Notes under the pieces: model-generated | The model's input: the letters and a program-made list of their open reading frames with translations, nothing else | What the model was told of the DNA's origin: nothing | Database searches by the model: none | Made by a program: the position numbers and the translations under genes | Shown here: positions 1 through 64,000 of the stretch, piece after piece | Layout: every line of letters starts with the position of its first letter | Numbering within the stretch: position 1 is the stretch's first letter | Source: Eubacteriales bacterium | GTDB taxonomy: Bacteria > Bacillota > Clostridia > Saccharofermentanales > DTU023 | DNA: 64,000 bases | NCBI GenBank assembly: GCA_030532065.1 | Contig: JAUNLW010000001.1 | Location: 430,132 to 494,131 of the forward strand | Direction: 5' to 3'

Positions 1-312
1 ATGGGTCAGCTCAAGACCGGCTTCTTTGAAAAAATTACACAAGGCTTGAGGGGGGAGGGCGCGCAAAGCGGGGGAGACAAATTTTTCCTGACCATAATAG
101 TGTCTTGCTAGGTCCTCAATCTCCAGGTCTTGCGTTAAATTGCAGCGGCCATTACCTGTGAGTAACAGCTTGGCTCCTGGTCTAGGGTTAGTTTCCAGAA
201 GCAGGATATCTGAAGCTTGGAGTCCATGCGTTGAGGCTGACAGAGCTGTGCCCATGCCACTAGGGCCGGCTCCGATGATGATCAATTTAAAGATTTTCCT
301 GTTGTTTGCCAT
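1..312 (-). CDS. HI0933/BaiN-type FAD-dependent oxidoreductase, N-terminal part (3' end outside window)
   Basis: The first 104 residues of a flavoprotein are visible; the rest runs off the left edge. The N-terminus carries a Rossmann FAD-binding motif (IIIGAGPSGMGTALSA, about residues 11-26), then an acidic residue ending the second strand (LLLETNPRPGAKLLLTGNG) and the GNGRCNLT signature. The last motif is typical of the HI0933 (YhiN/BaiN) family of NAD(P)/FAD-dependent oxidoreductases. Some members reduce steroid or aminoacetone-like substrates, but most have no assigned role, so the substrate is unknown. I chose the ATG at 312 because the Rossmann fold begins a few residues later. No ribosome binding site precedes it; instead a TATAAT box lies only 6 bases upstream (319-324), so the message may be leaderless. 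Confidence 0.85.
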   Translation of the reverse strand, partial: MANNRKIFKLIIIGAGPSGMGTALSASTHGLQASDILLLETNPRPGAKLLLTGNGRCNLTQDLEIEDLARHYYGQEKFVSPALRALPPQALCNFFKEAGLELTH

Positions 313-323
313 GGCTTCATTAT

Positions 324-354
324 AAACAAAAGCACCACCCAGAAGAGTGGTGCT
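324..354 (-). terminator. Rho-independent terminator of the thioredoxin lipoprotein gene
   Basis: A perfect 8-bp inverted repeat (AGCACCAC at 331-338 with GTGGTGCT at 347-354) is followed on the minus strand by TTTGTTTA. It lies 35 bases past the stop of the lipoprotein gene and just upstream of the flavoprotein gene. Confidence 0.8.
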
Positions 355-388
355 GATTACAAATAGCTTTGCCTTTTTCCGGCCAGGT

Positions 389-1045
389 CTATTTATTGTT
401 TTCTACGATTGCGTCCTTGATTTCTTCGACGTTCCTGCCACTGAAACCGGTCCACATTTTGATCACTTCACCTTGCTTGAGCAGGACAAAGTGAGGGATG
501 CCTTGTACTTTGTATTCAGAAGATACGTCGTTGGGTACTAAGTCAGCGTTGAGCTTAAGCACTTGCACTTCGTCAAGATGGTCAGCCGCAATCTTGTCAA
601 CTACCGGAGATGCCTGCATGCAAGGTCCGCACCAGGGAGCCCAGAAGTCGAGCAGTACAACGTCTTGCTCTTTCAGCCAGGCACTGAAGTCTTCTGGTTT
701 CTCAAAGCCCATATCCTGGAATACCTGGCTTTTATCTTCTTTGGTAACTACCTTTTGGTAGGCTACGTCTTCAGATAACTCCTCCGACACTTTTGCGTCT
801 GATTTTTCTTCTGACTCGGTATCTTTAGCTTCGGTTTCTTTATCAGCCTCTGACTCTGTGACCTTGGTGTCTTCTTGGTTTTCTTCAGCTGATTCGGTTG
901 CCTCATTCTCTACTGCAGCTGTGGTTTCTTTAGAAGCAGAAGTAGTTGTGGTATCAGGCTTCTTGTTGCCGTCAGCACAAGCCGCAAAAAGGCTACCACT
1001 TACTAAAAGCGCTACGAACAGAATGAGAAGTTTATGTTTTTTCAA
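389..1045 (-). CDS. Thioredoxin-fold lipoprotein (extracytoplasmic thiol oxidoreductase)
   Basis: This 218-residue protein begins with a lipoprotein signal peptide (basic MKKHK, hydrophobic stretch, lipobox LFAAC at about 18-22), so it should be anchored to the outer face of the membrane. Residues 25-85 form a low-complexity linker rich in Thr, Glu, Ser and Lys. The C-terminal 115 residues are a thioredoxin domain with the canonical active site WCGPC (Cys139 and Cys142) and the cis-Pro segment GIPHFVLL. It probably reduces or isomerises disulfides outside the cell, as TlpA/ResA-like proteins do; the partner is unknown. The start is TTG at 1045, about ten bases after GGAAGGG. A terminator follows, so it is a single-gene unit. 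Confidence 0.85.
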   Translation of the reverse strand: MKKHKLLILFVALLVSGSLFAACADGNKKPDTTTTSASKETTAAVENEATESAEENQEDTKVTESEADKETEAKDTESEEKSDAKVSEELSEDVAYQKVVTKEDKSQVFQDMGFEKPEDFSAWLKEQDVVLLDFWAPWCGPCMQASPVVDKIAADHLDEVQVLKLNADLVPNDVSSEYKVQGIPHFVLLKQGEVIKMWTGFSGRNVEEIKDAIVENNK

Positions 1046-1075
1046 AATAAATTTACCCTTCCTTTCAATAACTTA

Positions 1076-1125
1076 GGTTAAAAACAACCCGAGTTTGAAT
1101 GTTACTTATGATCTTACCCGGGTTG
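1076..1125 (-). terminator. Probable terminator of the M16 peptidase gene
   Basis: CAACCCG (1085-1091) pairs with CGGGTTG (1119-1125). On the minus strand the stem is followed directly by TTTTT (1080-1084). The 27-base loop is long, but position and T-run fit termination of the peptidase gene that stops at 1153. Confidence 0.6.
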
Positions 1126-1152
1126 AGAGCAATAATCAGTAACTTAAGTTTA

Positions 1153-4100
1153 CTAATCCTCAGAACTGACTTCTTCAAGCTCTACTCGGTGGAAATACAT
1201 CTTGATGCCTTCTACCTCGAAAGACAGCTTTTCCTCTGCCAAATTGGCTTCCAAGCTGCTGCCATCTTCAAAGAGGTAGTAGACACCATCTTCATTCAGC
1301 CAGAGCGCGGGGGGATAAGACTCACCGTCTTGATAGCTCAGGAATGTGCCATCCTCCAGGAACTCATATGTTACTTCAATACCTAAAGCGCTGGAGGGGA
1401 AGTAGTTTTCGTCAAAACTAAAACTGTCAAAGACCCAAGTGCCTAAGATCGGATCTTCCGGATCGGCGGCTACCGCTTCTTCAGGAATAGCGACTTTACT
1501 TTCTACGATACTTACCAGTTGATCAAAGAGATCTGCGTTTTCTTTGATCTTAGCCTGGTTGCCTAAAACAATGAGATTGTTTCCTTCCTGCATGGCGGCT
1601 TTTATAGCTTCACCATATGCCTTGATGTCTTCGAGTTTTGTGCCCAGTACTTCTTGAGCTTCCTTAGCATAGTAATCGTTGCTGAAGCCGTTGATATAGC
1701 GGTAAGCTACCTGGCTAGCTGCATCTGCTCCGGGCACAGGGTAGGCTTTGAAGTAGCCGATAATGACTTGTTCTAAGTCTTCCTCACTGAGGTCCAGGTC
1801 GTTGAGAAAATCACCCATATTATCAAAGGCTTCAACGGTTTCTCTTAAATTGGGGTCGGAGTAGGAATAGGCAGCGAAGTTACCATAATTATCGATGAAG
1901 GAGTAAGCTCCATAAGCACCGCCCTTGGCACGTAGTTCCGGATACAGATAGAGGTTATCTAAGACCAGGGTAACTACATTGCGACTGCCATTTAGTTCGG
2001 TGTAATCGCTGAGCTTGGCTGCCTTAATCACGTAGTTGGAGCCGCTGTTGACACTGATACCCTCATTTAATTTTTGAGCCGTAACGTCAAATTGTCCATT
2101 TTCCAGTTCTGCTGCCGGTAGACGGTCAATCAGGGCCGTTAAGCTGGCTTTTACGTTGGTAAAGTCACTCTCTGCGCCAGCCAGACCTACAACCAGGTTA
2201 GGAGTATTGAAGATTTGTTTGCTTACTGCTTCTAATTTGTCTAAATAGGGTTGAGGATTTTCAGCGAAATTGCTGTCTACCTCCTGGATAAAACGCAGGT
2301 AATCCAGTCCACTATATTGTTCTCTGTAGGCAAAAACAGGGTCAAAATAGGAGCGCACTCTTTGTATACCCAAGCCGATAGCGTTAGATGAAGCACTTGT
2401 TTCCATACCGTTGCGTAGAGCTTTGATCTGCTCGCCAATCCACTTGGTGTCTTCAAATTTAGTGCGCAGGCTGATCTCTTCAATCAAGTCCAGCATTTGA
2501 TCAATGTTTTCCGTAGTGGCGGAAGCTGCGACTTCAAAGCGAGAGTCAAGCGCTGCGGTATCTTTGTGAGCGGCGTCAGAAGGGGTGAAGCTTATACCGC
2601 CAGTGTAGCTAAGCACGGCTTTTTCCAGATCGCCCTTACTGTAGTTTTCCGTATCCAGTGTACCCAGTAGATAGGAGAGCAGGCCCACATAGGGTAAGTC
2701 TTCTTCTGGAACTACTGAGAGATCAAACTGTAGATCCAGGTAATTGATACCACCGGTTACTTGCGGAGAAGTCACCAGGGTGTATTTATCTAATTGTTCT
2801 GCTTCGAAAGGCAGAAAGTTAATATCGGGTTCGATCTCTGAAAGTTTTAGGCTGGGCAGATTGTAATCAGCCTCGTCAAAGACCGGCTTATCACGCAGAT
2901 CTTCGCTATCCGCTACCAATTGCGCTAATTCTTCTTCCGACAGGGAGGCCTTGTATTCTGCTAACTTATCTGCAGTTTCTTGAGCCACTTGGGCTGCCAG
3001 ACCTTTTTGAGGTTCCAGGATCAGAAGGCTGGAAGTGGGATTATCGAGGATTTTTTCCTGAATGTATTGCTCATATTCACCAGTATCTACTTTGGCACGC
3101 AATGCATCAAAGATTTCGGTGAATTTAAGATAGGCCAGAGGGTCACCACCATAGTTATAGGAATCCAGTATGAGCTGCAGGTAGTCCATACCCTTCAAAC
3201 CGTTAGTGCCGTTAGCTTCACGATAGGAAAGGTCCAAGAAATTAATGATGGCCATGATATTGTCTTTATCCAAACCTTCCTCCACGGTTTTCTGGATCGT
3301 TTCTTCTACGATTTGGACAAAGTCATTTTTTTGGTCGGTATTGGCATTGAGAACCGCGACACCCAGGGTGTTTTGATTAAAAGCCAGGCTGAAGGAACCG
3401 GACTGCGCGCCGATACCTGCATCAAGCAAGGCTTCTTTTACAGGAGCTGAGCTGGAGTCAAATAGTGTATAGGAGAGGACAATGTTAGTAAAAGTGTCAT
3501 TTACATCACCGCCGTCACCGGTAAGGTAGTTAAGCGACATATAAGTTTGTCCGTCTTCGCTGGCCTCATCGTCCAAATTATAGTAGACCACTTGCTCTCT
3601 GCGTTCGGCGAAAGGCTCTTGCTTCTCATATTCGACCGTGCTTTCCGGTTTATCAAAATGACTGAGATAGTCTTCATCAATATGTTCCAGATAAGTGTCG
3701 ATATCTAAATCACCGTAAAAGTACAAGAGAGCGTTACCAGGAGAGTAGTAGCTTTGGTAAAAATCCTTGAATTCTTCATATGACAGGTCGGGGATATACT
3801 GAGGAACGCCACCAGAATTGTAACGGTAGAAAGTGTCGGGATAGATGGAGGCCAGAGTCTCAAAGAGGAAGTTCCTCATGGGGTCTGATAAGGCGCCTGT
3901 CATCTCATTGTAGACAACGCCGTTGTAGGTTAGATCATCTTCCGGCGAAAAGATCTCGTAGCGCCATCCTTCACGATCGAAAAACTTGCGGTTTTCCAGG
4001 ATCATGGGGAAGAAAACTGAATCCAGGTAAACATCAGTTAAATTGTAGAAATCCTGAGGGTCGCGGCTGGCGATGGGAAAGATCGTCTTGTCAGGATAGG

Positions 4101-4485
4101 TCATAGCATTCATGAAAGCGTTGGTCGACCGGGAGTTCATGTCGGTAAAAATATCATCTGACTTATATTTACGCGAACCGCCCAGAACGGCGTGCTCCAC
4201 AATATGCGGAGCGCCGGAATTGTTGCTCATTTTAGTCTTAAAACAAGCAGCAAACACTTTAAAGGGGTCTTCATTTTTTAGCCAGAGCAGGTGTGCTCCG
4301 GATTTTTCATGCTCATAGAGATACGCAGTTGAAGAGATGTCAGGTAATTCTTCTTCACGTAATAGCTTAAAACCATGCGTGAGTTCGGATGGCTTTTCTT
4401 CTTCAGCTAAAGCCTGTTCAGATGGTACAAACAGGCCCAAAAGCAGAGTTAGAATCAACATAAGAATAACTAAACTTCTATGCAT
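1153..4485 (-). CDS. Secreted M16 (M16C-like) zinc metallopeptidase with C-terminal lipocalin-like domain
   Basis: This 1110-residue protein has a signal peptide (MHRSLVILMLILTLLLGLF, cleavage likely near QALA) and is therefore exported. The inverted zinc motif HIVEH lies at residues 94-98, with the downstream Glu ligand in VVYNEMTGA, as in insulinase-family peptidases. The length and internal duplication match the M16C (presequence protease/pitrilysin-like) group, whose two halves form a closed chamber that degrades peptides. The last 95 or so residues, starting near DPILGTWVF, resemble a small lipocalin-like beta domain, unusual for this family. The start at 4485 is chosen because AGGAGG lies five bases upstream and the signal peptide begins there. 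A 29-bp inverted repeat sits upstream (4528-4556). Confidence 0.88.
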   Translation of the reverse strand: MHRSLVILMLILTLLLGLFVPSEQALAEEEKPSELTHGFKLLREEELPDISSTAYLYEHEKSGAHLLWLKNEDPFKVFAACFKTKMSNNSGAPHIVEHAVLGGSRKYKSDDIFTDMNSRSTNAFMNAMTYPDKTIFPIASRDPQDFYNLTDVYLDSVFFPMILENRKFFDREGWRYEIFSPEDDLTYNGVVYNEMTGALSDPMRNFLFETLASIYPDTFYRYNSGGVPQYIPDLSYEEFKDFYQSYYSPGNALLYFYGDLDIDTYLEHIDEDYLSHFDKPESTVEYEKQEPFAERREQVVYYNLDDEASEDGQTYMSLNYLTGDGGDVNDTFTNIVLSYTLFDSSSAPVKEALLDAGIGAQSGSFSLAFNQNTLGVAVLNANTDQKNDFVQIVEETIQKTVEEGLDKDNIMAIINFLDLSYREANGTNGLKGMDYLQLILDSYNYGGDPLAYLKFTEIFDALRAKVDTGEYEQYIQEKILDNPTSSLLILEPQKGLAAQVAQETADKLAEYKASLSEEELAQLVADSEDLRDKPVFDEADYNLPSLKLSEIEPDINFLPFEAEQLDKYTLVTSPQVTGGINYLDLQFDLSVVPEEDLPYVGLLSYLLGTLDTENYSKGDLEKAVLSYTGGISFTPSDAAHKDTAALDSRFEVAASATTENIDQMLDLIEEISLRTKFEDTKWIGEQIKALRNGMETSASSNAIGLGIQRVRSYFDPVFAYREQYSGLDYLRFIQEVDSNFAENPQPYLDKLEAVSKQIFNTPNLVVGLAGAESDFTNVKASLTALIDRLPAAELENGQFDVTAQKLNEGISVNSGSNYVIKAAKLSDYTELNGSRNVVTLVLDNLYLYPELRAKGGAYGAYSFIDNYGNFAAYSYSDPNLRETVEAFDNMGDFLNDLDLSEEDLEQVIIGYFKAYPVPGADAASQVAYRYINGFSNDYYAKEAQEVLGTKLEDIKAYGEAIKAAMQEGNNLIVLGNQAKIKENADLFDQLVSIVESKVAIPEEAVAADPEDPILGTWVFDSFSFDENYFPSSALGIEVTYEFLEDGTFLSYQDGESYPPALWLNEDGVYYLFEDGSSLEANLAEEKLSFEVEGIKMYFHRVELEEVSSED

Positions 4486-4527
4486 TTCGTCCTCCTTTTG
4501 ATGATTGCACAGCAAATCATAGTTGCT

Positions 4528-4556
4528 TTAGGTAATATTTGACGTTGATTACCTAA
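4528..4556. promoter_or_regulatory. Inverted-repeat operator candidate upstream of the M16 peptidase gene
   Basis: TTAGGTAAT (4528-4536) and ATTACCTAA (4548-4556) form a perfect 9-bp inverted repeat separated by 11 bases. It sits 43 bases upstream of the peptidase start. A TATGAT box on the minus strand (4516-4521) lies between repeat and gene. The spacing suits a dimeric helix-turn-helix regulator, but none can be assigned. Confidence 0.45.
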
Positions 4557-4644
4557 TTAGCTCAGTATATGGAAGCGTTTTTTTGCCGTCAAGAGAAGAT
4601 AAGTTAGATTACTATTAGTTGATAAGCTGAAAAAAGAAGTCAAT

Positions 4645-4673
4645 TTGACAGAGAATAGTCTCTCTGCTATTAT
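4645..4673 (+). promoter_or_regulatory. Sigma-A promoter of tRNA-Trp
   Basis: TTGACA (4645-4650), a 17-base spacer, then TATTAT (4668-4673) preceded by TGC, an extended -10. Transcription would begin near 4680, eight bases before the tRNA. Confidence 0.8.
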
Positions 4674-4687
4674 TAGTCAGCTTGCAC

Positions 4688-4762
4688 AGGGGAGTGGCTC
4701 AACGGTAGAGCAACGGTCTCCAAAACCGTGGGTTGCGGGTTCAAATCCTGTCTCCCCTGCCA
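4688..4762 (+). tRNA. tRNA-Trp (anticodon CCA)
   Basis: A full cloverleaf can be folded. The acceptor stem is AGGGGAG with CTCCCCT, the D-arm GCTC/GAGC, and the anticodon stem ACGGT/ACCGT around loop CTCCAAA, which gives anticodon CCA. The T-arm carries the TTCAAAT loop. The discriminator is G and CCA is encoded. The gene has its own promoter upstream and its own terminator downstream. Confidence 0.97.
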
Positions 4763-4769
4763 GTTTTCT

Positions 4770-4799
4770 GAGGTGTCTTAATAGGACACCTCTTTTTTT
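4770..4799 (+). terminator. Terminator of tRNA-Trp
   Basis: GAGGTGTC (4770-4777) pairs with GACACCTC (4785-4792), followed by seven T residues. It lies 7 bases after the tRNA 3' end. Confidence 0.9.
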
Positions 4800-4859
4800 A
4801 TGATCTGAGGTGGTAAATTTCACCGCAGAGTCTACAGACCCGCGTTACAGAACTGCAAC

Positions 4860-4886
4860 TTGCTAATAAAATCCCTATGCTATACT
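4860..4886 (+). promoter_or_regulatory. Possible extended -10 promoter for the rnhA-Nudix operon
   Basis: TGCTATACT (4878-4886) is an extended -10 element. A weak -35 (TTGCTA, 4860-4865) lies 15 bases upstream. It would give a leader of about 25 bases before the start at 4919. Confidence 0.4.
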
Positions 4887-4918
4887 TTTTAACGATATTT
4901 AAGGTGATTAGGAGCAGT

Positions 4919-5938
4919 ATGAATAGTAAACTGTCAGGCATTAAGATCTATACAGACGGCGCCTGCTCAGGAAACCCGGGACCAGGGGGCTGGGCAGCTG
5001 TGCTCTTGTTTGGCGAGCATGAAAAAGAGCTTTCCGGTTTCGTTCCAGATACCACTAATAACCGCATGGAATTGTTGGCGGCTATCAAAGGATTACAGGC
5101 TCTTAAACAACCTTGCGTGGTGGATCTGTATAGTGACAGTGCTTACTTAGTCTCAGCTTTTAACGAAGGTTGGCTGGAAAACTGGCAGCGTAAAAACTGG
5201 AAGAATGCTGCTAAGCAGCCCGTAGCCAATGTTGATTTATGGAAACAGCTCCTGGATTTGAGTAATAGACATGAAGTCACCTGGCATAAGGTAAAAGGCC
5301 ACAGTGATAATGTCTATAACAACCGTTGTGATGAGTTGGCAGTTACGGCCATTGAGCAAGGTCAGGCCAAGGCCAAAGCGAATTTGGCAACTGGGGATCT
5401 GCAAGAAAAGATTCTGTCTGATGAATTGTTATATGCCGGCAGAATATTGGAATTGCACCGTTATAGCGTATCTTTAGTCAATAATGACCTGAGCACGCGT
5501 GAAGTAGTTCGTCATTCCGGCGGAGCAGCCATAGTTGCTCTGACCGATGAGCAGGAAGTTATCATGGTAACTCAGTTCAGGCTGGCTATAGCTAATGTAC
5601 TCTTGGAGCTTCCTGCCGGTAAATTGGAAAAAGATGAGGATCCCTTGCTCTGTGCTCAGCGTGAGCTTTCTGAAGAAACCGGCTATCAGGCTAAAAACTG
5701 GAAGAAACTGGGAGCAGTCTACCCCACACCGGGCTACAGTGATGAGCTGATCCATATTTTCCTGGCACGAAACCTCCATGCGGGTAAGCAGCATCCGGAC
5801 GATGATGAGTTCCTGCGCGTGCAAAAACTAAGATTGACGGATATTGATTCGTATCTGAAGTCCGGCGACATATTAGATGCCAAAACGGTACTAGGTCTTA
5901 CTTTAGCTCAACGCTACCTGACTGAGGAGGTCCGTTAA
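4919..5938 (+). CDS. Fusion protein: RNase HI domain plus Nudix (ADP-ribose pyrophosphatase-like) domain
   Basis: This 339-residue protein has two complete enzymes in one chain. Residues 1-150 are an RNase HI, which cuts the RNA strand of RNA-DNA hybrids. Its acidic catalytic set is present: Asp13 in YTDGAC, Glu51 in RMELLAA, Asp73 in YSDSAYL and Asp138 in RCDELA, plus His128 in KGHSD. Residues 165-339 are a Nudix hydrolase of the YqkG/NudF ADP-ribose pyrophosphatase type, with a complete Nudix box starting at Gly234 (GKLEKDE), then RELSEETGY (248-256). The join is one uninterrupted frame. The ATG at 4919 is preferred over an in-frame ATG at 4877 because TAGGAG lies just upstream and the RNase H strand begins directly after. 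ftsK follows one base later. Confidence 0.92.
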   Translation: MNSKLSGIKIYTDGACSGNPGPGGWAAVLLFGEHEKELSGFVPDTTNNRMELLAAIKGLQALKQPCVVDLYSDSAYLVSAFNEGWLENWQRKNWKNAAKQPVANVDLWKQLLDLSNRHEVTWHKVKGHSDNVYNNRCDELAVTAIEQGQAKAKANLATGDLQEKILSDELLYAGRILELHRYSVSLVNNDLSTREVVRHSGGAAIVALTDEQEVIMVTQFRLAIANVLLELPAGKLEKDEDPLLCAQRELSEETGYQAKNWKKLGAVYPTPGYSDELIHIFLARNLHAGKQHPDDDEFLRVQKLRLTDIDSYLKSGDILDAKTVLGLTLAQRYLTEEVR

Positions 5939-5939
5939 T

Positions 5940-8714
5940 TTGTCTAAGCCACAAAGCAATAAGGATAATAATTCGGAAGAGAAGCTGAGCACTCAATCCG
6001 AGCTAAATACTATTCTTTGGTTAGCAATGGGACTTTTGCTCGCTTTTTTTATGTGGGCTCCGGAAACGCTTACTGGTGTGGTGGGTGACTTTATTTCCAA
6101 AACAGCTTATGGACTGTTTGGTACTTTAGCTGCTCTTTTGCCCGTCCTTTTTGTTTACCTGGCTGCTGAGTCCTATTGGCAACGCACAAAAACGACTACG
6201 GGAAAGCGCAAGATTTATATCTTGATTACTCTCTATTTTATAAGTCTTTTAATTTCTTTGTTAACTTTGCAGCCAGAAAAAGTGTTTCTACACGCGCAAA
6301 CAGAAGGTCGTGAATCTGCCTGGCAGGCCATGAAGAGCTTATGGCTCTCAGGAGAAAATCCAGATCTTGTTTCTCAATCCTCATTTTGGACCGGTGGATT
6401 GGCAGGCGGTCTTAGCGCGCTATCTTTGAGAAGGGTGATCGGCTTCAGCGGTAGTCTGATCGTTACGATCAGTATGCTGTTGGCCATGGGGATTTTGACT
6501 TTTGGTATTTCCTGGAAATCTACTCTGCTTAATACGGCCCAAGGTGTATCTTCTACAGGGAAAAAACTAAAAGATGGCTGGCAAAATTTTAGAGACAAGC
6601 AAAAAAATAAACGGGAACAAGCAGCAAGAGATTCGGGGGAGGGAACCATGTTAGAAGATAATAAGCAAAAACCAGAAAAAGATAAACAAGACCAGGAAGT
6701 CGCTGAACCAGGCTTCAGCTTCCAATTTCCTGATGGAAACTGGTTACAACAAGAACCCAATCAGCCAGTGGACAATATCCCGGCTGATGACTTTGGAGAG
6801 CCGCTAGTAGAGTCTCCGGCCAGCCCACTTGATTTTTCTCCTGCCATGCCAAAAGAGAAAATTAGCTTAACCGAACCTCGACCTTTAAGCCTGGGTTGGG
6901 ATAACGATTTTGGTGAGCCAGAGACAGATAATGAGCCGGTGATTCGTAGTGCTTATATACCACATAAAAATATTTACTATCCCAGTAAAAAAGTAGAGTA
7001 CACTGTATCTGCTGTAACACCGTCCGAACAAGTGACAGAGCTTGCTGACGAGAACACAACGAGTTCTAGTTCGCCTGTGTCTACTGAAGATAAGGATAAA
7101 TTAGCCGATATCGCTGCCAGAATTGGCGAAGGTGATGATGTCCTGGAAGATTTAGCGGGCAGAGAAGACTGGGAAGACCGAAGCGCCAGCTCAGATAAGC
7201 CTCTACCCAAGGCTAAGATAAAAAAAGGTCAGCTGAGTTTCTTCGGCGAGTATTTACCACCGCCGACAGATATTCTGATTGCCGATGATCGTCTGAATAA
7301 AGAGTCTGACAAAGAAGAGATTCGTCTCTTGGGTGCTAAGTTAGAGCAAACTTTAAACGATTTTGGCGTTGATGCAAAGGTGGTAAACTTCATTACTGGA
7401 CCCACAATTTCCCGTTTTGAGGTAAGACCGGGCCCCGGTGTTAAAGTTTCTAAAATTGTTAACCTGGCAGATGATATAGCATTGGCTTTGGCAGCTACGT
7501 CTATTCGTATAGAGGCTCCTATTCCTGGTAAATCTGCTGTGGGTATTGAGATTCCCAACAAAAAGACCCAGGCGGTACGTCTTCGTGACCTTATAGAATC
7601 AGACAATTTTATCCATGAGAACAAGGGCTTGGTGGCGGCTCTGGGACGTAATATCCAGGGGGACCCTTTGCTTTGTGATCTCTCTGCCATGCCTCATCTG
7701 TTGATAGCAGGGGCTACCGGCTCGGGTAAATCGGTCTGTATCAACTCCATTCTTATTTCGCTTCTTTATAAGGTTTCACCTAAGGACCTGAGAATGGTCA
7801 TGATCGATCCCAAAGTAGTGGAATTGAGTGTTTATAACGGCATCCCACATCTTGCGGCGCCGGTTGTCACAGACCCCAAGAAGGCCTGTGGCGTTTTGGA
7901 CTGGGCGGTCACTGAGATGGAACGCCGTTATAAACTATTTGCGGACAATTCGGTAAGAGACTTCAAGGCTTACAACCAACTAGTAGCTCAGGATCAGGTA
8001 GAAGGAGGAGAGCATTTACCTTACATACTTATTGTTATTGATGAGCTCTCTGACTTAATGCTCACTTCTCCCAAGGAGATAGAAGATGCCATCGCTCGCT
8101 TAACCGCTATGGCGCGCGCGGCAGGCATCCATTTGATTATTGCTACTCAGCGTCCCTCGGTGGATGTTATTACCGGCGTGATCAAGGCGAATATCCCTTC
8201 TCGTATCTCTTTTGCTGTAGCTTCACAAGTAGACTCGCGCACCATCTTGGATATGGCCGGAGCAGAAAAACTGCTCGGTAAAGGTGACATGCTCTATTAT
8301 CCACAGAATGCTTCCAAACCTTTGCGCGGACAGGGTGCTTTTGTGACCGACCACGAAGTGGAAAGAGTAGTATCCTATTTAAAGAGTAACTACCAAAAAG
8401 ACTACAATGAAGACTTGGAACGTCAGTTGGAACTGGCTGGCTCAGGCGGTAGCAGCGGTGCTGGTACGGCAGCGACTGGCTCAGCGGATGAGGAAGATGA
8501 GCTGCTCTATGACGCTCTGCAGACTGTCATGGACAACGAGTACGCTTCTGTTTCGCTCTTACAAAGACGCTTGAATGTAGGTTATCCGCGAGCTGCGCGC
8601 TTGGTAGACACCATGCACGAAAGAGGCTGGATCGGCCCGTTCGAAGGCAGTAAGCCGCGTAAAGTCTTGCTTACAGCCGAAGAAGCCCGGGAAATCATTG
8701 AGCTTAACTCTTAG
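5940..8714 (+). CDS. ftsK: DNA translocase FtsK/SpoIIIE
   Basis: This 924-residue DNA pump moves chromosome ends through the division septum. The first 190 residues contain about four membrane segments. A variable, acidic and Pro-rich linker runs to about residue 430. The C-terminal motor has Walker A GATGSGKSVCINSI and Walker B LIVIDELSDLM. The winged-helix gamma domain at the end (VSLLQRRLNVGYPRAARLVD) reads KOPS-like polarity sequences. The start is TTG at 5940, with GAGGAGG about ten bases upstream inside the end of the preceding gene, so the two are translationally linked. I cannot tell division (FtsK) from sporulation (SpoIIIE) use; no sporulation gene is visible here. Confidence 0.95.
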   Translation: MSKPQSNKDNNSEEKLSTQSELNTILWLAMGLLLAFFMWAPETLTGVVGDFISKTAYGLFGTLAALLPVLFVYLAAESYWQRTKTTTGKRKIYILITLYFISLLISLLTLQPEKVFLHAQTEGRESAWQAMKSLWLSGENPDLVSQSSFWTGGLAGGLSALSLRRVIGFSGSLIVTISMLLAMGILTFGISWKSTLLNTAQGVSSTGKKLKDGWQNFRDKQKNKREQAARDSGEGTMLEDNKQKPEKDKQDQEVAEPGFSFQFPDGNWLQQEPNQPVDNIPADDFGEPLVESPASPLDFSPAMPKEKISLTEPRPLSLGWDNDFGEPETDNEPVIRSAYIPHKNIYYPSKKVEYTVSAVTPSEQVTELADENTTSSSSPVSTEDKDKLADIAARIGEGDDVLEDLAGREDWEDRSASSDKPLPKAKIKKGQLSFFGEYLPPPTDILIADDRLNKESDKEEIRLLGAKLEQTLNDFGVDAKVVNFITGPTISRFEVRPGPGVKVSKIVNLADDIALALAATSIRIEAPIPGKSAVGIEIPNKKTQAVRLRDLIESDNFIHENKGLVAALGRNIQGDPLLCDLSAMPHLLIAGATGSGKSVCINSILISLLYKVSPKDLRMVMIDPKVVELSVYNGIPHLAAPVVTDPKKACGVLDWAVTEMERRYKLFADNSVRDFKAYNQLVAQDQVEGGEHLPYILIVIDELSDLMLTSPKEIEDAIARLTAMARAAGIHLIIATQRPSVDVITGVIKANIPSRISFAVASQVDSRTILDMAGAEKLLGKGDMLYYPQNASKPLRGQGAFVTDHEVERVVSYLKSNYQKDYNEDLERQLELAGSGGSSGAGTAATGSADEEDELLYDALQTVMDNEYASVSLLQRRLNVGYPRAARLVDTMHERGWIGPFEGSKPRKVLLTAEEAREIIELNS

Positions 8715-8848
8715 CGGTAATGCGGAGTATTTGACCACTGCTAGGCGGTTGTAGTCTGGTAATTTGGCAAAAAAATCAATAATATAGTAAGAAATATGAG
8801 CTGGAAGCAAGCTGCTTTTTGCGCTTGCTTAGCCAGGAGGAGGATCAA

Positions 8849-9688
8849 ATGGATTTACTAAAAGGAAAGCCCGTCGCAGATAAATTAAAAGCGGAAGTCA
8901 AAGATCGCATTGCTGAGTTAGAGAGCCAGGGTAAGAGAGTGCCTGGTCTCGTATTTATTAGAGTAGGTGAAGGTCAAGATTCTGCTTCCTATCTTCGTAG
9001 TATTGAAAAACAGGCCGTAGCCGCCGGTATGAACTTTAAGAAAGAAGAGATCGCTTCCAGCCAGACGGAAGCAGACCTGGTTAAAGTTATCGAATCCTAT
9101 AATGCTAACCCGGAAATTGATGGTATTATCTGCAGCATGCCTTTACCGGACCATATGGATGCCAATAAGATCCGCAATCTTATCTCTCCAGAAAAAGACG
9201 TAGAGGCTCAAAGCCCTATTAATGCAGGCAGACTGCTCTTGGGCACTAATAACGTTTATCCCTGCACTCCGGAAGCTGTGCGTCAGATTCTTTTACATTA
9301 TGGTTATCCCTTGGAAGGTAAGAACTGCGTTATCCTGGGACGCTCCAACATTTTAGGTAAGCCCCTGGCTCTGATTATGCTGGAAGAGAACTGCACAGTA
9401 ACGGTTTGCCACTCCCGCACTAAGGATCTGCCCGCGATCGCTTCTAAAGCTGAGATTCTGATTTCCTGCATGGGACGCGCGAAGATGGTTGACCATACTT
9501 ACACTAATCCTGATCAAATTGTAGTGGATGTAGCTATCAATGTAGACGAAAATGGCAAGATGTGCGGCGATATTGACTTTGACGATGTAGAAGGCAAAGT
9601 CAGTGCTATTACCCCGGTTCCAGGTGGAGTAGGCCCTGTGACCAACGCTATCCTGATGCTCAATACCCTGGCTTGCTATCAAGGCTAA
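8849..9688 (+). CDS. folD: FolD-family methylenetetrahydrofolate dehydrogenase/cyclohydrolase homologue with altered active site
   Basis: The 279-residue length and the fold match FolD, which interconverts methylene-, methenyl- and formyl-tetrahydrofolate with NAD(P). The Rossmann motif GRSNILGKP and the C-terminal signature TPVPGGVGPVT are intact. The three residues best tied to catalysis are not. With a constant offset of two from E. coli numbering, Lys54 is Ile52 (SYLRSI), Gln98 is Ser96 (CSMPLP) and Asp121 is Glu119 (KDVEAQ). In the family, loss of this Lys abolishes cyclohydrolase activity while dehydrogenase activity can remain, as in yeast Mtd1. It may be a dehydrogenase only, or have a new role. 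The start at 8849 follows AGGAGGAGG. Confidence 0.85.
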   Translation: MDLLKGKPVADKLKAEVKDRIAELESQGKRVPGLVFIRVGEGQDSASYLRSIEKQAVAAGMNFKKEEIASSQTEADLVKVIESYNANPEIDGIICSMPLPDHMDANKIRNLISPEKDVEAQSPINAGRLLLGTNNVYPCTPEAVRQILLHYGYPLEGKNCVILGRSNILGKPLALIMLEENCTVTVCHSRTKDLPAIASKAEILISCMGRAKMVDHTYTNPDQIVVDVAINVDENGKMCGDIDFDDVEGKVSAITPVPGGVGPVTNAILMLNTLACYQG

Positions 9689-9766
9689 GTGTTACTGCGC
9701 TTTTGTCCCAGGCAAGCTAACTGAGAGTTTCTAAGACAAAGCTTTGGAACTCAATGAGGTGTGGCT

Positions 9767-11119
9767 ATGCAAGTTAACAATTCACCCGCAGCAGGCGGCC
9801 CTTCAGGGGCTGCCTCCGCTTTTGCGGCAAAATCTTATATTGAAACGGCCATGATCTTGGCTACCGGTGATGAAGTGCTTTCCGGCATTACGCTGGACAC
9901 CAACAGCCATTATTTAGCCCAAGTCCTATTTGGGCTTGGCATCAAACTGGTAGAAGTCAGACAAGTTGGTGATTCACAGAAAGCACTGGTAGCAGCAGCT
10001 AAAGAAGGATTTGATAAGGTCGACCTGCTGATCAGTATCGGAGGCCTTGGCCCGACAGAGGACGATCTGACTATGGTTGCCTTAGCTGACGCGGCAGGTT
10101 TACCTGTTTATCGCGACGAGAAGGTTCTGCAGGGCATCAAGGACTATTTCGAGTCTAAACAAAGGACCTGCACACCCAATAACTATAAGCAAGCGGACTT
10201 TCCTGTAGGCTCACACATCTTAGCTAACGATCATGGTACGGCTTGTGGGGCCTTAGCTCCTTTTAGCTGGCAGGGAAGGACCAAATACCTGGCGCTCTTG
10301 CCCGGGCCTCCGTTCGAACTGCGACCCATGGCAGATAATCACCTGGCACCCCTTTTACGCGCTTATGTTCACACCAGCTATCGAGACCAGATTTTCCGCG
10401 TATTTGGCTTGGGAGAATCACGTGTTGAATATGTGTTACAGCCGATTATTCATCGTTATGGGGAGTTGAAGATAGCTACCTACGCTTCCGGAGGAGTGGT
10501 CCTGGTTCTCTTGAGGGAGCTTACTTTAGGACCAGAACCCAGCGAGACTTTCCTGGCTTGCGCTGAAGAAATAAGAGGCTTGCTTGGCAATTTTATCTTT
10601 AGTGAGGACGATCTCAGCCTGGCAGCGCGTGTATTTGAGCTATTAAAGACTAGAGAACTAACCATTTCTTTTGCTGAGTCTTGTACGGCCGGTTTGCTTT
10701 CGGGAGCTTTGGGCGCTATCCCTGGGGCTTCAGAAGTATTCAAAGGTTCTATTGTCTCTTATTCCAATGAAGTAAAGATACGGCAGCTAGGCGTAGATCC
10801 AGAAATTCTTACCAAAGAAGGTGCCGTTAGCGAAGCTTGTTGCCTAGCTATGTTAAGAGGGGTGAAAGAACGTCTGGATACACAAATTGCTGTCTCGATA
10901 ACTGGCATAGCCGGTCCTGGCGGAGGCAGCGAAGAAAAACCGGTTGGTACAGTTTGGATAGGAATTGCTTACCAGGAAGTAGAAAAAGCTCTTTGCTATC
11001 GCTTTAGCTCCGATCGCGCACAAGTCCAGCGTATGAGTGTTTTGACTGCTCTGGATTTAGTCAGACGTATGCTTTTGGACTTGCCGTTGCGTGAGGACGT
11101 TCCGACTGACAGACAGTAA
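9767..11119 (+). CDS. cinA: CinA-like protein (competence/damage-inducible, NMN deamidase type)
   Basis: This protein of about 450 residues has the two usual CinA domains. The N-terminal half is a molybdopterin-binding-like domain (LATGDEVLSG and GGLGPTEDD). The C-terminal half is the PncC amidohydrolase domain with ESCTAGLLSGALGAIPG and TGIAGPGGGSEEKPVGTVW. The second half hydrolyses nicotinamide mononucleotide in pyridine-nucleotide recycling; the first resembles ADP-ribose pyrophosphatase-active COG1058 proteins. An in-frame GTG at 9761 is possible, but ATG at 9767 sits six bases after GAGGT and is preferred. It lies upstream of recA, as in many Bacillota, though recA also has its own promoter. 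Confidence 0.92.
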   Translation: MQVNNSPAAGGPSGAASAFAAKSYIETAMILATGDEVLSGITLDTNSHYLAQVLFGLGIKLVEVRQVGDSQKALVAAAKEGFDKVDLLISIGGLGPTEDDLTMVALADAAGLPVYRDEKVLQGIKDYFESKQRTCTPNNYKQADFPVGSHILANDHGTACGALAPFSWQGRTKYLALLPGPPFELRPMADNHLAPLLRAYVHTSYRDQIFRVFGLGESRVEYVLQPIIHRYGELKIATYASGGVVLVLLRELTLGPEPSETFLACAEEIRGLLGNFIFSEDDLSLAARVFELLKTRELTISFAESCTAGLLSGALGAIPGASEVFKGSIVSYSNEVKIRQLGVDPEILTKEGAVSEACCLAMLRGVKERLDTQIAVSITGIAGPGGGSEEKPVGTVWIGIAYQEVEKALCYRFSSDRAQVQRMSVLTALDLVRRMLLDLPLREDVPTDRQ

Positions 11120-11167
11120 AACAAGCAAAATAGTCGTAAATTGTCTTAAGTTGACGCGTGAAAGAAT

Positions 11168-11196
11168 TTGCACCAGGTCAGGCCATAGCCTATAAT
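11168..11196 (+). promoter_or_regulatory. Sigma-A promoter of recA
   Basis: TTGCAC (11168-11173), 17-base spacer, TATAAT (11191-11196). Transcription would start near 11203, leaving a 45-base leader. I see no Gram-positive LexA box (GAAC-N4-GTTC) over it. Confidence 0.7.
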
Positions 11197-11247
11197 TTGA
11201 CCAGTGAAAAGTTTACGCACATTTTTACCCATGAAAGGAAATGATAT

Positions 11248-12390
11248 ATGGCAAGGAAAAAATCTTCCGGCAAATCCAGCCAGCAAGTTGAACCTGTAAG
11301 CAATGACGAGCGCAAAGCTGCATTGGATCTTGCGCTTAAGCAGATAGAAAAACAATTTGGTAAAGGAGCAATCCAGATCTTAGGCGAAGCTGAAAGAGAA
11401 GAGATCGCTTCCATTTCTACTGGTGCTTTGGCTTTAGATGTAGCTTTGGGCATTGGTGGTATTCCGCGTGGCCGTGTTACTGAGATCTACGGCCCAGAAT
11501 CTTCCGGTAAAACGACTCTGGCCCTGCACTGCATCGCTGAAACTCAACGTGAAGGCGGTATCGCGGCCTTTATCGATGCGGAGCATGCCTTAGATCCCAA
11601 TTATGCCGAGAGAATCGGTGTAGACCTGGACAGCCTTATCGTATCGCAGCCGGATAACGGAGAGCAGGCCCTGGAAATTACCGAGTCCCTGGCTCGTAGC
11701 GGCGCGGTAGATCTTATCGTGGTTGACTCCGTAGCAGCTCTGGTACCAAAAGCAGAGATTGACGGCGAAATGGGTGATTCCCTGCCCGGACAACAGGCAC
11801 GTTTGATGTCCCAGGCTTTGCGTAAGTTGGCCGGCGTCTTAGGTAAATCTGATACGGCAGTAATCTTTATCAACCAGTTGCGTGAGAAGATCGGCGTAAT
11901 GTTTGGCAGCCCCGAGACTACAACTGGTGGCCGAGCATTAAAATTCTATTCTTCAGTGCGCTTGGATGTTCGTCGTATTGACTCCATCAAGGATGGTACG
12001 CAGACCATTGGTAACAGAACGCGTGTAAGAGTGGTAAAGAATAAGGTTGCCCCGCCTTTCAAAGAAGCGGAATTTGATGTTGTTTATGGCAAAGGCATTT
12101 CCGAAAGCGGCTGTATACTCGACATGGCTTCTGATTTGGACATCATTGATAAAAGCGGTTCCTGGTACTCCTATAAGGATGAGAGAATGGGACAAGGCCG
12201 TGAGAATGCCAAACAATGGTTGGAAGAAAGACCGGAAGTGGCTCAGGAAATTCGCGACCGCGTCTTAGAGTACTATGAGCCGGAAGTAGATGAAGATGAC
12301 GAAGAAGCCGAACCCGAGGCAACTGAGTCAGCTGAGGTCAGGAAATCTTTACCGGATGACGTAGATGACCTACTTAACCTTGATATCTAA
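11248..12390 (+). CDS. recA: Recombinase RecA
   Basis: This 380-residue protein is the strand-exchange recombinase that forms filaments on single-stranded DNA. Walker A is GPESSGKTT, Walker B is [11 protein letters not shown], and the DNA-binding loop regions ([18 protein letters not shown] and [13 protein letters not shown]) are intact. The C-terminal tail is strongly acidic ([16 protein letters not shown]), the usual autoregulatory feature. The start follows AAAGGAAATGATAT. The stop overlaps the next ATG by one base (TAATG), so recX is translationally coupled. Confidence 0.98.
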
Positions 12391-12956
12391 TGGCTGAGCC
12401 CGGTAAGAGCAAAGCAGAACGCCTGGCACAGGCCAGAGCTATTATAGAAAAATATGAGGCAAACTCGCGGGATATTACAGTCCACGAGGAATCTTATCAT
12501 GTAAGCCCCGATGATAAAGAAGCATTTCAAAACGGCAGATTTATCGCTCTAAGTTATATTGGTATAGATAAGGGTAAGAGCACTGGACAGGTGCGCAACA
12601 AGTTGCGTACTAAAGATTTACCAGATGATTTGATTGAACAAGTCATCGTCAGTCTGAAAACCGATGATTATCTTGACGATCGCAGGGCATGTGGTAAAAT
12701 TGCCCGCCGCCACCAAGGTACGCGAGCTAAATCTCGCCGTTATCTGAGAGAGCTCTTTATTAAACAGGGGGTAGATCCTAAAGTAGCAGAAGCCTACTTG
12801 GAAGAATTACCGGAAGATCAGAAATCAATTCTGGAGCTTATACCTGGATCTATACCTGGAGATCCACGTGAATACCAACGTTTACTGAGGAGACTCCAGT
12901 CAAGAGGCTATTCCTACAACACCATTCGCCAAGCTATGCGACAACAGGAGGACTGA
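12390..12956 (+). CDS. recX: RecX regulatory protein
   Basis: This 188-residue protein matches the RecX family, which binds in the RecA filament groove and limits its activity. It consists of tandem three-helix repeats; recognisable parts are STGQVRNKLRTKDLPDDLIEQVI, then DDYLDDRRACGKIARR, and the final SRGYSYNTIRQAMRQ. Position and one-base overlaps with both recA and rimO support the call. The sequence itself is poorly conserved, as is normal for RecX. Confidence 0.85.
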   Translation: MAEPGKSKAERLAQARAIIEKYEANSRDITVHEESYHVSPDDKEAFQNGRFIALSYIGIDKGKSTGQVRNKLRTKDLPDDLIEQVIVSLKTDDYLDDRRACGKIARRHQGTRAKSRRYLRELFIKQGVDPKVAEAYLEELPEDQKSILELIPGSIPGDPREYQRLLRRLQSRGYSYNTIRQAMRQQED

Positions 12957-14314
12957 TGGTCCATACTTTTTATCTTTTGACTTTAGGCTGCGCTAAAAAT
13001 GAAGTTGACGCGGAGGCTATGAGTTCACTGCTTCGCGCAGATAATTACACTTTAGTTGAAGACCCCGCCGAAGCGGATTTTTTAATTGTCAACACCTGTG
13101 GCTTTATTGAAGCCGCTAAACGAGAGGCCATCGATGCCATCTTGGATCTGGCTGAGATTAAGCAAGAGCGTCTTGATAAGGGAGAAAAAGCCTATCTGGT
13201 AGTTACCGGCTGCCTCAGCCAACGCTACCCCGAAGAGATCCGAGAAGAGTTGCCGGAAGTTGATCTGGTCTTAGGAACTGCAGAATACCAGCTGATTGCC
13301 GAAGAATGTCACAAGCTTTGGAAGCAAGGCAGTAACCAACATCTGCCTCAAGGCAGAGGTAGTTTGGAGCATCTTAAGACTTTACATATGCCGTCTACTG
13401 ACCGGCCTTATGCCTACCTTAAGATATCCGAAGGCTGCTCTAATGGTTGCGCTTTTTGTGCTATCCCCGGAATCCGAGGTGGACAAAAGTCCCGTCCTAT
13501 TGAGGAACTAGTTGCAGAGGCCACTTACTATGGCTCTCTGGGTTTTAAGGAGCTTATCCTTATAGCGCAGGACACCACACGCTACGGTAGTGACCTTTAT
13601 GGCAAAAACAGCCTGGTAGATCTGCTTAAAGCGCTTCTCGCTATTCCGGATGTCCCGTATTTGCGCCTCATGTATGTTTATGGCGACAGCTTTAGTGATG
13701 AGCTAATTTATCTCATGGCCAGCGAGGAAAGAATCCTACCCTATCTGGACATGCCTATCCAGCATGCCTCGGACAGGATTCTCCATGCTATGAGACGGCG
13801 AGAAACCCAAAGTTACATGCGTGAGCTCTTCGGTAAACTCAGAGCTAATATACCGGGGCTCATGCTTCGTTCAACCGTTATGGTTGGCTTTCCGGGTGAA
13901 GAAGAAACAGATTTTGAGCAGTTACTGGCCTTCGTGGAAGAAATTCGCTTTGACCGTTTAGGCTCTTTTATTTTCTCGCCGGAAGAAGGTACTTTGGCTG
14001 CCAAAATGGAACAACAAGTTGATCCTAAGCTGGCACAAGAGCGCTATGATCGTTTGATGACGGTTCAGGCCCAAATAAGTGAGAACGCCAGCAAGGCGAG
14101 AATAGGAAAAAGCTATCCTATACTAATAGATGGCGTTGAGGAAAATGGCCCATTCTTCCTGGGACGCAGCTATGGTGAAGCGCCGGAGATTGACCCACAG
14201 ATTTACATTTTGGCACAGAAGCCGGATCTGGAGATTGGTGATATAGTTGAGTGCAAGATTGTAGATGCCGACACTTACAGCTTAACTGCTTTAACGGTCG
14301 CGCAAGATTGGTAA
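12956..14314 (+). CDS. rimO: Ribosomal protein S12 methylthiotransferase RimO
   Basis: This 452-residue radical SAM enzyme adds a methylthio group to an Asp of ribosomal protein S12. The N-terminal MTTase domain has its three cluster-binding cysteines (LGCAKNEVDAE, NTCGFIEAAK, VTGCLSQRY). The radical SAM site is GCSNGCAFCAIP (CxxxCxxC). A C-terminal TRAM domain ends the protein. The opening LGCAKNEVD and the GCSNGCAFC site separate it from MiaB, which is encoded elsewhere in this window (57810-59369). It overlaps recX by one base. Confidence 0.95.
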   Translation: MVHTFYLLTLGCAKNEVDAEAMSSLLRADNYTLVEDPAEADFLIVNTCGFIEAAKREAIDAILDLAEIKQERLDKGEKAYLVVTGCLSQRYPEEIREELPEVDLVLGTAEYQLIAEECHKLWKQGSNQHLPQGRGSLEHLKTLHMPSTDRPYAYLKISEGCSNGCAFCAIPGIRGGQKSRPIEELVAEATYYGSLGFKELILIAQDTTRYGSDLYGKNSLVDLLKALLAIPDVPYLRLMYVYGDSFSDELIYLMASEERILPYLDMPIQHASDRILHAMRRRETQSYMRELFGKLRANIPGLMLRSTVMVGFPGEEETDFEQLLAFVEEIRFDRLGSFIFSPEEGTLAAKMEQQVDPKLAQERYDRLMTVQAQISENASKARIGKSYPILIDGVEENGPFFLGRSYGEAPEIDPQIYILAQKPDLEIGDIVECKIVDADTYSLTALTVAQDW

Positions 14315-14339
14315 CTGAAACAATAGAGGAGAGCTACAA

Positions 14340-14927
14340 ATGAATTTACCTAACAAGCTGACAATGCTACGTATTATTTTGGTAATCCCCCTGATGCTGC
14401 TTTTATTACCTCTGGGTGGTGGCGTCTGGGCCGAGTTTGTAGTTTCAGATACCGGTAGAGTCCTGGCGACGATTATTTTCATAGTGGCGGCTCTTACTGA
14501 CTTTATTGATGGTCGGATAGCGCGTGCGCGTGGTCTGATCACCAACTTTGGTAAGCTGATGGATAGTTTAGCGGACAAGCTTTTGGTATTGTCCACCTTT
14601 ATCGCCCTGACTCAATTAGGCAGAGTACATGGCTTGATCGTCGTGATCATACTGGCACGTGAGCTTCTGGTAACCGGTATAAGACAAGTAGCGGCCGCTC
14701 AAGGCACGGTCATCGCGGCAGGAAAGTTTGGAAAATGGAAGGCTGCCTGCCAGATGTTTACTTTAGTCTACCTTTTACTGGAACCACTATTTTTTATGCC
14801 TGCACCTGGTAAGACAGTAGCTACCAGCCTTTTCGGTGATATTCTCCTGGCTCTAACTATTGTCTTAACTGTACTTTCGGGTTTAGACTATGTCCTTAAG
14901 CACAGGGACTTGTTTTCAGACAAATAA
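14340..14927 (+). CDS. pgsA: CDP-diacylglycerol-glycerol-3-phosphate 3-phosphatidyltransferase
   Basis: This 195-residue membrane enzyme commits CDP-diacylglycerol to phosphatidylglycerol synthesis. The CDP-alcohol phosphatidyltransferase signature DG-x2-AR-x8-G-x3-D-x3-D is complete, from DGRIARARG to GKLMDSLAD (about residues 60-84). About five or six membrane helices follow the usual pattern. AGAGGAGAG precedes the start. It follows rimO by 25 bases, a common arrangement in Clostridia. Confidence 0.94.
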   Translation: MNLPNKLTMLRIILVIPLMLLLLPLGGGVWAEFVVSDTGRVLATIIFIVAALTDFIDGRIARARGLITNFGKLMDSLADKLLVLSTFIALTQLGRVHGLIVVIILARELLVTGIRQVAAAQGTVIAAGKFGKWKAACQMFTLVYLLLEPLFFMPAPGKTVATSLFGDILLALTIVLTVLSGLDYVLKHRDLFSDK

Positions 14928-15045
14928 GCCAGTATATTTTAAGATAGCTTAATTTTCTGTAAGTCTGCCAAGACGCAAGATCTGAAAATAGGTGTCAACT
15001 AACATACAAGAAGTTTATATAAGTGATTTGGAGGAAAATAAACTT

Positions 15046-15285
15046 ATGTCTCGTGAAGAAATTTTTAACAAGGTCAGCAATATTTTGTCTGAGGAACTGG
15101 GGATTGATCCCGAGAGCATTGATATGGATGCCAATTTTATCGAAGATCTCAATGCTGATTCCCTGGACATTGTAGATTTGATCGTGGAGATGGAGCATGA
15201 GTTTGATCTGTCTATTCCTGACGATGAAGCTGAACAAATCAAGACTGTAGGCGATGCCGTCAATTACATCGCTAACAACATCTAA
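15046..15285 (+). CDS. acpP: Acyl carrier protein
   Basis: This 79-residue acidic protein carries acyl chains in fatty acid synthesis. The phosphopantetheine attachment Ser is in the canonical DSLD motif ([18 protein letters not shown]). The ATG at 15046 is preferred over an in-frame upstream GTG, because GGAGG lies at 15030-15034 and the protein then has the normal ACP length. It sits directly before rnc, as in many bacteria, but without plsX or fab genes beside it here. Confidence 0.95.
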
Positions 15286-15288
15286 ACC

Positions 15289-15984
15289 ATGGAAGCGGCT
15301 ACCGCTAAATTTTTGCAAGAAGCGGGGCTTAGTTTTAATAGAAGCGATCTCTACGACACAGCCTTAACTCACAGTTCTTGGACTTTCGAACGTGGCCTGG
15401 ACAAAAGTTGCTGTAATGAGCGCCTGGAGTTTTTGGGCGACGCTGTGTTAGAACTATTGGTTAGCGGCTATGTCTATACTTTAGAGCCACCACTGGCTGA
15501 AGGTCACATGACTAAGCTCCGCTCCTTACTTATCCGGGAAGAGACCCTGGCCAGAATGGCCCAAGATATCAACTTGGGTCAAGCTTTGCGTGTAGGTAAC
15601 GGTGAGGAGCGTAGCGGAGGTCGAGATAAGGCCTCTAATTTAGCCAATGCTTTTGAGGCGCTTTTAGCTGCTATTTATCTAGACCAGGGCTTTGAAGCAG
15701 TTGGACGTTTTCTTGAGCCGCTGTTGGCACCGTATTTTGAACTGGCCCAACAGGGCAAACTCCGCTATGACTACAAAAGTAGCTTGCAAGAACTGGTACA
15801 AGCCTGGCCTGAAGTACCTCGCATTAGCTACCGTTTATTGAGTGAACTGGGCCCGCCTCACGCGAGAACCTTTTCCGTGGAACTCTGTTTAGACGATAAG
15901 CCTATCGCCACTGGTTCCGGTACCAGCAAGAAAGAAGCTGAGCAAGCAGCTTCAGCCCAAGCTTTAGTAATTTTGGAAAAGTAG
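15289..15984 (+). CDS. rnc: Ribonuclease III
   Basis: This 231-residue endonuclease cleaves double-stranded RNA in rRNA maturation and mRNA turnover. The catalytic signature NERLEFLGDAVLELL is near residue 43. The second acidic site is in NAFEALLAAIYLDQG. A double-stranded RNA-binding domain fills the C-terminus (YKSSLQELVQAW to GSGTSKKEAEQAASAQAL). No clear ribosome binding site precedes the ATG, which is three bases after the acpP stop, so translation is probably coupled. Confidence 0.96.
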   Translation: MEAATAKFLQEAGLSFNRSDLYDTALTHSSWTFERGLDKSCCNERLEFLGDAVLELLVSGYVYTLEPPLAEGHMTKLRSLLIREETLARMAQDINLGQALRVGNGEERSGGRDKASNLANAFEALLAAIYLDQGFEAVGRFLEPLLAPYFELAQQGKLRYDYKSSLQELVQAWPEVPRISYRLLSELGPPHARTFSVELCLDDKPIATGSGTSKKEAEQAASAQALVILEK

Positions 15985-15993
15985 CCTCTGTGT

Positions 15994-18900
15994 ATGTACC
16001 TGCAAGCGATCGAGATTCAGGGATTTAAGTCCTTTCCCAAGCATCAATATATAGAATTCCATCCCGGGGTCACCGCGATCGTTGGCCCTAACGGCTGCGG
16101 TAAGTCTAACGTAACAGACGCCGTACGCTGGGTTTTGGGTGAGCAAAGCGCAAAGAGCATGCGCGGCGATAAAATGGAGGATGTCATTTTTAATGGCACC
16201 GATGCGCGTAAGCGCATGGCTTACGCCGAAGTTTCCATCCATCTTAATAATGCTGATCGCTCTTTAGAACGAGATCAGGACCTGGTTGTGATTACCAGGC
16301 GTTATTTTCGCTCAGGCGAAAGCGAATATCTGATCAATCAACAAAACTGCAGGTTAAAAGACATCCATCTGCTGTTGGCTGATACCGGCATTGGTAAAGA
16401 TGGTTATTCTGTTATTGAGCAGGGACGGGTAGATGATATTTTAAGCGAGCGCTCCGAAGATCGACGTAAGATTTTCGATGAAGCTGCGGGCATCGTCAAA
16501 TTCAAACTCCGTAAGACTGAAGCAGAGCAAAAACTGGCACGTACAGCTGATTCCTGGCAAAGGCTGGGAGATATTTTGCAAGAGATGGAGCGTCAGTTGA
16601 AGCCTCTGGCTCGACAAGCGGAAGTTGCCGAGCGCTATAAGCAGATATACGGAGAAGCACGTAATCTGGATATTTACCTTTCTATCGCCGAGATTAGCAA
16701 AGAAGAAGATCAGACTTTTGAACGCCAGGAATATCAAAGACAACTGGAGCAGGATCTGACAGAAATAGAGAAGGAACGAGAAGAAGTTTACCAGGAGCGT
16801 CAAGCGAGTCTCGAGCAACGTCAGTCCAGTGAAGAAACCAACGAAAAGCTCGCGGATGCTTTCAGGGAAGCTGATCGCCGTCTGGCCAGTTTAAAAGAAG
16901 AAGAAGTTCAAGCGGCTGAACGCCTGCGCTACGCGAGTGCGCGTCAAACTGAGATCAAAATCGCGCAGACTGACCTGGAAGCTAATAGTGGCAACCTAGA
17001 AGAAAAGCTTACGCGCCGTGAGCAGCACCGCAGTGATCTGCTGGAGCGCAAGCAACAATTGGCTACAGCATTATCTGCTAAAGAAGCTGAGTTTGCCGAA
17101 TATAAGGCGCGTCTTGATGAAGCCGCAAAACTTAAAGAAGCTAAAACTAAACAGCTGTCTGACTTGCGCCAGCAATTATTTGATTTGCGCTCCTCTTCCT
17201 TTGCTAAACATAGTGAAGATACTCAGTTGGCCGAACGCGAAGCCGAACTAAAGCTAAGCATCGATAAAGAAGAAGCCTATCTTAAAGCCCAGACAACAAT
17301 CTTGAGCAGTAAGCGAGAGGCTTTAACTCAGGCACAAATAGAAAAGGCTAAACTTGCAGAGGTGCTTCAGCTCAAGGCGAAGGAACTTGAAGCTAAAGCT
17401 CAGTCGCTTAGAGATAGTGAGAAATTCTTAACAGAATTCGCGCTGGAAGTAAAGCATAAGCAGTACCAGGCTGATACGTTGCGTAGACTTGAAGAAAACC
17501 AGGAAGGCTATCATCAGGCTGTGCGCTCCTTGTCACAAGCAGTAGAAAATGATCCATCCTTGGGAGAAGGTCTGCTGGGTCCAGTAGCTCAGCTAATCAG
17601 AGTAGATAAGAAGTATGAACTGGCGGTAGAGATGGCTCTGGGCGGAGCTATTCATAATTTAGTTACAGATACTGCCGTGACCGCGTCAAGGTTAATTCAC
17701 TGGCTCAACGATACTCGTTCCGGTCGTGAAACTTTCTTGCCTTTAGACAAAATTGAGTATCGACGTTTAAGCCCTGGTGATCTTCGTTGGCTCAACGGAA
17801 TGCCGGGTTTCCTGGGCTGTTTATCGGATTTTATAGAGGTCCCGAGCGAACTTGATCGTTTAGCGGCCTACTTAGGTGGCCGTTTAGTTTTGGCTGAGGA
17901 CCTGGATTGCGCAATGAGGATGGCACAACGTTCCGGTCAGTCGCTGCGTATCGTAACACTTGCTGGCGAGATCATTAATCCTGGCGGATCTATGACCGGT
18001 GGTCAAAGGAAAAAGGCCCTGTCGGGTTTACTTTCACGTAGCCAGGATATTCAAAAACTGGAAGAAGAAATCCAGAACATAACTGCCAAGGCTAAGCAAT
18101 TACAATCAGAGCTGACCAACAAACAAGCCGAGAGCAAACAATTGCGAGCCAGCTTACAGGAAGATCAACAACTACTTCAAGAAGCAGAGTTGAAACTTGC
18201 TGGTTTGGCGGCTGAGGCAAAGCAGGAAGAGACACTCTTAACTGAACACAAATCTCGTAAAGAAAGTCTTGACGCTGATTTGAGAGTTCTAGAAGAAAGG
18301 CAGGCGGGGGTCCGCTCTGATCAAGCTAATCTAGAGCGCCAAATTGACACTCTTACTACTCAAGAAAACAAGTTACTGGAAGCAGACAGCCGATCAACGG
18401 ATGATAGTGGCGCGACAGAACTGGAAGACCTGCGTAATCAGATAGTGGATTTTAAGATCCAAATGGCTTCTTTGGAAGAAGCACTTAAAGGTATTGAAGA
18501 ACTTCAGAAACAACTCCTGGCAGAACAAGAGCAACGTTCCACAAGAGCCCTGGACCTTGAGACGGAGTCTCTAAAGCTTAGTGAAGAGACTAACCAGATC
18601 CAAAAACGTTCATCTGCGCTGGCAACAGAAAAGGAACGCTGGGAAAATGAACTTGATCGGATTTCCGCTGAGCAAGTAAAGCTCAGAGAGCAAAAGCAGA
18701 GCGCAGTAGCAGCCGAAAGCAAACTATTTGAGCAGTTAGAGCAGATCAACGAACGTTTAACTGTCCTAAATCGTGAGAAAGAACGCTATCAAGCGCAAAC
18801 TGAGCGGATCGCCGACAAGCTTAATCAGGAGAAGAACCGGCTCTGGGAAGAATACCGCCTGTCTTATAACCAGGCAAAAGACCTGGCCAAAACATTGGAC

Positions 18901-19569
18901 CCGGCCGATAAGAGTAAAAAACGTCTGAGAATCCTCCAGGAAGAATTGCGTTCCATGCCGCAAGTCAATCACGCCGCGCCGGAAGACTATGCCGCGCTTA
19001 AAGAACGTTATGAACTCCTGCAAACGCAAAGAGCTGATGTTGAGGAGACTAGAAATCAACTCACGCAGGTCATTGAAGGCCTTGAAGATGCGATGCGTAA
19101 GCAATTTACGGAAGAACTTGCTGTAATAAATAAAGATTTCCAGGAATGCTTCGCTGCCCTCTTTTCAGGCGGCAGGGCAGAGCTTCAGGCCGGAGAAGGA
19201 GACCTTTTGACTTGTGATATTGAGATCAAGGCTCAACCACCCGGTAAACGCTTACAAAACCTGCGTCTTTTATCCGGTGGTGAGCGGGCTCTTACTGCCA
19301 TAGCCTTGATCTTCGCCATTTTCCGCCAGAGGCCGGCTCCTTTCTGCTTCTTAGATGAGGTAGACTCAGCCTTAGATGAGACAAATGTAATCCGTTTTGC
19401 AGAATTTATCCGTGGCTATACCGACACTACTCAGTTCATCGTAGTAACCCACCGCAAGGGAACTATGGAAGCCGCGGATAGACTTTACGGAGTTACCATG
19501 AAGGAAAGAGGCGTATCTGATATTCTGTCCCTGGAGCTGGCAGAAAGCGAGGCTTATGCCCAGGCTTAA
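15994..19569 (+). CDS. smc: Chromosome segregation protein SMC
   Basis: This 1191-residue ATPase is the core of bacterial condensin. Walker A (GPNGCGKSNVTDAVRW) is near the N-terminus. Two long coiled-coil arms rich in Glu, Gln, Lys and Leu flank a hinge at about residues 510-670 (LGPVAQLI to GGSMTGGQ). The C-terminal head holds the signature LSGGERALTAIALIFA and Walker B FCFLDEVDSALDETNV. The gene follows rnc by nine bases and leads into ftsY, a conserved Bacillota order. Confidence 0.97.
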   Translation: MYLQAIEIQGFKSFPKHQYIEFHPGVTAIVGPNGCGKSNVTDAVRWVLGEQSAKSMRGDKMEDVIFNGTDARKRMAYAEVSIHLNNADRSLERDQDLVVITRRYFRSGESEYLINQQNCRLKDIHLLLADTGIGKDGYSVIEQGRVDDILSERSEDRRKIFDEAAGIVKFKLRKTEAEQKLARTADSWQRLGDILQEMERQLKPLARQAEVAERYKQIYGEARNLDIYLSIAEISKEEDQTFERQEYQRQLEQDLTEIEKEREEVYQERQASLEQRQSSEETNEKLADAFREADRRLASLKEEEVQAAERLRYASARQTEIKIAQTDLEANSGNLEEKLTRREQHRSDLLERKQQLATALSAKEAEFAEYKARLDEAAKLKEAKTKQLSDLRQQLFDLRSSSFAKHSEDTQLAEREAELKLSIDKEEAYLKAQTTILSSKREALTQAQIEKAKLAEVLQLKAKELEAKAQSLRDSEKFLTEFALEVKHKQYQADTLRRLEENQEGYHQAVRSLSQAVENDPSLGEGLLGPVAQLIRVDKKYELAVEMALGGAIHNLVTDTAVTASRLIHWLNDTRSGRETFLPLDKIEYRRLSPGDLRWLNGMPGFLGCLSDFIEVPSELDRLAAYLGGRLVLAEDLDCAMRMAQRSGQSLRIVTLAGEIINPGGSMTGGQRKKALSGLLSRSQDIQKLEEEIQNITAKAKQLQSELTNKQAESKQLRASLQEDQQLLQEAELKLAGLAAEAKQEETLLTEHKSRKESLDADLRVLEERQAGVRSDQANLERQIDTLTTQENKLLEADSRSTDDSGATELEDLRNQIVDFKIQMASLEEALKGIEELQKQLLAEQEQRSTRALDLETESLKLSEETNQIQKRSSALATEKERWENELDRISAEQVKLREQKQSAVAAESKLFEQLEQINERLTVLNREKERYQAQTERIADKLNQEKNRLWEEYRLSYNQAKDLAKTLDPADKSKKRLRILQEELRSMPQVNHAAPEDYAALKERYELLQTQRADVEETRNQLTQVIEGLEDAMRKQFTEELAVINKDFQECFAALFSGGRAELQAGEGDLLTCDIEIKAQPPGKRLQNLRLLSGGERALTAIALIFAIFRQRPAPFCFLDEVDSALDETNVIRFAEFIRGYTDTTQFIVVTHRKGTMEAADRLYGVTMKERGVSDILSLELAESEAYAQA

Positions 19570-19620
19570 GCAACAAAAGCGTACTAAAACAAGAAAGTTA
19601 GCATAGAAAGGCTTGCATAC

Positions 19621-20553
19621 ATGGCAATTTTTGACAAATTTAAGAACGGTCTGGAAAAGACCCGCGATTTCTTTAGCCAGGGTTTTACTAAGATTACAGC
19701 GCAGTTCGGTCATTTCGATGAGGAAATGTTGGATGACCTGGAGATGCTTCTGGTCCAGGCTGATGTTGGCATGGAGACCGCTGGCGGACTAATTGACCAC
19801 ATCAAAGCCGAAATCAAGAAAACCGGCGATGACAAATCAGACACAGTGTTACGCAATTTGAAGACGGCCATGTTAGATGCTATCGGAAAGCCGGCCAGAT
19901 ATGAATTAGACCCAGACAAACTCAATGTTATTTTATTGGTGGGAGTAAATGGCACCGGCAAGACCACCACCGCCGGCAAATTAGCCTGGCGTTTCCATAA
20001 TCAAGGTGAGAAGGTGGTAATTGCTGCCGCGGATACCTTCCGGGCGGCCGCCATAGAACAGCTGGAAGTGTGGGCTGACCGGGCAGACGCAGACCTAGTC
20101 AAGAGTGAGCAAGGAAGTGATCCAGCTTCTGTAGTTTATAACGCCATCCAAGCCGCGAAAAGTCGACAAGCCAGCTGCCTGATCGTAGATACGGCAGGCA
20201 GACTGCATAACAAAAAGAACCTGATGGATGAGCTGGCAAAGATCCGACGCATCGTTAACCGAGAAGCCGAATCAGCTGTGGTAACCTGTTTACTGGTAAT
20301 TGACGCCACTACTGGACAAAATGCTCTGATGCAGGCTCATGCCTTTAATGAGGCTACGGATTTGGACGGCTTGATCATTACTAAGCTAGATGGTAACGCG
20401 AAGGGCGGTATAGCGCTTACAGTGGCACAGCAATCCTCTTTGCCTATTTATTTTGCCGGCTTGGGTGAACAAGTAGATGACCTGCAGGATTTTGACGCAA
20501 CCGCTTACGTAGATTCTCTGATCCCAGAGCATCTCTTCCACGAAAAGAAGTAA
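19621..20553 (+). CDS. ftsY: Signal recognition particle receptor FtsY
   Basis: This 310-residue SRP-type GTPase docks ribosome-SRP complexes at the membrane. The short N-terminal region lacks the long acidic A domain of E. coli FtsY, as usual in Gram-positives. The NG domain has G1 GVNGTGKTTTAGKLA, the DTFRAAAIEQL motif, G3 DTAGR and TKLDGNAKGG. It forms a functional pair with Ffh, encoded 0.5 kb downstream. Confidence 0.96.
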   Translation: MAIFDKFKNGLEKTRDFFSQGFTKITAQFGHFDEEMLDDLEMLLVQADVGMETAGGLIDHIKAEIKKTGDDKSDTVLRNLKTAMLDAIGKPARYELDPDKLNVILLVGVNGTGKTTTAGKLAWRFHNQGEKVVIAAADTFRAAAIEQLEVWADRADADLVKSEQGSDPASVVYNAIQAAKSRQASCLIVDTAGRLHNKKNLMDELAKIRRIVNREAESAVVTCLLVIDATTGQNALMQAHAFNEATDLDGLIITKLDGNAKGGIALTVAQQSSLPIYFAGLGEQVDDLQDFDATAYVDSLIPEHLFHEKK

Positions 20554-20588
20554 GTTGCTACAGGTCTCTGAACTGTAAAGTAAACTAC

Positions 20589-20617
20589 TTGACAGAGCTC
20601 TGAGCTTAGCTTATACT
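20589..20617 (+). promoter_or_regulatory. Consensus sigma-A promoter directly abutting ylxM
   Basis: TTGACA (20589-20594), 17-base spacer, TATACT (20612-20617). Only seven bases separate the -10 box from the ATG at 20625, so transcription should begin at or next to the start codon. Confidence 0.75.
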
Positions 20618-20624
20618 CAGCAGC

Positions 20625-20969
20625 ATGACTTTTGATTGGACAGATATTGCTGTAATTGAGGCCTATGCCAGTTTGTTTGAGCACTACGCGCCGCTCTTGT
20701 CAGAGAGGCAAAGAGAGGTGCTGACATCTTTTTTGCTGGATGACCTCAGCCTGGCGGAAATTGCGGAGAATCTACAAATCTCCCGTCAAGCAGTACATGA
20801 GCATCTAATCAAAGGCTGCCAGGAATTGGATGCGATTGAAGCTAAGCTGGGGTGGTGTCATAAATGGCAAGACTTGCGCCAGTATTTAAACGAGCTGGAG
20901 ACAAAATATAAAGGTCAAGTAGTAGTAACTGACCTAAATGTATTAAAGCAAAAATTAGATAGAATGTAG
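20625..20969 (+). CDS. ylxM: YlxM-family helix-turn-helix protein (SRP-associated)
   Basis: This 114-residue protein belongs to the YlxM/UPF0122 family. It has a sigma-70 region 4-like helix-turn-helix (LSERQREVLTSF, then LAEIAENLQISRQAVHEHL). Family members are encoded just upstream of ffh, and the streptococcal one modulates SRP GTPase activity. No ribosome binding site is present, and a near-consensus promoter ends seven bases before the ATG, so the mRNA is probably leaderless. ffh starts 69 bases downstream. Confidence 0.9.
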   Translation: MTFDWTDIAVIEAYASLFEHYAPLLSERQREVLTSFLLDDLSLAEIAENLQISRQAVHEHLIKGCQELDAIEAKLGWCHKWQDLRQYLNELETKYKGQVVVTDLNVLKQKLDRM

Positions 20970-21038
20970 TTCCTGGTAATGCCGGGGCAAGAGACGGTCC
21001 AGCTATAGTGGCCGGAGTAAAGAGAGAAAGATAAGCCA

Positions 21039-22379
21039 ATGTTTTCTAGTTTGAGCGATAAATTATCGAATATTACCCGCAAAATGCGTGGCCAAGGCAG
21101 AATCAGTGAAGCTGACCTCAAAGAGATAATGCGTGAGATCCGCCTTGCTCTCCTGGAGGCTGACGTCAACTATCAGGTAGTTAAGGATTTTACTAAGGAA
21201 ATCTCTTCCAAAGCCAAAGGCGCAGAAGTCATGCAAAGCCTTACGCCGGGTAACCAGGTGGTTAAAATCGTCCGCGATGAGCTGATCGAAATCCTGGGAT
21301 CGGAACAGGAAAAATTGGCAGTCGACCCTTCCGGCTTTACTAAGATCATTATTTATGGCCTGCAAGGTGCTGGTAAAACTACTACCTCTGCCAAATTAGC
21401 CAAATATCTTAAGGATAAGGGCAAGAAACCCTTCCTGGTCTCAGTTGACGTACACCGTCCCGCCGCTCAGGAACAGCTCAAAGTCTTAGCTGATTCCATA
21501 GGTGTACCGGTCTACATTGAGCCAGACAACCCTTCAGCTGTAGATATCGTCAGAAAAGCTGAAGAAATGGCCAGATATCTGCTCTGTGATACTTTCATCG
21601 TAGATACCGCCGGCCGTATGACCATAGACGAAGAAATGATGAATGAGCTGGCAGAGGTTAACGCGGCAGTACAACCTCATGAGCGTCTGCTGGTAGTGGA
21701 CGCCATGATCGGTCAGGAAGCGGTCAATGTCGCCTTGGAATTTGACAAAAAGATCGGCCTGGACGGCTTTATCATGACTAAGCTGGATGGTGATGCCAGA
21801 GGTGGTGCCGCTCTTTCTATTCGTAAGATCACCGGCAAGCCAATAAAAATGATTGGTATTGGCGAGAAGATTGAGGATTTTGATGCCTTTTATCCTGATC
21901 GTATGGCTTCAAGAATTCTCGGCATGGGTGACGTCCTCAGCCTGATCGAAAAAGCCGAACAGCAACTAGATGAAGAACTGGCACAGAAGTCCTACGAACG
22001 GATGCGGAAAAACCAGTTTACTCTGGATGACTTACTGGATCAGTTCCTGCAGATTGGCAAAATGGGCGGCATGGAAAAAATAATGACGATGTTGCCGGGA
22101 TCTAACCGCGTAGATCCTTCCATGGTTGACGATAGCATGATCGACAAAAATATCGCTATCATCCGCTCTATGACATCCAGGGAACGTCATTCCTATAAAC
22201 TATTGAATGCTAGTCGCCGCAAGAGAATTGCCGCCGGTTCCGGCACCTCAGTACAAGAAGTAAACCAACTGATTAGACAATTCGAGCAAATGCAGCAAAT
22301 GATGAAGCAAATGAAAGGTATGTCCAAAGGACAGAAACGTAAGTTGGGCCGGATGTTTGGCCAGAATTTACCTTTTTGA
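21039..22379 (+). CDS. ffh: Signal recognition particle protein Ffh
   Basis: This 446-residue GTPase binds signal sequences and 4.5S RNA. The NG domain has G1 GLQGAGKTTTSAKLA, the DVHRPAAQEQL motif, DTAGR and TKLDGDARGG. The C-terminal M domain is Met-rich (residues 300-446), including the RNA-binding stretch SRRKRIAAGSGTSVQEVNQL and the tail FEQMQQMMKQMKGMSKGQKRK. It heads the ffh-rpsP-khpA-rimM-trmD run. Confidence 0.97.
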   Translation: MFSSLSDKLSNITRKMRGQGRISEADLKEIMREIRLALLEADVNYQVVKDFTKEISSKAKGAEVMQSLTPGNQVVKIVRDELIEILGSEQEKLAVDPSGFTKIIIYGLQGAGKTTTSAKLAKYLKDKGKKPFLVSVDVHRPAAQEQLKVLADSIGVPVYIEPDNPSAVDIVRKAEEMARYLLCDTFIVDTAGRMTIDEEMMNELAEVNAAVQPHERLLVVDAMIGQEAVNVALEFDKKIGLDGFIMTKLDGDARGGAALSIRKITGKPIKMIGIGEKIEDFDAFYPDRMASRILGMGDVLSLIEKAEQQLDEELAQKSYERMRKNQFTLDDLLDQFLQIGKMGGMEKIMTMLPGSNRVDPSMVDDSMIDKNIAIIRSMTSRERHSYKLLNASRRKRIAAGSGTSVQEVNQLIRQFEQMQQMMKQMKGMSKGQKRKLGRMFGQNLPF

Positions 22380-22422
22380 CTTTAGATTATAAATGATTGG
22401 TCCATGATAGGAGGAAAAATAC

Positions 22423-22686
22423 ATGGCAGTAAAAATTCGTTTAAAACGCACTGGTAAGAAGAAACAACCTCACTACAGAGTCGTAATAGCTGACTCTCGT
22501 TCTCCGAGAGATGGCCGTTTTATTGAAGAAATCGGTTATTACAACCCTCGCGTAGAGCCTGCTGAAGTGAGAATCGATCTGGAAAAGGCTAACGACTGGA
22601 TCTCTAAAGGTGCCCAACCCACAGAAACCGTGCGTAAGCTCTTGAAGATTCAAGCCGAAAAAGCTCAAACCGAAGCAGATAACTAA
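22423..22686 (+). CDS. rpsP: Ribosomal protein bS16
   Basis: This 87-residue small-subunit protein starts with the conserved [17 protein letters not shown] and [17 protein letters not shown] segments. A strong ribosome binding site (TAGGAGG) precedes the ATG. It occupies its usual place between ffh and khpA. Confidence 0.97.
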
Positions 22687-22697
22687 GTGGTATCACT

Positions 22698-22928
22698 ATG
22701 GACGAGTTACTCTCAATCCTAGTTGAGCCCCTAGTCGCTCATCCCGAAGATATTGACATCCAGGAGATCGCCGGCAATAATGCCACCATTCTCGAATTGC
22801 GTGTCAACCCTGAAGATATGGGTCGTGTAATTGGTAAGGGCGGCAAGCGCGCTCATGCTATCCGCTCAATCATGAAGGCTAAAGGCAATGTAATGGGTGA
22901 GCGTATCCTCTTGGATATCGTAGATTAG
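22698..22928 (+). CDS. khpA: KH-domain RNA-binding protein KhpA
   Basis: This 76-residue protein is a single KH domain with the GxxG loop (GRVIGKGGKRAHAIR, about residues 43-57). KhpA (YlqC) pairs with KhpB in Gram-positives to bind RNA and influence cell division genes. It lies 11 bases after rpsP and 11 before rimM, the standard order. Confidence 0.93.
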   Translation: MDELLSILVEPLVAHPEDIDIQEIAGNNATILELRVNPEDMGRVIGKGGKRAHAIRSIMKAKGNVMGERILLDIVD

Positions 22929-22939
22929 GTTGACCCACC

Positions 22940-23464
22940 ATGCTGGAACGACTGGTATCCGGTCAGTTTTTGCGACCTCATGGTCTAAAAGGCGAGATCG
23001 GTCTAAATCCTTATGCCAGTTCTCTGGAACGTTACCTGTCCCTCAAAGTCTGCTATGCAGAAAACAGCGAGGGTCAGGTTTTGTCTACTTTGGAAGTAGT
23101 TGGAGTACGTCTGGAGCACGATAAAGTCTATCTGCGCTTTAAAGGACTTGAAGACCGTGACGCTGTAGCCAAGCTTACCAATCTCTATCTGGCGGTCGAC
23201 CGATCTGTAGCCGCCCCGCTAGCTAAGAACACCTATTACGTAGCGGATATTTTGGGATGTAGGGCAGTGGCCGAGCCCTATGGGGATCTGGGAGTGGTAA
23301 AAGAGGTTCTGCTATCTTCACCGCAACCTGTGTTGCGGCTGCATAAACGGGGAGAAGAAGACCTATACGTGCCCTTTTTTAAAGAAACCAAGCTGCGAGT
23401 AGATTTGGCGGAGCAAACGATCTATTTACGTCTGCCTGAAGGCCTATATGAGATCTATCGCTAG
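22940..23464 (+). CDS. rimM: Ribosome maturation factor RimM
   Basis: This 174-residue protein helps assemble the 30S head by binding S19. The N-terminal domain opens with the usual GQFLRPHGLKGEIGLNPY segment, and the C-terminal PRC barrel includes YYVADILGCRAV and ending motifs around YVPFFKET. It is followed by trmD after 13 bases, as in most bacteria. Confidence 0.94.
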   Translation: MLERLVSGQFLRPHGLKGEIGLNPYASSLERYLSLKVCYAENSEGQVLSTLEVVGVRLEHDKVYLRFKGLEDRDAVAKLTNLYLAVDRSVAAPLAKNTYYVADILGCRAVAEPYGDLGVVKEVLLSSPQPVLRLHKRGEEDLYVPFFKETKLRVDLAEQTIYLRLPEGLYEIYR

Positions 23465-23477
23465 TGGAGACTAGCAA

Positions 23478-24233
23478 ATGCGTTTTAGTGCACTGAGTCT
23501 GTTTCCGGAGCAAATACGTGCCGGACTGGAATGGTCTATAACTCAAAGGGCTTTACAACAAGAACTCTTTGAGCTTTATTATGGGCAAATCAGAGACTTT
23601 GCTATTAACGATTATGGACAGGTAGACGATAAACTATATGCGGGTGGAGTGGGTATGTTGCTAATGCCGGAGCCCATCTACCAAAGTGTAGATGCTGCCA
23701 GGGCAGCCTTTAACAGCAGCTGGTCCGATAATGATAATGCTGTTCCCAAAGAAAAACTTATCTATATGTCTCCACGTGGCAGAGTACTGGATCAAGTCTA
23801 TGCGCGTTCTTTACTTGATTATGACCACGTCATCATCTTATCTGGCCACTATGAGGGTGTGGATCAGCGTGTATTGGATCAATGCGGTTTTGAGGAGCTT
23901 TCCGTAGGCGACTATGTGCTAACCGGCGGTGAACTGGCCACCTGTGTCCTCATAGACTGCGTTATCCGCATGATCCCCGGTGTCTTACCGTCGGAAGAAG
24001 CTTGGCAAGGAGAATCTCACGCGTCCGGCTTTTTAGAGGAAAATCAGTATACCCGACCTGCAAGCTGGAGAGATTCACAGGTGCCAGAAGTTTTAATCTC
24101 CGGTCATCAAGCCAAAATAGAAGCATATAGACAGGCTTCACGTATCGCCAACACTCTCCGAAACAGGCCTGATCTCTTGGCGAATAAAATCTTAAGTGAA
24201 GAGGAGTGGTTTAATTTTTTGGAGCAGCTCTAA
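23478..24233 (+). CDS. trmD: tRNA (guanine-N1)-methyltransferase TrmD
   Basis: This 251-residue SPOUT enzyme methylates G37 of tRNAs. Conserved segments include YAGGVGMLLMPEP, LSGHYEGVDQRVLDQ and the trefoil-knot loop LSVGDYVLTGGELA. The gene ends the rpsP operon here with a strong terminator. rplS, its normal next neighbour, is 9 kb away. Confidence 0.97.
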   Translation: MRFSALSLFPEQIRAGLEWSITQRALQQELFELYYGQIRDFAINDYGQVDDKLYAGGVGMLLMPEPIYQSVDAARAAFNSSWSDNDNAVPKEKLIYMSPRGRVLDQVYARSLLDYDHVIILSGHYEGVDQRVLDQCGFEELSVGDYVLTGGELATCVLIDCVIRMIPGVLPSEEAWQGESHASGFLEENQYTRPASWRDSQVPEVLISGHQAKIEAYRQASRIANTLRNRPDLLANKILSEEEWFNFLEQL

Positions 24234-24259
24234 AGTTTTATTTGGATGATTCTGATAGT

Positions 24260-24296
24260 GAAAAAGCCGGTGTGGAAAATTCACACCGGCTTTTTC
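24260..24296. terminator. Bidirectional terminator after trmD
   Basis: GAAAAAGCCGGTGTG (24260-24274) is the exact inverse complement of 24282-24296, with a 7-base loop. A/T runs flank both sides, so it can stop trmD transcripts from the left and the minus-strand gene at 24331 from the right. Confidence 0.9.
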
Positions 24297-24330
24297 AACC
24301 TGTAAGGACTTTCGCCCAGTACGTCATAAA

Positions 24331-24936
24331 CTAGCGAACTTTACGCAAAATCAAGAGCAGGAAAGCAGGAGCTAAGCTTACAGCTAAGGGAGAGGCTACA
24401 GAAGTAGCTACCAACTCAGTAGTCGGCTTAGCGTCCATAGGTTTTTGTTCTGGCTCAGCTTCAGCAGTCTTTGCGGGAGCGGTAGGAGCATATAAAGGTG
24501 CAGCTTCAACCTCTTCGTCTTCCTTAGGAGGAGGAGCGGGAGCATACAGGGAATCAGCAGGCTGTTCAGCTGCTTGTTGCGCAGGAGCTGCTTGATCAGT
24601 ATTTTTGCTGCCTAAGACTGTAACTATGCTGGTGCCAGTTGTTCTTATGGTAGCATTTCTTTCTAAAACAATAAGGACAGTTACTTCATAGACGCCGGGG
24701 ACATTCGTGTCTAAAGCTTCCAGATTATTTCCGGCTTCATCTACAACCTTAATTAAGGTTATGGTGAACTGATTGTCTTTGAGAAATTCGAGGCTTCCAG
24801 CACCGCTAGGCCATTCTTGGATCAGGTTTACCGCACCTGCAAAACCTTGTTTATTTAGTAACATTTTAGGCGAGAAGTTAGCACCTTGGTTAAGGGTTAG
24901 TGCTTCTTTCATCCGAGCTTCGAGATATACTTTCAT
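24331..24936 (-). CDS. Truncated cell-surface protein fragment with C-terminal membrane anchor
   Basis: I do not recognise a specific family. The 201 residues look like the C-terminal end of a larger wall protein. A stretch near residues 70-110 (DTNVPGVYEVTVLIVLE and TSIVTVLG) resembles a bacterial Ig-like beta domain. It is followed by a Pro/Ala/Glu-rich spacer (APAPPPKEDEEVEAAPLYAP) and a final hydrophobic helix with a basic tail (LAPAFLLLILRKVR), as in surface anchors. There is no signal peptide at the proposed ATG, and the frame stays open upstream of it, overlapping a hydrolase remnant. It is probably a decayed gene end brought here by rearrangement. Confidence 0.45.
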   Translation of the reverse strand: MKVYLEARMKEALTLNQGANFSPKMLLNKQGFAGAVNLIQEWPSGAGSLEFLKDNQFTITLIKVVDEAGNNLEALDTNVPGVYEVTVLIVLERNATIRTTGTSIVTVLGSKNTDQAAPAQQAAEQPADSLYAPAPPPKEDEEVEAAPLYAPTAPAKTAEAEPEQKPMDAKPTTELVATSVASPLAVSLAPAFLLLILRKVR

Positions 24937-25115
24937 CTCACCCTGCGCTTTAACGTCCAGTAGAAAATCGCTAAAGCACTTGCATAAGTACAGACACTGT
25001 AGGCTCCCCAGCTATGGCCGAAAAGGAAAAGAGGAAGATTCTTAGCAAAATCCTGTTTCTGAACAAAAGAAATGGCATGGTCAAGGTCGATCACCCCAAA
25101 CTCTAAGCTCAACAA
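24933..25115 (-). pseudogene. Remnant of an alpha/beta hydrolase
   Basis: About 45 residues match the central part of a serine hydrolase: DLDHAISFVQKQ followed by LPLFLFGHSWGAYSV, where GHSWG is a nucleophile elbow. The N-terminal beta strands, the oxyanion region and the whole C-terminal half with catalytic Asp and His are missing. The homology ends near 24985 and the frame then closes by running into the surface-protein fragment. This is a broken gene, unrelated in detail to the intact hydrolase at 25192-26076. Confidence 0.55.
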
Positions 25116-25150
25116 GAAAGCCGCCTCGCTTATATGGAGACGGCTTCTTG
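25113..25150. repeat. Strong hairpin at the broken end of the hydrolase remnant
   Basis: CAAGAA (25113-25118) plus GCCG (25120-25123) pair with CGGC (25141-25144) plus TTCTTG (25145-25150), with one bulged base. CTC/GAG extends the stem inward. It lies 42 bases past the stop of the intact hydrolase gene (minus strand) and could end its transcript, though no T-run follows. Confidence 0.5.
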
Positions 25151-25191
25151 CTCAATGAGCATAATTTTTGAGAAAGGGTTAATCTAAAGAA

Positions 25192-26076
25192 TTAGTCTTC
25201 AGAAATGAATTTGAGAATTTCTTCGCGGGTCTTCTGGTAGTAATCCTTTTCCAGATACATGGCGTGTCCAGCACCGTGTAAGTGCAAGAGTTTTGAACTT
25301 TCAGGAAGCTCTTTGACGGCCTGATAGCAGCGATCGATGTTTACATAGAAGTCATTATCGCCGGTAATGATGAGAACGGGTACTTTAACTGCTTTGGTAT
25401 CAATTAACCAGCCATCACCGATTTCCATAATCTCTTTTGCGCCGCCATTAGGACGTCCGTGGCCGGCGTCTTGAGCATAGGTATTATTAACCCAAAGTCC
25501 GTGTAATTCTGGTTCAACAGTGTCAAAGTCCGTTTCTAATTCGTTAGTACCAGGGATGTGCTGCCAAACACGAATTACATAACCGTAATTCAAATCAGAG
25601 AAAGGTTCGGTCATAGGCACAGGATCGAAGGCACCACCAAAGCAGGGTCCAAGCCAGACTACTTTATGAAGCAGGTCGGGTCTCTGAGAAGCTACTTTCG
25701 CGGTGGTCATTGTTCCCCAAGACCAGCCTAAGAGATCACACTTTTCAACGCCTTGTAATTTGCAGATTTTTTCCAAGGCATAAATTTGATCTTCAGCCGC
25801 GTTCTGTGTAGTAACATCCCATCCATTCTCATATTTCTCAGATTTACCATAACCGCCTAAGTCAAGGCGCCAAACGGTATAGCCATTCTTGGCAAAGTAT
25901 TCACATACGCTGTAATCTTTGTATTTTATATCAAAGACATGCTGCGTATATGTCAGACCATGCACCATAAGGATGTTTTTGTGTTGCCAGCTAGCAGGGC
26001 AGTCGAATTTGGTTAGATACAGCATTTTGCCGTTATCTTCTCTTTTCAGATCAACTACTTCACAATTGTAACGCAT
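25192..26076 (-). CDS. Alpha/beta hydrolase of the reductase island
   Basis: This 294-residue protein is a complete alpha/beta hydrolase. The oxyanion segment is MVHGLTYTQH, the nucleophile Ser sits in GWSWGT (about residue 125), the acid is in ITGDNDFYV and the His in GAGHAMYLE. Such enzymes cleave esters, amides, thioesters or C-C bonds; nothing here fixes the substrate. No signal peptide is present, so it acts in the cytoplasm. The start at 26076 follows AAGGAG; the in-frame ATGs upstream lack a site. It lies last in a minus-strand arm with the oxidoreductase and permease genes, but a 180-base gap with a TATAAT box and repeats suggests its own promoter. Confidence 0.88.
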   Translation of the reverse strand: MRYNCEVVDLKREDNGKMLYLTKFDCPASWQHKNILMVHGLTYTQHVFDIKYKDYSVCEYFAKNGYTVWRLDLGGYGKSEKYENGWDVTTQNAAEDQIYALEKICKLQGVEKCDLLGWSWGTMTTAKVASQRPDLLHKVVWLGPCFGGAFDPVPMTEPFSDLNYGYVIRVWQHIPGTNELETDFDTVEPELHGLWVNNTYAQDAGHGRPNGGAKEIMEIGDGWLIDTKAVKVPVLIITGDNDFYVNIDRCYQAVKELPESSKLLHLHGAGHAMYLEKDYYQKTREEILKFISED

Positions 26077-26162
26077 TAGTTTTCTCCTTCTAATTCTACA
26101 AATCATTGAGTGTTCCATTTAACTCTGCTTTGTAGTAGATGCGTTAAGCCTATTACTGACTG

Positions 26163-26168
26163 ATTATA
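26163..26168 (-). promoter_or_regulatory. -10 box for the island hydrolase gene
   Basis: TATAAT on the minus strand, 87 bases before the hydrolase start. No good -35 lies at the right distance; instead the two 13-bp repeats occupy that region, which fits an activator-dependent promoter. Confidence 0.4.
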
Positions 26169-26189
26169 AAATAAACCTGCACTCTCTGA

Positions 26190-26230
26190 AATTGTTTAGA
26201 ATTTGCACAAAACTTAGAATTGTTTAGAAT
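26190..26230. repeat. Two perfect 13-bp direct repeats upstream of the hydrolase gene
   Basis: AATTGTTTAGAAT occurs at 26190-26202 and again at 26218-26230, with a 28-base period. They lie just upstream of the minus-strand TATAAT box and are likely regulator-binding sites. Confidence 0.6.
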
Positions 26231-26257
26231 AAGTATTAGTGATTATGCCAGCCGAGA

Positions 26258-26884
26258 TTAGATTGAATCATTAAGGCACAGTTCAAATACTTCTTCCCAA
26301 ACATCTCTGGGCTGCGCTCCGCTCAAAACATATTTACCGTTCACTATGAAGCCTGGAACATTACCATTCAATCCAACGAGATCATTAGTTTTAGCATTCT
26401 CTATTAGCTTATGTTCCCAAATGGGCTCTGTTAGTGCTTTATCTAAGCTTATTGGAGGTAATCCTACTTGCAATATAGCTTGAAGGATTACGTTTGGATC
26501 ACTTATATTTTGCCCTTTGAACATATATAAGTCCCATATCTGATTAAGAAAAGCTTCTCCTTTACCTTTGCTTAGAGCATATTCAGCTACGCGCAAAGCG
26601 CTGTGTGTATTTGAAAAGATGTCTTTTTCAAAGAAATGAATACCATAGGGCTGACCTATGGTATTCAATACATCGTAAAATTGTTTTGGATCTTCTAAAT
26701 GCCAGCTCATAGGCATTCCGTGTATGGGAGCATCTGGATGTATTTCCATGAATAGATAATCTAGCTGAAAATCATACTTATCCCTTAGTGAATCAAGCAT
26801 ATATTTGCCCAAACAACACCATTCACAGATGATATCTAGCAGCATGACCACATGTATTTTTTTCTCTTCAACCCGAGTATCCAT
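26258..26884 (-). CDS. DsbA/FrnE-like thiol oxidoreductase
   Basis: This 208-residue protein has the thioredoxin-like fold with helical insert found in FrnE and 2-hydroxychromene-2-carboxylate isomerase relatives. The active site is CEWC (Cys20 and Cys23, followed by another Cys24), and the cis-Pro loop and end are VPGFIVNGKYVLSGAQ. No signal peptide is present, so it is cytoplasmic, as for FrnE-type proteins. It could handle a thiol or disulfide intermediate, or supply reducing equivalents to the nearby selenoprotein; this is inference. The ATG at 26884 (after AGGGG) is preferred to GTG at 26890. It starts eight bases after the permease stop and is co-transcribed with it. Confidence 0.85.
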   Translation of the reverse strand: MDTRVEEKKIHVVMLLDIICEWCCLGKYMLDSLRDKYDFQLDYLFMEIHPDAPIHGMPMSWHLEDPKQFYDVLNTIGQPYGIHFFEKDIFSNTHSALRVAEYALSKGKGEAFLNQIWDLYMFKGQNISDPNVILQAILQVGLPPISLDKALTEPIWEHKLIENAKTNDLVGLNGNVPGFIVNGKYVLSGAQPRDVWEEVFELCLNDSI

Positions 26885-26892
26885 AAACACCC

Positions 26893-28611
26893 CTAACTTA
26901 GTAATTCTGGCATTGGATCTATTCCCAAATATATGAAAAGACCTACTAGCAAGGATACTATTAAACTATACATGAGACAGGGGACAATATTTATTCGAAT
27001 TAGCTTACCTTCATTGCCATTTGTACCTGTTGTGGCACAAACAGAAACTATATTATTTACGCAGATCATATTGCCGATACATCCTCCCATCGACTGTAAT
27101 GCAACAATGAAGACAGGAGAAGTTCCTATTAGAGTAGCTGTTTCAAACTGGAGAGAGGCGAACAGTGTGTTAGATACCGTACATGATCCAGACATAAAAG
27201 AACCTAGGACACCTAACAAAGGTGCTACTAAGAAGTAACCTTTGGGGAATAATTTAGCTAAAGCTCTAGCCATTACATAAAGCATACTGCTGTTAGTGAA
27301 ATTGAAATCTCCACCAAAACTATCTGCCGCAACTATACTACCTATAGCCGCGTTACTGGTATAGCGGTACATATTGACCATGGCTACACCAAATAACAGC
27401 GCGACCGCTGCACCTGAAACTTGTTTAAAAGATTCTCTGATTGCAGCTTTAGCGTCATCTCTACGCATATGATGGATAAAAATGGTTAGCAAAGCTATGG
27501 GAATAAAAGGCATAATTCCCGCATTGTACAGAAACTTAAAATCCCAGTTAACTCCCTGTACTCCTAAAATGTCGTGAATTTTAATAGTTAGCTTATCTGC
27601 CGTAAAAAATGTTTTTAATCCGAATAAATTAAGCCGGCTAGCAACCAGCATTAGACTAATGATTATATAAGGCATCCAAGCGAGGATAGGCTTCATATTA
27701 GTATCTTTGACCGAGGAAACTACAGTAGTGGATTGCCAGGATGGATGCCCCCAATCTTGATGTCCTTCAAATGTCCAAACTTTTTTCGGCATCATGAAAC
27801 CTTTTTTTGCGGCAAAAATAAGAATAGGGAGCGCGCCCAAGAACGACACCATCGAAACCAGTTCTGGTGCAGAAGTCAGAGCCAATAATATATACAACGT
27901 ACCAACAACCGCTGCCGTGAGGAGACAAAATGGAATGGCTGGAAGTGCGTCTTTGAAGGAATGGTTCTTGCCAAAAACTTTTACCAGCACAAAAACTCCG
28001 GCCATAATAATAAAAATTCCGCCAATCATATGTGGGATACAAACCCATTTCGTCAATTCAGAAGTAAACTCTGCTGGATCACCACCACGCAAAATAACAG
28101 CATCTGAGACAACACGAGAAGCAGTCAATAAAGGAACACCTACAGGTCCTGGATTAACAGGAGTGGAATTATAAATTAGGCAAACTGAAGCGGCTGCTAA
28201 CGGAGGAAACCCTAAACTGATTAAGATAGGTGCAGCAAGTGCGGCAGGTGTACCAAAGCCGGCAGACCCCTCAATAAATCCTGCGAAAACGAAACCAATT
28301 AAAATTGCTTGAATTCTAGCATCTTCAGTTATACCGGAAAACATTTTATTAATTGAGGCCATTGCGCCTGATTGCTTTAAAATGTTCATCAGTAATATAG
28401 CGCCAAAAATGATAGCGATTGTTTCAAAAGCTCCAAGAAACCCGGAGATTGTACGCGCTGAAATTTCGTGCGCGGACATTTTCCAAATAAAGCCTGCGGT
28501 TAGACATGCTACTAGCCAAGATAGAATTAATGATTTTTTTGCAGGCCAATTAAAGAAAACCATTAAAACTACAGTAAGTAGAATCGGAACTGAAGCTATT
28601 AAAGCATACAC
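26893..28611 (-). CDS. LctP-family (L-lactate/2-hydroxyacid type) permease
   Basis: This 572-residue membrane protein has about 13-14 hydrophobic helices. The family signature [20 protein letters not shown] is in helix region 110-130, and a second conserved part is [21 protein letters not shown]. LctP proteins take up lactate, glycolate and other small 2-hydroxy acids with protons. Here no lactate dehydrogenase or lactate-use genes are adjacent, so the cargo may be a different small acid. The start is GTG at 28611 with GAGGGGG nine bases upstream. It heads the minus-strand arm of the island, diverging from the TetR gene. Confidence 0.92.
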
Positions 28612-28796
28612 AATACAATTACCCCCTCACATTTACGAGTATCATCCTCAAAAATCAGATGCATTACTGCACTTGGCGGTATGGTAGGCAATTTTTGTTG
28701 AAACAAGCATTGTCAGATTTAGGCAAGTGTCTATATTTACGTTAGATTTAATAATTTTTCTCTGTAAAGTGTTTAATTTTTGTGCATAAAAATTTT

Positions 28797-28851
28797 TTGC
28801 GCAAGTTTTGCAAAACTAATTCTCTAAATCCTCAAGCGTTTCCTTTATAAT
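28797..28851. promoter_or_regulatory. Divergent control region with palindromes and TATAAT box
   Basis: The 297-base gap between the permease and TetR genes is very AT-rich. Two adjacent palindromes, TTGCGCAA (28797-28804) and GTTTTGCAAAAC (28805-28816), lie 30 bases before a plus-strand TATAAT (28846-28851), which itself is 58 bases from the TetR start. The -35 is weak. The palindromes are good candidates for the operator of the adjacent TetR protein. Confidence 0.45.
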
Positions 28852-28908
28852 AGTAACCAAAGTGAAAGTTCGGACGCTTAAATGATTCGTAAAGTAAAGG
28901 GGGTCTTG

Positions 28909-29535
28909 ATGCCTATTAATAAAGTAACCAAAGGCGCTATTTCCTCAGCAATAGAAGAACTTCTATTGACTTGTTCTTTTACTAAAGTTACAGTCAAAGA
29001 CATTGCCGACACCTGCGGTATCAGCAGAAATACTTTTTATTATCATTTCCAGGATAAGTATGAGCTGATGGATTGGATCTTTATGGAAGATTTAGCGGAA
29101 AATGTAAAAAATTATGATGACCCAGATAAACTGGCTGATACTTTTCTTGCCATATGCAGGTTTATGCTTAAGAGGAGAAACCTGTATTATCCATTTTTAC
29201 AGTATAATGGTCAAAATTCTTTGCAAGAAAGATTGACAGAATTCTATTACGAACTTTGGCTTTTGAAAATAAATATGCAATACGCTAATTCTGGATTGAA
29301 ACTACGTGACAATGAATTAGAAGTCTATGCCAGGATGAATGCGCATGCTTTAGTGGGATTAATTTGTGATTGGGTCAACAATGGGATGCGTAATGATTAT
29401 ACGCAGTATCTGGATGAAGTTTACTCCATTATTTATTTACAAGGTGAACTGCACTCAGCAATGTTAGAATGTCGCTTGAACATGAAAGAGAAATCGCCTC
29501 AATCAAATACATTGAATGGAGCAGAAGTTTCCTAA
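28909..29535 (+). CDS. TetR/AcrR-family transcriptional regulator of the reductase island
   Basis: This 208-residue protein has an N-terminal TetR helix-turn-helix (FTKVTVKDIADTCGISRNTFYYHFQDKYEL, residues about 23-52, shown in part by DIADTCGISRNTFYYHF). The C-terminal half is all-helical and resembles the DhaS/TetR_C-type ligand domain. The ATG at 28909 sits six bases after AGGGGG and is preferred to ATG at 28882. Its stop overlaps the ATG of the next gene by one base (TAATG), so regulator and reductase subunit are translationally coupled. It probably controls both island arms. Confidence 0.88.
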   Translation: MPINKVTKGAISSAIEELLLTCSFTKVTVKDIADTCGISRNTFYYHFQDKYELMDWIFMEDLAENVKNYDDPDKLADTFLAICRFMLKRRNLYYPFLQYNGQNSLQERLTEFYYELWLLKINMQYANSGLKLRDNELEVYARMNAHALVGLICDWVNNGMRNDYTQYLDEVYSIIYLQGELHSAMLECRLNMKEKSPQSNTLNGAEVS

Positions 29536-30350
29536 TGAAGCCACTACCTGTTTACTCAAGAGATACTGATTCTTCCGATGAAGATTACAAACCTCCCGTA
29601 CCTTTAATAAATTATGGTATACCTGCCCCCAAACGTTGCGTGTCCATGCTGTTGGCAAAGTACAAGTGTGAAAACTATCATACAGAAGTTGATATGTATG
29701 CACCTGTACAAATGGATAGCCCTGTATTAAAAGTTCCTTTATCTGAGGCCAGAATCATTATGATAACAGACGGTGGATTAGTACCGGTTGGTAATCCAGA
29801 TCGTATTCCACCAACCAATGCAAACAGTTTTGGTATTTACTCTTTTGGTAGATGTAAATCGCTGGAGAGCGGAAATTACGAAGTCTCCCACCAAGGCTAC
29901 TGTCATAACGAGATTGACTTCAATCCTAATCGTCTTTTGCCGGTAGATATTTTATCCTTTTTGACCGATAAAGGCGTAATTGGCGAACTATACCCTTACT
30001 TTGTAAGTACTACCGGTGTAATGGTTCCTTGTGAAAATGCTAAATCTTTGGGAAGCCGCATTGCGGACTTTGTGAAAAAAAGACCTATAGATGCAGCAAT
30101 TATAGTTTCTACTTGTGCTACAAGTACCAGATGTGGATCTTATATTGGAATTGCTCTGGAAAACAAGGATATACCAGCCGTACAAATTACTAATTTAACT
30201 GATATTGCAAAAAGCACAGGGATGCATCGCGTGATTTCAGGTGACAGTGTTGATTGTCCAATTGGCAATAGTAAAATGTCCTCTGAGATTGAGTGGCATT
30301 TTCGACAAAATATTGTTTTAAACGCGCTGAATACTTTGACGCATATTTAA
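29535..30350 (+). CDS. Short GrdB-like protein with Cys in place of selenocysteine
   Basis: The 271 residues are homologous to the C-terminal 60% of GrdB-type selenoproteins and to the selenoprotein encoded 1.5 kb downstream. Matching blocks include ITDGGLVPVGNPD, NYEVSHQGY, FVSTTGVMVP and the active-site region VSTCATSTRCG. At the selenocysteine position it has Cys194 (TGT, 30114-30116). The N-terminal domain of GrdB (about 165 residues) is absent, and there is no stop or frameshift suggesting recent decay. In length it is close to PrdB of D-proline reductase. It could be a partner subunit, a selenium-independent version, or a redox relay. It overlaps the TetR gene by one base. Confidence 0.82.
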   Translation: MKPLPVYSRDTDSSDEDYKPPVPLINYGIPAPKRCVSMLLAKYKCENYHTEVDMYAPVQMDSPVLKVPLSEARIIMITDGGLVPVGNPDRIPPTNANSFGIYSFGRCKSLESGNYEVSHQGYCHNEIDFNPNRLLPVDILSFLTDKGVIGELYPYFVSTTGVMVPCENAKSLGSRIADFVKKRPIDAAIIVSTCATSTRCGSYIGIALENKDIPAVQITNLTDIAKSTGMHRVISGDSVDCPIGNSKMSSEIEWHFRQNIVLNALNTLTHI

Positions 30351-30543
30351 TGTAGTTTTCACACGCATTTAAACAAAATACAGTCTAGTAATTTTGGGCA
30401 ATTTAAATAATTGTCAAAAATCTAAACAGGTAACTTCATTGAGAATTGTGTGCTTTTTATTATGACTGATAATCAAATTGACAGTAATTTACGTCATTTG
30501 GCGGAAATCACAGTAGAAAGAGTATAAGAAGGAGGCTTGTCTA

Positions 30544-31821
30544 ATGAGCAAAAGATTGCAAATTGACTATATCCATATCTACGATGTGCAATTTGGTGAT
30601 GTGACTTCACTTGAAAACGGAGTTCTCACCATTAATAAAGAAGAACTACTAAGCATGGTTGAGAGTGAGCTGTTTGCCGATCTTGATATCAAAATCGCCT
30701 GCCCTGGAGACAGTTGCCGCATCTTAGGTATTCATGACGTTATGCAGCCAAGATGCAAAGCTGATGCTCCAGAAACTAGTTATCCTGGTATTTGGGGTAA
30801 ATTAGCCCCTATGGGAGAAGGTCGCACAGTTGCTCTCAAGGGTGTGGTTGTGTCTGATATTTACTATGCTAAGTGTAATATCAAATACTACTTGGATATG
30901 GGTGGAGAATGCGCGAAATACAGCAATTTTTCCCGACATTTTCATGTGGTTTTGGATGCTAAACCAGCACCGGGCATAAGTGATCTTAGCTACGCTGAAG
31001 CCCTAAAAAACGCATCTTTAACCATAAATGTTTTCCTGGCCAAGTTAGGCTTGGATCAAAAGCCCGATGACACAAAGGTTTATGAATTAGGACCAGTTGG
31101 CCCGGGACCTGATGGCAAGCCTTTGCCAAAAGTTGCTTATCATGTAGTACATATGGCTTCTCATGATACCTGGAATTTTTTGCTTTACGGACAAAGCGCT
31201 TTGAATTTCTTGCCAATAATAGTACAGCCTACTGAGATACTGGATGGTGCCATGATTTGGCGATATTGGGAACCAAACTATTTCCTCCAAGAAGAAGTGT
31301 ATATCAAGGAGCTAATGGATAGACACGGCAAGGATCTCGAATTTGTGGGAGTAGTTTTCTCAAATAATGTAATGAAAATCGATGGTAAAGATGCTATGGG
31401 CATGATGGCAGCTACGCTTTGCAAAGAAACTCTCAAGGCGGATTGCGTTATTGTCAACAAGTCAGGAATGGGTCACTGCCAGCTGGATCAAGCTCTTGCT
31501 TACAATTGGGAAGAGAGCATGGGAATGAAATGTGTTATGAATCTTAGCGCCGTTTCAAATGATAAGCCAGGAGATATGTTGGTTATATCTGATCCCAAAA
31601 TTGATGCTGTAATCAATAGTGGACGCAACTATGATCTGAATCATCCTAAGGTTGAGAGAGTAATAGGTGAAGATAGTAATGTACCCTCCTTAATGGGAGT
31701 CGATGTTAGAGGACCATTCACTCATACTACCAATTTTGCCTATCAAGGAATCTGGTCTCAACTTGGAGATTGCTATGTTACCACAGACGCGGATCTTCCA
31801 TTCAAAAAAGAAACGAGGTAG
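30544..31821 (+). CDS. GrdE/GrdG/GrdI-like reductase component B subunit lacking the pyruvoyl-forming Cys
   Basis: This 425-residue protein is collinear with the GrdE-type proprotein of glycine/sarcosine/betaine reductase component B. Recognisable parts are ACPGDSCRILGIHDVMQPRC (52-71), GRTVALKGVVV (93-103), PTEILDGA (229-236) and RHGKDLEFVGVVFSNN (260-275). In GrdE the chain is cut near residue 242 and a Cys becomes the substrate-binding pyruvoyl group. Here there is no Cys from 124 to 292, and no Cys, Ser or Thr between Thr230 and Ser273; position 242 is Trp. It should therefore remain one uncleaved chain without pyruvate. A strong AAGGAGG precedes the ATG. The selenoprotein gene follows after five bases. 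Confidence 0.85.
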   Translation: MSKRLQIDYIHIYDVQFGDVTSLENGVLTINKEELLSMVESELFADLDIKIACPGDSCRILGIHDVMQPRCKADAPETSYPGIWGKLAPMGEGRTVALKGVVVSDIYYAKCNIKYYLDMGGECAKYSNFSRHFHVVLDAKPAPGISDLSYAEALKNASLTINVFLAKLGLDQKPDDTKVYELGPVGPGPDGKPLPKVAYHVVHMASHDTWNFLLYGQSALNFLPIIVQPTEILDGAMIWRYWEPNYFLQEEVYIKELMDRHGKDLEFVGVVFSNNVMKIDGKDAMGMMAATLCKETLKADCVIVNKSGMGHCQLDQALAYNWEESMGMKCVMNLSAVSNDKPGDMLVISDPKIDAVINSGRNYDLNHPKVERVIGEDSNVPSLMGVDVRGPFTHTTNFAYQGIWSQLGDCYVTTDADLPFKKETR

Positions 31822-31826
31822 ACACA

Positions 31827-33146
31827 ATGGCCAATAAGTTAAAAGTCGTTCATTATATTAACCAGTTTTTTGCAGGCATGGGCGGTGAAGATACGGCTAG
31901 TGTTGGTGTATCTGTGCGTGAAGGTGCGGTTGGCCCAGGTTTAGCGTTACAGAAAGCCTTGGGAGATGAATATAGAATAGTTGCTACTATCGTATGCGGA
32001 GATAATACGATTGCCGAAGACACGGATCGTGTTCTAGAAGAGTTTGGAAAAATAATCAAGAAATATGATCCAGATCTATTTGTCGCTGGTCCTGGATTCA
32101 ATGCTGGACGCTATGGCATAGGTTGTGGAGCTTCAGTCGCTTATGTAACTGAGCAATTGAAAATTCCTGCTGTTACCGGCTTATATGCTGAAAACCCTGG
32201 TACGGATTTATATAAAGATCGTGGCTATATCCTGCAAACAAAAAATAACGCTGCCAGTATGGGCAAGTTTATTCCTGTTTTAGCAAAATTTGCTGATCGT
32301 TTGGTAAAAGGGGAACATATTGGTGATGGTAAGCAGGAAGGCTATCATGGTTCAGGCAAAGCTCCTGAAATCGATTTCAGTATTCCTGCCAGTAAACGTG
32401 GAGTAGATATGCTCCTTAAAAAATACCAAGGCAAAGACTTCTCTACGGAAGTAATTATGCCAAATCACGAAGAAATTCCGGTTCCGGTATTGAACAAGCC
32501 GTTAAGTGAATGTACGATAGCTTTCGTAACAGATGGAGGTTTAGTACCAAAAGGAAATCCCGATAATATGGTTCCTACAAATTCCAAAGAATTTAACCGC
32601 TATAGTATCGGAACAGGTGATGGTCTCAAAGCTGATGATTACGAAGTAAGCCATCAAGGTTACAATAATACCTTCGTACTGGAGGATCCTAACCGGCTTG
32701 TGCCTATTGACGCGGCAATCGCGTTGAAGAAAAAAGGTGAGATTGGCAATCTCTTAGATCATTACTACACCACTGCAGGCGTTATGACACCTATGGAAAA
32801 AGGTAAGCAGTTTGGTTCTGATATTGCGCAAGACTTAAAAGATCACAATGTAGATGCTGTCATTTTGACAAGTACCTGAGGTACCTCCTCTCGCTGCGGC
32901 GCAGTGATGACTAAGGAAATAGAACGAGCAGGTATTCCAGTTGTTCACGTCACTAATCTTACAGAGATTTCTAAAGGTATAGGAAGCCATAGAATTTTAC
33001 GCGGTAACAGCGTACTCCATGTTTTCGGCAATCCTGGGTTGCCACATGAACAGGAAGAAAAGTATCGAGAAAACCATTTAGCAAAAGCTCTAAATATGTT
33101 GGAAGTAAAACCAGAAGCAGGTCAAAACAGCATTGTCGAAGATTAA
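31827..33146 (+). CDS. GrdB-like selenoprotein (UGA at 32877-32879 read as selenocysteine 351)
   Basis: Read through one in-frame TGA, this is a 439-residue protein of the GrdB family, the selenoprotein subunit that reductively cleaves substrate in glycine-type reductases. The N-terminus (KVVHYINQFFAGMGGED, VREGAVGPG, AGPGFNAGRYG, IPAVTGLYAENPG) is typical. The codon in question lies in LTST-U-GTSSRCGA, where the family has selenocysteine at about residue 350. Homology continues after it (IERAGIPVVHVTNLTEIS), and a hairpin follows at SECIS distance. The usual UxxCxxC motif is here UxxSxxC. The start at 31827 follows GAGG by eight bases. Standard gene callers will truncate or split this gene. 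Confidence 0.92.
32880..32907 (+). promoter_or_regulatory. SECIS-like element for selenocysteine insertion
   Basis: Directly after the UGA, bases 32891-32897 (TCGCTGC) pair with 32901-32907 (GCAGTGA) through seven base pairs including one G-U, leaving a GGC loop 19-21 bases after the UGA. Bacterial SECIS hairpins bound by SelB have a G-bearing apical loop at about this distance. Confidence 0.6.
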
Positions 33147-33210
33147 CGGCCTCAGGCTTGATACCTTTTTCTCAAAAGTTGTTTAAAAGTCTCAAAACTG
33201 GCTCAAGCTC

Positions 33211-33239
33211 TTGACTTTAAGACCTGTCCCGGTTAGACT
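33211..33239 (+). promoter_or_regulatory. Promoter of the rplS operon
   Basis: TTGACT (33211-33216), 17-base spacer, TAGACT (33234-33239). It starts 65 bases after the island's last stop codon, so rplS is expressed on its own rather than from the trmD operon. Confidence 0.65.
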
Positions 33240-33249
33240 TTGAAAGTTA

Positions 33250-33289
33250 TTAGGGGTGGTCCGCTGCAATTGCGTGCAAGAACACCTAA
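33250..33289 (+). ncRNA. Candidate ribosomal protein L19 leader structure
   Basis: TTAGGGGTG (33250-33258) pairs with CACCTAA (33283-33289) if two G bases bulge out, and CGC/GCG forms an inner hairpin. The structure begins just after the predicted transcription start and ends 11 bases before the rplS ribosome binding site region. Autoregulatory L19 leaders are known upstream of rplS in low-GC Gram-positives; a match to that family has not been tested. Confidence 0.4.
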
Positions 33290-33310
33290 GCAGAGAGGAG
33301 GATACGCAAT

Positions 33311-33670
33311 ATGGACTTAATCGAAGCTGTAGAACGAGAATATTTGCGCGACAGCTATGACCAGGTTGAGATCGGTGACTACGTTAAAGTACACCTGCAG
33401 ATCCGCGAAGGTCAACGCGTTCGTATTCAGGTTTTTGAGGGTACCGTTATTGCTCGCAAAGGATCTGGCCTCAGCGAAACCATTACGGTTCGTCGCCTGT
33501 CCTATGGTGTTGGCGTAGAACGTGTATTACCTGTCCATTCCCCCCGTATCGATAGGATCGAGATCGTACGTAAGGGTGACGTAAGGCGCGCTAAGCTTTA
33601 CTATATCCGCGATCGTGTGGGAAAGAAGGCAAGAGTCAAGGAAAAGCTCAATGTGAGCAAAGAAGACTAA
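33311..33670 (+). CDS. rplS: Ribosomal protein bL19
   Basis: This 119-residue large-subunit protein lies at the 30S-50S interface. Conserved segments are [39 protein letters not shown] and the C-terminal [12 protein letters not shown] strong GAGAGGAGG precedes the ATG. It normally follows trmD directly; here the accessory island separates them. A hairpin terminator follows. Confidence 0.97.
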
Positions 33671-33679
33671 GCAAGATCA

Positions 33680-33708
33680 AGAGGAGAGCCCCAGGGTTCT
33701 CCTCTTTA
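33680..33708 (+). terminator. Terminator or attenuator between rplS and rbgA
   Basis: AGAGGAGA (33680-33687) pairs with TCTCCTCT (33698-33705), and the stem continues inward with GCC/GGT-type pairs. Only a short T-run (TTTACT) follows, so termination may be partial and allow read-through into rbgA. Confidence 0.65.
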
Positions 33709-33724
33709 CTATGGAGCGATATTT

Positions 33725-34627
33725 ATGGCAGAAGTACAGTGGTTTCCCGGCCATATGGCCAAGACAATACGTGAACTGGGAGAGACGATTAAAGTTTGTG
33801 ACCTGGTTCTGGAACTTTGTGATGCCAGAATCCCCCGCTCCAGCCGTAATCCCATCTTGGATGAGTTGGCGCAGGGCAAGCTACGTCTTCTAGTGCTTAA
33901 CAAGGCGGATCTGGCTGATCCTAAAGCCACTGAGGCCTGGCTCGAACACTTCGAGCAAGAAGGCATGCAAGCTATGGCTATCAATGCTTTAAAAGCAAAT
34001 GATGTTCGTAAGCTGCAACTGCAAATCAAAAAGATGAGCGCGCCAATCAAGGCGAGGGCAGAAGCGCGTGGTCGGCGCAGCCGTCCTATCCGAATCTTAA
34101 TCTGTGGTGTGCCTAATGTAGGCAAATCCAGCCTGATCAACAGTCTTATTGGCCGCAAAAAAGCGGCTACGGCCAATAAGCCGGGTGTAACCCGCAACTT
34201 ACAATGGTTAAAGCTGGGTACCGAATTACAGCTGCTTGACAGCCCAGGTTTACTCTGGCCAAAACTTGAAACCAAAGAAGAACAAATAGCGTTGGGGGCT
34301 GTGGCGGCGGTTAAAGATGACATTCTGCCGCGCGAAGAGCTGGCCGGTGATCTCTTGCTTCTTCTTTTAGAGTACTATAGCTTCATTTTAGGGCCTCAGC
34401 TGGAATTGGATGAAGATGATCTGGCGTCTATTTTTGAACAAGCAAGCAGGGAAGAAGCAGCTCATAGGGCGCTTTATCTGGTAGCCAAGTCTTTTAAGCT
34501 TGTACGGCAAGGTGGCGAGCCTGATCTTCAACGAGCTAGTCAATTTGTGCTCAAACAATTCAGAGCTGCTACTTGGGGAAAATTTAGCTTGGAATTCCCG
34601 GAAGACAAGGAGTTAGATCTTGCCTAA
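33725..34627 (+). CDS. rbgA: Ribosome biogenesis GTPase RbgA (YlqF)
   Basis: This 300-residue circularly permuted GTPase acts late in 50S assembly. The permuted order is visible: G4 LNKADLAD comes first (about residue 60), then G1 GVPNVGKSSLINSLIG (about 128), and G3 DSPGLLWPK. The N-terminal EVQWFPGHMAKT is typical of YlqF. GGAG lies eight bases before the ATG. The end overlaps the next gene. Confidence 0.96.
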   Translation: MAEVQWFPGHMAKTIRELGETIKVCDLVLELCDARIPRSSRNPILDELAQGKLRLLVLNKADLADPKATEAWLEHFEQEGMQAMAINALKANDVRKLQLQIKKMSAPIKARAEARGRRSRPIRILICGVPNVGKSSLINSLIGRKKAATANKPGVTRNLQWLKLGTELQLLDSPGLLWPKLETKEEQIALGAVAAVKDDILPREELAGDLLLLLLEYYSFILGPQLELDEDDLASIFEQASREEAAHRALYLVAKSFKLVRQGGEPDLQRASQFVLKQFRAATWGKFSLEFPEDKELDLA

Positions 34628-35648
34628 CTCGCGCCCTTATAAACCCAGGCTGGGCCAGCGTGATGAAGTCCGGTATCGAGAAATGTCAGCTTTCGAGATA
34701 GAAGCAAAGACAGATGGTTATACGGCTGTTGCAGGTATAGATGAGGCTGGAAGAGGACCTTTGGCTGGTCCGGTTGCGGCAGCCGCCGTTATTTTGAATC
34801 CAGAGCAACCCATAATTGGTCTCAATGACTCTAAGCAACTCTCTGCTAAGAAAAGGCTTTGGCTGGAAAACGAGATCAAAGCTAAGGCGCTCGCCTATAG
34901 CGTAGCCTTTGTAGACGCTTCTCGCATTGATGAGATCAATATCCTGGCAGCCACCAAAGAGGCTATGACTCAGGCCGTTGAAGAGCTTGAACCACTGCCG
35001 GATTATCTGCTTTTGGATGCGGTTTTTTTACCGGGTATCAATCAGCCGCAAAAATCCCTGATCAAAGGCGACTGCAAATCTAATTCCATCGCGGCTGCTT
35101 CTATCTTGGCGAAAACCGCGCGAGACCGCTTTATGGAAGAAGCGGATAAGACCTATCCAGGCTATAGTTTTGCGCAGAATAAAGGTTACGGTACTGCCGC
35201 CCACTATTCTGCACTGGAAAAGCTGGGATTATGTCCTTTACACAGGTTATCTTTTCTAAAAAAAATAAAAGCTGGCGCTAGCAGAACCACTCCCGCTAAG
35301 AATAAAGGTCAGACCGCCGAGCAAAGGGTTGCAGCGCATCTCCAGCGTCAAGGCTATAAAATCTTGGAGCGGAATTTCTTGCTTGCTCCTTTTGCTGAAG
35401 CTGACCTCATTTTGTCCAAGAGTAATTATCTCTACGTGGTTGAAGTTAAGGCACGTTCTGGTCCAGCTGCGGAAACAGCCGCGCTTGCGGCTATTGACCC
35501 CTCAAAAGTAAGTAAATTGCGGCTACTTGCTTCTTACTACGCTGAATCCCGCGGTTTTTCTGACCATACAATCGTACTATTGGCGGCCTTATGCCAACTT
35601 GACAGCCAAGGCAAAGTTGAGCGCATCAAATACTTGGAAATAGATTAA
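34620..35648 (+). CDS. rnhB: Fusion protein: RNase HII domain plus UPF0102 (YraN) nuclease-like domain
   Basis: This 342-residue protein joins two usually separate neighbours. Residues 20-215 are RNase HII, which removes ribonucleotides from DNA; GIDEAGRGPLAGP (Asp41, Glu42) and the later LLLDAVFLPG and KGDCKSNSIAAASILAK segments form the active site. Residues 228-342 are a UPF0102/YraN domain, with QTAEQRVAAHLQRQGYKILE, the ADLIL acidic residue and the VVEVKAR motif of restriction-endonuclease-like folds. The start is TTG at 34620, seven bases after AAGGAG and overlapping the end of rbgA. UPF0102 proteins have no settled role, though the fusion suggests work on RNA-DNA hybrids or damaged DNA. 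Confidence 0.93.
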   Translation: MPNSRPYKPRLGQRDEVRYREMSAFEIEAKTDGYTAVAGIDEAGRGPLAGPVAAAAVILNPEQPIIGLNDSKQLSAKKRLWLENEIKAKALAYSVAFVDASRIDEINILAATKEAMTQAVEELEPLPDYLLLDAVFLPGINQPQKSLIKGDCKSNSIAAASILAKTARDRFMEEADKTYPGYSFAQNKGYGTAAHYSALEKLGLCPLHRLSFLKKIKAGASRTTPAKNKGQTAEQRVAAHLQRQGYKILERNFLLAPFAEADLILSKSNYLYVVEVKARSGPAAETAALAAIDPSKVSKLRLLASYYAESRGFSDHTIVLLAALCQLDSQGKVERIKYLEID

Positions 35649-35693
35649 TTTAGCCGCGATCTCAAAGATTACTTCAGATTAAATGGTCTTGTC

Positions 35694-37052
35694 TTATAAT
35701 TTCTTAGCGCCATGGAAGTCATAGTGCTTGAAGCGAATAGATAAGGCAATATAGCGTGATAATTGGTCTGTCAGTACACCCAACCAGATACCTGTGAGAC
35801 CCCAGCCAAAAACCTCTACCGCTAAATAAGTTACGACTGAACGAATTACACCGACACTAACAATAGACACCGTATTGGTGTATTTCAGATCGCCCGCAGC
35901 TTGCAGAGAACCACTATAAATGATCTGCGAAATTTGGAAAGCGGCAATGACCATAATAAAGTAAGTAATAATAGGTGAGTAGATAGTTAGGATCTCTGGT
36001 TTTTCTCCCTGGAAGAAAACACCAAAGAGAGATTGTCGACCAAAGAACATTGTTATAGCAATAAGGCTGGCCAGAACCAAGCCCATACGCTGGCAGATCT
36101 GGGTGTAACGGCGTGCCTTCCGAGGCTCTTTGGCGCCGAGGCTTTGTCCGGTCAAGGTAACTGCCGCGACTCTCATACCATCGCCGAAGGCAAAGCCGAG
36201 ACTCAAGAGGTTCATGCCTACCTGGTGGATTGCAAACTCATCAGTACCCAGACGGGCAGCCAGGATGGCCGTGACCATAAAGCCAACCCTGAAGCCGATA
36301 AACTCAATCAACATTGTACTCTGGAATTTAATGATAGCTTTAGCCTGTTCCCAGGTGGGACGCAGTTTTTCTGAAATAATGTAAGGAATACTAATAAAAC
36401 TGTTTTTCTTTAATAGATATACCAGACAAATAATAGAGGATACTATGGTACTGAGCACAGTAGCTATTGCCGCCCCGACAACTCCCAGGGCGGGAAAGCC
36501 TAAGTTACCTGTAATCAAAAGGTAGTTAAGGCAGACATTGACCACTGCCGCGGCGACATTCGATATCATCGCAACACTGGTGTTACCAGCGCCGCGCAGG
36601 GCCGCATTGATGAGCATGGAGATAACATTGAAGATAGTACCCCCCATGATGATGCGGAAATAGGCGCTGGCTGACTCATGAGTATCGGCATTACTGCCTA
36701 CAAGTCTCATCAGGTCTTCAGCATAAAACATCAATAAGAAAGTGATGATAACCGTAAGGATTAAGGCATAGATTGAGGCAGTTACCAGTACGCGGTTAGC
36801 GCCGGCTCGGTTGTTTTCACCTTTACGCCGGGCAACAAAGGCTGCCACCGTAGTATTGAGCGCAAAAAAGAGCGTTAGTCCTAAAAATTTAGGCTGGTTT
36901 GTAAGTCCGATCGCTGCTATGGCGTATGATCCTAACTGCGACACCATGATAGTATCAATGATACCGGCTAAAGTAAGAAAGAAGCTTTCTACAACTGACG
37001 GCCAGGCAATACCAATGGTATGTTGAATCAATTCTCTTCTACTTTGCTCCAT
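35694..37052 (-). CDS. MATE-family efflux transporter
   Basis: This 452-residue protein has about 12 hydrophobic helices in two homologous halves, typical of MATE exporters that expel drugs or metabolites using sodium or proton gradients. Conserved parts are the N-terminal AWPSVVESFFLTLAGIIDTIMVS and GAGNTSVAMISNV, and in the second half GFRVGFMV and ALTGQS-like LTGQSLGAKEP. The substrate is unknown. It is convergent with rnhB and divergent from the GntR gene. Confidence 0.92.
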   Translation of the reverse strand: MEQSRRELIQHTIGIAWPSVVESFFLTLAGIIDTIMVSQLGSYAIAAIGLTNQPKFLGLTLFFALNTTVAAFVARRKGENNRAGANRVLVTASIYALILTVIITFLLMFYAEDLMRLVGSNADTHESASAYFRIIMGGTIFNVISMLINAALRGAGNTSVAMISNVAAAVVNVCLNYLLITGNLGFPALGVVGAAIATVLSTIVSSIICLVYLLKKNSFISIPYIISEKLRPTWEQAKAIIKFQSTMLIEFIGFRVGFMVTAILAARLGTDEFAIHQVGMNLLSLGFAFGDGMRVAAVTLTGQSLGAKEPRKARRYTQICQRMGLVLASLIAITMFFGRQSLFGVFFQGEKPEILTIYSPIITYFIMVIAAFQISQIIYSGSLQAAGDLKYTNTVSIVSVGVIRSVVTYLAVEVFGWGLTGIWLGVLTDQLSRYIALSIRFKHYDFHGAKKL

Positions 37053-37294
37053 ACGAAATTCTATACTCTTCCCCCTTAACTGACCTAGCTAAAAATTATA
37101 AATAAAAGCCTAAGAGGCTAAGAAAAAATATATAACAGATTTCCGCAAAAGTATAGCGCTTATGCATAAAATGAGCTTTTTAGACACAAGGCAGGGGCAA
37201 AGGTGAAATAAAAGTATGGTTCATCAACAAGTTAATTACATGGCTCTGAGTCGCTTCCGGTTCAAAACATGGAAAAATCAGCTTATAAAACGGG

Positions 37295-37316
37295 GTGGTA
37301 AGCTGGTTATTACCAC
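37295..37316. promoter_or_regulatory. Inverted repeat, candidate GntR operator
   Basis: GTGGTAA (37295-37301) and TTACCAC (37310-37316) are perfect inverse complements separated by eight bases, and lie just upstream of the gntR -35 box. GT...AC ends are typical of GntR-family sites, so autoregulation is plausible. Confidence 0.45.
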
Positions 37317-37325
37317 TAAATTCTC

Positions 37326-37354
37326 TTTCCAGGAAATATCGCTTATGCTATGAT
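37326..37354 (+). promoter_or_regulatory. Promoter of the gntR-desulfurase-thiI operon
   Basis: TTTCCA (37326-37331), 17-base spacer, TATGAT (37349-37354) preceded by TGC as an extended -10. Confidence 0.55.
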
Positions 37355-37384
37355 GTTAGGACAGCATTCGACTGGGAGGCACAT

Positions 37385-38113
37385 ATGAAGTTAGATCGTC
37401 ATAGTAGCATACCACTATACGCCCAATTGCGTGAGCTTATCTTAGAGCGTGTCCAGGAAGGGACTTATGCTCCCGGTAGTAAAATTCCTTCAGAGATGGA
37501 GTTTTGTCAGGAACTGGATCTCAGCAGGCCTACTGTGCGCCAGGCAGTAGCCGAATTAGTGGCGGACGGTGTTTTGGAGATTCATAAAGGTAAGGGTACC
37601 TTCGTAACGGAAGAAGTGGAAAAGATCGTCATTCCGCATTTTACTGCCCTGAGCTTTTCCTTTCTTAATATGAATAGTTACGAGAATCTTGGCCTCAAGT
37701 CTATCAAACTTTTGGAGCCTGACCGCGAAACTGACAAGTATTTCCAATTTCCCGAAGGCCACAGCCATCCCGGCTATTGGCTGGCGGAATGGCCTCTTAT
37801 TTATGATGATCAAGTCATGGGTAACTGTCAGTCCTATATACCAGTGCAAATATTCCCGGATCTGGGTCAAAGCATTGCGTCCGGTAAGCGTATGGTCGAT
37901 ATCAAATCGAATAAATATGCCTATCTGCCACAGAAGGGAAGCCTGAGTATTTCTGCTCGTCCAGCTCGTAATAAAGAAGCGGCTTTGCTGGAAGTTCCAA
38001 GGCGTTCCTACATCCTGGTCGCGGAAGGACCTTTATTTGCTCGTAGTGGCCATGTCTGCGAGGTCTTGCGTATAATTTTACGCCCCGACCTTATCGCTTT
38101 AGAACTTAATTAG
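37385..38113 (+). CDS. GntR-family transcriptional regulator (UTRA/HutC-like effector domain)
   Basis: This 242-residue regulator has an N-terminal winged helix (PLYAQLRELILERV, PGSKIPSEMEFCQELDLSRPTVRQAVAEL, partly quoted as LDLSRPTVRQAVAEL, and KGKGTFV). The C-terminal domain looks like UTRA, with the ending segment YILVAEGPLFARSGHVCEV. UTRA domains usually sense sugars, amino acids or other small ligands. The ATG at 37385 follows GGGAGG. It is followed after 12 bases by a cysteine desulfurase gene, so it may regulate sulfur transfer, which would be unusual for this family. Confidence 0.88.
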   Translation: MKLDRHSSIPLYAQLRELILERVQEGTYAPGSKIPSEMEFCQELDLSRPTVRQAVAELVADGVLEIHKGKGTFVTEEVEKIVIPHFTALSFSFLNMNSYENLGLKSIKLLEPDRETDKYFQFPEGHSHPGYWLAEWPLIYDDQVMGNCQSYIPVQIFPDLGQSIASGKRMVDIKSNKYAYLPQKGSLSISARPARNKEAALLEVPRRSYILVAEGPLFARSGHVCEVLRIILRPDLIALELN

Positions 38114-38125
38114 CGGTGAGTCAAG

Positions 38126-39277
38126 ATGACTGCCTATTTCGACCATACTGCTACCGGTCTGGTAGATCCGGAGCTTGTTGATTTCTATGCCCAGGCACTT
38201 AGAGATTACCCTTATAACCCTGCCGCCAACTATAGTGAGGCCAAGCGAGGACTTACGGCCATAAATAAGGCCAGTGAAGAAATTGGCCGCCTTTTAGGCT
38301 GCCGTGCAGAGGAAGTAATATACACTTCCTCCGGCACTGAATCTATCAACACAGCACTAAAGAGTGTGGGCTGGCAGACAAGACCTAAAGCAGGCCAGAT
38401 CGTAGCTCCTCTAGGAGAGCATCCCGCCAGTGCGGAAACGCTGAATTTTTTAGATGACAAATTAGAGCGCACTTGCAATTATGTACCACTCGTGGATGGT
38501 CGGCCGGACCTGAGCCTTTTTGAAGAAAGCCTGGCTACGCATAAGACTGACCTCATAACGTGCATGGCTGTAAGTAATCTCACAGGAGCTATTTATCCGG
38601 TTGGAGAAATACAAAAGCTGAAGCAGACATACGCTCCGCAAGCCCGATTCCATATTGACGCGGTACAAGCTCTCGGTAAGATTCCCATCTCCTTTAGGGA
38701 CTGGGGCGTAGATTACATGTCCTTTAGCTTACATAAGTTGGGCGCGCCAAAGGGACTCGGCATCTTACTGGCGCGTAACAACTTGCCTTTAGAACCTTTA
38801 CTGTTGGGTGGTGGCCAACAGGGAGGAAAGCGCTCTTCTACAGAAAACCCCGCACAGGCTTTGACTTCCGCTTTCGCGATCAAAAAGAGCTTAGATAACC
38901 TGGCGGCAGAAGAAAAAGCAGCCAACCAACTGAAAGATAAATTTTTAGCAAAAATTGACGCGCTTGGTCTTGACTATAAGAAGCTCTCACCGGAAGAATC
39001 TGTCCCTCAAATCCTGGCTTTATATATACCGGGACTACGCTCACAAAATCTGCAGACAGTTCTGGCTGACCAGGGCTTGCTGGTAGGTATCGGCTCAGCT
39101 TGCTCTTCCGCGAAAGCAGAGGTTGTCAGCCAGGTCAAAGCTTTGGGCTTGAACGGAGAGCCTGGTTATCACTTATTGCGCGTGAGTTTTAATTCACGTA
39201 ATTCAGAAGCGGAAGCCTCTGCTTTAGCGGAATCTATTTATACGGCAGTGGACCGTTTCGGTTTAAAGCAAAAATAA
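38126..39277 (+). CDS. Cysteine desulfurase (NifS-like), ThiI-linked
   Basis: This 383-residue PLP enzyme removes sulfur from Cys as a persulfide. The PLP Lys is in SFSLHKLGAPKG, and the catalytic Cys loop is IGSACSSAKAE. Other family marks are YFDHTATG, IYTSSGTESINTALK and FHIDAVQALGK. Its position just before thiI shows it is the sulfur donor for tRNA 4-thiouridine, as NifZ is in Bacillus. It is a different gene from the IscS-type enzyme at 43359. A selenocysteine lyase role cannot be excluded. Confidence 0.93.
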   Translation: MTAYFDHTATGLVDPELVDFYAQALRDYPYNPAANYSEAKRGLTAINKASEEIGRLLGCRAEEVIYTSSGTESINTALKSVGWQTRPKAGQIVAPLGEHPASAETLNFLDDKLERTCNYVPLVDGRPDLSLFEESLATHKTDLITCMAVSNLTGAIYPVGEIQKLKQTYAPQARFHIDAVQALGKIPISFRDWGVDYMSFSLHKLGAPKGLGILLARNNLPLEPLLLGGGQQGGKRSSTENPAQALTSAFAIKKSLDNLAAEEKAANQLKDKFLAKIDALGLDYKKLSPEESVPQILALYIPGLRSQNLQTVLADQGLLVGIGSACSSAKAEVVSQVKALGLNGEPGYHLLRVSFNSRNSEAEASALAESIYTAVDRFGLKQK

Positions 39278-39296
39278 AAGGAGACTTTAAAGTCCT

Positions 39297-40532
39297 ATGT
39301 CACTTACATGTAACGGGGCTTTGCCCCCCTATAAAAGCCTGCTTTTGCTCCGTTTAGGGGAAATAGCGCTTAAAGGCCTCAATCGTAATCGCTTCGAGAA
39401 CCAATTACTAAAAAATCTCCGCTATCGACTGGAAGCGGAAGGTGACTTCCGCCTGGAAAAACGTGATTCACGCGTCTGGATTCAGGTCGCGGACCAGAAT
39501 CTTGACCAAAAGACACAAGAGCTAATGTTGCAAAAAGCCCAAGCCGCGGCAGTTGACGTTTTCGGCTTTGTATCGCTGAGTCCGGTTCGACAATTTGCTT
39601 GTGAATTGGAAGTGATGGAGCTGCAGCTATTGGATATGGCTAAAGTACTTTTTGAGGACGGCGAGCAGCATAGTTTCAAACTGGAAGTGAGACGGGTAAA
39701 TAAAAAATTCCCACTTAATACTTATGAGCTGGCCTGCCATATGGGGGATCTCATACTGGATGCATTTCCCGAACAAGCCAGCGTAGATGTGCATGATCCG
39801 GAAATAACTTTCTATTTAGAAGTGAGACAAGAAGCGTATCTCTACCACGAGATTATTCCTGCCAGAGCAGGCTTACCGGTAGGTATGGGCGGTAAAGGTC
39901 TGGTTATGCTATCCGGTGGTATTGACAGCCCGGTTGCCGCTTATTTGATGGCCTCTCGTGGAATGCGGATTTCCGCGATCTACTTTCATACTTATCCTTA
40001 TACTTCCAACGAAGCTAAGGACAAGGTCGTGGCTTTAGCTCAGATCCTGACACGCTATACCGGCGATCTGGATCTCTATGTGGTTGACTTTACAGAATGC
40101 CAGCTGGCGCTTAATGAGCATGTTCCGGAAGATATGATGACGATCGTAATGCGTCGCATGATGGTCAGAATAGCCTGTGGACTGGCGAGAGAACTGGGAA
40201 TACCAGCCCTGATTACAGGTGAGAGCCTGGGGCAAGTCGCCAGCCAGACGGTTGAAGGACTTAGTTGTACCAATAAAGTTTCTGACCGGCCCATTTTCCG
40301 ACCGTTGATTGGCCTGGATAAAGAGCAAATCATTCGCTGGTCAAGAGATATCGGCTGCTATGAAACCTCGATCTTGCCCTACGAAGACTGCTGCACGGTT
40401 TTTGTGGCCAGACACCCCAAGACCCATCCCAGCTTACGTGACGCGGAACAGGCAGAGAGTAATTTAAAGTTGGCAGAACTTATCAAATCCGCTATTGAGA
40501 AAACTGCAAAAATATCTTTACAGCTAAAATAA
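39297..40532 (+). CDS. thiI: tRNA 4-thiouridine sulfurtransferase ThiI
   Basis: This 411-residue enzyme makes 4-thiouridine at tRNA position 8. It has an N-terminal ferredoxin-like/THUMP region (residues 1-175) and a PP-loop ATP pyrophosphatase domain with LSGGIDSPVAAYLMA. The C-terminal conserved PYEDCCTVFVARHPKTHP is present. There is no rhodanese extension, the Gram-positive form that takes sulfur directly from its partner desulfurase. AAAGGAG precedes the start. Confidence 0.95.
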   Translation: MSLTCNGALPPYKSLLLLRLGEIALKGLNRNRFENQLLKNLRYRLEAEGDFRLEKRDSRVWIQVADQNLDQKTQELMLQKAQAAAVDVFGFVSLSPVRQFACELEVMELQLLDMAKVLFEDGEQHSFKLEVRRVNKKFPLNTYELACHMGDLILDAFPEQASVDVHDPEITFYLEVRQEAYLYHEIIPARAGLPVGMGGKGLVMLSGGIDSPVAAYLMASRGMRISAIYFHTYPYTSNEAKDKVVALAQILTRYTGDLDLYVVDFTECQLALNEHVPEDMMTIVMRRMMVRIACGLARELGIPALITGESLGQVASQTVEGLSCTNKVSDRPIFRPLIGLDKEQIIRWSRDIGCYETSILPYEDCCTVFVARHPKTHPSLRDAEQAESNLKLAELIKSAIEKTAKISLQLK

Positions 40533-40607
40533 AAACCGTTTTAAGTACTTTTTCATGTTAGAATGTGAAACAGCAAATAAATCCAACCAAGTACCAGGAG
40601 GTTTGTG

Positions 40608-41849
40608 ATGTACGAACATATTAAAAACCAAGATCCGCAAGTTTATCAGGCCATAGCCGATGAGCTGCAACGCCAACGTAACGATATTGAGCTGATTGCC
40701 TCAGAAAACTTTGTTTCTCCTGCAGTCCTGGAAGCTAACGGCTGCATTATGACCAACAAATACGCTGAAGGCTATCCTGGAAAACGTTATTATGGCGGTT
40801 GTGAGTATGTAGACGTTGTTGAGCAATTAGCTATTGACCGTCTGAAACAAATTTACGGCTGCGAACACGCTAACGTTCAGCCCCACTCCGGTGCCAGCGC
40901 TAACATGGCAGTTTATTTCGCTATGCTTAAACCTGGTGACAAGATCTTGGGTATGGAACTGTCTCACGGTGGTCACCTGACTCACGGTATGAAGATCAAC
41001 ATCTCCGGTAAATACTTTGAGGCTCACAGTTACGAAGTAAGCAAGGATACCATGACCATCGATTATGATGCGCTGATGGAACAAGCTATGGAAGTAAAAC
41101 CCGCTATCATCGTAGCTGGTGCTTCCGCTTACCCCAGAGAGATCGACTTCAAGAAATTCCGCGAAATCGCTGATGCTTGTGGCGCTCTGCTCATGGTTGA
41201 TATGGCTCACATCGCTGGTCTGGTCGCTGCTGGACTGCACATGAGCCCGATCCCTTATGCTGACTTTGTCACTTCTACTACTCACAAGACCCTGCGTGGT
41301 ACTCGTGGTGGTATCATTATGTGCAAGGAACAATATAAGAAGAAGATCGACTCCGCCGTATTCCCCGGTATCCAAGGCGGTCCTCTGATGCACATCATCG
41401 CCGGTAAGGCTGTTGCTTTCGGCGAAGCGCTCAAACCAGAATTTAAAGAATATCAGAAGCAAATCCTCGCTAACGCTCAGGCTTTAGCTAAAGGCCTTAC
41501 CGAGCGCAAGATCGATCTCTGCTCCGGCGGTACCGATAACCACCTCTTACTCTTAGATCTCCGTAGCACCGGCGTTTCCGGCAAAGAGCTGCAGGAGAAT
41601 CTTGAGAAGTGCCACATTACGGCCAACAAGAACACCATCCCCTTTGACGAGGCCAGCCCGGTTGTAACCTCCGGCCTCCGCGTTGGTACTCCTGCCGTCA
41701 CCACTCGTGGCATGAAGGAAGCTGACATGGCTGAGATCGCTGATCTTATCGCCCTGGCAGTCTTCGACTTTGCTAATAAGGAAGAGGAAATTCGCGAAAG
41801 AGCACTCAAACTGATCGGTAAATATCCTCTGTATCCCGAACTGCAATAG
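40608..41849 (+). CDS. glyA: Serine hydroxymethyltransferase
   Basis: This 413-residue PLP enzyme interconverts serine and glycine with tetrahydrofolate. The N-terminal [17 protein letters not shown], the [14 protein letters not shown] segment and the PLP Lys motif [15 protein letters not shown] are canonical. The ATG at 40608 is preferred over GTG at 40605, since AGGAGG lies six bases before it. Codon choice is notably regular (many CTG, ATC, GCT), typical of a highly expressed gene. It links glycine to folate chemistry but is not near the reductase island. Confidence 0.97.
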
Positions 41850-41857
41850 GAACAATA

Positions 41858-43174
41858 ATGAGCCAGAGTGCACCTTCTAAAGCACCTTTGGCCTATCGAA
41901 TGGCTCCTGAGACGCTGGCTGACTTTGTTGGCCAGCGTCATATTTTAGCTGAGGGGAAATTGCTCCGCCGTCTGGTAGAAACTGACCAATTATCTTCTCT
42001 GATCTTATTTGGCCCTCCGGGTTCCGGAAAGACTTCTTTGGCCAAGGTTATAGCCAACACTACCAAACGTAGTTTTAAGCAGTTGAACGCGGTAACTTCC
42101 GGCGTAGCTGACATTAAGGCGGTTATTCAGGACAGTCAAAATCCGCTCTTGACTCCGGAAGGCAAGATTGTGCTTTTTATTGATGAGATCCATCGTTTCA
42201 ATAAAGCTCAACAAGACGCGCTACTGCCGGCAGTAGAAAATGGTAGCGTGATTTTGATAGGCGCCACGACTGAAAATCCCTACTTCGAAGTAAACAAGGC
42301 TCTTATCTCTCGCTCAACCGTTTTCCAGCTTTATCCCCTGGATCCAGCAGATATCAAAGAACTATTGAGGCATGCGCTCAAAGATGAGGAGCGTGGTTAT
42401 GGCCGCATAAATATAGAGCTGGACGAGGAAGCAGAAAATTTCCTCGCCAATTCCGTAAATGGTGATGCCAGAGTAGCGCTCAATGCCTTGGAACTGGCTG
42501 TCCTAACGACTCCTCCTGATAGCTCCGGTAAAATCGTTCTGGATCTTGATACTCTTGGTGACTGCCTACAGCAATCACCCTTACATTATGACAAGAGTGG
42601 AGAAGGGCATTACGATACGATCTCAGCTTTTATCAAGTCTATGCGCGGCAGCGATCCTGACGCAGCTTTATATTATTTGGCTCGCATGATCGCGTCAGGT
42701 GAAGATGTAAATTTTATCGCCCGTCGTATCGTGATCTGCGCTGCGGAAGATGTTGGACTAGCCAATCCTCAAATACTAACACTTACCATGTCTGCCTGGG
42801 ATGCCGTGAGGGCAGTGGGAATGCCGGAAGCCAGGATCATCCTCTCCATGGCAACTCTTTTAGTGGCAACTTCTCCTAAGTCCAACTCAGCCTATCTGGC
42901 TATAGACGCCGCTTTAGATGATGTCAGAAACAAACCCCTGGGAGAAGTGCCTATGCATTTACGTAACGCTCCTGCCGCGGGTATGGCAGATTTGGGTTAT
43001 GGTCAAGGATATAAGTACAGCCATGATTACCCACTACATGTATCGCCACAAAGTTATCTGCCGGAAAACCGCTTGGGAGTAACTTTCTATAAAGCAGGAG
43101 ATTTAGGCTACGAAAAGCAGATCAGTAAGTGGATGAAGCAGATTGAGGCGTACCGAAAAGAGAAGAAATCTTAG
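41858..43174 (+). CDS. rarA: Replication-associated recombination protein RarA
   Basis: This 438-residue AAA+ ATPase (MgsA/WRNIP1 family) acts at stalled replication forks. The clamp-loader-like N-terminus MAPETLADFVGQRHIL, Walker A FGPPGSGKTSLAK, Walker B VLFIDEIHRFNKAQQD and sensor GATTENPYFEVNKALISRS are present. The C-terminal tetramerisation region includes PKSNSAYLAIDAALDD and VPMHLRNAP. It follows glyA by eight bases. Confidence 0.95.
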   Translation: MSQSAPSKAPLAYRMAPETLADFVGQRHILAEGKLLRRLVETDQLSSLILFGPPGSGKTSLAKVIANTTKRSFKQLNAVTSGVADIKAVIQDSQNPLLTPEGKIVLFIDEIHRFNKAQQDALLPAVENGSVILIGATTENPYFEVNKALISRSTVFQLYPLDPADIKELLRHALKDEERGYGRINIELDEEAENFLANSVNGDARVALNALELAVLTTPPDSSGKIVLDLDTLGDCLQQSPLHYDKSGEGHYDTISAFIKSMRGSDPDAALYYLARMIASGEDVNFIARRIVICAAEDVGLANPQILTLTMSAWDAVRAVGMPEARIILSMATLLVATSPKSNSAYLAIDAALDDVRNKPLGEVPMHLRNAPAAGMADLGYGQGYKYSHDYPLHVSPQSYLPENRLGVTFYKAGDLGYEKQISKWMKQIEAYRKEKKS

Positions 43175-43358
43175 CAGTTAGCAGATGCTAATAAAGCGTA
43201 TCCTAACTTAAGAAATACAGTAACTTTCGTTACTTGGCCAATAGAGCCCTTATTCTAGAATTAAGGAGTAGGAATTCCAGTTTGGAGGCTCAGGCCATGG
43301 CGTTTGAGTGAACAAACTTAATATGTAACTTAATGTTTTTGGTTAGGAGTGATAAATA

Positions 43359-44570
43359 ATGTCAGAGAAGTCCCGTGTTTATTTAGATCACGCAGCCACA
43401 ACTCCGGTAAGACCGGAAGTTAGAGCTGAGATTAACCGTATGTACGAAAGCTTCTACGGTAACCCTTCCACCTTTTATGAGGAAGGCCATGAGGTCGCTG
43501 ATATGCTGGCTCAAGCCAGAGCGGATATTGCAGGCGTTATAAATGCTGATCCCTCTGAGATTTACTTTACGTCCTGTGGTACGGAATCAGATAACTGGGC
43601 ACTCAAAGGTACTGCTTTTGCCCGTCAAAAAGAAGGCAAGCACATTATTACCACCAAGATAGAGCACCACGCTATTCTCCATACTGTTGAGTGGCTTGAC
43701 AAGCAAGGCTTTGAAGCCACTTATTTGGACGTAGATGCTGACGGCCTGGTGGACCCTGAAGATCTTAAAGCCGCGCTTAGAGATGACACCATCATTGTTT
43801 CCATAATGATGGCCAATAACGAAGTGGGAACTATTGAGCCGATAAAAGAATTGGCAGCCATTACCCATACCAACTCCAGGGCTTATTTCCACTGTGACGC
43901 TGTCCAGGCTCTTGGCGCTATCCCCATTGATGTACAGGATTTGGGGGTAGATATGATGTCTTTCTCCGGCCACAAGCTCTACGGTCCTAAGGGTGTGGGC
44001 GTTATGTACCTCAGACGTGGCAAGAGAGTAGATAATCTCCTTCACGGTGGAGCTCAAGAGCGTATGCGTAGAGGTGGTACAGAAAATATTCCGCTGATTG
44101 TAGGCTTTGCAAAGGCAGCCGTATTGGCAAAGGAAGAAATGCCAGAAGAAAGCAAGCGTCAAATCGTCATGCGCGACTGGCTCATCCAGGAAATCTCTAA
44201 ACGTATCCCTTATTGCAAGCTGAACGGCCATCCTACTAAACGCCTGCCTAATAACGTAAACTTCTCTTTTGAGTTTATTGAAGGTGAATCAATGCTCTTG
44301 CTTTTAGACGCGGAAGGTTATGCCTGTTCTTCAGGCTCTGCCTGTACCTCAGCCTCCTTGGATCCTTCGCACGTCTTGCTGGCTATGGGCCTGCCACATG
44401 AGATAGCGCACGGCTCGCTACGTATAACTCTCGGCAAGGATAACACTCAAGAGCAGCTGGAAGGCTTTGTGACCTCTTTGGAAAATATAGTTGCCCGCTT
44501 ACGGGAAATGTCTCCACTATGGTCTGACTTCCAGGAAGGCCGTATCAAAGCTGCTTTGATCAATAAATAG
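43359..44570 (+). CDS. iscS: Cysteine desulfurase IscS/NifS
   Basis: This 403-residue PLP enzyme supplies sulfur for iron-sulfur cluster assembly. The opening VYLDHAATTPVRPEV, PLP Lys motif SFSGHKLYGPKGVGVMY and catalytic Cys loop SSGSACTSASLDPSHVL are canonical for the IscS/NifS group. It is followed by the scaffold gene, which defines its role. There is no IscR-type regulator upstream. The 184-base upstream gap includes small inverted repeats (43219-43234 and 43302-43317) without a clear promoter. Confidence 0.95.
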   Translation: MSEKSRVYLDHAATTPVRPEVRAEINRMYESFYGNPSTFYEEGHEVADMLAQARADIAGVINADPSEIYFTSCGTESDNWALKGTAFARQKEGKHIITTKIEHHAILHTVEWLDKQGFEATYLDVDADGLVDPEDLKAALRDDTIIVSIMMANNEVGTIEPIKELAAITHTNSRAYFHCDAVQALGAIPIDVQDLGVDMMSFSGHKLYGPKGVGVMYLRRGKRVDNLLHGGAQERMRRGGTENIPLIVGFAKAAVLAKEEMPEESKRQIVMRDWLIQEISKRIPYCKLNGHPTKRLPNNVNFSFEFIEGESMLLLLDAEGYACSSGSACTSASLDPSHVLLAMGLPHEIAHGSLRITLGKDNTQEQLEGFVTSLENIVARLREMSPLWSDFQEGRIKAALINK

Positions 44571-44656
44571 GTACGGGAAAACCGACTGCCTGAGTTTTTA
44601 ACGTTGTTCAAACAGGGCAGCCAGCTACGCAAAATCAGCAGAAAGGATAGAAATTT

Positions 44657-45142
44657 ATGAAATATACAGAAAAAGTCATGGATCACTTCTTGCATCCTCG
44701 TAACATGGGTGAGTTAGATCACCCCACTGCCAGTGGTCAAGTAGGCAATCCGGTCTGTGGCGATATCATGAAGATTGACTTAGATATAGAAGACGGCATA
44801 ATTAAAGACGTTAAGTTTAAGACCTTTGGTTGTGGCACGGCTATTGCTACTTCCTCCATCTCCACGGAGATGATCAAAGGTAAGACCGTTGATGAGGCTT
44901 TGGAATTAACTAATAAGTCAGTTGCTGATGCCTTGGATGGACTGCCTCCGGTAAAGATGCACTGTTCTGTTCTCGCAGAACAAGCCATCAAAGTAGCCCT
45001 CAAGAAATATTTTGAGGAAAGAGGAGAGCTTACTCCTGAGCGTGAAGCCAAATTTGCCATCCTGGATGAGGAAGACGAAGCCAGCTGCCCCAGCGCTTAT
45101 ACTTACGTAAATAGTGATAAGGAACACAAGGAGGAAAAGTAA
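44657..45142 (+). CDS. iscU: Iron-sulfur cluster scaffold protein IscU (NifU N-terminal type)
   Basis: This 161-residue protein is the scaffold on which Fe-S clusters are built. The three ligand cysteines are in NPVCGDIMK (with the conserved Asp), TFGCGTAIATSS and MHCSVLAEQAI. A 30-residue acidic C-terminal tail, longer than in most IscU, carries an extra Cys (EASCPSAYTY). No HscA/HscB, ferredoxin or IscA genes follow, as is common in Clostridia. Its stop overlaps the next ATG by one base. Confidence 0.94.
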   Translation: MKYTEKVMDHFLHPRNMGELDHPTASGQVGNPVCGDIMKIDLDIEDGIIKDVKFKTFGCGTAIATSSISTEMIKGKTVDEALELTNKSVADALDGLPPVKMHCSVLAEQAIKVALKKYFEERGELTPEREAKFAILDEEDEASCPSAYTYVNSDKEHKEEK

Positions 45143-46566
45143 TGACTCAAGAGAAGACGCCCGCGGAGCTCTTACAAGATCAGCTTTGCTACCAGAAAGA
45201 GAATCAGTGGCAACATGTTGATGAGGCCTTTGAAGCCAAAGTAATGGAGTTTAACCGTTCCTATGCCAACGCCCTTAATACGGGTAAGACCGAGCGTGAG
45301 TTCTATGCCATGTCTGTAAAGAGGCTGGAAGAACATGGATTCAAAGATCTGAGCACGCTCGAGAGCGTAAAAGCCGGTGACAAGGTCTACAGCAGTGTAC
45401 ACGATAAGGGTTTAGTAGCAGCCGTTGTTGGCACTGAGCCAGCTTCCAAAGGCTACGTTATCGTGGGTTCACATATAGACTCGCCTCGCCTGGACTTAAA
45501 ACCTAACGCCCTCTACGAAAAGGACGAGATGGCCTTCTTTAAGACTCACTACTACGGTGGCATCAAGAAGTATCAATGGTTGTCCACTCAACTGGCCCTG
45601 CACGGCGTAGTGATCACCAAAGAGGGTAAGAAAATTGAGGTTTCCATCGGCGAAGATGAGGAAGATCCCGTATTTACCATTCCTGACCTTCTGCCTCACT
45701 TAGGCCGTAAGCAAATGGCTAATAAAGCCAGCGAGATCGTTGAAGCTGAAGCTATGAATATCCTCTTAGGTTCCAAGCCTATTAACGATGAGAAGATCAA
45801 AGAACCTATAAAACTAGCTATTCTCAAACTGCTGCACGATAAATACGGCATCAACGAGAGAGATCTTTACACTGCTGAATTAGAAATGGTTCCTGCTCAC
45901 AAGGCCCGTGACGTTGGCTTTGATCGCAGCTTTATTGGCGCTTATGGCCAAGATGACCGCGTCTGCGCCTGGACCTCATTGGAAGCTATTCTGGATGCTA
46001 AGCCTCAGGCTAAAACCCAGGTCATCCTCTTTAGCGATAAAGAAGAAGTAGGATCCGCCGGCAACACCGGTGCTAAATCTGAGCTCTACTACTTCGCTCT
46101 CTATGAGCTGCAGCAGAAGATGCTGGGCAGGGAAGCAACGCTGATGGAACGTCACGATCTGATCCGCAATTCCAAGATGCTCTCCTCGGACGTAGCTGCC
46201 GGCTTTGATCCGGACTTCGCCGATGTCTATGAGCCCATGAATGCCGCGCATATGAACTACGGCATTGCTTTCTGTAAATACACCGGTGGTGGCGGTAAAG
46301 GTGGCACCAGTGATGCCAACGCAGAGTATTTCAACGAGATCACTCGTCTCTTTGACAGCCAAGACATTCCCTGGCAGTCCTGTGAGCTCGGTAAGACCGA
46401 TGCTGGTGGTGGCGGCACCATCGCTCAGTTCTTTGCCAATTCCGGCATGAACGTCATCGACTGTGGTGTTGCTGTCCTCGCTATGCACTCCTGCTTTGAA
46501 GTTTGCAGCAAACTGGATATCTACAATACCTATAGAGCCTATAAAACTTTCTTCGAACTAGGCTAG
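45142..46566 (+). CDS. M18-family aminopeptidase (aspartyl aminopeptidase-like)
   Basis: This 474-residue metallopeptidase has the M18 zinc ligands and catalytic residues: GSHIDSPRLDLKP near residue 112, YGQDDRVCAWTSLEA, SDKEEVGSAGNTGAKS and the final His in AMHSCFEVCSK. The enzyme trims N-terminal acidic or neutral residues from peptides in the cytoplasm. It overlaps iscU by one base (TAATG), so it is coupled to Fe-S assembly genes, an unexpected partnership. A terminator ends the operon. Confidence 0.94.
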   Translation: MTQEKTPAELLQDQLCYQKENQWQHVDEAFEAKVMEFNRSYANALNTGKTEREFYAMSVKRLEEHGFKDLSTLESVKAGDKVYSSVHDKGLVAAVVGTEPASKGYVIVGSHIDSPRLDLKPNALYEKDEMAFFKTHYYGGIKKYQWLSTQLALHGVVITKEGKKIEVSIGEDEEDPVFTIPDLLPHLGRKQMANKASEIVEAEAMNILLGSKPINDEKIKEPIKLAILKLLHDKYGINERDLYTAELEMVPAHKARDVGFDRSFIGAYGQDDRVCAWTSLEAILDAKPQAKTQVILFSDKEEVGSAGNTGAKSELYYFALYELQQKMLGREATLMERHDLIRNSKMLSSDVAAGFDPDFADVYEPMNAAHMNYGIAFCKYTGGGGKGGTSDANAEYFNEITRLFDSQDIPWQSCELGKTDAGGGGTIAQFFANSGMNVIDCGVAVLAMHSCFEVCSKLDIYNTYRAYKTFFELG

Positions 46567-46593
46567 AGCATCATAAAATCTCATAAGATTATC

Positions 46594-46625
46594 AGGCATG
46601 GTCCTCTAATGGCCATGCCTTTTTA
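46594..46625 (+). terminator. Terminator of the iscS-iscU-aminopeptidase operon
   Basis: AGGCATGG (46594-46601) pairs with CCATGCCT (46613-46620), followed by TTTTTATT. Confidence 0.88.
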
Positions 46626-46715
46626 TTACAAAATCAAGCATGGTCTAAAGAAGGTGCAGGGCATGCTCGTCTTTATCGGCCTGCTGGCTGCCTGCGATAC
46701 TGACGCAGATGAGCC

Positions 46716-47732
46716 TTAGGACCTATCTTCCTGTAATCTTTCTCCATCCTCAGCTAATTCTTCTTTACTGAGGGTGTTTAGGGGATGTCGCTCTAAAGTA
46801 TCACGCAGCATACTAGAGGAGACATGAGTATAGATCTCTGTAGTAGCTACGCTCTCATGACCAAGGATTTGCTGGAGGCTGCGTAAATCGGCTTCACCAT
46901 ACTGATACATGAGCGTGGCGGCTGTATGGCGCAGTTTGTGAGGGGAGTAGCGCTTGGGGTCTAGGCCAGCCATGACTAAATATTTTTCGACCACATTTTC
47001 TACTGCGCGCTGAGAGATGCGCTGGCGATTGCGGCTGATAAACAGGGCATCCTCATGCTCTTCTTTAGGAGTTAGCCGGTCCGGCAGATAAGCTTCTATG
47101 GCTTCCCTGGCCAAATGGTTTAGATATACTTGCCGCTCTTTATTGCCTTTGCCAATTACCCTCAAAGAATCTCCATTAATGTCTGCCAAGTCAATACCCA
47201 CCAATTCAGAAAGACGGATGCCACAAGTCAAAAAGATCACTAAAATGCCATAGTCTCTGCTGGCGTTAGGACCGTCATCTGCCGCTGCCATGGCCAATAG
47301 AGTACGTGCCTCATCAATTTCCAGATATTGAGGCAGAGCTCGCATCTGCTTAGGAGATTCCAGCTCGCTGGTGGGATTAAAATCTAGCACCTTGGCTTTG
47401 TTAGTCAGGTAATCAAAGAAAGCGCGTAAGGCAGAAACTTTTCTGGCACGGCCAGCGGGACCAACACCGCGTTCATTGGCCAGCCAGGAGAAGAAGCGGT
47501 AAAAGTCACCTAACTGTATGGCTTTCAGATCTGACAAATCGATAACTGAGAGGTCAATATCCTCAAATTCTTCGTCCGCTGTAACTCGTCCCATATAGAC
47601 CAAATACCAACGGAAAAACAGTTGGAGGTCATAAGTATACTCACGTATTGTAAGCTCTGAGCGTTCCTTGACCGCTGAGAAGTAAGCCAGGAACTCCTCC
47701 AGATAATAAAATGTCGCGCGTGAAGCCGGCAA
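46716..47732 (-). CDS. xerC: Tyrosine recombinase XerC/XerD-like
   Basis: This 338-residue recombinase has an N-terminal SAM-like DNA-binding domain and a catalytic domain with all family residues: Arg in CGIRLSELVG, Lys in VIGKGNKERQV, HxxR in PHKLRHTAATLM, His in ILGHESVATTE and the nucleophile Tyr in EIYTHV. It is most like XerC/XerD, which resolve chromosome dimers at dif. No phage or mobile genes surround it, so a housekeeping role is likely; XerC versus XerD versus XerA cannot be decided. The start is TTG at 47732, seven bases after AAAGGAG. Confidence 0.88.
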   Translation of the reverse strand: MPASRATFYYLEEFLAYFSAVKERSELTIREYTYDLQLFFRWYLVYMGRVTADEEFEDIDLSVIDLSDLKAIQLGDFYRFFSWLANERGVGPAGRARKVSALRAFFDYLTNKAKVLDFNPTSELESPKQMRALPQYLEIDEARTLLAMAAADDGPNASRDYGILVIFLTCGIRLSELVGIDLADINGDSLRVIGKGNKERQVYLNHLAREAIEAYLPDRLTPKEEHEDALFISRNRQRISQRAVENVVEKYLVMAGLDPKRYSPHKLRHTAATLMYQYGEADLRSLQQILGHESVATTEIYTHVSSSMLRDTLERHPLNTLSKEELAEDGERLQEDRS

Positions 47733-47844
47733 AGTTGAACTCCTTTCTGACAGATATCAGTTACTATTTGGCTGCTGATAACCCTAGTACGCCTAACATT
47801 ATATGACATTCAAAGCAGTAAAGTTAGTCGTAAGCACAGACCTG

Positions 47845-47906
47845 TGTTAAAATAGATAAAGTCTGATTGATAAATATAGATGTAGCCACTGGCCGAATAT
47901 TCGGCC
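47845..47906 (+). promoter_or_regulatory. Possible extended -10 promoter and leader palindrome of asd
   Basis: TGTTAAAAT (47845-47853) looks like an extended -10 without a good -35. In the resulting leader, GGCCGAAT/ATTCGGCC (47891-47906) is a perfect 16-base palindrome that can fold into a hairpin with a short tetraloop, 35 bases before the asd start. Confidence 0.35.
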
Positions 47907-47940
47907 TGGTGAGCCATGCACGCCTGAAGGAGACTTCTTA

Positions 47941-49023
47941 ATGTCCGAAACTAAACTCAAAGCTGTTGTGATTGGCGCTACCGGTTATGTGGGGCAGCGT
48001 CTGTTAACCATCTTAGCTGACCATCCTTATTTTGAGGTAGCTCGTTTGGTAGCAGGGCAGAGGTCTGCCGGTAAGAGCTACGGTGAAGCGGTTAAAGAGC
48101 GCTGGAAATTACCAGAAGCTATACCGCGGCAATACAAAGATATGCATGTTTATGCCAGTGATGAGTTGGAAGTTTACTGTCAAGGCATGGATCTTGCTTT
48201 CTGTGCTGTAGATATGGATAAAGAAGCCATAGTGGAGCTGGAAGAAGCGGTAGCAAAAGAGGAGCTGCCTGTAATCTCCAATAATTCAGCCAACCGTTGG
48301 ACACCGGACGTGCCCATGCTTATCCCGGAGATCAATGCTCAACATCTGACCGTAATCCAGCATCAGAAACAACGACTGGGTACAAAGCGAGGCTTTATTG
48401 TAACTAAGCCCAACTGTTCTATCCAAAGCTTTCTACCTACGCTAATTCCACTGCAAGATCTTGGAGTAGAGCAAGTAGTTGTTTCCACTTATCAAGCAGT
48501 TTCGGGAGCCGGCAGGCTGTTAGCTGACTGGCACGAAATGCAGGGTAACGTCATTCCTTATATCGGTGGCGAGGAAGAGAAGACCGAGCTTGAGCCTCTG
48601 AAGATCCTGGGCAGGGTAGAAGGCAACCGGATTATCAACGCTGAATCACCTCATATTTCTGGCCAGTGCATCCGTGTACCGGTACAAGAGGGCCATTTGG
48701 CGACTGTCTGGGTCAGTTTCCGTAAACCTTGCGAGGCCAATGATATCCTTTTGCGCTGGCGTAACTTCCAGTCGGAAGTACAAGAGATAGGTCTACCTTC
48801 AGCACCTAAACCTTTCCTCCGCTATTACGAAGATCAGGATCGCCCTCAGCCTCGTTTGGACGTCGATTGGGCCGGCGGAATGGGTATCAGCATCGGTAGG
48901 CTCCGTGAAGACCCTGTATTTGACTATAAGTATGTGTGCCTTTCCGCCAATACTTTGCGCGGGGCAGCTGGTGGATCGGTTTTGACAGCCGAGCTACTTT
49001 ATCGCTTAGGCTATCTGGACTAA
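47941..49023 (+). CDS. asd: Aspartate-semialdehyde dehydrogenase (archaeal/fungal-type subgroup)
   Basis: This 360-residue enzyme reduces aspartyl phosphate to the semialdehyde, the branch point to lysine, methionine and threonine. The NADP motif is VIGATGYVGQRLL, the catalytic Cys is in VTKPNCSIQSFLP, and the following STYQAVSGAGR is typical of Asd rather than ArgC. Sequence details (PNCSIQ, final RGAAGGSVLTAELL) place it with the archaeal/fungal-like subgroup seen in some Clostridia. GAAGGAGAC precedes the ATG. A MarR gene and a threonine-type exporter follow. Confidence 0.9.
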   Translation: MSETKLKAVVIGATGYVGQRLLTILADHPYFEVARLVAGQRSAGKSYGEAVKERWKLPEAIPRQYKDMHVYASDELEVYCQGMDLAFCAVDMDKEAIVELEEAVAKEELPVISNNSANRWTPDVPMLIPEINAQHLTVIQHQKQRLGTKRGFIVTKPNCSIQSFLPTLIPLQDLGVEQVVVSTYQAVSGAGRLLADWHEMQGNVIPYIGGEEEKTELEPLKILGRVEGNRIINAESPHISGQCIRVPVQEGHLATVWVSFRKPCEANDILLRWRNFQSEVQEIGLPSAPKPFLRYYEDQDRPQPRLDVDWAGGMGISIGRLREDPVFDYKYVCLSANTLRGAAGGSVLTAELLYRLGYLD

Positions 49024-49069
49024 TCACTACACAATCTGCTAAATGGATCTTACATTGAAGGAGGCCATT

Positions 49070-49594
49070 ATGCTGCGAGACATAAAAAAAGATGAGTTGG
49101 ATCTTAATTCTAATATTCTAGATAATCGTCATATGATCTGGCGTTGCTGGAATGCTTTTTCCGCTTTGGAGGCTCACAAGCGCTATTTTATGCGCGAGTT
49201 TGTTAAACGGCGTGATTTGTCGGAAAATGAGCTCAAACTTCTGGCTTTAGTGGCTTGTCATAATAATTTAAAGCAAAGCACCATCTCCAAATTTTTACAA
49301 ATAGATGCGGGAAATCTCAGTCGGGCTATTGACCGTATGGAAGAGAAGAAATTATTGGAACGCAGGGCTTGCCCAGGAGATGGACGCACTTACGTGATCG
49401 ATCTGGGTCCAGCGGGTAAAGAGATATTAAATAATTTCGACGAAACTTTGTTGTCGCGTATCTGGACTTATTTCGATGACAGTTTAGATACCGACCTTTA
49501 CGAAATGATGATCTCTTTGGAGAAGTTAGACCACAAGCTGAGAGAAGAGCGGGAACTTTATGAGCGTTACCAACGCATGAAAGGTAAGCGCTAA
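49070..49594 (+). CDS. MarR-family transcriptional regulator
   Basis: This 174-residue protein has a MarR winged helix: LSENELKLLALVACHN, SKFLQIDAGNLSRAIDRMEEKKLLERR and the wing GDGRTYVIDLGPAGK. The ATG at 49070 lies five bases after AAGGAGG and is preferred to ATG at 49043. It sits between asd and the exporter pair and is directly followed by the first exporter gene with no gap, so it probably regulates that exporter in response to its substrate. Confidence 0.88.
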   Translation: MLRDIKKDELDLNSNILDNRHMIWRCWNAFSALEAHKRYFMREFVKRRDLSENELKLLALVACHNNLKQSTISKFLQIDAGNLSRAIDRMEEKKLLERRACPGDGRTYVIDLGPAGKEILNNFDETLLSRIWTYFDDSLDTDLYEMMISLEKLDHKLREERELYERYQRMKGKR

Positions 49595-50389
49595 ATGTCT
49601 GATAAAGGAGAAGATCAGCTGGCAACATACGACTATGAGCAAGTCTTAGACCTTGCCATCTACATCGCTTACGGTATTCCAACCGTAGGAGGTGAGACCG
49701 GACGTGCGGAAGATTCCTGCAGGAGGGTGTTGCAAGCCTACGGTTGTGATCGCATAGAAGTTATGGTCATGGCCAATTTTCTCACGCTTTCCTTTGAATA
49801 TAAAGGAGAGAAGTACCACGGTCAAAAGCGAATCTCCGATCAAACTTCTTCCTCCATGCTGCGTTTGAATGAGCTCAACAATCTCACTCGCAAATTAACA
49901 GCCGAACCCTATGATCCCGGGATGGCTCTAAACGAAGTAAAAACTATTCTCGATGCGCCCAAGAGGCCTTTTACCCAGCACTTAGCCTTGGTTGGCTTGG
50001 TTGGCTTCACCTTTACCTTGCTCTTGGACGGCAGTCTGGGAGCAGCCCTTTTTGCTTTTGTCATAGACTTAGTTGCCAGAGCCGCGATTGAACCACTTTA
50101 TCAGTACAAGACCAATCAGATGTTTGTCAATATTTTCGGCGGACTTTTGGTAACACTTTTATCAGCCTGTTCCATCTTTTTAGGTTTAGGTGAGGAGAGA
50201 GGCATTATCAACACCGCGACCTTTATGTTTTTATTCCCAGGTGTATCCTTGGTCAACAGCATAAGAGACATCATCGCATCCGACTATCTGGCCGGGGCTA
50301 CTAAATTGATTCAGACCATTTTAGTAGCATTGGGTATCGCTATTGGTTCTGGTATCGGACTGAGTATCTTATCTAGATTTGCTATCTAA
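49595..50389 (+). CDS. Threonine/serine exporter family protein, ThrE N-terminal-domain type (YjjP-like)
   Basis: This 264-residue protein is the larger half of a split ThrE exporter. About 110 cytoplasmic residues of DUF1212 type (VLDLAIYIAYGIPTVGGETGR, then VMVMANFLTLSFEY) precede about five membrane helices (LALVGLVGFTFTLLLDGSLG to ILSRFAI). Family members export threonine and serine, or dicarboxylates in some bacteria. It begins directly at the MarR stop and is followed by the small half 33 bases on. Confidence 0.87.
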   Translation: MSDKGEDQLATYDYEQVLDLAIYIAYGIPTVGGETGRAEDSCRRVLQAYGCDRIEVMVMANFLTLSFEYKGEKYHGQKRISDQTSSSMLRLNELNNLTRKLTAEPYDPGMALNEVKTILDAPKRPFTQHLALVGLVGFTFTLLLDGSLGAALFAFVIDLVARAAIEPLYQYKTNQMFVNIFGGLLVTLLSACSIFLGLGEERGIINTATFMFLFPGVSLVNSIRDIIASDYLAGATKLIQTILVALGIAIGSGIGLSILSRFAI

Positions 50390-50422
50390 AAGGAATGTTA
50401 AAAGGGAAACAAGAGAGAGCAT

Positions 50423-50890
50423 ATGTGGTTGGAGATAATAAAAAAAATAGTTTTTGCCTCGCTGGTATCACTAGTCTATGCCCTTCGCTACGAACTAACG
50501 GGTTATAAGGTGCTCGTCGCCGTATCACTTGGCGGTGGTATCTCCTGGCTCTGCTACCAATTAGCTTTGGAAACAGGTATTTCTTTATTAGTTTCCAACT
50601 TCATCGCCGCTCTGATCATGTCAATCTACGCGGAGATTATGGCACGTGCCATGCGAATGCCGGTAACTGTATTTTTGATTGTTGCTATGTTACCTTTAGT
50701 CCCTGGTCTTACAATTTATCAAACTATGGTCGAAGCTGTTGCTGGCAATTCTACCGAAGCTCTAAATTTAGCTACTGAGGCTTTCGCTATCTCTGGCGCG
50801 CTGACTATGGGTAATCTCACAGCATCCACAGTTGCTTCTTATATCACTCGTACCCGTGTTGGCATCAAGAAAAAACGCAATTATGAATAG
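50423..50890 (+). CDS. Threonine/serine exporter family protein, ThrE C-terminal-domain type (YjjB-like)
   Basis: This 155-residue membrane protein has about five helices and matches the ThrE_2/DUF3815 half. Key parts are SLVYALRYELTGY, the MARAMRMPVTVFLIVAMLPLVPG block and the end SYITRTRVG. Together with the preceding gene it makes one exporter. Placed with asd, it suggests control of the threonine-family amino acid pool. Confidence 0.87.
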   Translation: MWLEIIKKIVFASLVSLVYALRYELTGYKVLVAVSLGGGISWLCYQLALETGISLLVSNFIAALIMSIYAEIMARAMRMPVTVFLIVAMLPLVPGLTIYQTMVEAVAGNSTEALNLATEAFAISGALTMGNLTASTVASYITRTRVGIKKKRNYE

Positions 50891-50932
50891 CTCACTGCAA
50901 GGGAAGCTGGTTGATGATTTTCTAGCCGACAA

Positions 50933-50968
50933 CCCAACTACGCAAAATAATAATTTTGCGTAGTTAGG
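50933..50968. repeat. Long perfect hairpin between convergent genes
   Basis: AACTACGCAAAAT (50936-50948) and its exact inverse complement (50953-50965) form a 13-bp stem with a 4-base AATA loop, extended by CC/GG after one mismatch. It lies 45 bases past the exporter stop. No T-run follows, so it may be an mRNA 3' stabiliser or a weak bidirectional terminator. Confidence 0.6.
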
Positions 50969-51050
50969 TAAGCGGAAAAAGTGCTATTAGCGAAATCTGA
51001 GAAATCTGGCTTTTCTTAAATAAATTCAATTAAAAAGGCCAACTTGGAAA

Positions 51051-51629
51051 TTAGTTAACCAACGTGCGTAAGATCTCTTTGATGGGATCAGAAAATTTAA
51101 GTCCGATGATGGTAAAGATAAAAAAGATCAAAATCAAAGTGATCAGGATCTTGCTTAAGACTGCTTGTCTTTGATAAATCTTAAATTTCTTCTCAATGCT
51201 GTCTACCGTGGTAAAGGCCGTTAATTTATAGACCTTGGCACCTTTTAAATACTCGACTTGCCAAGGTTCTGCTTTATGTTTGATCTTTGAACGTTTAGCA
51301 CTGATTTGCTCTGTCTGAGATCGTTTTAAAGCTTTTTCTTTGACCCGTAGCTCAGGCGAATCTTTTCCCTTGGATCTGGGAGCTTGCTTGGGGGCAGGCG
51401 CAGGTGTTTTTTTAGCTTGCGGCGCGCGTACTTGTTTGGCCGGTGCTTGAGCGTCAGGTTTTGCTTTAGCTGGCGCTTTTTGTACCGGATTTTGGAACAC
51501 ATTAGCTTGTGTTGGAGCTTTTTTCTGATTTACAGCAAGTGGACGCATGCCTGAAACCTCGCTTGTCGGTATTACCGATTGAGGCTGGAAAACATTTTGT
51601 TTTTTTGCTGCTTGTGGATGCTTATCCAA
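51051..51629 (-). CDS. Hypothetical basic, Pro/Ala-rich protein with C-terminal membrane helix
   Basis: I do not recognise this 192-residue protein. The first 110 residues are disordered and rich in Lys, Pro, Ala and Gln (repeated PAKA/QAPA/APKQ patterns). A short ordered part follows (PWQVEYLKGAKVYKLTAFTTV), then a membrane helix near residues 160-182 (ILITLILIFFIFTIIGL) and a short outer tail. It would sit in the membrane with a long basic cytoplasmic arm, perhaps touching nucleic acid or an acidic partner. The start is TTG at 51629 after AGGAG. Function unknown. Confidence 0.65.
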   Translation of the reverse strand: MDKHPQAAKKQNVFQPQSVIPTSEVSGMRPLAVNQKKAPTQANVFQNPVQKAPAKAKPDAQAPAKQVRAPQAKKTPAPAPKQAPRSKGKDSPELRVKEKALKRSQTEQISAKRSKIKHKAEPWQVEYLKGAKVYKLTAFTTVDSIEKKFKIYQRQAVLSKILITLILIFFIFTIIGLKFSDPIKEILRTLVN

Positions 51630-51879
51630 AACTATTAACTCCTATCAGATCAAACAAAAGTTTCTGATCAGCGATCTTTCCTGGCAATTATAACATGCCT
51701 GATCTAATGTAAACTCAAGCTGAATATTTTGCGAAGTTCGTTCGGTGATAAATTGCCTCCTTCTACCCTTTTTTTCCAAAATCAGCCGAACAGCAATAAA
51801 AACTGTTCAGCTGTGATTTATTTGTAATTTTTAATTTCAGTGGCTGAGTGCTCAAAATACAAACGCTGAAGTTTGGAGA

Positions 51880-52194
51880 TTAATTAGCAAAACTATTGTT
51901 TCGCCAATTATCATTAAAGAGAAAATCTAATTTGGCCTGTGGCACAATGCGGATTACGGATTCCTTATAGTGTAGATTCTGCCTTCCCTTCTCCTCCAAA
52001 ACGATAATCTCTTGGTCAAAGCCTACTATAAAACCGGGATAAACTTCCTGATCTTTACAATGCAGCTGCACGGCAATGCGATTTTTGCGGCAATGATTGA
52101 GAAAAATCTCCTGAATCTTACTACCATCTGATAAGCTGGTTTTGTTCTTGTAATTCTTGTCGTTGTAAGGGTTGATAGTGCTTGCGTTGATCAT
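51880..52194 (-). CDS. hfq: RNA chaperone Hfq
   Basis: This 104-residue protein is an Sm-fold Hfq with about 20 extra N-terminal residues. The Sm1 region is IQEIFLNHCRKNRIAVQLHC with GFIVGFDQEIIVLEE, and Sm2 is HYKESVIRIVPQ, replacing the usual YKHAISTVVP. The two most typical Sm2 residues (Lys-His) are Lys-Glu here. Position after miaA strongly supports the name. It helps small RNAs meet mRNA targets in many bacteria; its role in Clostridia is less settled. A GGAG box precedes the ATG. Confidence 0.85.
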   Translation of the reverse strand: MINASTINPYNDKNYKNKTSLSDGSKIQEIFLNHCRKNRIAVQLHCKDQEVYPGFIVGFDQEIIVLEEKGRQNLHYKESVIRIVPQAKLDFLFNDNWRNNSFAN

Positions 52195-52281
52195 TGTAAT
52201 TTCTCCATTTCACAAAAATATTACTGGCTGGTCTTGCCAGCACTATCCCTATTATAGTCAATATATCATTGTATGTTTTGT

Positions 52282-53229
52282 CTATTTTTGTAGAAAGTCT
52301 GTAATATACCTCAGAACTATGGCCAAGTTATCTTCCCGGGTAGTCCCAGTCAAATGTATAAAATCCGGACGAGAACGGAACATGGTGTATTGCCGCTTAG
52401 CGTAGCGCCTACTGGCTTGAGCTAAAGCTGCTATCGCTTCTTCTCGACTCACTATGCCTTCCAGATAAGGCAAAACTTCTTTATAGCCAATAGCCTGAAA
52501 GGCCTGAGTATCAGAAAAATTCGGGTAATCCTTTAGGACGGCAGTTAGTTCATCCACAATACCAGCATCAAACATACGCGCGGTCCTTCTGTTGATCCGA
52601 TCATATAGCTGTCCTCTATCCGGCCAAAGCACAAAAGCAAGATAGTTGAAATCCGGACCCTTAGCTCGCGAGTATTCATAGACTTCACTGGAGGTCATGC
52701 CGGTAGCCTGATATACCTCAAAAAAACGCGTAATTCGTTTGTGGTCTTGCGGCTTGATTCTTAAAGCAGCTTTTGGATCCAAGCTTGCCAGCTTGGCGTG
52801 ACTTTCGGCTAATCCTTTTTTAGCAATTGCGTCACTCAAAGCTTTGCGCTCTTCCGGATCCGGCACGGCAGCCACAAACTGTAGGCCATCAACAAGTGAA
52901 TTAACATAAAGACCCGTACCGCCACAAACAATGGGCAGCTTACCTCGATCCAGGATCTCCAAAATCAACTGAGTCGCGTCAGCTACAAATTGAGCAACGG
53001 AATAACTCTCGCCCGGATCGCGTATATCGTATAAATGATGGGGAATACCTTGCCGTTCTGCTTTTAGGACTTTAGCGGTCGCGATATCCAGATCTCGGTA
53101 GATTTGCATGGAGTCAGCAGAAATAACTTCGCCATCTAAAGCTTTAGCAACTTCAATGGCTAAATCGGACTTGCCACTGGCGGTAGGCCCGGTAATAACT
53201 ACGACCGGCTCTTCGCGTAACAGGGCCAT
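52282..53229 (-). CDS. miaA: tRNA dimethylallyltransferase MiaA
   Basis: This 315-residue enzyme adds the isopentenyl group to A37 of tRNAs reading UNN codons. The P-loop is ITGPTASGKSDLA, followed by ISADSMQIYRDLDIATAK and GIPHHLYDI; VCGGTGLYVNSLVDG and the C-terminal QASRRYAKRQYTMFR are conserved. Its ATG overlaps the mutL stop by one base. MiaB, which completes the modification, is encoded at the head of the same cluster. Confidence 0.96.
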   Translation of the reverse strand: MALLREEPVVVITGPTASGKSDLAIEVAKALDGEVISADSMQIYRDLDIATAKVLKAERQGIPHHLYDIRDPGESYSVAQFVADATQLILEILDRGKLPIVCGGTGLYVNSLVDGLQFVAAVPDPEERKALSDAIAKKGLAESHAKLASLDPKAALRIKPQDHKRITRFFEVYQATGMTSSEVYEYSRAKGPDFNYLAFVLWPDRGQLYDRINRRTARMFDAGIVDELTAVLKDYPNFSDTQAFQAIGYKEVLPYLEGIVSREEAIAALAQASRRYAKRQYTMFRSRPDFIHLTGTTREDNLAIVLRYITDFLQK

Positions 53230-55166
53230 TAAAGACTCCTTTCAAAGTATTTCTCGATCTCTTTTTGACTTATACTGATGATTACCGGTCTGCCATGAGG
53301 GCAATGAAAGGGATCTTTTAATCCTGCTAATTGTTTGAGCAAACTCTGCATTTCCTGGTAAGACAAAATATCATGTGCTTTGACCGCTGCTTTACAGGCA
53401 ACCGTATGCAATGCTTCCTCAATATCCGCTTCACGATTAAGCGTCTTTGTCGCGGCTTCTTCCACAACTGCGCGGAATGCTCTTTCCGGACTGTAGTCTG
53501 GACGCTCTGGGTCTAATGGCACGGCTCTTAAAACCAGGCTATCTTCGGAAAACTGCTCAAAATCAAAACCTAAGTCGCGAATCTTGTCTTCCTGATCCAA
53601 GGCTGCCTGTATTTCCAAGTCAGAAAACTTAAGAACAATTGCCTGCATGAGAATTTGGCTATGCGCAGCCTGATTATTTGCTCTAGCAGCCAGCAGTTCT
53701 TCGTAAAGGATGCGCTCATGCGCCGCATGCTGATCAAGCAGTAAAAGTTGGCCTACTTTTTCCAGAATGAGATAAGTATTAAAGGCTTGGCCGATGAGAC
53801 GCGCACCATCTAGAGCAAAATTCCTAACCATTGTCTTAGTGTCATCAACGGAAGAATTAGAGGCTGTCTTTCTATCAGAAGTAATAGCAGCAGCTTCGGC
53901 AAATATTTTCGCCTGTTCCTGAGGAATCAGACGTTCCCGCATTGCCTGTTGGTAGTCAATGGTTAATTTAGAAGGGAAAACTGTTTCTGCTTTGCCTTCA
54001 GAAACAGGCAATTCTACACTCTTAGCATTTGCTTCTAAATGTTCCTGCTTTCTGGAATCAGAGTTTAACTCCTGCCAACTCAATTGCTCTGGTTCTGCTT
54101 CTTGCTGTTTCTTTTCTGCTAGTACACTCTCCGCTGGCGGATCGGATGAAGCTTCTGGCTTGGCAGCAATTGCTTTGATACCTGACGCTTCGTCTAAGCA
54201 ATTTTTGATGCTGTAGTAGACGGCTCGAAAAATAGCTTGTTCATTGGAAAAGCGCAGCTCCGTTTTTTGCGGATGTACATTTACATCTATTTCAAGAGGC
54301 GATATTTCTAACTTGAGTATCAATTCCGGGAAAGTAGATTTTACAAAATGCCCCTGGCAAGCTCGGTCTACAGCCAAGCGAATAATAGGTGATTGGATAA
54401 CTCTGTTATTAACGATAAAAATCTGGCGCGAACGGTTTTTACGTGAGTGATGACTATTGCTCACATAACCTGAGACCTTTATACCCTCAAAATCACCCTT
54501 TAGGGGCAAAGCAGCAGCTGCGCTTTCGCTGTCCCAGATACTATAGATAACAGAAAGAAGTTTACCATCTCCCGGTGTGAGTAAACTTTGCTTGCCATCC
54601 TTACTCAAGGCAAAAGAAATATCCGGCCGGCTAAAAGCATGTCGCTCCACCACATCTGTAACATAGGCCGCTTCCGTAGCGTCCTTCTTTAGGAATTTGT
54701 AACGAGCCGGCGTATTGTAGAAAAGATTCTTTACTTCAACAATGGTGCCTTCCGCACCTGCGGTGAAACCAGAATCAATCAACTTGCCGGCTTCAAAATC
54801 CTGAAAGAAGGCCTGATTAGCTCCAGTTTGCCGGGTGACCAAACGTAGTCGCGAAACTGCCGCGATACTGGCCAAAGCCTCTCCCCTAAATCCCATAGTT
54901 GCTATGGAATGTAGTTCATCCAGTCCGCGCAACTTGCTAGTCGCATGACGCAGTACAGATTTGGCAGCATCCTCTGGACCCATGCCACTGCCATTATCAG
55001 CAACTCTTATCAGACTTACTCCACCACGCTCTATTTCCACTCGGATACGGCTGGCCCCGGCATCGAGTGAGTTTTCCAGCAATTCTTTGACCACTGACGC
55101 GGGGCGCTCTACCACTTCACCGGCTGCTATGCCATTTGCAGTATGTTCATCTAGTACCAGTATCAT
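53229..55166 (-). CDS. mutL: DNA mismatch repair protein MutL
   Basis: This 645-residue protein couples mismatch recognition to strand removal. The GHKL ATPase motifs are NGIAAGEVVERPASVVKELL, LENSLDAGA, DNGSGM and TMGFRGEALASI. The C-terminal domain has the endonuclease motif DQHAAHERILYE and the zinc-site element FHCPHGRPV, so it is the nicking MutL type found in organisms lacking MutH. A variable linker rich in Ala, Glu and Ser separates the domains. Confidence 0.96.
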   Translation of the reverse strand: MILVLDEHTANGIAAGEVVERPASVVKELLENSLDAGASRIRVEIERGGVSLIRVADNGSGMGPEDAAKSVLRHATSKLRGLDELHSIATMGFRGEALASIAAVSRLRLVTRQTGANQAFFQDFEAGKLIDSGFTAGAEGTIVEVKNLFYNTPARYKFLKKDATEAAYVTDVVERHAFSRPDISFALSKDGKQSLLTPGDGKLLSVIYSIWDSESAAAALPLKGDFEGIKVSGYVSNSHHSRKNRSRQIFIVNNRVIQSPIIRLAVDRACQGHFVKSTFPELILKLEISPLEIDVNVHPQKTELRFSNEQAIFRAVYYSIKNCLDEASGIKAIAAKPEASSDPPAESVLAEKKQQEAEPEQLSWQELNSDSRKQEHLEANAKSVELPVSEGKAETVFPSKLTIDYQQAMRERLIPQEQAKIFAEAAAITSDRKTASNSSVDDTKTMVRNFALDGARLIGQAFNTYLILEKVGQLLLLDQHAAHERILYEELLAARANNQAAHSQILMQAIVLKFSDLEIQAALDQEDKIRDLGFDFEQFSEDSLVLRAVPLDPERPDYSPERAFRAVVEEAATKTLNREADIEEALHTVACKAAVKAHDILSYQEMQSLLKQLAGLKDPFHCPHGRPVIISISQKEIEKYFERSL

Positions 55167-55171
55167 GCTAT

Positions 55172-57817
55172 TTATCCTTTGTTTTTACCATCTGCCAGGT
55201 CTTGGAGTTCTGCCAGGATTGCAAGGGCATCAAGTGGGCGCAGCATGTTAAGATCCAGGCTTTTGAGGCGTTCCAAAATGGCATCTGCCGCTGTCCAGGA
55301 CTTGGCTGCTGAGAAGATGTCGAGTTGATTCTCCATTACTGGCTCAGTGTGACGGATTTTCAGGCGTTGTCCCTGGTTTTCTTTTTCCAGCATTACCAGG
55401 ATCTCTCTGGCTCTAATGATAACAGAGTCAGGCACCTGAGCTAATTTAGCTACTTCGATACCATAAGACTTGGCGTCACCACCATTCTTAACCTTATGCA
55501 GGAACTGCAAGCCCTCTCGGCTGGCCGTAATATCCACGTGAGCATTGAATACTCCAGGTATATTGGCAGCCAGCTCCGTCAGTTCGTGGTAATGCGTTGC
55601 GAATAAGCAGCGTGATTCCAGATAATCTTCCCCGGCAACATGTTCTATTACCGCCCAGGCAATACTCAGACCATCCCAGGTAGAAGTTCCCCGGCCGATC
55701 TCATCTAGAATCAGAAGACTCTGGGGGGTAGCTTCACGCAGTATGACCGCTACCTCTTGCATCTCTACCATAAAGGTTGACTGGCCAGAAGCCAAATCAT
55801 CAGATGCTCCCACTCGCGTAAAGATACGGTCGCAGAGCCCGATCACGGCTTGAGAAGCAGGTACAAATAGGCCCGCTTGCGCCATTAGAACAATAAGCGC
55901 GTTCTGGCGCATGAAGGTTGATTTACCTGCCATGTTGGGACCGGTCAAGATCATTAAACGTTGCTCATCTTCATCTAAATAGAGATCATTAGCCACGAAC
56001 TCGCCTGCCTTGAGCATCTTTTCTACCACTGGATGCCTGCCATCTTGAATAGACAGAATAGGCTGCTCTACCAGTTCCGGGCAAACAAAGTTGCGTTCTT
56101 CTGCCAGGTCAGCCTGTGAAGCAAATACATCTATCAAAGCCAGATACCTGGCATCTCTTTGTAACTCACGCAGATGAGTGGCTAACTTGTCACGCAGGTC
56201 AATAAACATCTCCTGTTCCAAAATGACCAACTTTTGTTCTGCGCCTAAGATACGTTCTTCAATGGCTTTAAGCTCAGGTGTATAGTAACGCTCAGCATTA
56301 GCCAACGTCTGTCGGCGGATAAAATAATCCGGTACCTCAGAGACGTAAGATTTGCTAACTTCGATAGTATAACCAAAGACCCGGTTGTACTTGAGCTTGA
56401 GTGACTTGATACCAGTCTTTTCCCGTTCCTCCTGCTCATAGTCTAAGAGCAGAGAATTGCCATGTTCACTGGTGGAGCGCAGCTCATCCAGAATGGGATC
56501 GGCTCCTTCCTGGAAAATACCCCCATCAGTTATCTTGATCGGAGCATCAGGACGCAGCTGTTCCAAAATTATCTGTGACATCTCCTCTAAAGGATCCAAA
56601 GCATTGGCCAATTCGGTCAGAGCTGGTTGCTCAAAGGCTAAGAGCAGCTCCTGAATCTGAGGAAGTTTGGCTAAAATATTAGCGATCGCGACCAAATCAC
56701 GGGGATTAGCTTGCTTAAGGCCCAAGCGTCCCGCCAATCTCTCTAGGTCATAGATATCCCCTAAAACTTTCTGCAATTCAGCGCGTAAGACAAAGTTGCA
56801 AAGAAAGCCCTTAATGCAATTTTGACGCCAACGTATTTCATCCAGATCCATTAAGGGTTGGTTTAGAAAACTCAGTAACAGCCGAGAACCCATTGCCGTT
56901 TCGCACTTGTCCAGAGCCCAAAGCAGACTGCCTCTGCGTTCACGTGTACGCAAAGTCTCGGTAATCTCTAGATGTCGTCTGGCTGTACTGTCCAGAATCA
57001 TGTATTCTTCCAGCTTATAGGGCACAACTTTCGGAAGTTCAGAAGCCAAAACAAAAGCTTTATCTTCCAAGTAGCCACAGAGCGCAGCCAAAGCAGCTGT
57101 CCATAAGAGGTCATCAGCTTCTAGGCTGAGTCCATAACGGCCTTTTGCCTCATCATTAAAGTAGCTGTCATCTAGTAATGACAGGCTAATTTCTTTTTGG
57201 TCAAGGTAGTCCTTACAGGTTTTTGATTCATAGAACCTGCGATTTACTACTAACTCATCTACCTTTAGGCGTTCCAGCTCTGCCAATAATTTGGATCCAG
57301 TGTTACCAAGAATTATTTCCGTGGCTTGAAAGCTGTTGGCCGATACATCCGCGTAAGCGAGACCATAATAATTATCAAGTTGGAAGATTGTGGCCAAGTA
57401 GCGATAGTTTAAAGCATCAAGGTCATCTGGATTAGTAACCGTTCCCGGCGTCACTACCCGGATCACTTCTCGCTTTACCAGGCCTTTAGCCAAGGCTGGA
57501 TTTTCTACCTGTTCACAGATAGCTACTTTTTTACCTGCTGCCAAAAGTCTACTGATATAAGAATCCACTGCGTGATAAGGTACACCACACATGGGAGCTT
57601 TACGCTCTTGCCCACATTCGCGCTGGGTCAGAGCAATGTTGAGAATTTTGGCGCCATCCAATGCGTCATCGAAAAACATCTCGTAGAAATCTCCCAAACG
57701 GAAGAACAAGATGCAATCCGGCCAAGATTGTTTGATCTCCAGATATTGTTGCATCATGGGGGTCAAAGCTTCAACCTCCAAATCAGCGTATCTCAGGTAA
57801 GAATCAGTATTAGTCAA
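55172..57817 (-). CDS. mutS: DNA mismatch repair protein MutS
   Basis: This 881-residue ATPase binds mismatches. The mismatch-reading Phe-x-Glu is in RLGDFYEMFFDDA near the N-terminus, Walker A is GPNMAGKSTFMRQ, and the signature DDLASGQSTFMVEM plus Walker B LLILDEIGRGTSTWDG follow. It is MutS1 rather than MutS2. The start is TTG at 57817, nine bases after GGAGG, overlapping the end of miaB by eight bases. Confidence 0.96.
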   Translation of the reverse strand: MTNTDSYLRYADLEVEALTPMMQQYLEIKQSWPDCILFFRLGDFYEMFFDDALDGAKILNIALTQRECGQERKAPMCGVPYHAVDSYISRLLAAGKKVAICEQVENPALAKGLVKREVIRVVTPGTVTNPDDLDALNYRYLATIFQLDNYYGLAYADVSANSFQATEIILGNTGSKLLAELERLKVDELVVNRRFYESKTCKDYLDQKEISLSLLDDSYFNDEAKGRYGLSLEADDLLWTAALAALCGYLEDKAFVLASELPKVVPYKLEEYMILDSTARRHLEITETLRTRERRGSLLWALDKCETAMGSRLLLSFLNQPLMDLDEIRWRQNCIKGFLCNFVLRAELQKVLGDIYDLERLAGRLGLKQANPRDLVAIANILAKLPQIQELLLAFEQPALTELANALDPLEEMSQIILEQLRPDAPIKITDGGIFQEGADPILDELRSTSEHGNSLLLDYEQEEREKTGIKSLKLKYNRVFGYTIEVSKSYVSEVPDYFIRRQTLANAERYYTPELKAIEERILGAEQKLVILEQEMFIDLRDKLATHLRELQRDARYLALIDVFASQADLAEERNFVCPELVEQPILSIQDGRHPVVEKMLKAGEFVANDLYLDEDEQRLMILTGPNMAGKSTFMRQNALIVLMAQAGLFVPASQAVIGLCDRIFTRVGASDDLASGQSTFMVEMQEVAVILREATPQSLLILDEIGRGTSTWDGLSIAWAVIEHVAGEDYLESRCLFATHYHELTELAANIPGVFNAHVDITASREGLQFLHKVKNGGDAKSYGIEVAKLAQVPDSVIIRAREILVMLEKENQGQRLKIRHTEPVMENQLDIFSAAKSWTAADAILERLKSLDLNMLRPLDALAILAELQDLADGKNKG

Positions 57818-59369
57818 GGCTTTTAGCCTCCAAAGAGAAGGTCTTTGCCTCAGTTATTTCTACCTTTATGAAGCTGCCCTCGAAGTAATTCGCATTGGGC
57901 AAACCATTTCCATCCTGCATCTCCTTAGATAATTTGCCTGGCTCTAAAGGTACATTGATGAGATGGAACTCCGAATCGCGTCCGGTCAGTACCCAGGAAT
58001 CCTGTTTGGATAAGCCTTCTAATAAGATGTTTCTTTTCGTACCCACCAAACTCTGGTGATCAGCCAGGGACAAGCGGTTTAGGAGTTCTAAAAGGCGGTC
58101 AAAGCGCTCATGCTTTATGCCATCATCAATCTGTTCCATTGCGGCGGCAGGTGTATGAGGCCTGGCTGAATATATAAAACTAAAAGCCGAGTTAAAGCCC
58201 ACCTCTTCGACCAGGCTCAAGGTATCTTCAAAGTCTTGTTCTGTTTCTCCAGGGAAACCAACCATAATATCCGTCGTGATGGAAATACCAGGCCTCACAT
58301 GCCGCAAAGCCTCAACCAAGCGCAGGTAATCAGCCCTAGTGTAATGGCGATTCATAGCCTTGAGCACAGCATCACTGCCGGCCTGTACCGGCAAGTGGAT
58401 GTGATTCTCGATTTCAGGCGACACTTTGAGCGCAGCCAACATTTCACCGTCAAAATCACGAGGATGTGGCGACATGTAGCGCACTGACTTAATACCGGGT
58501 ACGCCGGCAATAGCTGTAACCAGGCGGGCAAAGCTGTTTATACCGCTAGAATAGTCGCCAGAACGAATTGCTTCCAATTCAGCTAAAGTATGGTCATTAT
58601 AGTTGAGATCTGCCGGCTTTACTCTGCGTGGTCTGGGATAAAGATCAAAGCCCCAGGCATTAACGTTTTGTCCCAAAAGCATTACTTCCGGCGTGCCCTG
58701 GTTAGCTATTTTTTTTACCTCAGCCAAAATATCTTCAAATTCGCGGCTGCGCTCGCGTTCTCTGCTGGCCGGTACCACACAATAAGTACAGAAATTATTG
58801 CAGCCATACATGATAGACACCAAAGCTCGGAAGCTGCGGCTACGCTTGCTGGGTATATCCTCGCAGACAACATTGGCTTTATTAACTTCTACAAGCTGTT
58901 TTTTACCACTATAAATCTCATACACCAGTTCTGGCAGGCGATGTAAATCCTGCGGGCCAAAAATAAGGTTTACAAAGGCAAAGCTTTGGAGAATCTTCTC
59001 TCTCTGTTGTTCTTGCGTAGGCAGGCAGCCGCAGACAGCGACCTTTAGCTCTTTATTTTTTTCACGTAAAGCCTTAAGCTCGCCCAGATGACCAAAGAGC
59101 CTCTGATCGGCATTTTCTCTAATGCTACAGGTATTGATCAGGACAAAGTCGGCGGTTTCGTAGGAGTCAGTCTGGATAAAACCCAAGCTCTCCAGCATGC
59201 CAGCTAATTTTTCGCTATCGCTCTCATTCTGCTGGCAGCCGAAAGTACGGATAAAATAGCGTAAGGGCTGGCCTTTACGCTGAGCTTTGATTTCTAATAA
59301 ACTCCTGGCCGGATCGATCTCGGTGGAGTCAGGATAATGTAAACGTTGGATTTCATATGGTGTTGACAT
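57810..59369 (-). CDS. miaB: tRNA-2-methylthio-N6-dimethylallyladenosine synthase MiaB
   Basis: This 519-residue radical SAM enzyme adds the methylthio group to the base made by MiaA. The MTTase cysteines are in TFGCQQNESDSEKL, INTCSIRENADQRL and CGCLPTQ, and the radical SAM site is MYGCNNFCTYCVVP. A C-terminal TRAM region ends the protein. An N-terminal extension of about 35 residues precedes the fold. It heads a five-gene minus-strand run, miaB-mutS-mutL-miaA-hfq, which joins both steps of one tRNA modification with mismatch repair. Confidence 0.96.
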   Translation of the reverse strand: MSTPYEIQRLHYPDSTEIDPARSLLEIKAQRKGQPLRYFIRTFGCQQNESDSEKLAGMLESLGFIQTDSYETADFVLINTCSIRENADQRLFGHLGELKALREKNKELKVAVCGCLPTQEQQREKILQSFAFVNLIFGPQDLHRLPELVYEIYSGKKQLVEVNKANVVCEDIPSKRSRSFRALVSIMYGCNNFCTYCVVPASRERERSREFEDILAEVKKIANQGTPEVMLLGQNVNAWGFDLYPRPRRVKPADLNYNDHTLAELEAIRSGDYSSGINSFARLVTAIAGVPGIKSVRYMSPHPRDFDGEMLAALKVSPEIENHIHLPVQAGSDAVLKAMNRHYTRADYLRLVEALRHVRPGISITTDIMVGFPGETEQDFEDTLSLVEEVGFNSAFSFIYSARPHTPAAAMEQIDDGIKHERFDRLLELLNRLSLADHQSLVGTKRNILLEGLSKQDSWVLTGRDSEFHLINVPLEPGKLSKEMQDGNGLPNANYFEGSFIKVEITEAKTFSLEAKSLD

Positions 59370-59454
59370 GGGCTAATTTTACCACAATAATGACTTTGTG
59401 GGCCTGAAGCCAACGGCTTGTAAGCCCCCATCAGCTCACTATGGCGAGGTTGTT

Positions 59455-60084
59455 ATGTCACAGAAGAAGAATCTACCCCCCACTGGCTCTGAGCCAAACT
59501 CAACCGTTACTAATAAGAAAGCTAAGCCCAAATCCCTGGGAGTTTTCTTTTTATCTTGTCTAAAGATCTCAGCCTTTACAATCGGTGGCGGTTATGTCAT
59601 CGTACCACTGCAAAAACGCCGTTTTTGCGATGAGCTTGGCTGGATTGAGGAAGAACAGATTCTGGAGCTAATCGCGATTGCTCAGTCCTCGCCCGGACCG
59701 GTGGCAATCAACGCCTCTACTCTCCTGGGTTACCAGCTTTTCGGTCTTAAGGGTGGCCTGGTGGCTGTGCTAGCGACCATTTTACCCCCACTTGTTATCC
59801 TTACCATAATCTCTGCTTTCTATGAGCTTTTTGCTCATAACGAAGTCGTGCGCGCAGTCTTACGTGGCATGCAGGCGGCTGTAGCCGCTCTTATCGCTTT
59901 TACGGTTTGGGGTATGGCAAAAAAGATCATCAAGACCAAGTCTGTTTTTTTAATAGCCATGATGGTGCTGTGCCTGGCCTTAGCCTTATTGACCACACTC
60001 AATCCCGTATTCGTTCTCTTGATTGCTTTGGGACTTTCATTGGTAGTTTATTTAATAGATATGATGATGGAGCGTGGACACTAA
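59455..60084 (+). CDS. Chromate transporter-family protein, first half of a two-gene pair
   Basis: This 209-residue membrane protein is a short-chain CHR family member. After a basic N-terminal tail, the CHR motifs are SAFTIGGGYVIVPLQ and IAIAQSSPGPVAINASTLLGY, followed by about five or six helices. Such pairs export chromate in some bacteria; in others the ion is unknown. The ATG at 59455, five bases after GAGG, is preferred to a possible start at 59398. Confidence 0.88.
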   Translation: MSQKKNLPPTGSEPNSTVTNKKAKPKSLGVFFLSCLKISAFTIGGGYVIVPLQKRRFCDELGWIEEEQILELIAIAQSSPGPVAINASTLLGYQLFGLKGGLVAVLATILPPLVILTIISAFYELFAHNEVVRAVLRGMQAAVAALIAFTVWGMAKKIIKTKSVFLIAMMVLCLALALLTTLNPVFVLLIALGLSLVVYLIDMMMERGH

Positions 60085-60085
60085 A

Positions 60086-60658
60086 ATGATCTATCTGGAA
60101 CTTTTTCTGGCCTTCTTTAAAATCGGCCTATTCTCTTTTGGCGGTGGCTACGCTTCTCTCGCTCTAATTTCTGATGAGATAGTTCACAGCAGAGGTTGGT
60201 TGACCACTGAGAGTTTTTCTGATCTGGTAAGTATCTCCCAGATGACTCCTGGTCCTATAGCGATCAATGCTGCTACTTTTGTTGGTAATCAGGTAGCCGG
60301 TATCCCAGGTGCTATCTGTACCACCTTAGGCAACGTAGCGCCCAGCATTATTATTTCTCTGCTTCTGGCAAGGCTCTACAAAAAGTACAATGGTCTTCCC
60401 ATGGTAAAAAGCCTGTTAAAAGGCCTGCAACCTGCGGTCATTGCCCTGATCGCCACTGCTGCCTTCACTCTCACGCAAGAAGCGCTGATTGCCAGCGGTC
60501 ATGGCTTTGCCAACGTAGGCAGCGTAAATCTCTTCGCCATTGCCCTCTTTATTTTTTCCTTCTTTGCTTATGAGAAATGGAAAAAACTGGACCCTGTACT
60601 GATCATGCTGATCATGGGAGCCATCGGCGGTGTTGGCTATTACGTTGTGGGTTTCTAA
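60086..60658 (+). CDS. Chromate transporter-family protein, second half of a two-gene pair
   Basis: This 190-residue partner has the same CHR motifs (GLFSFGGGYASLALI and SISQMTPGPIAINAATFVGNQ) in the opposite expected topology, so the two chains form one antiparallel transporter. It starts one base after the first gene stops. Its stop codon overlaps that of the convergent transglutaminase gene by two bases (60656-60657). Confidence 0.88.
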   Translation: MIYLELFLAFFKIGLFSFGGGYASLALISDEIVHSRGWLTTESFSDLVSISQMTPGPIAINAATFVGNQVAGIPGAICTTLGNVAPSIIISLLLARLYKKYNGLPMVKSLLKGLQPAVIALIATAAFTLTQEALIASGHGFANVGSVNLFAIALFIFSFFAYEKWKKLDPVLIMLIMGAIGGVGYYVVGF

Positions 60659-63090
60659 AATTTCGCGGTCTGCCCTGGGAAAAGTAATCTCTGCCAATAC
60701 CAACTACGTTTAGGTAGGAAGTCTTTTAATTGATCTTCTAACAAAGCATAGTAGGCAAAAACTGCCTGTAATTCCTGCTGGCTCAGTTCCTCTTCCGCAA
60801 AGAAGCATTTCTCCAAAGCCAGGCAAGCCGGATAACCAGCCACTGCACCTTGCGAAATAAAGCGCTGTTCCAAAACAGCAAATCTTTGAGTTAATGTAAG
60901 GTTAGGTGTAAAGCTGCATCCCGCTAGTTCTGCCATGACTTGCATGTCAGACCAGATCTGGCGCAGTAAATCAGCTTGGCTACGACTTTTCAGTGAATAG
61001 AGCAGATATTCCTGGTCATGACGCCTAGCCAGTCGTTTTTTTGCTGTCCGCAACCATATGGCCAAGGCAAGAATCAGCGATAAAAGCACTGCCAAAACCG
61101 CCAATATGACCTTTGTGACTCTTCCCATCTGCTTAGGTGGCTTAGGCGGAGGTACCTGTTCACCAGGGCTGGCCGGAGGAGTCGTCATTTGTTGTGACGG
61201 CTTAGGCTGCGGTTCGGTTGGCGGAGGCGCAGTTGTAGTTGGAGTAGTTTCAGTCTCATCACTTTGGCTGGGTTCTGTTGGCTCACTGGAATCAGTCTCA
61301 TCCTCCTCAGCTTCACCTTGGCCAGTTAGCGCATCTAGAGCACTTGCCGGTATAGCATCAATTCCTAGCCAGCCTAAACCTTCTACGTAAATCTCACTCC
61401 AGGCATGGGCATGATCAGTAAGAACATCTCGGGTAAAGGCCGAACTTCCAGCTGGATACAAGCCCTCGTCCACCGGAGGTACCACAAAGCCTTCTACATA
61501 GCGAGCTTCCATCCCCAGCTCTCTGGCAAAAAGCGTTAAAGCAGTAGCAAAGTAAGTGCAGTAACCTTCCTTATCCTTGAGGAACTGCTCCAGGAAATCC
61601 AGATTAGGATCTGGGTAGGCTACCTGTAGTGAATATTGGTATTTAGTTTCCAGATGTTGACTGATAAGACGCAGCTTTTCCAAGACTTTTACCGGATCTT
61701 GTGTTGGATTCTGGTAAATAATTTTAGCCAACTCCGAATCGTGCCGCTCAACCATAGACTTATAGCTGTCTGTGGGTGAGCTAAGCTGTAGACTGACTGT
61801 TTTCGAGTCTAAAGCTCTTTCCAGGTAAGACCAGAGCGTTTTACGCTTAAGTTCTTTTTGTACGTAGCCTTGTACTGTATAAGGCAAACTCAGTTCATGA
61901 CCGGCATAGATCTGACCGCTACGATTGTAGTAATAAGCTTCATCTTCCTGTCCACTGTTAATAGACAAAGGCTTACCACCATTAAATACGATCTGAATTG
62001 GCTGACGCACAGGCCTTATCTCTACATCTGTCAGGCTGAAGATTTGGTTGACGTAGGCTTCCGCCGGACTGTTGGGACTGGGATAAGCAAATATTGAAGC
62101 CTGCACACCGTGGCGGCTTTGATTATCAAAGATATAGTTTGGCTCCATTTCACTTCCCAGCCACATGCGACCGTTGTAGTCGTTAGCTACAGAACCGCGT
62201 AGGCGGAAGGCAGAACTGGGGCCGGTAACCTGCATGAAGAGCTGGTGATCCAAATCCATGGGGCCACCTAAATTATCGTTTACCGGGTAGTACCCCGCAT
62301 CTCGCAAAGTAAACTCGTAATAACTGACGATTTCCGGCGTATTTAGACGTTTCCTCGCTTGACGGATATAGTCAGCCAGAGCAGGTATCTGGAAGAAATT
62401 ATCCGGAACCAGGCTCTGACAAACGAAAGAAAATACCAAAATCAGACAAACTAAGATTAAAGGCCAGGTATTGAGCCTGACTTTTTTCTCAATCTGCCCC
62501 CCCTGATTGAAGGTCATGCCTATAACAAAAAGGCAGATACCGATGGCTAAGATATAGTTTCCCTTAATTTGATCGGATTCTGGGCCACCGAAAAAAGGTA
62601 TGGCCATAACCAGAGCTAAAGCGAAAGGCTTGGGCTTTAAAGCGGTGAATAGATAAGCCAGAGTAAGGGCCAGTATGCCTACTAAAGTGGCATAGGATTC
62701 CGGCATAGTAACTCCTTCCTGCGTTGCTTTAAAAGACCACAAGAAGGCAGAAGCTAGTTCCGCACCTAACTGACTAAGAAAGTTATGTATTCCCAGAAAA
62801 AGCGGCGTATGCAGGAATAAACTTAAAAGACCTGTCACAGCTAATAAAGGTATAAAAACCGCCCAGAGTTTAGGCCTGAATAACAGTAAAGAATAAACCA
62901 GGACCAGCCCCAGCTGCAGCGCTAACTGCGCGCCCAAGTCGAAAACTACTCCCAGGTTACTTAATGTCACATAAGTCCAGGCTAGAGCAAACAGCAAGGC
63001 CAATATACCTCTGAAGCTGGCGCCCAGTATATCACCCAAAGGCGAGTTGGCTAAGTTTTGAGGATTGTCTCGCGTCAGAAAAATGCGCAT
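60655..63090 (-). CDS. Membrane-anchored transglutaminase-like protein
   Basis: This 811-residue protein has about eight N-terminal membrane helices (residues 20-230), an extracytoplasmic region and a transglutaminase-like domain with catalytic Cys511 in EGYCTYFATAL, then His in LTDHAHAWSEIY and the acid in LGIDAIP. A Thr/Pro/Glu-rich linker (about 590-650) and a single helix (VILAVLAVLLSLILALAIW) lead to a C-terminal DUF4129-like part. It overlaps the DUF58 gene by one base (TGATG). Such pairs, often with a MoxR ATPase, are thought to act on cell-envelope proteins; the substrate is unknown. Confidence 0.9.
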   Translation of the reverse strand: MRIFLTRDNPQNLANSPLGDILGASFRGILALLFALAWTYVTLSNLGVVFDLGAQLALQLGLVLVYSLLLFRPKLWAVFIPLLAVTGLLSLFLHTPLFLGIHNFLSQLGAELASAFLWSFKATQEGVTMPESYATLVGILALTLAYLFTALKPKPFALALVMAIPFFGGPESDQIKGNYILAIGICLFVIGMTFNQGGQIEKKVRLNTWPLILVCLILVFSFVCQSLVPDNFFQIPALADYIRQARKRLNTPEIVSYYEFTLRDAGYYPVNDNLGGPMDLDHQLFMQVTGPSSAFRLRGSVANDYNGRMWLGSEMEPNYIFDNQSRHGVQASIFAYPSPNSPAEAYVNQIFSLTDVEIRPVRQPIQIVFNGGKPLSINSGQEDEAYYYNRSGQIYAGHELSLPYTVQGYVQKELKRKTLWSYLERALDSKTVSLQLSSPTDSYKSMVERHDSELAKIIYQNPTQDPVKVLEKLRLISQHLETKYQYSLQVAYPDPNLDFLEQFLKDKEGYCTYFATALTLFARELGMEARYVEGFVVPPVDEGLYPAGSSAFTRDVLTDHAHAWSEIYVEGLGWLGIDAIPASALDALTGQGEAEEDETDSSEPTEPSQSDETETTPTTTAPPPTEPQPKPSQQMTTPPASPGEQVPPPKPPKQMGRVTKVILAVLAVLLSLILALAIWLRTAKKRLARRHDQEYLLYSLKSRSQADLLRQIWSDMQVMAELAGCSFTPNLTLTQRFAVLEQRFISQGAVAGYPACLALEKCFFAEEELSQQELQAVFAYYALLEDQLKDFLPKRSWYWQRLLFPGQTAKF

Positions 63091-64000
63091 CAGATACCTC
63101 TCATCCCCATTGGTTGACGATTCAAGGATACGCGCACACCGGCTGCCGACAGTCTGCGAATCAGTACTTTCCAGGACTGTGGCGGATTTGGTTCAGTATG
63201 GATCAGCCGTAATAATATGCCTTGAGCCTGAGAAGCCAAGATTAATAGCTCCGAGGTGATTTCTTCGTTTAATTCAGCACTGAAGATGCAGTAAAAGGCT
63301 GCCAATCCTTCCAAACTTTCCTCACTAAGTTGTTTGGTGAAGTCCACTTGCGGCTCCAAAGGTAATGAAGCCAGCTGTATCCTTAAAGAATTGTATTCAT
63401 CGAGAGAGTCTACTCTCAGTTGGTCACGCCAGGGACGACGCAGGCGGATATTTAATTTATAGCCTTGGCTGAGGAAAGATTGAGCTGCTTCCGAGACATG
63501 ATCCAGGACCAGGTCTCGCACCAAATAGTGATATGCGCGGTCTTGAGCGTTTTCAGACTGGCTGACTGCCGGTAAGTTAAAAACAAAAAACAACTCATTC
63601 TCATCGGCTTTCTCATATTGGCGCACCATCCACTCCTGTAAGCGGGCAGAAAGTTTCCAATGAACATCACGGCGATTATCACCAGGTCTTAGTGGGCGGA
63701 TTAAATCAATCTCGTCCAGATCAAAATCGCTCTTCTTGGAAATAGCTTCACCTTCGTCCAGGTAAGCCCGACTTTCTTCTTTATCCAGTATCGAAACTAA
63801 GCTTCGTGGCAAGACCAGGATCGGATCAAAAGCCTCTGCTTGGAAGCTGCTGAGTTTAAGTGAAAAGAAACCCATTGGGTCTAAAATTCTGAGTTCTAGA
63901 GAATAAGGCCTCAATGGTCCGGTATGCCGACTGGTGAGTTCCAGACTAATACGGAGTTTTTCTTTGGCTTTCACAGGGAAAGGATTAAGGTACTCAGTCT
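63090..64000 (-). CDS. DUF58 domain protein (5' end outside window)
   Basis: The frame is open to the window edge, so the N-terminus with its usual membrane helices is missing. The visible 302 residues contain the DUF58 signature LRPGDNRRDVHWKLSARL and the following LFFVFNLPAV of the von Willebrand A-like fold. An internal GTG at 63974 lacks a good ribosome binding site and should not be taken as the start. DUF58 proteins are commonly encoded with MoxR ATPases and transglutaminase-like proteins, as here. Confidence 0.88.
   Translation of the reverse strand, partial: TEYLNPFPVKAKEKLRISLELTSRHTGPLRPYSLELRILDPMGFFSLKLSSFQAEAFDPILVLPRSLVSILDKEESRAYLDEGEAISKKSDFDLDEIDLIRPLRPGDNRRDVHWKLSARLQEWMVRQYEKADENELFFVFNLPAVSQSENAQDRAYHYLVRDLVLDHVSEAAQSFLSQGYKLNIRLRRPWRDQLRVDSLDEYNSLRIQLASLPLEPQVDFTKQLSEESLEGLAAFYCIFSAELNEEITSELLILASQAQGILLRLIHTEPNPPQSWKVLIRRLSAAGVRVSLNRQPMGMRGI

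What the first reader, a model, noticed from the sequence alone, without database searches (positions are those of the whole stretch)
25192..33146. Candidate undescribed uptake-and-reduction system built on a Grd-like selenoprotein
One divergent locus combines an LctP-type permease, a cytoplasmic DsbA/FrnE-like oxidoreductase, an alpha/beta hydrolase, a TetR regulator and three homologues of reductase component B: a short Cys form, a GrdE-like subunit and a GrdB-like selenoprotein. Known glycine, sarcosine, betaine and D-proline reductase loci carry grdA, grdC and grdD, or the prd genes, with thioredoxin genes; none is here. The permease implies a small carboxylic or hydroxy acid, the reductase a reductive bond cleavage, and the hydrolase a step that releases or removes an acyl or amide group. 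The three are separately known families; their union as one pathway is inference.
Basis: partly seen in the sequence, partly recalled or inferred. Interest (0 to 1): 0.82.

Follow-up and report, generated by a model that had tools for sequence, protein, structure and literature searches.

The report
Fluoroacetate reductase locus with enzyme-derived sensor
The locus is a horizontally acquired version of a recently described bacterial system that removes fluorine from the poison fluoroacetate using a selenium-containing enzyme, and its overlooked third enzyme-like gene looks like a copy of that enzyme turned into the sensor that switches the system on.

Summary
The genes are really there, but the system is not undescribed. 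The GrdE-like protein is FarE (NCBIfam fluoroacetate reductase, 907 bits; cut-off 675). The GrdB-like protein is the selenoprotein FarB. The closest relative (86% FarE) is the only far locus of Pyramidobacter sp. C12-8, a published fluoroacetate degrader, and it has the same core order: lctP < > tetR-short-farE-farB. The "missing" grdA, grdC, grdD and thioredoxin genes lie elsewhere in the same genome, and grdA is in 20 of 23 far-bearing genomes checked. So FarEB most likely feeds carboxymethyl groups from fluoroacetate into the shared GrdA/GrdC/GrdD path. The locus is a low-GC insert between trmD and rplS, i.e. horizontally acquired.

The new part is the short Cys form. It is a truncated FarB paralogue, Sec replaced by an invariant Cys, translationally coupled to a DhaS-like TetR. 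It is linked to that TetR in 20 of 21 loci that carry it, one of them a natural TetR-FarB-like fusion. No held paper mentions it. Best reading: a duplicated enzyme subunit serving as substrate sensor/co-activator, as DhaQ does for DhaS. Fluoroacetate as the native substrate and the sensor role are inferred, not shown.

The parts
25192..26118 (-). alpha/beta hydrolase, Ser nucleophile (GWSWG); accessory, recurs in 7 of about 30 far loci
   Evidence: Pfam Abhydrolase_1; homologues 47-88% identical in L009, L012, L013, L029, L083, L084; nucleophile Ser, not the Asp of fluoroacetate dehalogenases
26258..26890 (-). cytoplasmic DsbA/FrnE-like protein with CEWC motif; accessory
   Evidence: Pfam DSBA; CEWC present in homologues of all far loci that carry one: L009, L010, L020, L027, L083, L084, L085
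26893..28611 (-). LctP-family monocarboxylate permease, the likely importer of the substrate anion
   Evidence: Pfam Lactate_perm; TIGR00795 333 bits, cut-off 341; 62-72% identical homologues in about 13 far loci
28780..28804 (.). candidate operator TTGTGCA-N11-TGCGCAA between lctP and tetR
   Evidence: same half-sites occur as three perfect dyads in L021; matches at up to 3 mismatches in 17 of 44 regulatory regions against 3.8 expected, but the consensus was chosen from the same data
28882..29535 (+). DhaS-like TetR-family regulator (TetR_N + TetR_C_8)
   Evidence: TIGR02366 DhaS 103 bits, cut-off 129; phmmer to DhaS structure 2iu5 E 2.7e-10 over residues 14-168
29535..30350 (+). short Cys form: truncated FarB paralogue, proposed substrate-sensing co-regulator of the TetR
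   Evidence: TAATG overlap with tetR; Cys at Sec position 18/18; one clade with FarB against Grd 100/100; fused to TetR in L085
30544..31821 (+). farE, fluoroacetate reductase subunit FarE
   Evidence: NF053623 907 bits, cut-off 675; 86% identical to Pyramidobacter sp. C12-8; lacks the pyruvoyl-forming Cys segment
31827..33146 (+). farB, GrdB-like selenoprotein (substrate-activating subunit)
   Evidence: GRDB 438 bits; clade with Cloacibacillus and Pyramidobacter FarB 99/99
32877..32879 (+). in-frame TGA, selenocysteine codon (STU-GTSSRCG)
   Evidence: TGA in 29/29 FarB genes
32891..32907 (+). SECIS-like hairpin
   Evidence: 7-bp stem, 95% of cells paired over 27 distinct sequences against 16-56% when slid, with C-G/U-A, U-A/G-C and C-G/A-U exchanges

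Best explanation
A horizontally acquired fluoroacetate-reductase (far) locus with its own enzyme-derived regulatory sensor. LctP imports the small halo-acid anion. FarE and FarB form a substrate-specific 'protein B' of the glycine reductase family; the FarB selenolate displaces fluoride from C2 of fluoroacetate, and the carboxymethyl group passes to the genome's shared GrdA, then GrdC/GrdD, giving acetyl phosphate, with thioredoxin supplying electrons. FarE has no pyruvoyl group, as expected for a substrate without a primary amine. The short Cys form is a duplicated FarB C-terminal domain that keeps the conserved pocket residues but has Cys for Sec; it is paired with a DhaS-like TetR and most likely senses the substrate and switches the operon on, as DhaQ does for DhaS. 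Shown here: family membership, selenoprotein signature, genome context, coupling and natural fusion of TetR and short form, horizontal acquisition. Inferred: fluoroacetate as substrate (shown by others only in relatives), transfer to GrdA, sensor role. The hydrolase and DsbA-like protein are accessory with unknown roles.
For: FarE equivalog score 907 against cut-off 675. Closest locus is Pyramidobacter sp. C12-8, 86% FarE, named as a fluoroacetate degrader in PMC12366334; it is the only far locus over cut-off in that genome and has the same lctP<>tetR>short>farE>farB order. far genes are induced about 5,000-fold by fluoroacetate and not highly by glycine in C. porcorum (PMC10838667). Complete grdEB-trxB-trxA-grdA-C-D operon in the same genome; GrdA in 20/23 far genomes. 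TGA plus covarying hairpin and SelB. Missing pyruvoyl Cys segment in FarE. Short form: Cys in 18/18, FarB-type pocket motifs TDGGLVP, HQGY, PNRL kept; one clade with FarB; linked to tetR in 20/21 loci, co-occurrence Fisher p 5e-5; TetR_N-TetR_C_8-GRDB fusion in L085; found in only the window genome among 391 of its class. Insert: trmD and rplS about 100 bp apart in same-genus and other relatives, 9 kb apart here, GC 0.396 against 0.47.
Against: No activity has been tested for this genome. The described operon has an MFS transporter and a radical-SAM protein (farA, farC), both absent here. Many carriers are gut or oral Lachnospiraceae with no obvious fluoroacetate exposure, so the native substrate may be another alpha-substituted acetate. 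No CrcB fluoride exporter was found in the genome, which is about 93% complete. The window TetR is below the DhaS model cut-off. Three far loci carry tetR without a short form nearby. The fusion is a single case.
Confidence: 0.75

Rival explanations
1. Same reductase chemistry, different native substrate: FarEB cleaves another uncharged-leaving-group acetate (for example chloroacetate, or an acyl or ester conjugate freed by the neighbouring hydrolase), and fluoroacetate is a fortuitous substrate in the rumen strains.
For: Carriers include gut and oral anaerobes such as Faecalimonas umbilicata, Hespellia stercorisuis and Catonella morbi; hydrolases (alpha/beta, M20) recur next to far genes; the 2023 authors themselves suggest that the preferred substrate may be another compound.
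Against: Strong, specific induction of far by fluoroacetate in C. porcorum; C12-8 belongs to a lineage found by fluoroacetate enrichment.
Confidence: 0.3
2. The short Cys form is a third structural or catalytic subunit of the reductase (for example a PrdB-like dithiol subunit or repair thiol protein), not a sensor.
For: Both Cys of the CxxxxxC motif are kept in the short forms aligned; fold intact in the model, pLDDT over 90 for most of the domain.
Against: About a third of far loci lack it nearby although they keep FarE and FarB; it tracks tetR rather than farEB, also where both lie apart from farEB (L014, L020, L028, L087); it overlaps or fuses with tetR; it evolves faster than FarB.
Confidence: 0.15
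3. The short form is a redox sensor for the TetR (Cys pair disulphide) rather than a substrate sensor.
For: Two conserved Cys in CGTSTRC; DsbA-like protein nearby in some loci.
Against: Pocket motifs typical of FarB and not of GrdB are retained, which a pure redox switch would not need; published induction is by the substrate.
Confidence: 0.12
4. A wholly new reductive pathway independent of grdACD.
For: No grdACD inside the locus; three far-bearing assemblies lack a GrdA match.
Against: grdA, grdC, grdD, trxA and trxB in the same genome; GrdA in 20 of 23 far genomes, the three without being metagenome assemblies; published induction of grdA with fluoroacetate.
Confidence: 0.05

Closest known systems
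farACEB fluoroacetate reductase of Cloacibacillus porcorum MFA1 (PMC10838667; NCBIfam NF053623)
   Same: FarE and FarB orthologues, selenocysteine in an STUGTSS motif, no pyruvoyl site, shared GrdA system; a tetR-short pair also lies just downstream of farACEB in the matching genome L082
   Different: LctP permease in place of the MFS antiporter farA, no radical-SAM farC, divergent tetR-short upstream, one of the two GrdB Cys residues kept (SSRCG against SSRGG)
far locus of Pyramidobacter sp. C12-8 (L009)
   Same: same core gene order, 86% FarE identity, hydrolase and DsbA-like genes also present
   Different: hydrolase and DsbA-like genes lie downstream of farB with two GntR/FCD-domain genes between
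Glycine, sarcosine and betaine reductase protein B (GrdE/B, GrdG/F, GrdI/H)
   Same: family, selenoprotein, two-subunit substrate module feeding GrdA
   Different: scores far below each family cut-off; FarE lacks the pyruvoyl Cys segment; pocket motifs differ (TDGGLVP against TSGGIVP, HQGY against HGGY)
DhaS/DhaQ regulators of the Lactococcus lactis dihydroxyacetone kinase operon (own knowledge; DhaS structure 2iu5)
   Same: TetR-family regulator of DhaS type genetically tied to a paralogue of the catalytic subunit that keeps its ligand pocket
   Different: paralogue is of a selenoenzyme subunit (Sec to Cys); one natural fusion; no ligand binding shown

Membership tests
Fluoroacetate reductase (Far) | FarE above the NF053623 equivalog cut-off | tested here: met
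   907 against 675 bits
Fluoroacetate reductase (Far) | FarB selenoprotein encoded next to farE, with TGA and SECIS | tested here: met
Fluoroacetate reductase (Far) | FarE without the Cys needed for a pyruvoyl group | tested here: met
   segment deleted relative to GrdE
Fluoroacetate reductase (Far) | FarB lacks the Cys pair after Sec (UxxCxxC of GrdB) | tested here: inconclusive
   first Cys replaced by Ser, second kept: UGTSSRC; both lost only in the Cloacibacillus-type branch
Fluoroacetate reductase (Far) | farA MFS transporter and farC radical-SAM in the operon (described, but not needed: published degrader P. piscolens lacks both) | tested here: not met
   LctP instead of MFS, no radical-SAM gene in the locus
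Fluoroacetate reductase (Far) | GrdA, GrdC, GrdD available in the genome | tested here: met
Fluoroacetate reductase (Far) | fluoride release from fluoroacetate | not testable with these tools
   needs cultures or purified protein
Glycine, sarcosine, betaine or D-proline reductase | component B subunits above the substrate-specific cut-offs | tested here: not met
   FarB: GrdF 464/800, GrdB 399/602, GrdH 386/775, PrdB 90/300 bits; FarE: GrdG 185/780, PrdA 23/700
Hydrolytic fluoroacetate dehalogenase (alpha/beta hydrolase 25192-26118) | Asp nucleophile | tested here: not met
   GWSWG, Ser
DhaS-type TetR regulator | TIGR02366 cut-off | tested here: not met
   103 against 129 bits; relative, not equivalog
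DhaS/DhaQ-like sensor pair (works like) | TetR coupled to a paralogue of the catalytic subunit | tested here: met
   adjacent in 19, fused in 1 of 21 loci with the short form
DhaS/DhaQ-like sensor pair (works like) | paralogue binds the substrate and the TetR protein | not testable with these tools
   needs binding assays

The most novel reading that the evidence does not exclude
A substrate-activating subunit of a selenoenzyme was duplicated, lost its N-terminal domain, exchanged its catalytic selenocysteine for cysteine and became the ligand sensor of a DhaS-like TetR regulator, in one lineage fused to it: an enzyme-derived, possibly covalent, sensor for fluoroacetate-like acids, overlooked in the described far operons.
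Probability: 0.65. Interest if true: 0.72.

Novelty: new variant of a known kind. Interest (0 to 1): 0.56.

Why it matters
Anaerobic cleavage of a carbon-fluorine bond is rare, and the published far operon was reported from three Synergistota species. This work places the same reductase, with a different importer, in gut and oral Lachnospiraceae and other Bacillota, spreading by horizontal transfer. The tetR-short pair offers a ready explanation for the thousand-fold induction by fluoroacetate and a genetically encoded fluoroacetate sensor that can be tested directly. It would also be a second clear case of an enzyme subunit recruited as co-regulator of a DhaS-type TetR.

Tried and rejected
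Non-TGA selenocysteine codons in Pyramidobacter FarB, suspected from split frames, were checked and are ordinary TGA. No relative of the short form was found in viral contigs. No solved structure matches FarE, and FarB has only a chance-level hit; the model of the short form matches no PDB fold significantly. A fluoride exporter was sought as support: CrcB in only 5 of 21 far genomes and not in this one, so it supports nothing. No Rfam family in the locus at E up to 1. The single-sequence hairpin test of the window is weak (z -1.5); the support comes from covariation. Alignment of the TetR-short fusion with separate TetR and short rows misplaced the TetR rows, so the fusion was not folded. The hydrolase as a fluoroacetate dehalogenase was rejected (Ser nucleophile). 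A shared operator is suggested but was not found in the Cloacibacillus-type loci.
Full report
What is there. FarE spans 30544-31821, FarB 31827-33146 with a TGA at 32877-32879, the short Cys form 29535-30350 (its ATG overlaps the tetR stop as TAATG), TetR 28882-29535, and on the minus strand LctP, a DsbA-like protein and an alpha/beta hydrolase.

What it is. The GrdE-like protein scores 907 bits against NCBIfam NF053623, fluoroacetate reductase subunit FarE, cut-off 675, and far below the glycine, sarcosine, betaine and D-proline models. The far operon was described in Cloacibacillus porcorum MFA1 (PMC10838667): two protein-B-like subunits, FarE and the selenoprotein FarB, induced about 5,000-fold by fluoroacetate and not highly by glycine, thought to hand a carboxymethyl group to the common GrdA/GrdC system. 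The best relative of the window's FarE, 86% identical, is in Pyramidobacter sp. C12-8, a strain reported to turn fluoroacetate into fluoride and acetate (PMC12366334). That genome has only one FarE over the cut-off, and its locus has the same core order as the window: lctP divergent from tetR-short-farE-farB, with hydrolase and DsbA-like genes downstream.

Chemistry. FarB carries TGA at the STU position in 29 of 29 genes compared; the hairpin 14-30 bases downstream keeps 95% of its pairs, with compensatory exchanges, and SelB is encoded. FarE lacks the segment with the pyruvoyl-forming Cys that GrdE of the same genome has, so no Schiff base with an amine is expected, which fits a substrate without a primary amine. 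FarB keeps only the second of the two Cys that follow Sec in GrdB. The same genome holds a complete grdE-grdB-trxB-trxA-grdA-grdC-grdD set and a betaine protein B with its BCCT transporter; 20 of 23 far genomes tested have GrdA. The absence of grdACD from the locus is therefore normal for a substrate-specific protein B and not a sign of a separate pathway.

Origin. In the same-genus relative and the other relatives where both genes lie in the fetched stretch, trmD and rplS are nearly always about 100 bases apart (one exception, L137); here they are 9 kb apart, and the insert has GC 0.396 against 0.47 on both sides. In the tree the window's FarB and short form stand next to those of Pyramidobacter C12-8. 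No same-order genome among those listed has FarE. This is horizontal acquisition.

The short Cys form. It corresponds to the C-terminal domain of FarB without the N-terminal domain. Together with FarB it forms one side of a branch with support 100/100 against Grd proteins, and it shares pocket motifs of FarB (TDGGLVP, HQGY, PNRL), not of GrdB. All 18 aligned copies have Cys where FarB has Sec. By my count, 21 far loci carry it: in 19 it is the direct neighbour of a tetR gene, in one it is separated from tetR by farEB (L021), and in one, L085, both are one 525-residue protein with TetR_N, TetR_C_8 and GRDB domains in a one-contig stretch of a 2.78 Mb genome. Some of these loci are near-duplicates (L015/L018, L009/L084). 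Presence of tetR and short form near far genes is associated (Fisher p 5e-5 on my table, not corrected for relatedness). In L014, L020, L028 and L087 the pair lies apart from or opposite to farEB and is still a pair. It also sits just downstream of farACEB in the genome that matches C. porcorum (L082), where the text of the published description does not mention it. Among 391 genomes of the class such a form was found in the window's genome only; the other hits are full-length selenoprotein frames or weak, PrdB-sized ones. The window TetR is DhaS-like. From my own knowledge, DhaS of Lactococcus lactis works with DhaQ, a paralogue of the kinase subunit that binds the substrate; that paper is not in the held library. 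I infer that the short form senses the substrate and works through the TetR protein. Whether it binds reversibly or through its Cys is open.

Limits. No activity was tested. The operator at 28780-28804 is suggestive only, since its consensus was taken from the same data. The native substrate in gut Lachnospiraceae may not be fluoroacetate.

Verdict.

Noticed in passing
L085 (second far locus of genome G529): One genome carries two far loci of different types: an LctP-type locus (L084) and an MFS-type locus with the TetR-short fusion.
   Followed up: partly
L022:11276-12595 and L064: FarB frame interrupted by TAA near codon 139 in a Clostridium-labelled genome; may be a decayed copy or an assembly error.
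   Followed up: no
L081:7180-7821: The tetR frame of the C. evryensis-like locus holds an in-frame TGA, so it may be broken there.
   Followed up: no
L012, L015, L017, L018, L019, L029 downstream of farB: An M20-family amidohydrolase gene recurs beside far genes of Lachnospiraceae, which hints at amide or ester conjugates as a source of the substrate.
   Followed up: no
L021, tetR-farE spacer: Three perfect dyads TTGTGCAT-N10-ATGCACAA, a strong candidate operator array.
   Followed up: partly
window 24331-24936, minus strand: 201-residue protein without Pfam match and with a hydrophobic C-terminal tail, between trmD and the far insert.
   Followed up: no
G000:C5 (L063): Betaine-reductase-type grdI-grdH with a glycine betaine BCCT transporter elsewhere in the window's genome.
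   Followed up: yes

What the first reader, a model, noticed from the sequence alone, without database searches (positions are those of the whole stretch)
30544..31821. GrdE-like subunit without a residue able to form a pyruvoyl group
GrdE-type proproteins self-cleave before a Cys near residue 242 and the new N-terminal pyruvoyl group binds the amino substrate as a Schiff base. Here no Cys lies between 124 and 292, and there is no Cys, Ser or Thr at all between Thr230 and Ser273. If the rest of the fold is kept, substrate activation must differ, so the substrate need not be an amine.
Basis: partly seen in the sequence, partly recalled or inferred. Interest (0 to 1): 0.75.

Follow-up and report, generated by a model that had tools for sequence, protein, structure and literature searches.

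The report
Pyruvoyl-free fluoroacetate reductase subunit FarE
This gene looks like one half of an enzyme that gut bacteria use to strip fluorine from the poison fluoroacetate; it lacks the self-cutting cofactor of its amino-acid-reducing cousins, as published for this enzyme, so the surprise is real but mostly explained.

Summary
The 425-aa protein has no Cys from 124 to 292 and no Cys, Ser or Thr from 231 to 272. Two independent alignments put Trp242 in the pyruvoyl-Cys column, followed by a six-residue deletion. All 26 distinct FarE-group proteins aligned share this. Cys293 and Cys301 align far downstream.

It has a name. NCBI's equivalog model for FarE, fluoroacetate reductase subunit, scores it 907 bits (cut-off 675). 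The closest relatives (86% identical) include that of Pyramidobacter C12-8, a rumen isolate enriched on fluoroacetate. Leong et al. (2023) already state that FarE lacks the processing cysteines and is no proprotein.

The next gene is FarB with an in-frame UGA (Sec). The genome holds GrdA, both component-C subunits, thioredoxin genes, SelA, SelD and tRNA-Sec. Most likely FarB's selenocysteine displaces fluoride from fluoroacetate, and the carboxymethyl group passes to GrdA and becomes acetyl phosphate.

Probably new details: the low-GC far cluster splits trmD from rplS; a TetR gene and a stand-alone Cys version of the GrdB C-terminal domain accompany 19 of 27 far loci; several other pyruvoyl-less GrdE lineages exist. 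Whether fluoroacetate is the natural substrate remains open.

The parts
30544..31821 (+). farE: pyruvoyl-less GrdE-type subunit, 425 aa; AGGAGG lies 9-14 bases before the ATG
   Evidence: PF09338 265.8 bits; NCBIfam NF053623.1 FarE equivalog 907 bits, cut-off 675; ORF and sequence
31243..31272 (+). codons for D234-G-A-M-I-W-R-Y-W-E243, which replaces the pyruvoyl segment DGAIISGN|CVSACDK
   Evidence: Alignments; R240, Y241, W242 and E243 are invariant in 24 aligned FarE, W239 is at least 90% conserved
31827..33146 (+). farB: GrdB-type partner with in-frame UGA read as selenocysteine (STUGTSSRCGA)
   Evidence: PF07355 438 bits over residues 5-351 of the read-through; motif
32877..32879 (+). in-frame UGA (selenocysteine codon) of farB
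   Evidence: Sequence; aligns with the Sec of GrdB. The RNA around and after it folds only slightly better than shuffles (z -1.34, 20 of 200 as good)
29535..30350 (+). stand-alone C-terminal half of a GrdB-type protein with Cys in the Sec position (VSTCATSTRCGS); start overlaps the TetR stop (TAATG)
   Evidence: PF07355 139 bits, profile positions 185-347; in 19 of 27 far loci, Cys in all 19
28882..29535 (+). TetR-family regulator, likely controls the cluster
   Evidence: PF14278 and PF00440; present in 21 of 27 far loci
26893..28611 (-). LctP/LldP-type lactate/glycolate permease, divergent; likely importer of the acid substrate
   Evidence: PF02652 345.7 bits; TIGR00795 332.6 bits, just below its cut-off of 341; in 12 of 27 far loci
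26258..26890 (-). DsbA-like thioredoxin-fold protein
   Evidence: PF01323 75.7 bits; relatives in 6 of 27 far loci
25192..26118 (-). alpha/beta hydrolase with a GWSWG (Ser nucleophile) elbow
   Evidence: PF00561 76.7 bits; relatives in 6 of 27 far loci, up to 88% identical
24234..33310 (.). interval between trmD and rplS in which the low-GC far cluster sits
   Evidence: GC of 25192-33146 is 0.396 against 0.464 in the rest; trmD and rplS are about 100 bases apart in both same-genus genomes

Best explanation
The gene encodes FarE, the GrdE-type subunit of a fluoroacetate reductase (FarE plus selenoprotein FarB), carried on an acquired gene cluster. Proposed mechanism: the substrate acid enters through the LldP-type permease; FarE and FarB bind it as a carboxylate with no Schiff base (no pyruvoyl can form); the selenocysteine of FarB attacks the alpha carbon and expels fluoride; the Se-carboxymethyl group passes to GrdA; component C (GrdC/GrdD) releases acetyl phosphate; thioredoxin re-reduces GrdA. 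The conserved W239-R240-Y241-W242-E243 segment that replaced the cleavage loop probably shapes the pocket. Shown here: gene content, family membership, loss of the pyruvoyl site, presence of the partner genes in the genome, purifying selection. From publications: fluoroacetate degradation and induction of the homologous operon in Cloacibacillus. Inferred: substrate, transport, chemistry and the role of the WRYWE segment in this organism.
For: FarE equivalog model 907 bits against a cut-off of 675; the next model, GrdG, gives 185 against 780. The FarE group of 26 is monophyletic with support 100/100. 86% identity to the FarE of Pyramidobacter C12-8, which PMC12366334 (passages) describes as a rumen isolate from enrichment on fluoroacetate; C12-8 has the same order LldP(-)-TetR-short GrdB-FarE-FarB, with alpha/beta hydrolase and DsbA genes nearby. 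76.6% identity to the FarE of an unnamed 3.585-Mb genome whose layout MFS-radical SAM-FarE-FarB matches the published farACEB of C. porcorum. FarE and FarB are adjacent in 27 of 27 loci. FarB lacks the first Cys of the CTRC motif (SSRC), as published for FarB (no CxxC). The same genome has GrdA with in-frame TGA, component C alpha and beta, TrxA/TrxB-like, GrdX and SelD, SelA and tRNA-Sec.
Against: No biochemistry exists for this protein; in the paper I read, the Far assignment rests on induction, comparative genomics and fluoride release, not on a purified enzyme. Leong et al. themselves suggest the preferred substrate may be another compound, one with an amine. The antiporter and radical-SAM genes are missing near this cluster, although the same is reported for P. 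piscolens, which still degrades fluoroacetate at reduced rate. The SECIS-like fold is weak. No solved structure resembles the model significantly, so the binding role of WRYWE is untested.
Confidence: 0.8

Rival explanations
1. It is a FarE-family protein, but the natural substrate is another small acid with a leaving group (for example chloroacetate or a different alpha-substituted acetate released by the neighbouring hydrolases), and fluoroacetate reduction is a side activity.
For: FarE occurs in gut, oral and other anaerobes of Bacillota, Synergistota, Actinomycetota and a Myxococcota MAG, where fluoroacetate exposure is hard to assume. Transporters differ between loci: LldP in 12 of 27, MFS in 5, LrgB in 3; hydrolases also recur: M20 in 6, alpha/beta hydrolase in 6.
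Against: The 23 other FarE sequences of alignment A2 are 63-86% identical to the window's with an invariant RYWE segment, which suggests one substrate class; the nearest named relative comes from a strain enriched on fluoroacetate.
Confidence: 0.35
2. It is a betaine-type (GrdI) subunit, which also lacks the pyruvoyl Cys.
For: GrdI-type proteins beside a BCCT transporter lack the Cys too (6 of 6 loci: L104, L108, L113, L116, L117, L118).
Against: The genome has a separate GrdI/GrdH-like pair beside a BCCT transporter. The pyruvoyl segment differs (SGSFMPASSK against WRYW plus deletion). FarE is a separate clade; FarB scores 386 bits against the GrdH cut-off of 775. The cluster's permease is of the lactate type, not BCCT.
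Confidence: 0.02
3. It is still a proprotein that forms its carbonyl at another Ser, Thr or Cys.
For: Cys71 and Cys301 are invariant in 24 FarE.
Against: Neither aligns with the processing site; the Asn-Cys and the following VSACDK are gone with a 6-residue deletion. Both predicted models are confident single-chain folds (mean pLDDT 89.2 and 89.8), which does not test cleavage.
Confidence: 0.03
4. It is a degraded or non-catalytic relic, kept only to stabilise its selenoprotein partner.
For: PMC3091704 (passage) cites a protein-stabilising role for GrdE-derived proteins.
Against: pN 0.088 with saturated pS against C12-8; 26 distinct FarE across phyla; always paired with FarB. A structural role beside catalysis by FarB is however not excluded.
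Confidence: 0.07

Closest known systems
FarE of the farACEB operon, Cloacibacillus porcorum MFA1 (Leong et al. 2023, PMC10838667); NCBIfam NF053623
   Same: Over the equivalog cut-off; lacks the pyruvoyl cysteines; next to a Sec-containing FarB without the CxxC; same genome has glycine reductase A and C components
   Different: No MFS antiporter or radical-SAM gene here; instead a divergent LldP-type permease, TetR and a stand-alone Cys GrdB C-terminal domain, the layout of Pyramidobacter C12-8
GrdE / GrdG (glycine and sarcosine reductase component B)
   Same: Same Pfam family and similar predicted secondary-structure order; 31% identical to the canonical GrdE-type protein of the same genome
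   Different: No Asn-Cys processing site, 6-residue deletion, WRYWE instead
GrdI (betaine reductase component B)
   Same: Also lacks the pyruvoyl Cys; its substrate cannot form a Schiff base (a quaternary amine, recalled chemistry)
   Different: Keeps the segment length (SGSFMPxSSK), pairs with GrdH and a BCCT transporter; separate branch in the tree
PrdA (D-proline reductase proprotein)
   Same: Distant homology (22.5 bits)
   Different: PrdA carries its pyruvoyl at residue 421 (PMC9908766), longer protein, own operon

Membership tests
FarE (NCBIfam NF053623.1, equivalog) | Score at or above the curated cut-off of 675 bits | tested here: met
   907 bits over 1-419 of 419
FarE (NCBIfam NF053623.1, equivalog) | Lacks the processing cysteines, not a proprotein (published for FarE) | tested here: met
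   Trp242 in the Cys column plus a 6-residue deletion; absence of cleavage itself not testable here
FarE (NCBIfam NF053623.1, equivalog) | Adjacent FarB with in-frame UGA and no CxxC | tested here: met
   STUGTSSRCGA, UGA at 32877
FarE (NCBIfam NF053623.1, equivalog) | Connection to glycine reductase components A and C in the genome | tested here: met
   GrdA, component C alpha and beta
FarE (NCBIfam NF053623.1, equivalog) | Fluoroacetate reduction and induction by fluoroacetate | not testable with these tools
   Published for C. porcorum; degradation also for C. evryensis and P. piscolens (PMC10838667)
Four-gene farACEB form (not defining: reported incomplete in C. evryensis and P. piscolens) | FarA antiporter and FarC radical SAM in the operon | tested here: not met
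   No hit in window 22001-40000 with either protein of L098
GrdE/GrdG proprotein | Asn-Cys processing site that yields pyruvoyl | tested here: not met
   GrdG model 185 bits against 780
GrdI (betaine) | GrdH-type partner and betaine transporter context | tested here: not met
   FarB scores 386 against the GrdH cut-off of 775; permease is LldP type
PrdA | Score above the TIGR04480 cut-off of 700 | tested here: not met
   22.5 bits

The most novel reading that the evidence does not exclude
FarE belongs to a wider set of pyruvoyl-free GrdE lineages that reduce non-amine or non-Schiff-base substrates through a rebuilt pocket (WRYWE in FarE). In FarE the natural substrate is an alpha-substituted acetate other than fluoroacetate, and the co-conserved TetR plus stand-alone Cys GrdB domain is an undescribed part of the system, a substrate sensor or a redox partner of FarB.
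Probability: 0.3. Interest if true: 0.6.

Novelty: new member of a known kind. Interest (0 to 1): 0.38.

Why it matters
Cleavage of a carbon-fluorine bond by a glycine-reductase-type selenoenzyme is an anaerobic route for detoxifying fluoroacetate, a plant toxin of grazing animals. The window shows the system in a lineage outside Synergistota, moved as a cluster into a conserved ribosomal-protein neighbourhood, with accessory genes (LldP permease, TetR, Cys GrdB domain) that the operon description I read does not mention. It makes the mechanism testable: how does this enzyme class activate a substrate without the carbonyl cofactor?

Tried and rejected
No relative by sequence in the PDB. Foldseek gave no PDB match at E <= 0.001; the VIA-align rows (best Z 8.3, 3iuu, residues 191-360 only) look like a common Rossmann-type arrangement and were not used. 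No coordinates of the models are available in the Python box, so pocket geometry around W239-E243 was not measured. Rfam gave nothing in 25000-33400, and the stretch around and after the UGA folds only slightly better than shuffles, so a SECIS is not shown. Flanking direct repeats or a mobile-element gene that would explain the insertion were not recognised. The neighbouring alpha/beta hydrolase was considered as a hydrolytic fluoroacetate dehalogenase and set aside because its nucleophile elbow reads GWSWG (Ser; the Asp of dehalogenases is recalled, not from a call). PMC12184663 (gut C-F cleavage) holds none of the terms glycine reductase, FarE or Cloacibacillus. The pyruvoyl-less tree groups other than FarE sit on long branches, and the treekit output warns that such joins may be false. 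In one search my translation of FarB was one base out of frame and was ignored; the motif hits of that call come from six-frame scans and stand.

Literature searched. 'Fluoroacetate reductase' occurs in two held papers only. I did not search the text for the TetR plus Cys-GrdB pair as such, so its absence from print is claimed only for the one paper of which I read parts 1-3 of 4 (PMC10838667).

Full report
OBSERVATION. The ORF at 30544-31821 is intact, preceded by AGGAGG, and encodes 425 residues. Pfam places it in PF09338, the component-B family of glycine/sarcosine/betaine reductases (265.8 bits).

THE CLEAVAGE COLUMN. I aligned it with GrdE-like proteins from its own and other genomes. Canonical members, including one in the same genome (C27, L002), read DGAIISGN|CVSACDK; the window protein reads DGAMIWRYW, then a six-residue gap, then EPN. 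Among 80 distinct GrdE-like proteins, 26 of 26 FarE-group rows have Trp in the Cys column; 47 of the other 54 have Cys and 7 do not. hhalign of 24 FarE against 21 canonical sequences gives the same register. Cys293 and Cys301 lie far downstream of the site. In 24 FarE, R240, Y241, W242 and E243 are invariant.

WHAT IT IS. NCBIfam identifies the protein as FarE, fluoroacetate reductase subunit (NF053623.1, 907 bits, cut-off 675). I read parts 1-3 of 4 of Leong et al. 2023 (PMC10838667): in C. [quoted passage not shown] FarB lacks the CxxC. P. piscolens lacks the antiporter and the radical SAM yet degrades fluoroacetate at reduced rate. The main point of the finding is therefore in print.

RELATIVES. 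A scan of genome contigs gave 21 loci, 66-86% identical. Named ones include Pyramidobacter sp. C12-8 (86%), Hespellia stercorisuis (84%) and Faecalimonas umbilicata (82%). PMC12366334 (passages) describes C12-8 as a rumen isolate from fluoroacetate enrichment. In 9 genomes behind these loci the FarE model exceeds its cut-off in 8, the ninth (Pyramidobacter RUG.420) scoring 668.8. It does so in 6 of 120 genomes searched as relatives of C12-8 (C12-8 itself counted among them) and in 1 of 398 sampled from the window's phylum, that one being the window's own. In 98 genomes of kin (the own genome counted), the best match outside the own genome was 38% identical. The gene is thus rare and scattered. 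The FarE clade is monophyletic (100/100) and mixes Bacillota, Synergistota, Actinomycetota and Myxococcota; the window protein groups with two Pyramidobacter-type sequences (C12-8 and the unnamed G108) and a Lachnospiraceae MAG (100/99).

THE CLUSTER. Order in the window: alpha/beta hydrolase(-), DsbA-like(-), LldP-type permease(-), TetR(+), short GrdB-like(+), farE(+), farB(+). An unnamed 3.585-Mb genome (L098) has MFS-radical SAM-FarE-FarB-TetR-short GrdB, matching farACEB, and another (L099) lacks the radical SAM; that these are C. porcorum and C. evryensis is inferred. Counts over 27 loci (window, L023-L043, L098-L102; some with short flanks, e.g. L030, L038, L039): FarB 27, TetR 21, LldP 12, alpha/beta hydrolase 6, DsbA 6, M20 6, MFS 5, radical SAM 4, LrgB 3. 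The short GrdB-like protein is labelled as such in 13 loci and appears in 6 more as a second, Cys-bearing hit of FarB, 19 of 27 in all; Cys sits in the Sec column in 19 of 19, never Sec. All 19 have a TetR gene, next to it in 18 by my reading (L035 is the exception).

INSERTION. The cluster lies between trmD (ends 24233) and rplS (starts 33311), whose products Pfam confirms. In both same-genus genomes the two are about 100 bases apart; in 4 of 6 examined relatives they are within about 165 bases, and in 2 of 6 (L124, L126) trmD was not found in the 1.5 kb examined. GC of 25192-33146 is 0.396 against 0.464 for the rest of the window. No flanking repeat or transposase was recognised. The cluster was most likely acquired.

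THE REST OF THE PATHWAY. The genome (1.6 Mb, 27 contigs) holds GrdA with an in-frame TGA, component C alpha (529.6 bits, cut-off 350) and beta (770, cut-off 450), TrxA (134.9, just under its cut-off of 140), thioredoxin reductase, GrdX and SelD, SelA and tRNA-Sec (70.7 bits, cut-off 47). SelB was not searched. It also has a canonical GrdE/GrdB pair (C27) and a GrdI/GrdH-like pair beside a BCCT transporter (C5).

MECHANISM. Inferred: carboxylate-bound fluoroacetate, attack by the FarB selenolate, fluoride release, transfer of the carboxymethyl group to GrdA, acetyl phosphate from component C. Loss of the pyruvoyl fits substrates that cannot form a Schiff base: GrdI-type proteins beside BCCT transporters lack the Cys in 6 of 6 loci. 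Pyruvoyl loss is more frequent than assumed: besides FarE and GrdI, further pyruvoyl-less lineages appear (L004/L105/L091, L089, L070/L090; L109-L112, L114, L119, L120).

STRUCTURE. AlphaFold2 models of FarE (pLDDT 89.2) and of the canonical GrdE of the same genome (89.8) have similar secondary-structure orders; the canonical model has a short helix (253-257) just after the pyruvoyl segment, where FarE has one at 246-249. No PDB relative was found.

VERDICT. Observation confirmed, interpretation supported, explanation largely published; a new member of the FarE kind with some context that I did not find reported. Main uncertainty: natural substrate.

Noticed in passing
29535-30350 and 18 other far loci: Stand-alone GrdB C-terminal domain with Cys in the Sec column, next to TetR in nearly all; absent from the published farACEB description that I read. 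Possible sensor or redox partner.
   Followed up: partly
24234-33310: The far cluster separates trmD from rplS, which are about 100 bases apart in the two same-genus genomes; no mobile-element gene recognised.
   Followed up: partly
L105 (G022, same family as the window genome): Two pyruvoyl-less GrdE-like/GrdB-like pairs and a third GrdB-like gene with a Na/sulfate-type symporter and a radical-SAM protein; not FarE by score (270.5 and 246.6 bits).
   Followed up: partly
L106 (G584): Pyruvoyl-less GrdE-like plus GrdB-like genes beside an amidohydrolase and a dihydroorotate-dehydrogenase-family protein with Fe-S domains, and what looks like a carbamate kinase (recalled by eye): possible reductase fed from a ring or ureide compound.
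   Followed up: no
L109-L112, L119-L120: Further GrdE-like groups without the Cys (SGNYVWPAFK, SDNLAWPLHK, TNQGGLYG), substrates unknown.
   Followed up: no
L003/L104 (C5 of the window's genome): GrdI/GrdH-like pair with a BCCT transporter: a betaine reductase that also lacks the pyruvoyl Cys.
   Followed up: partly
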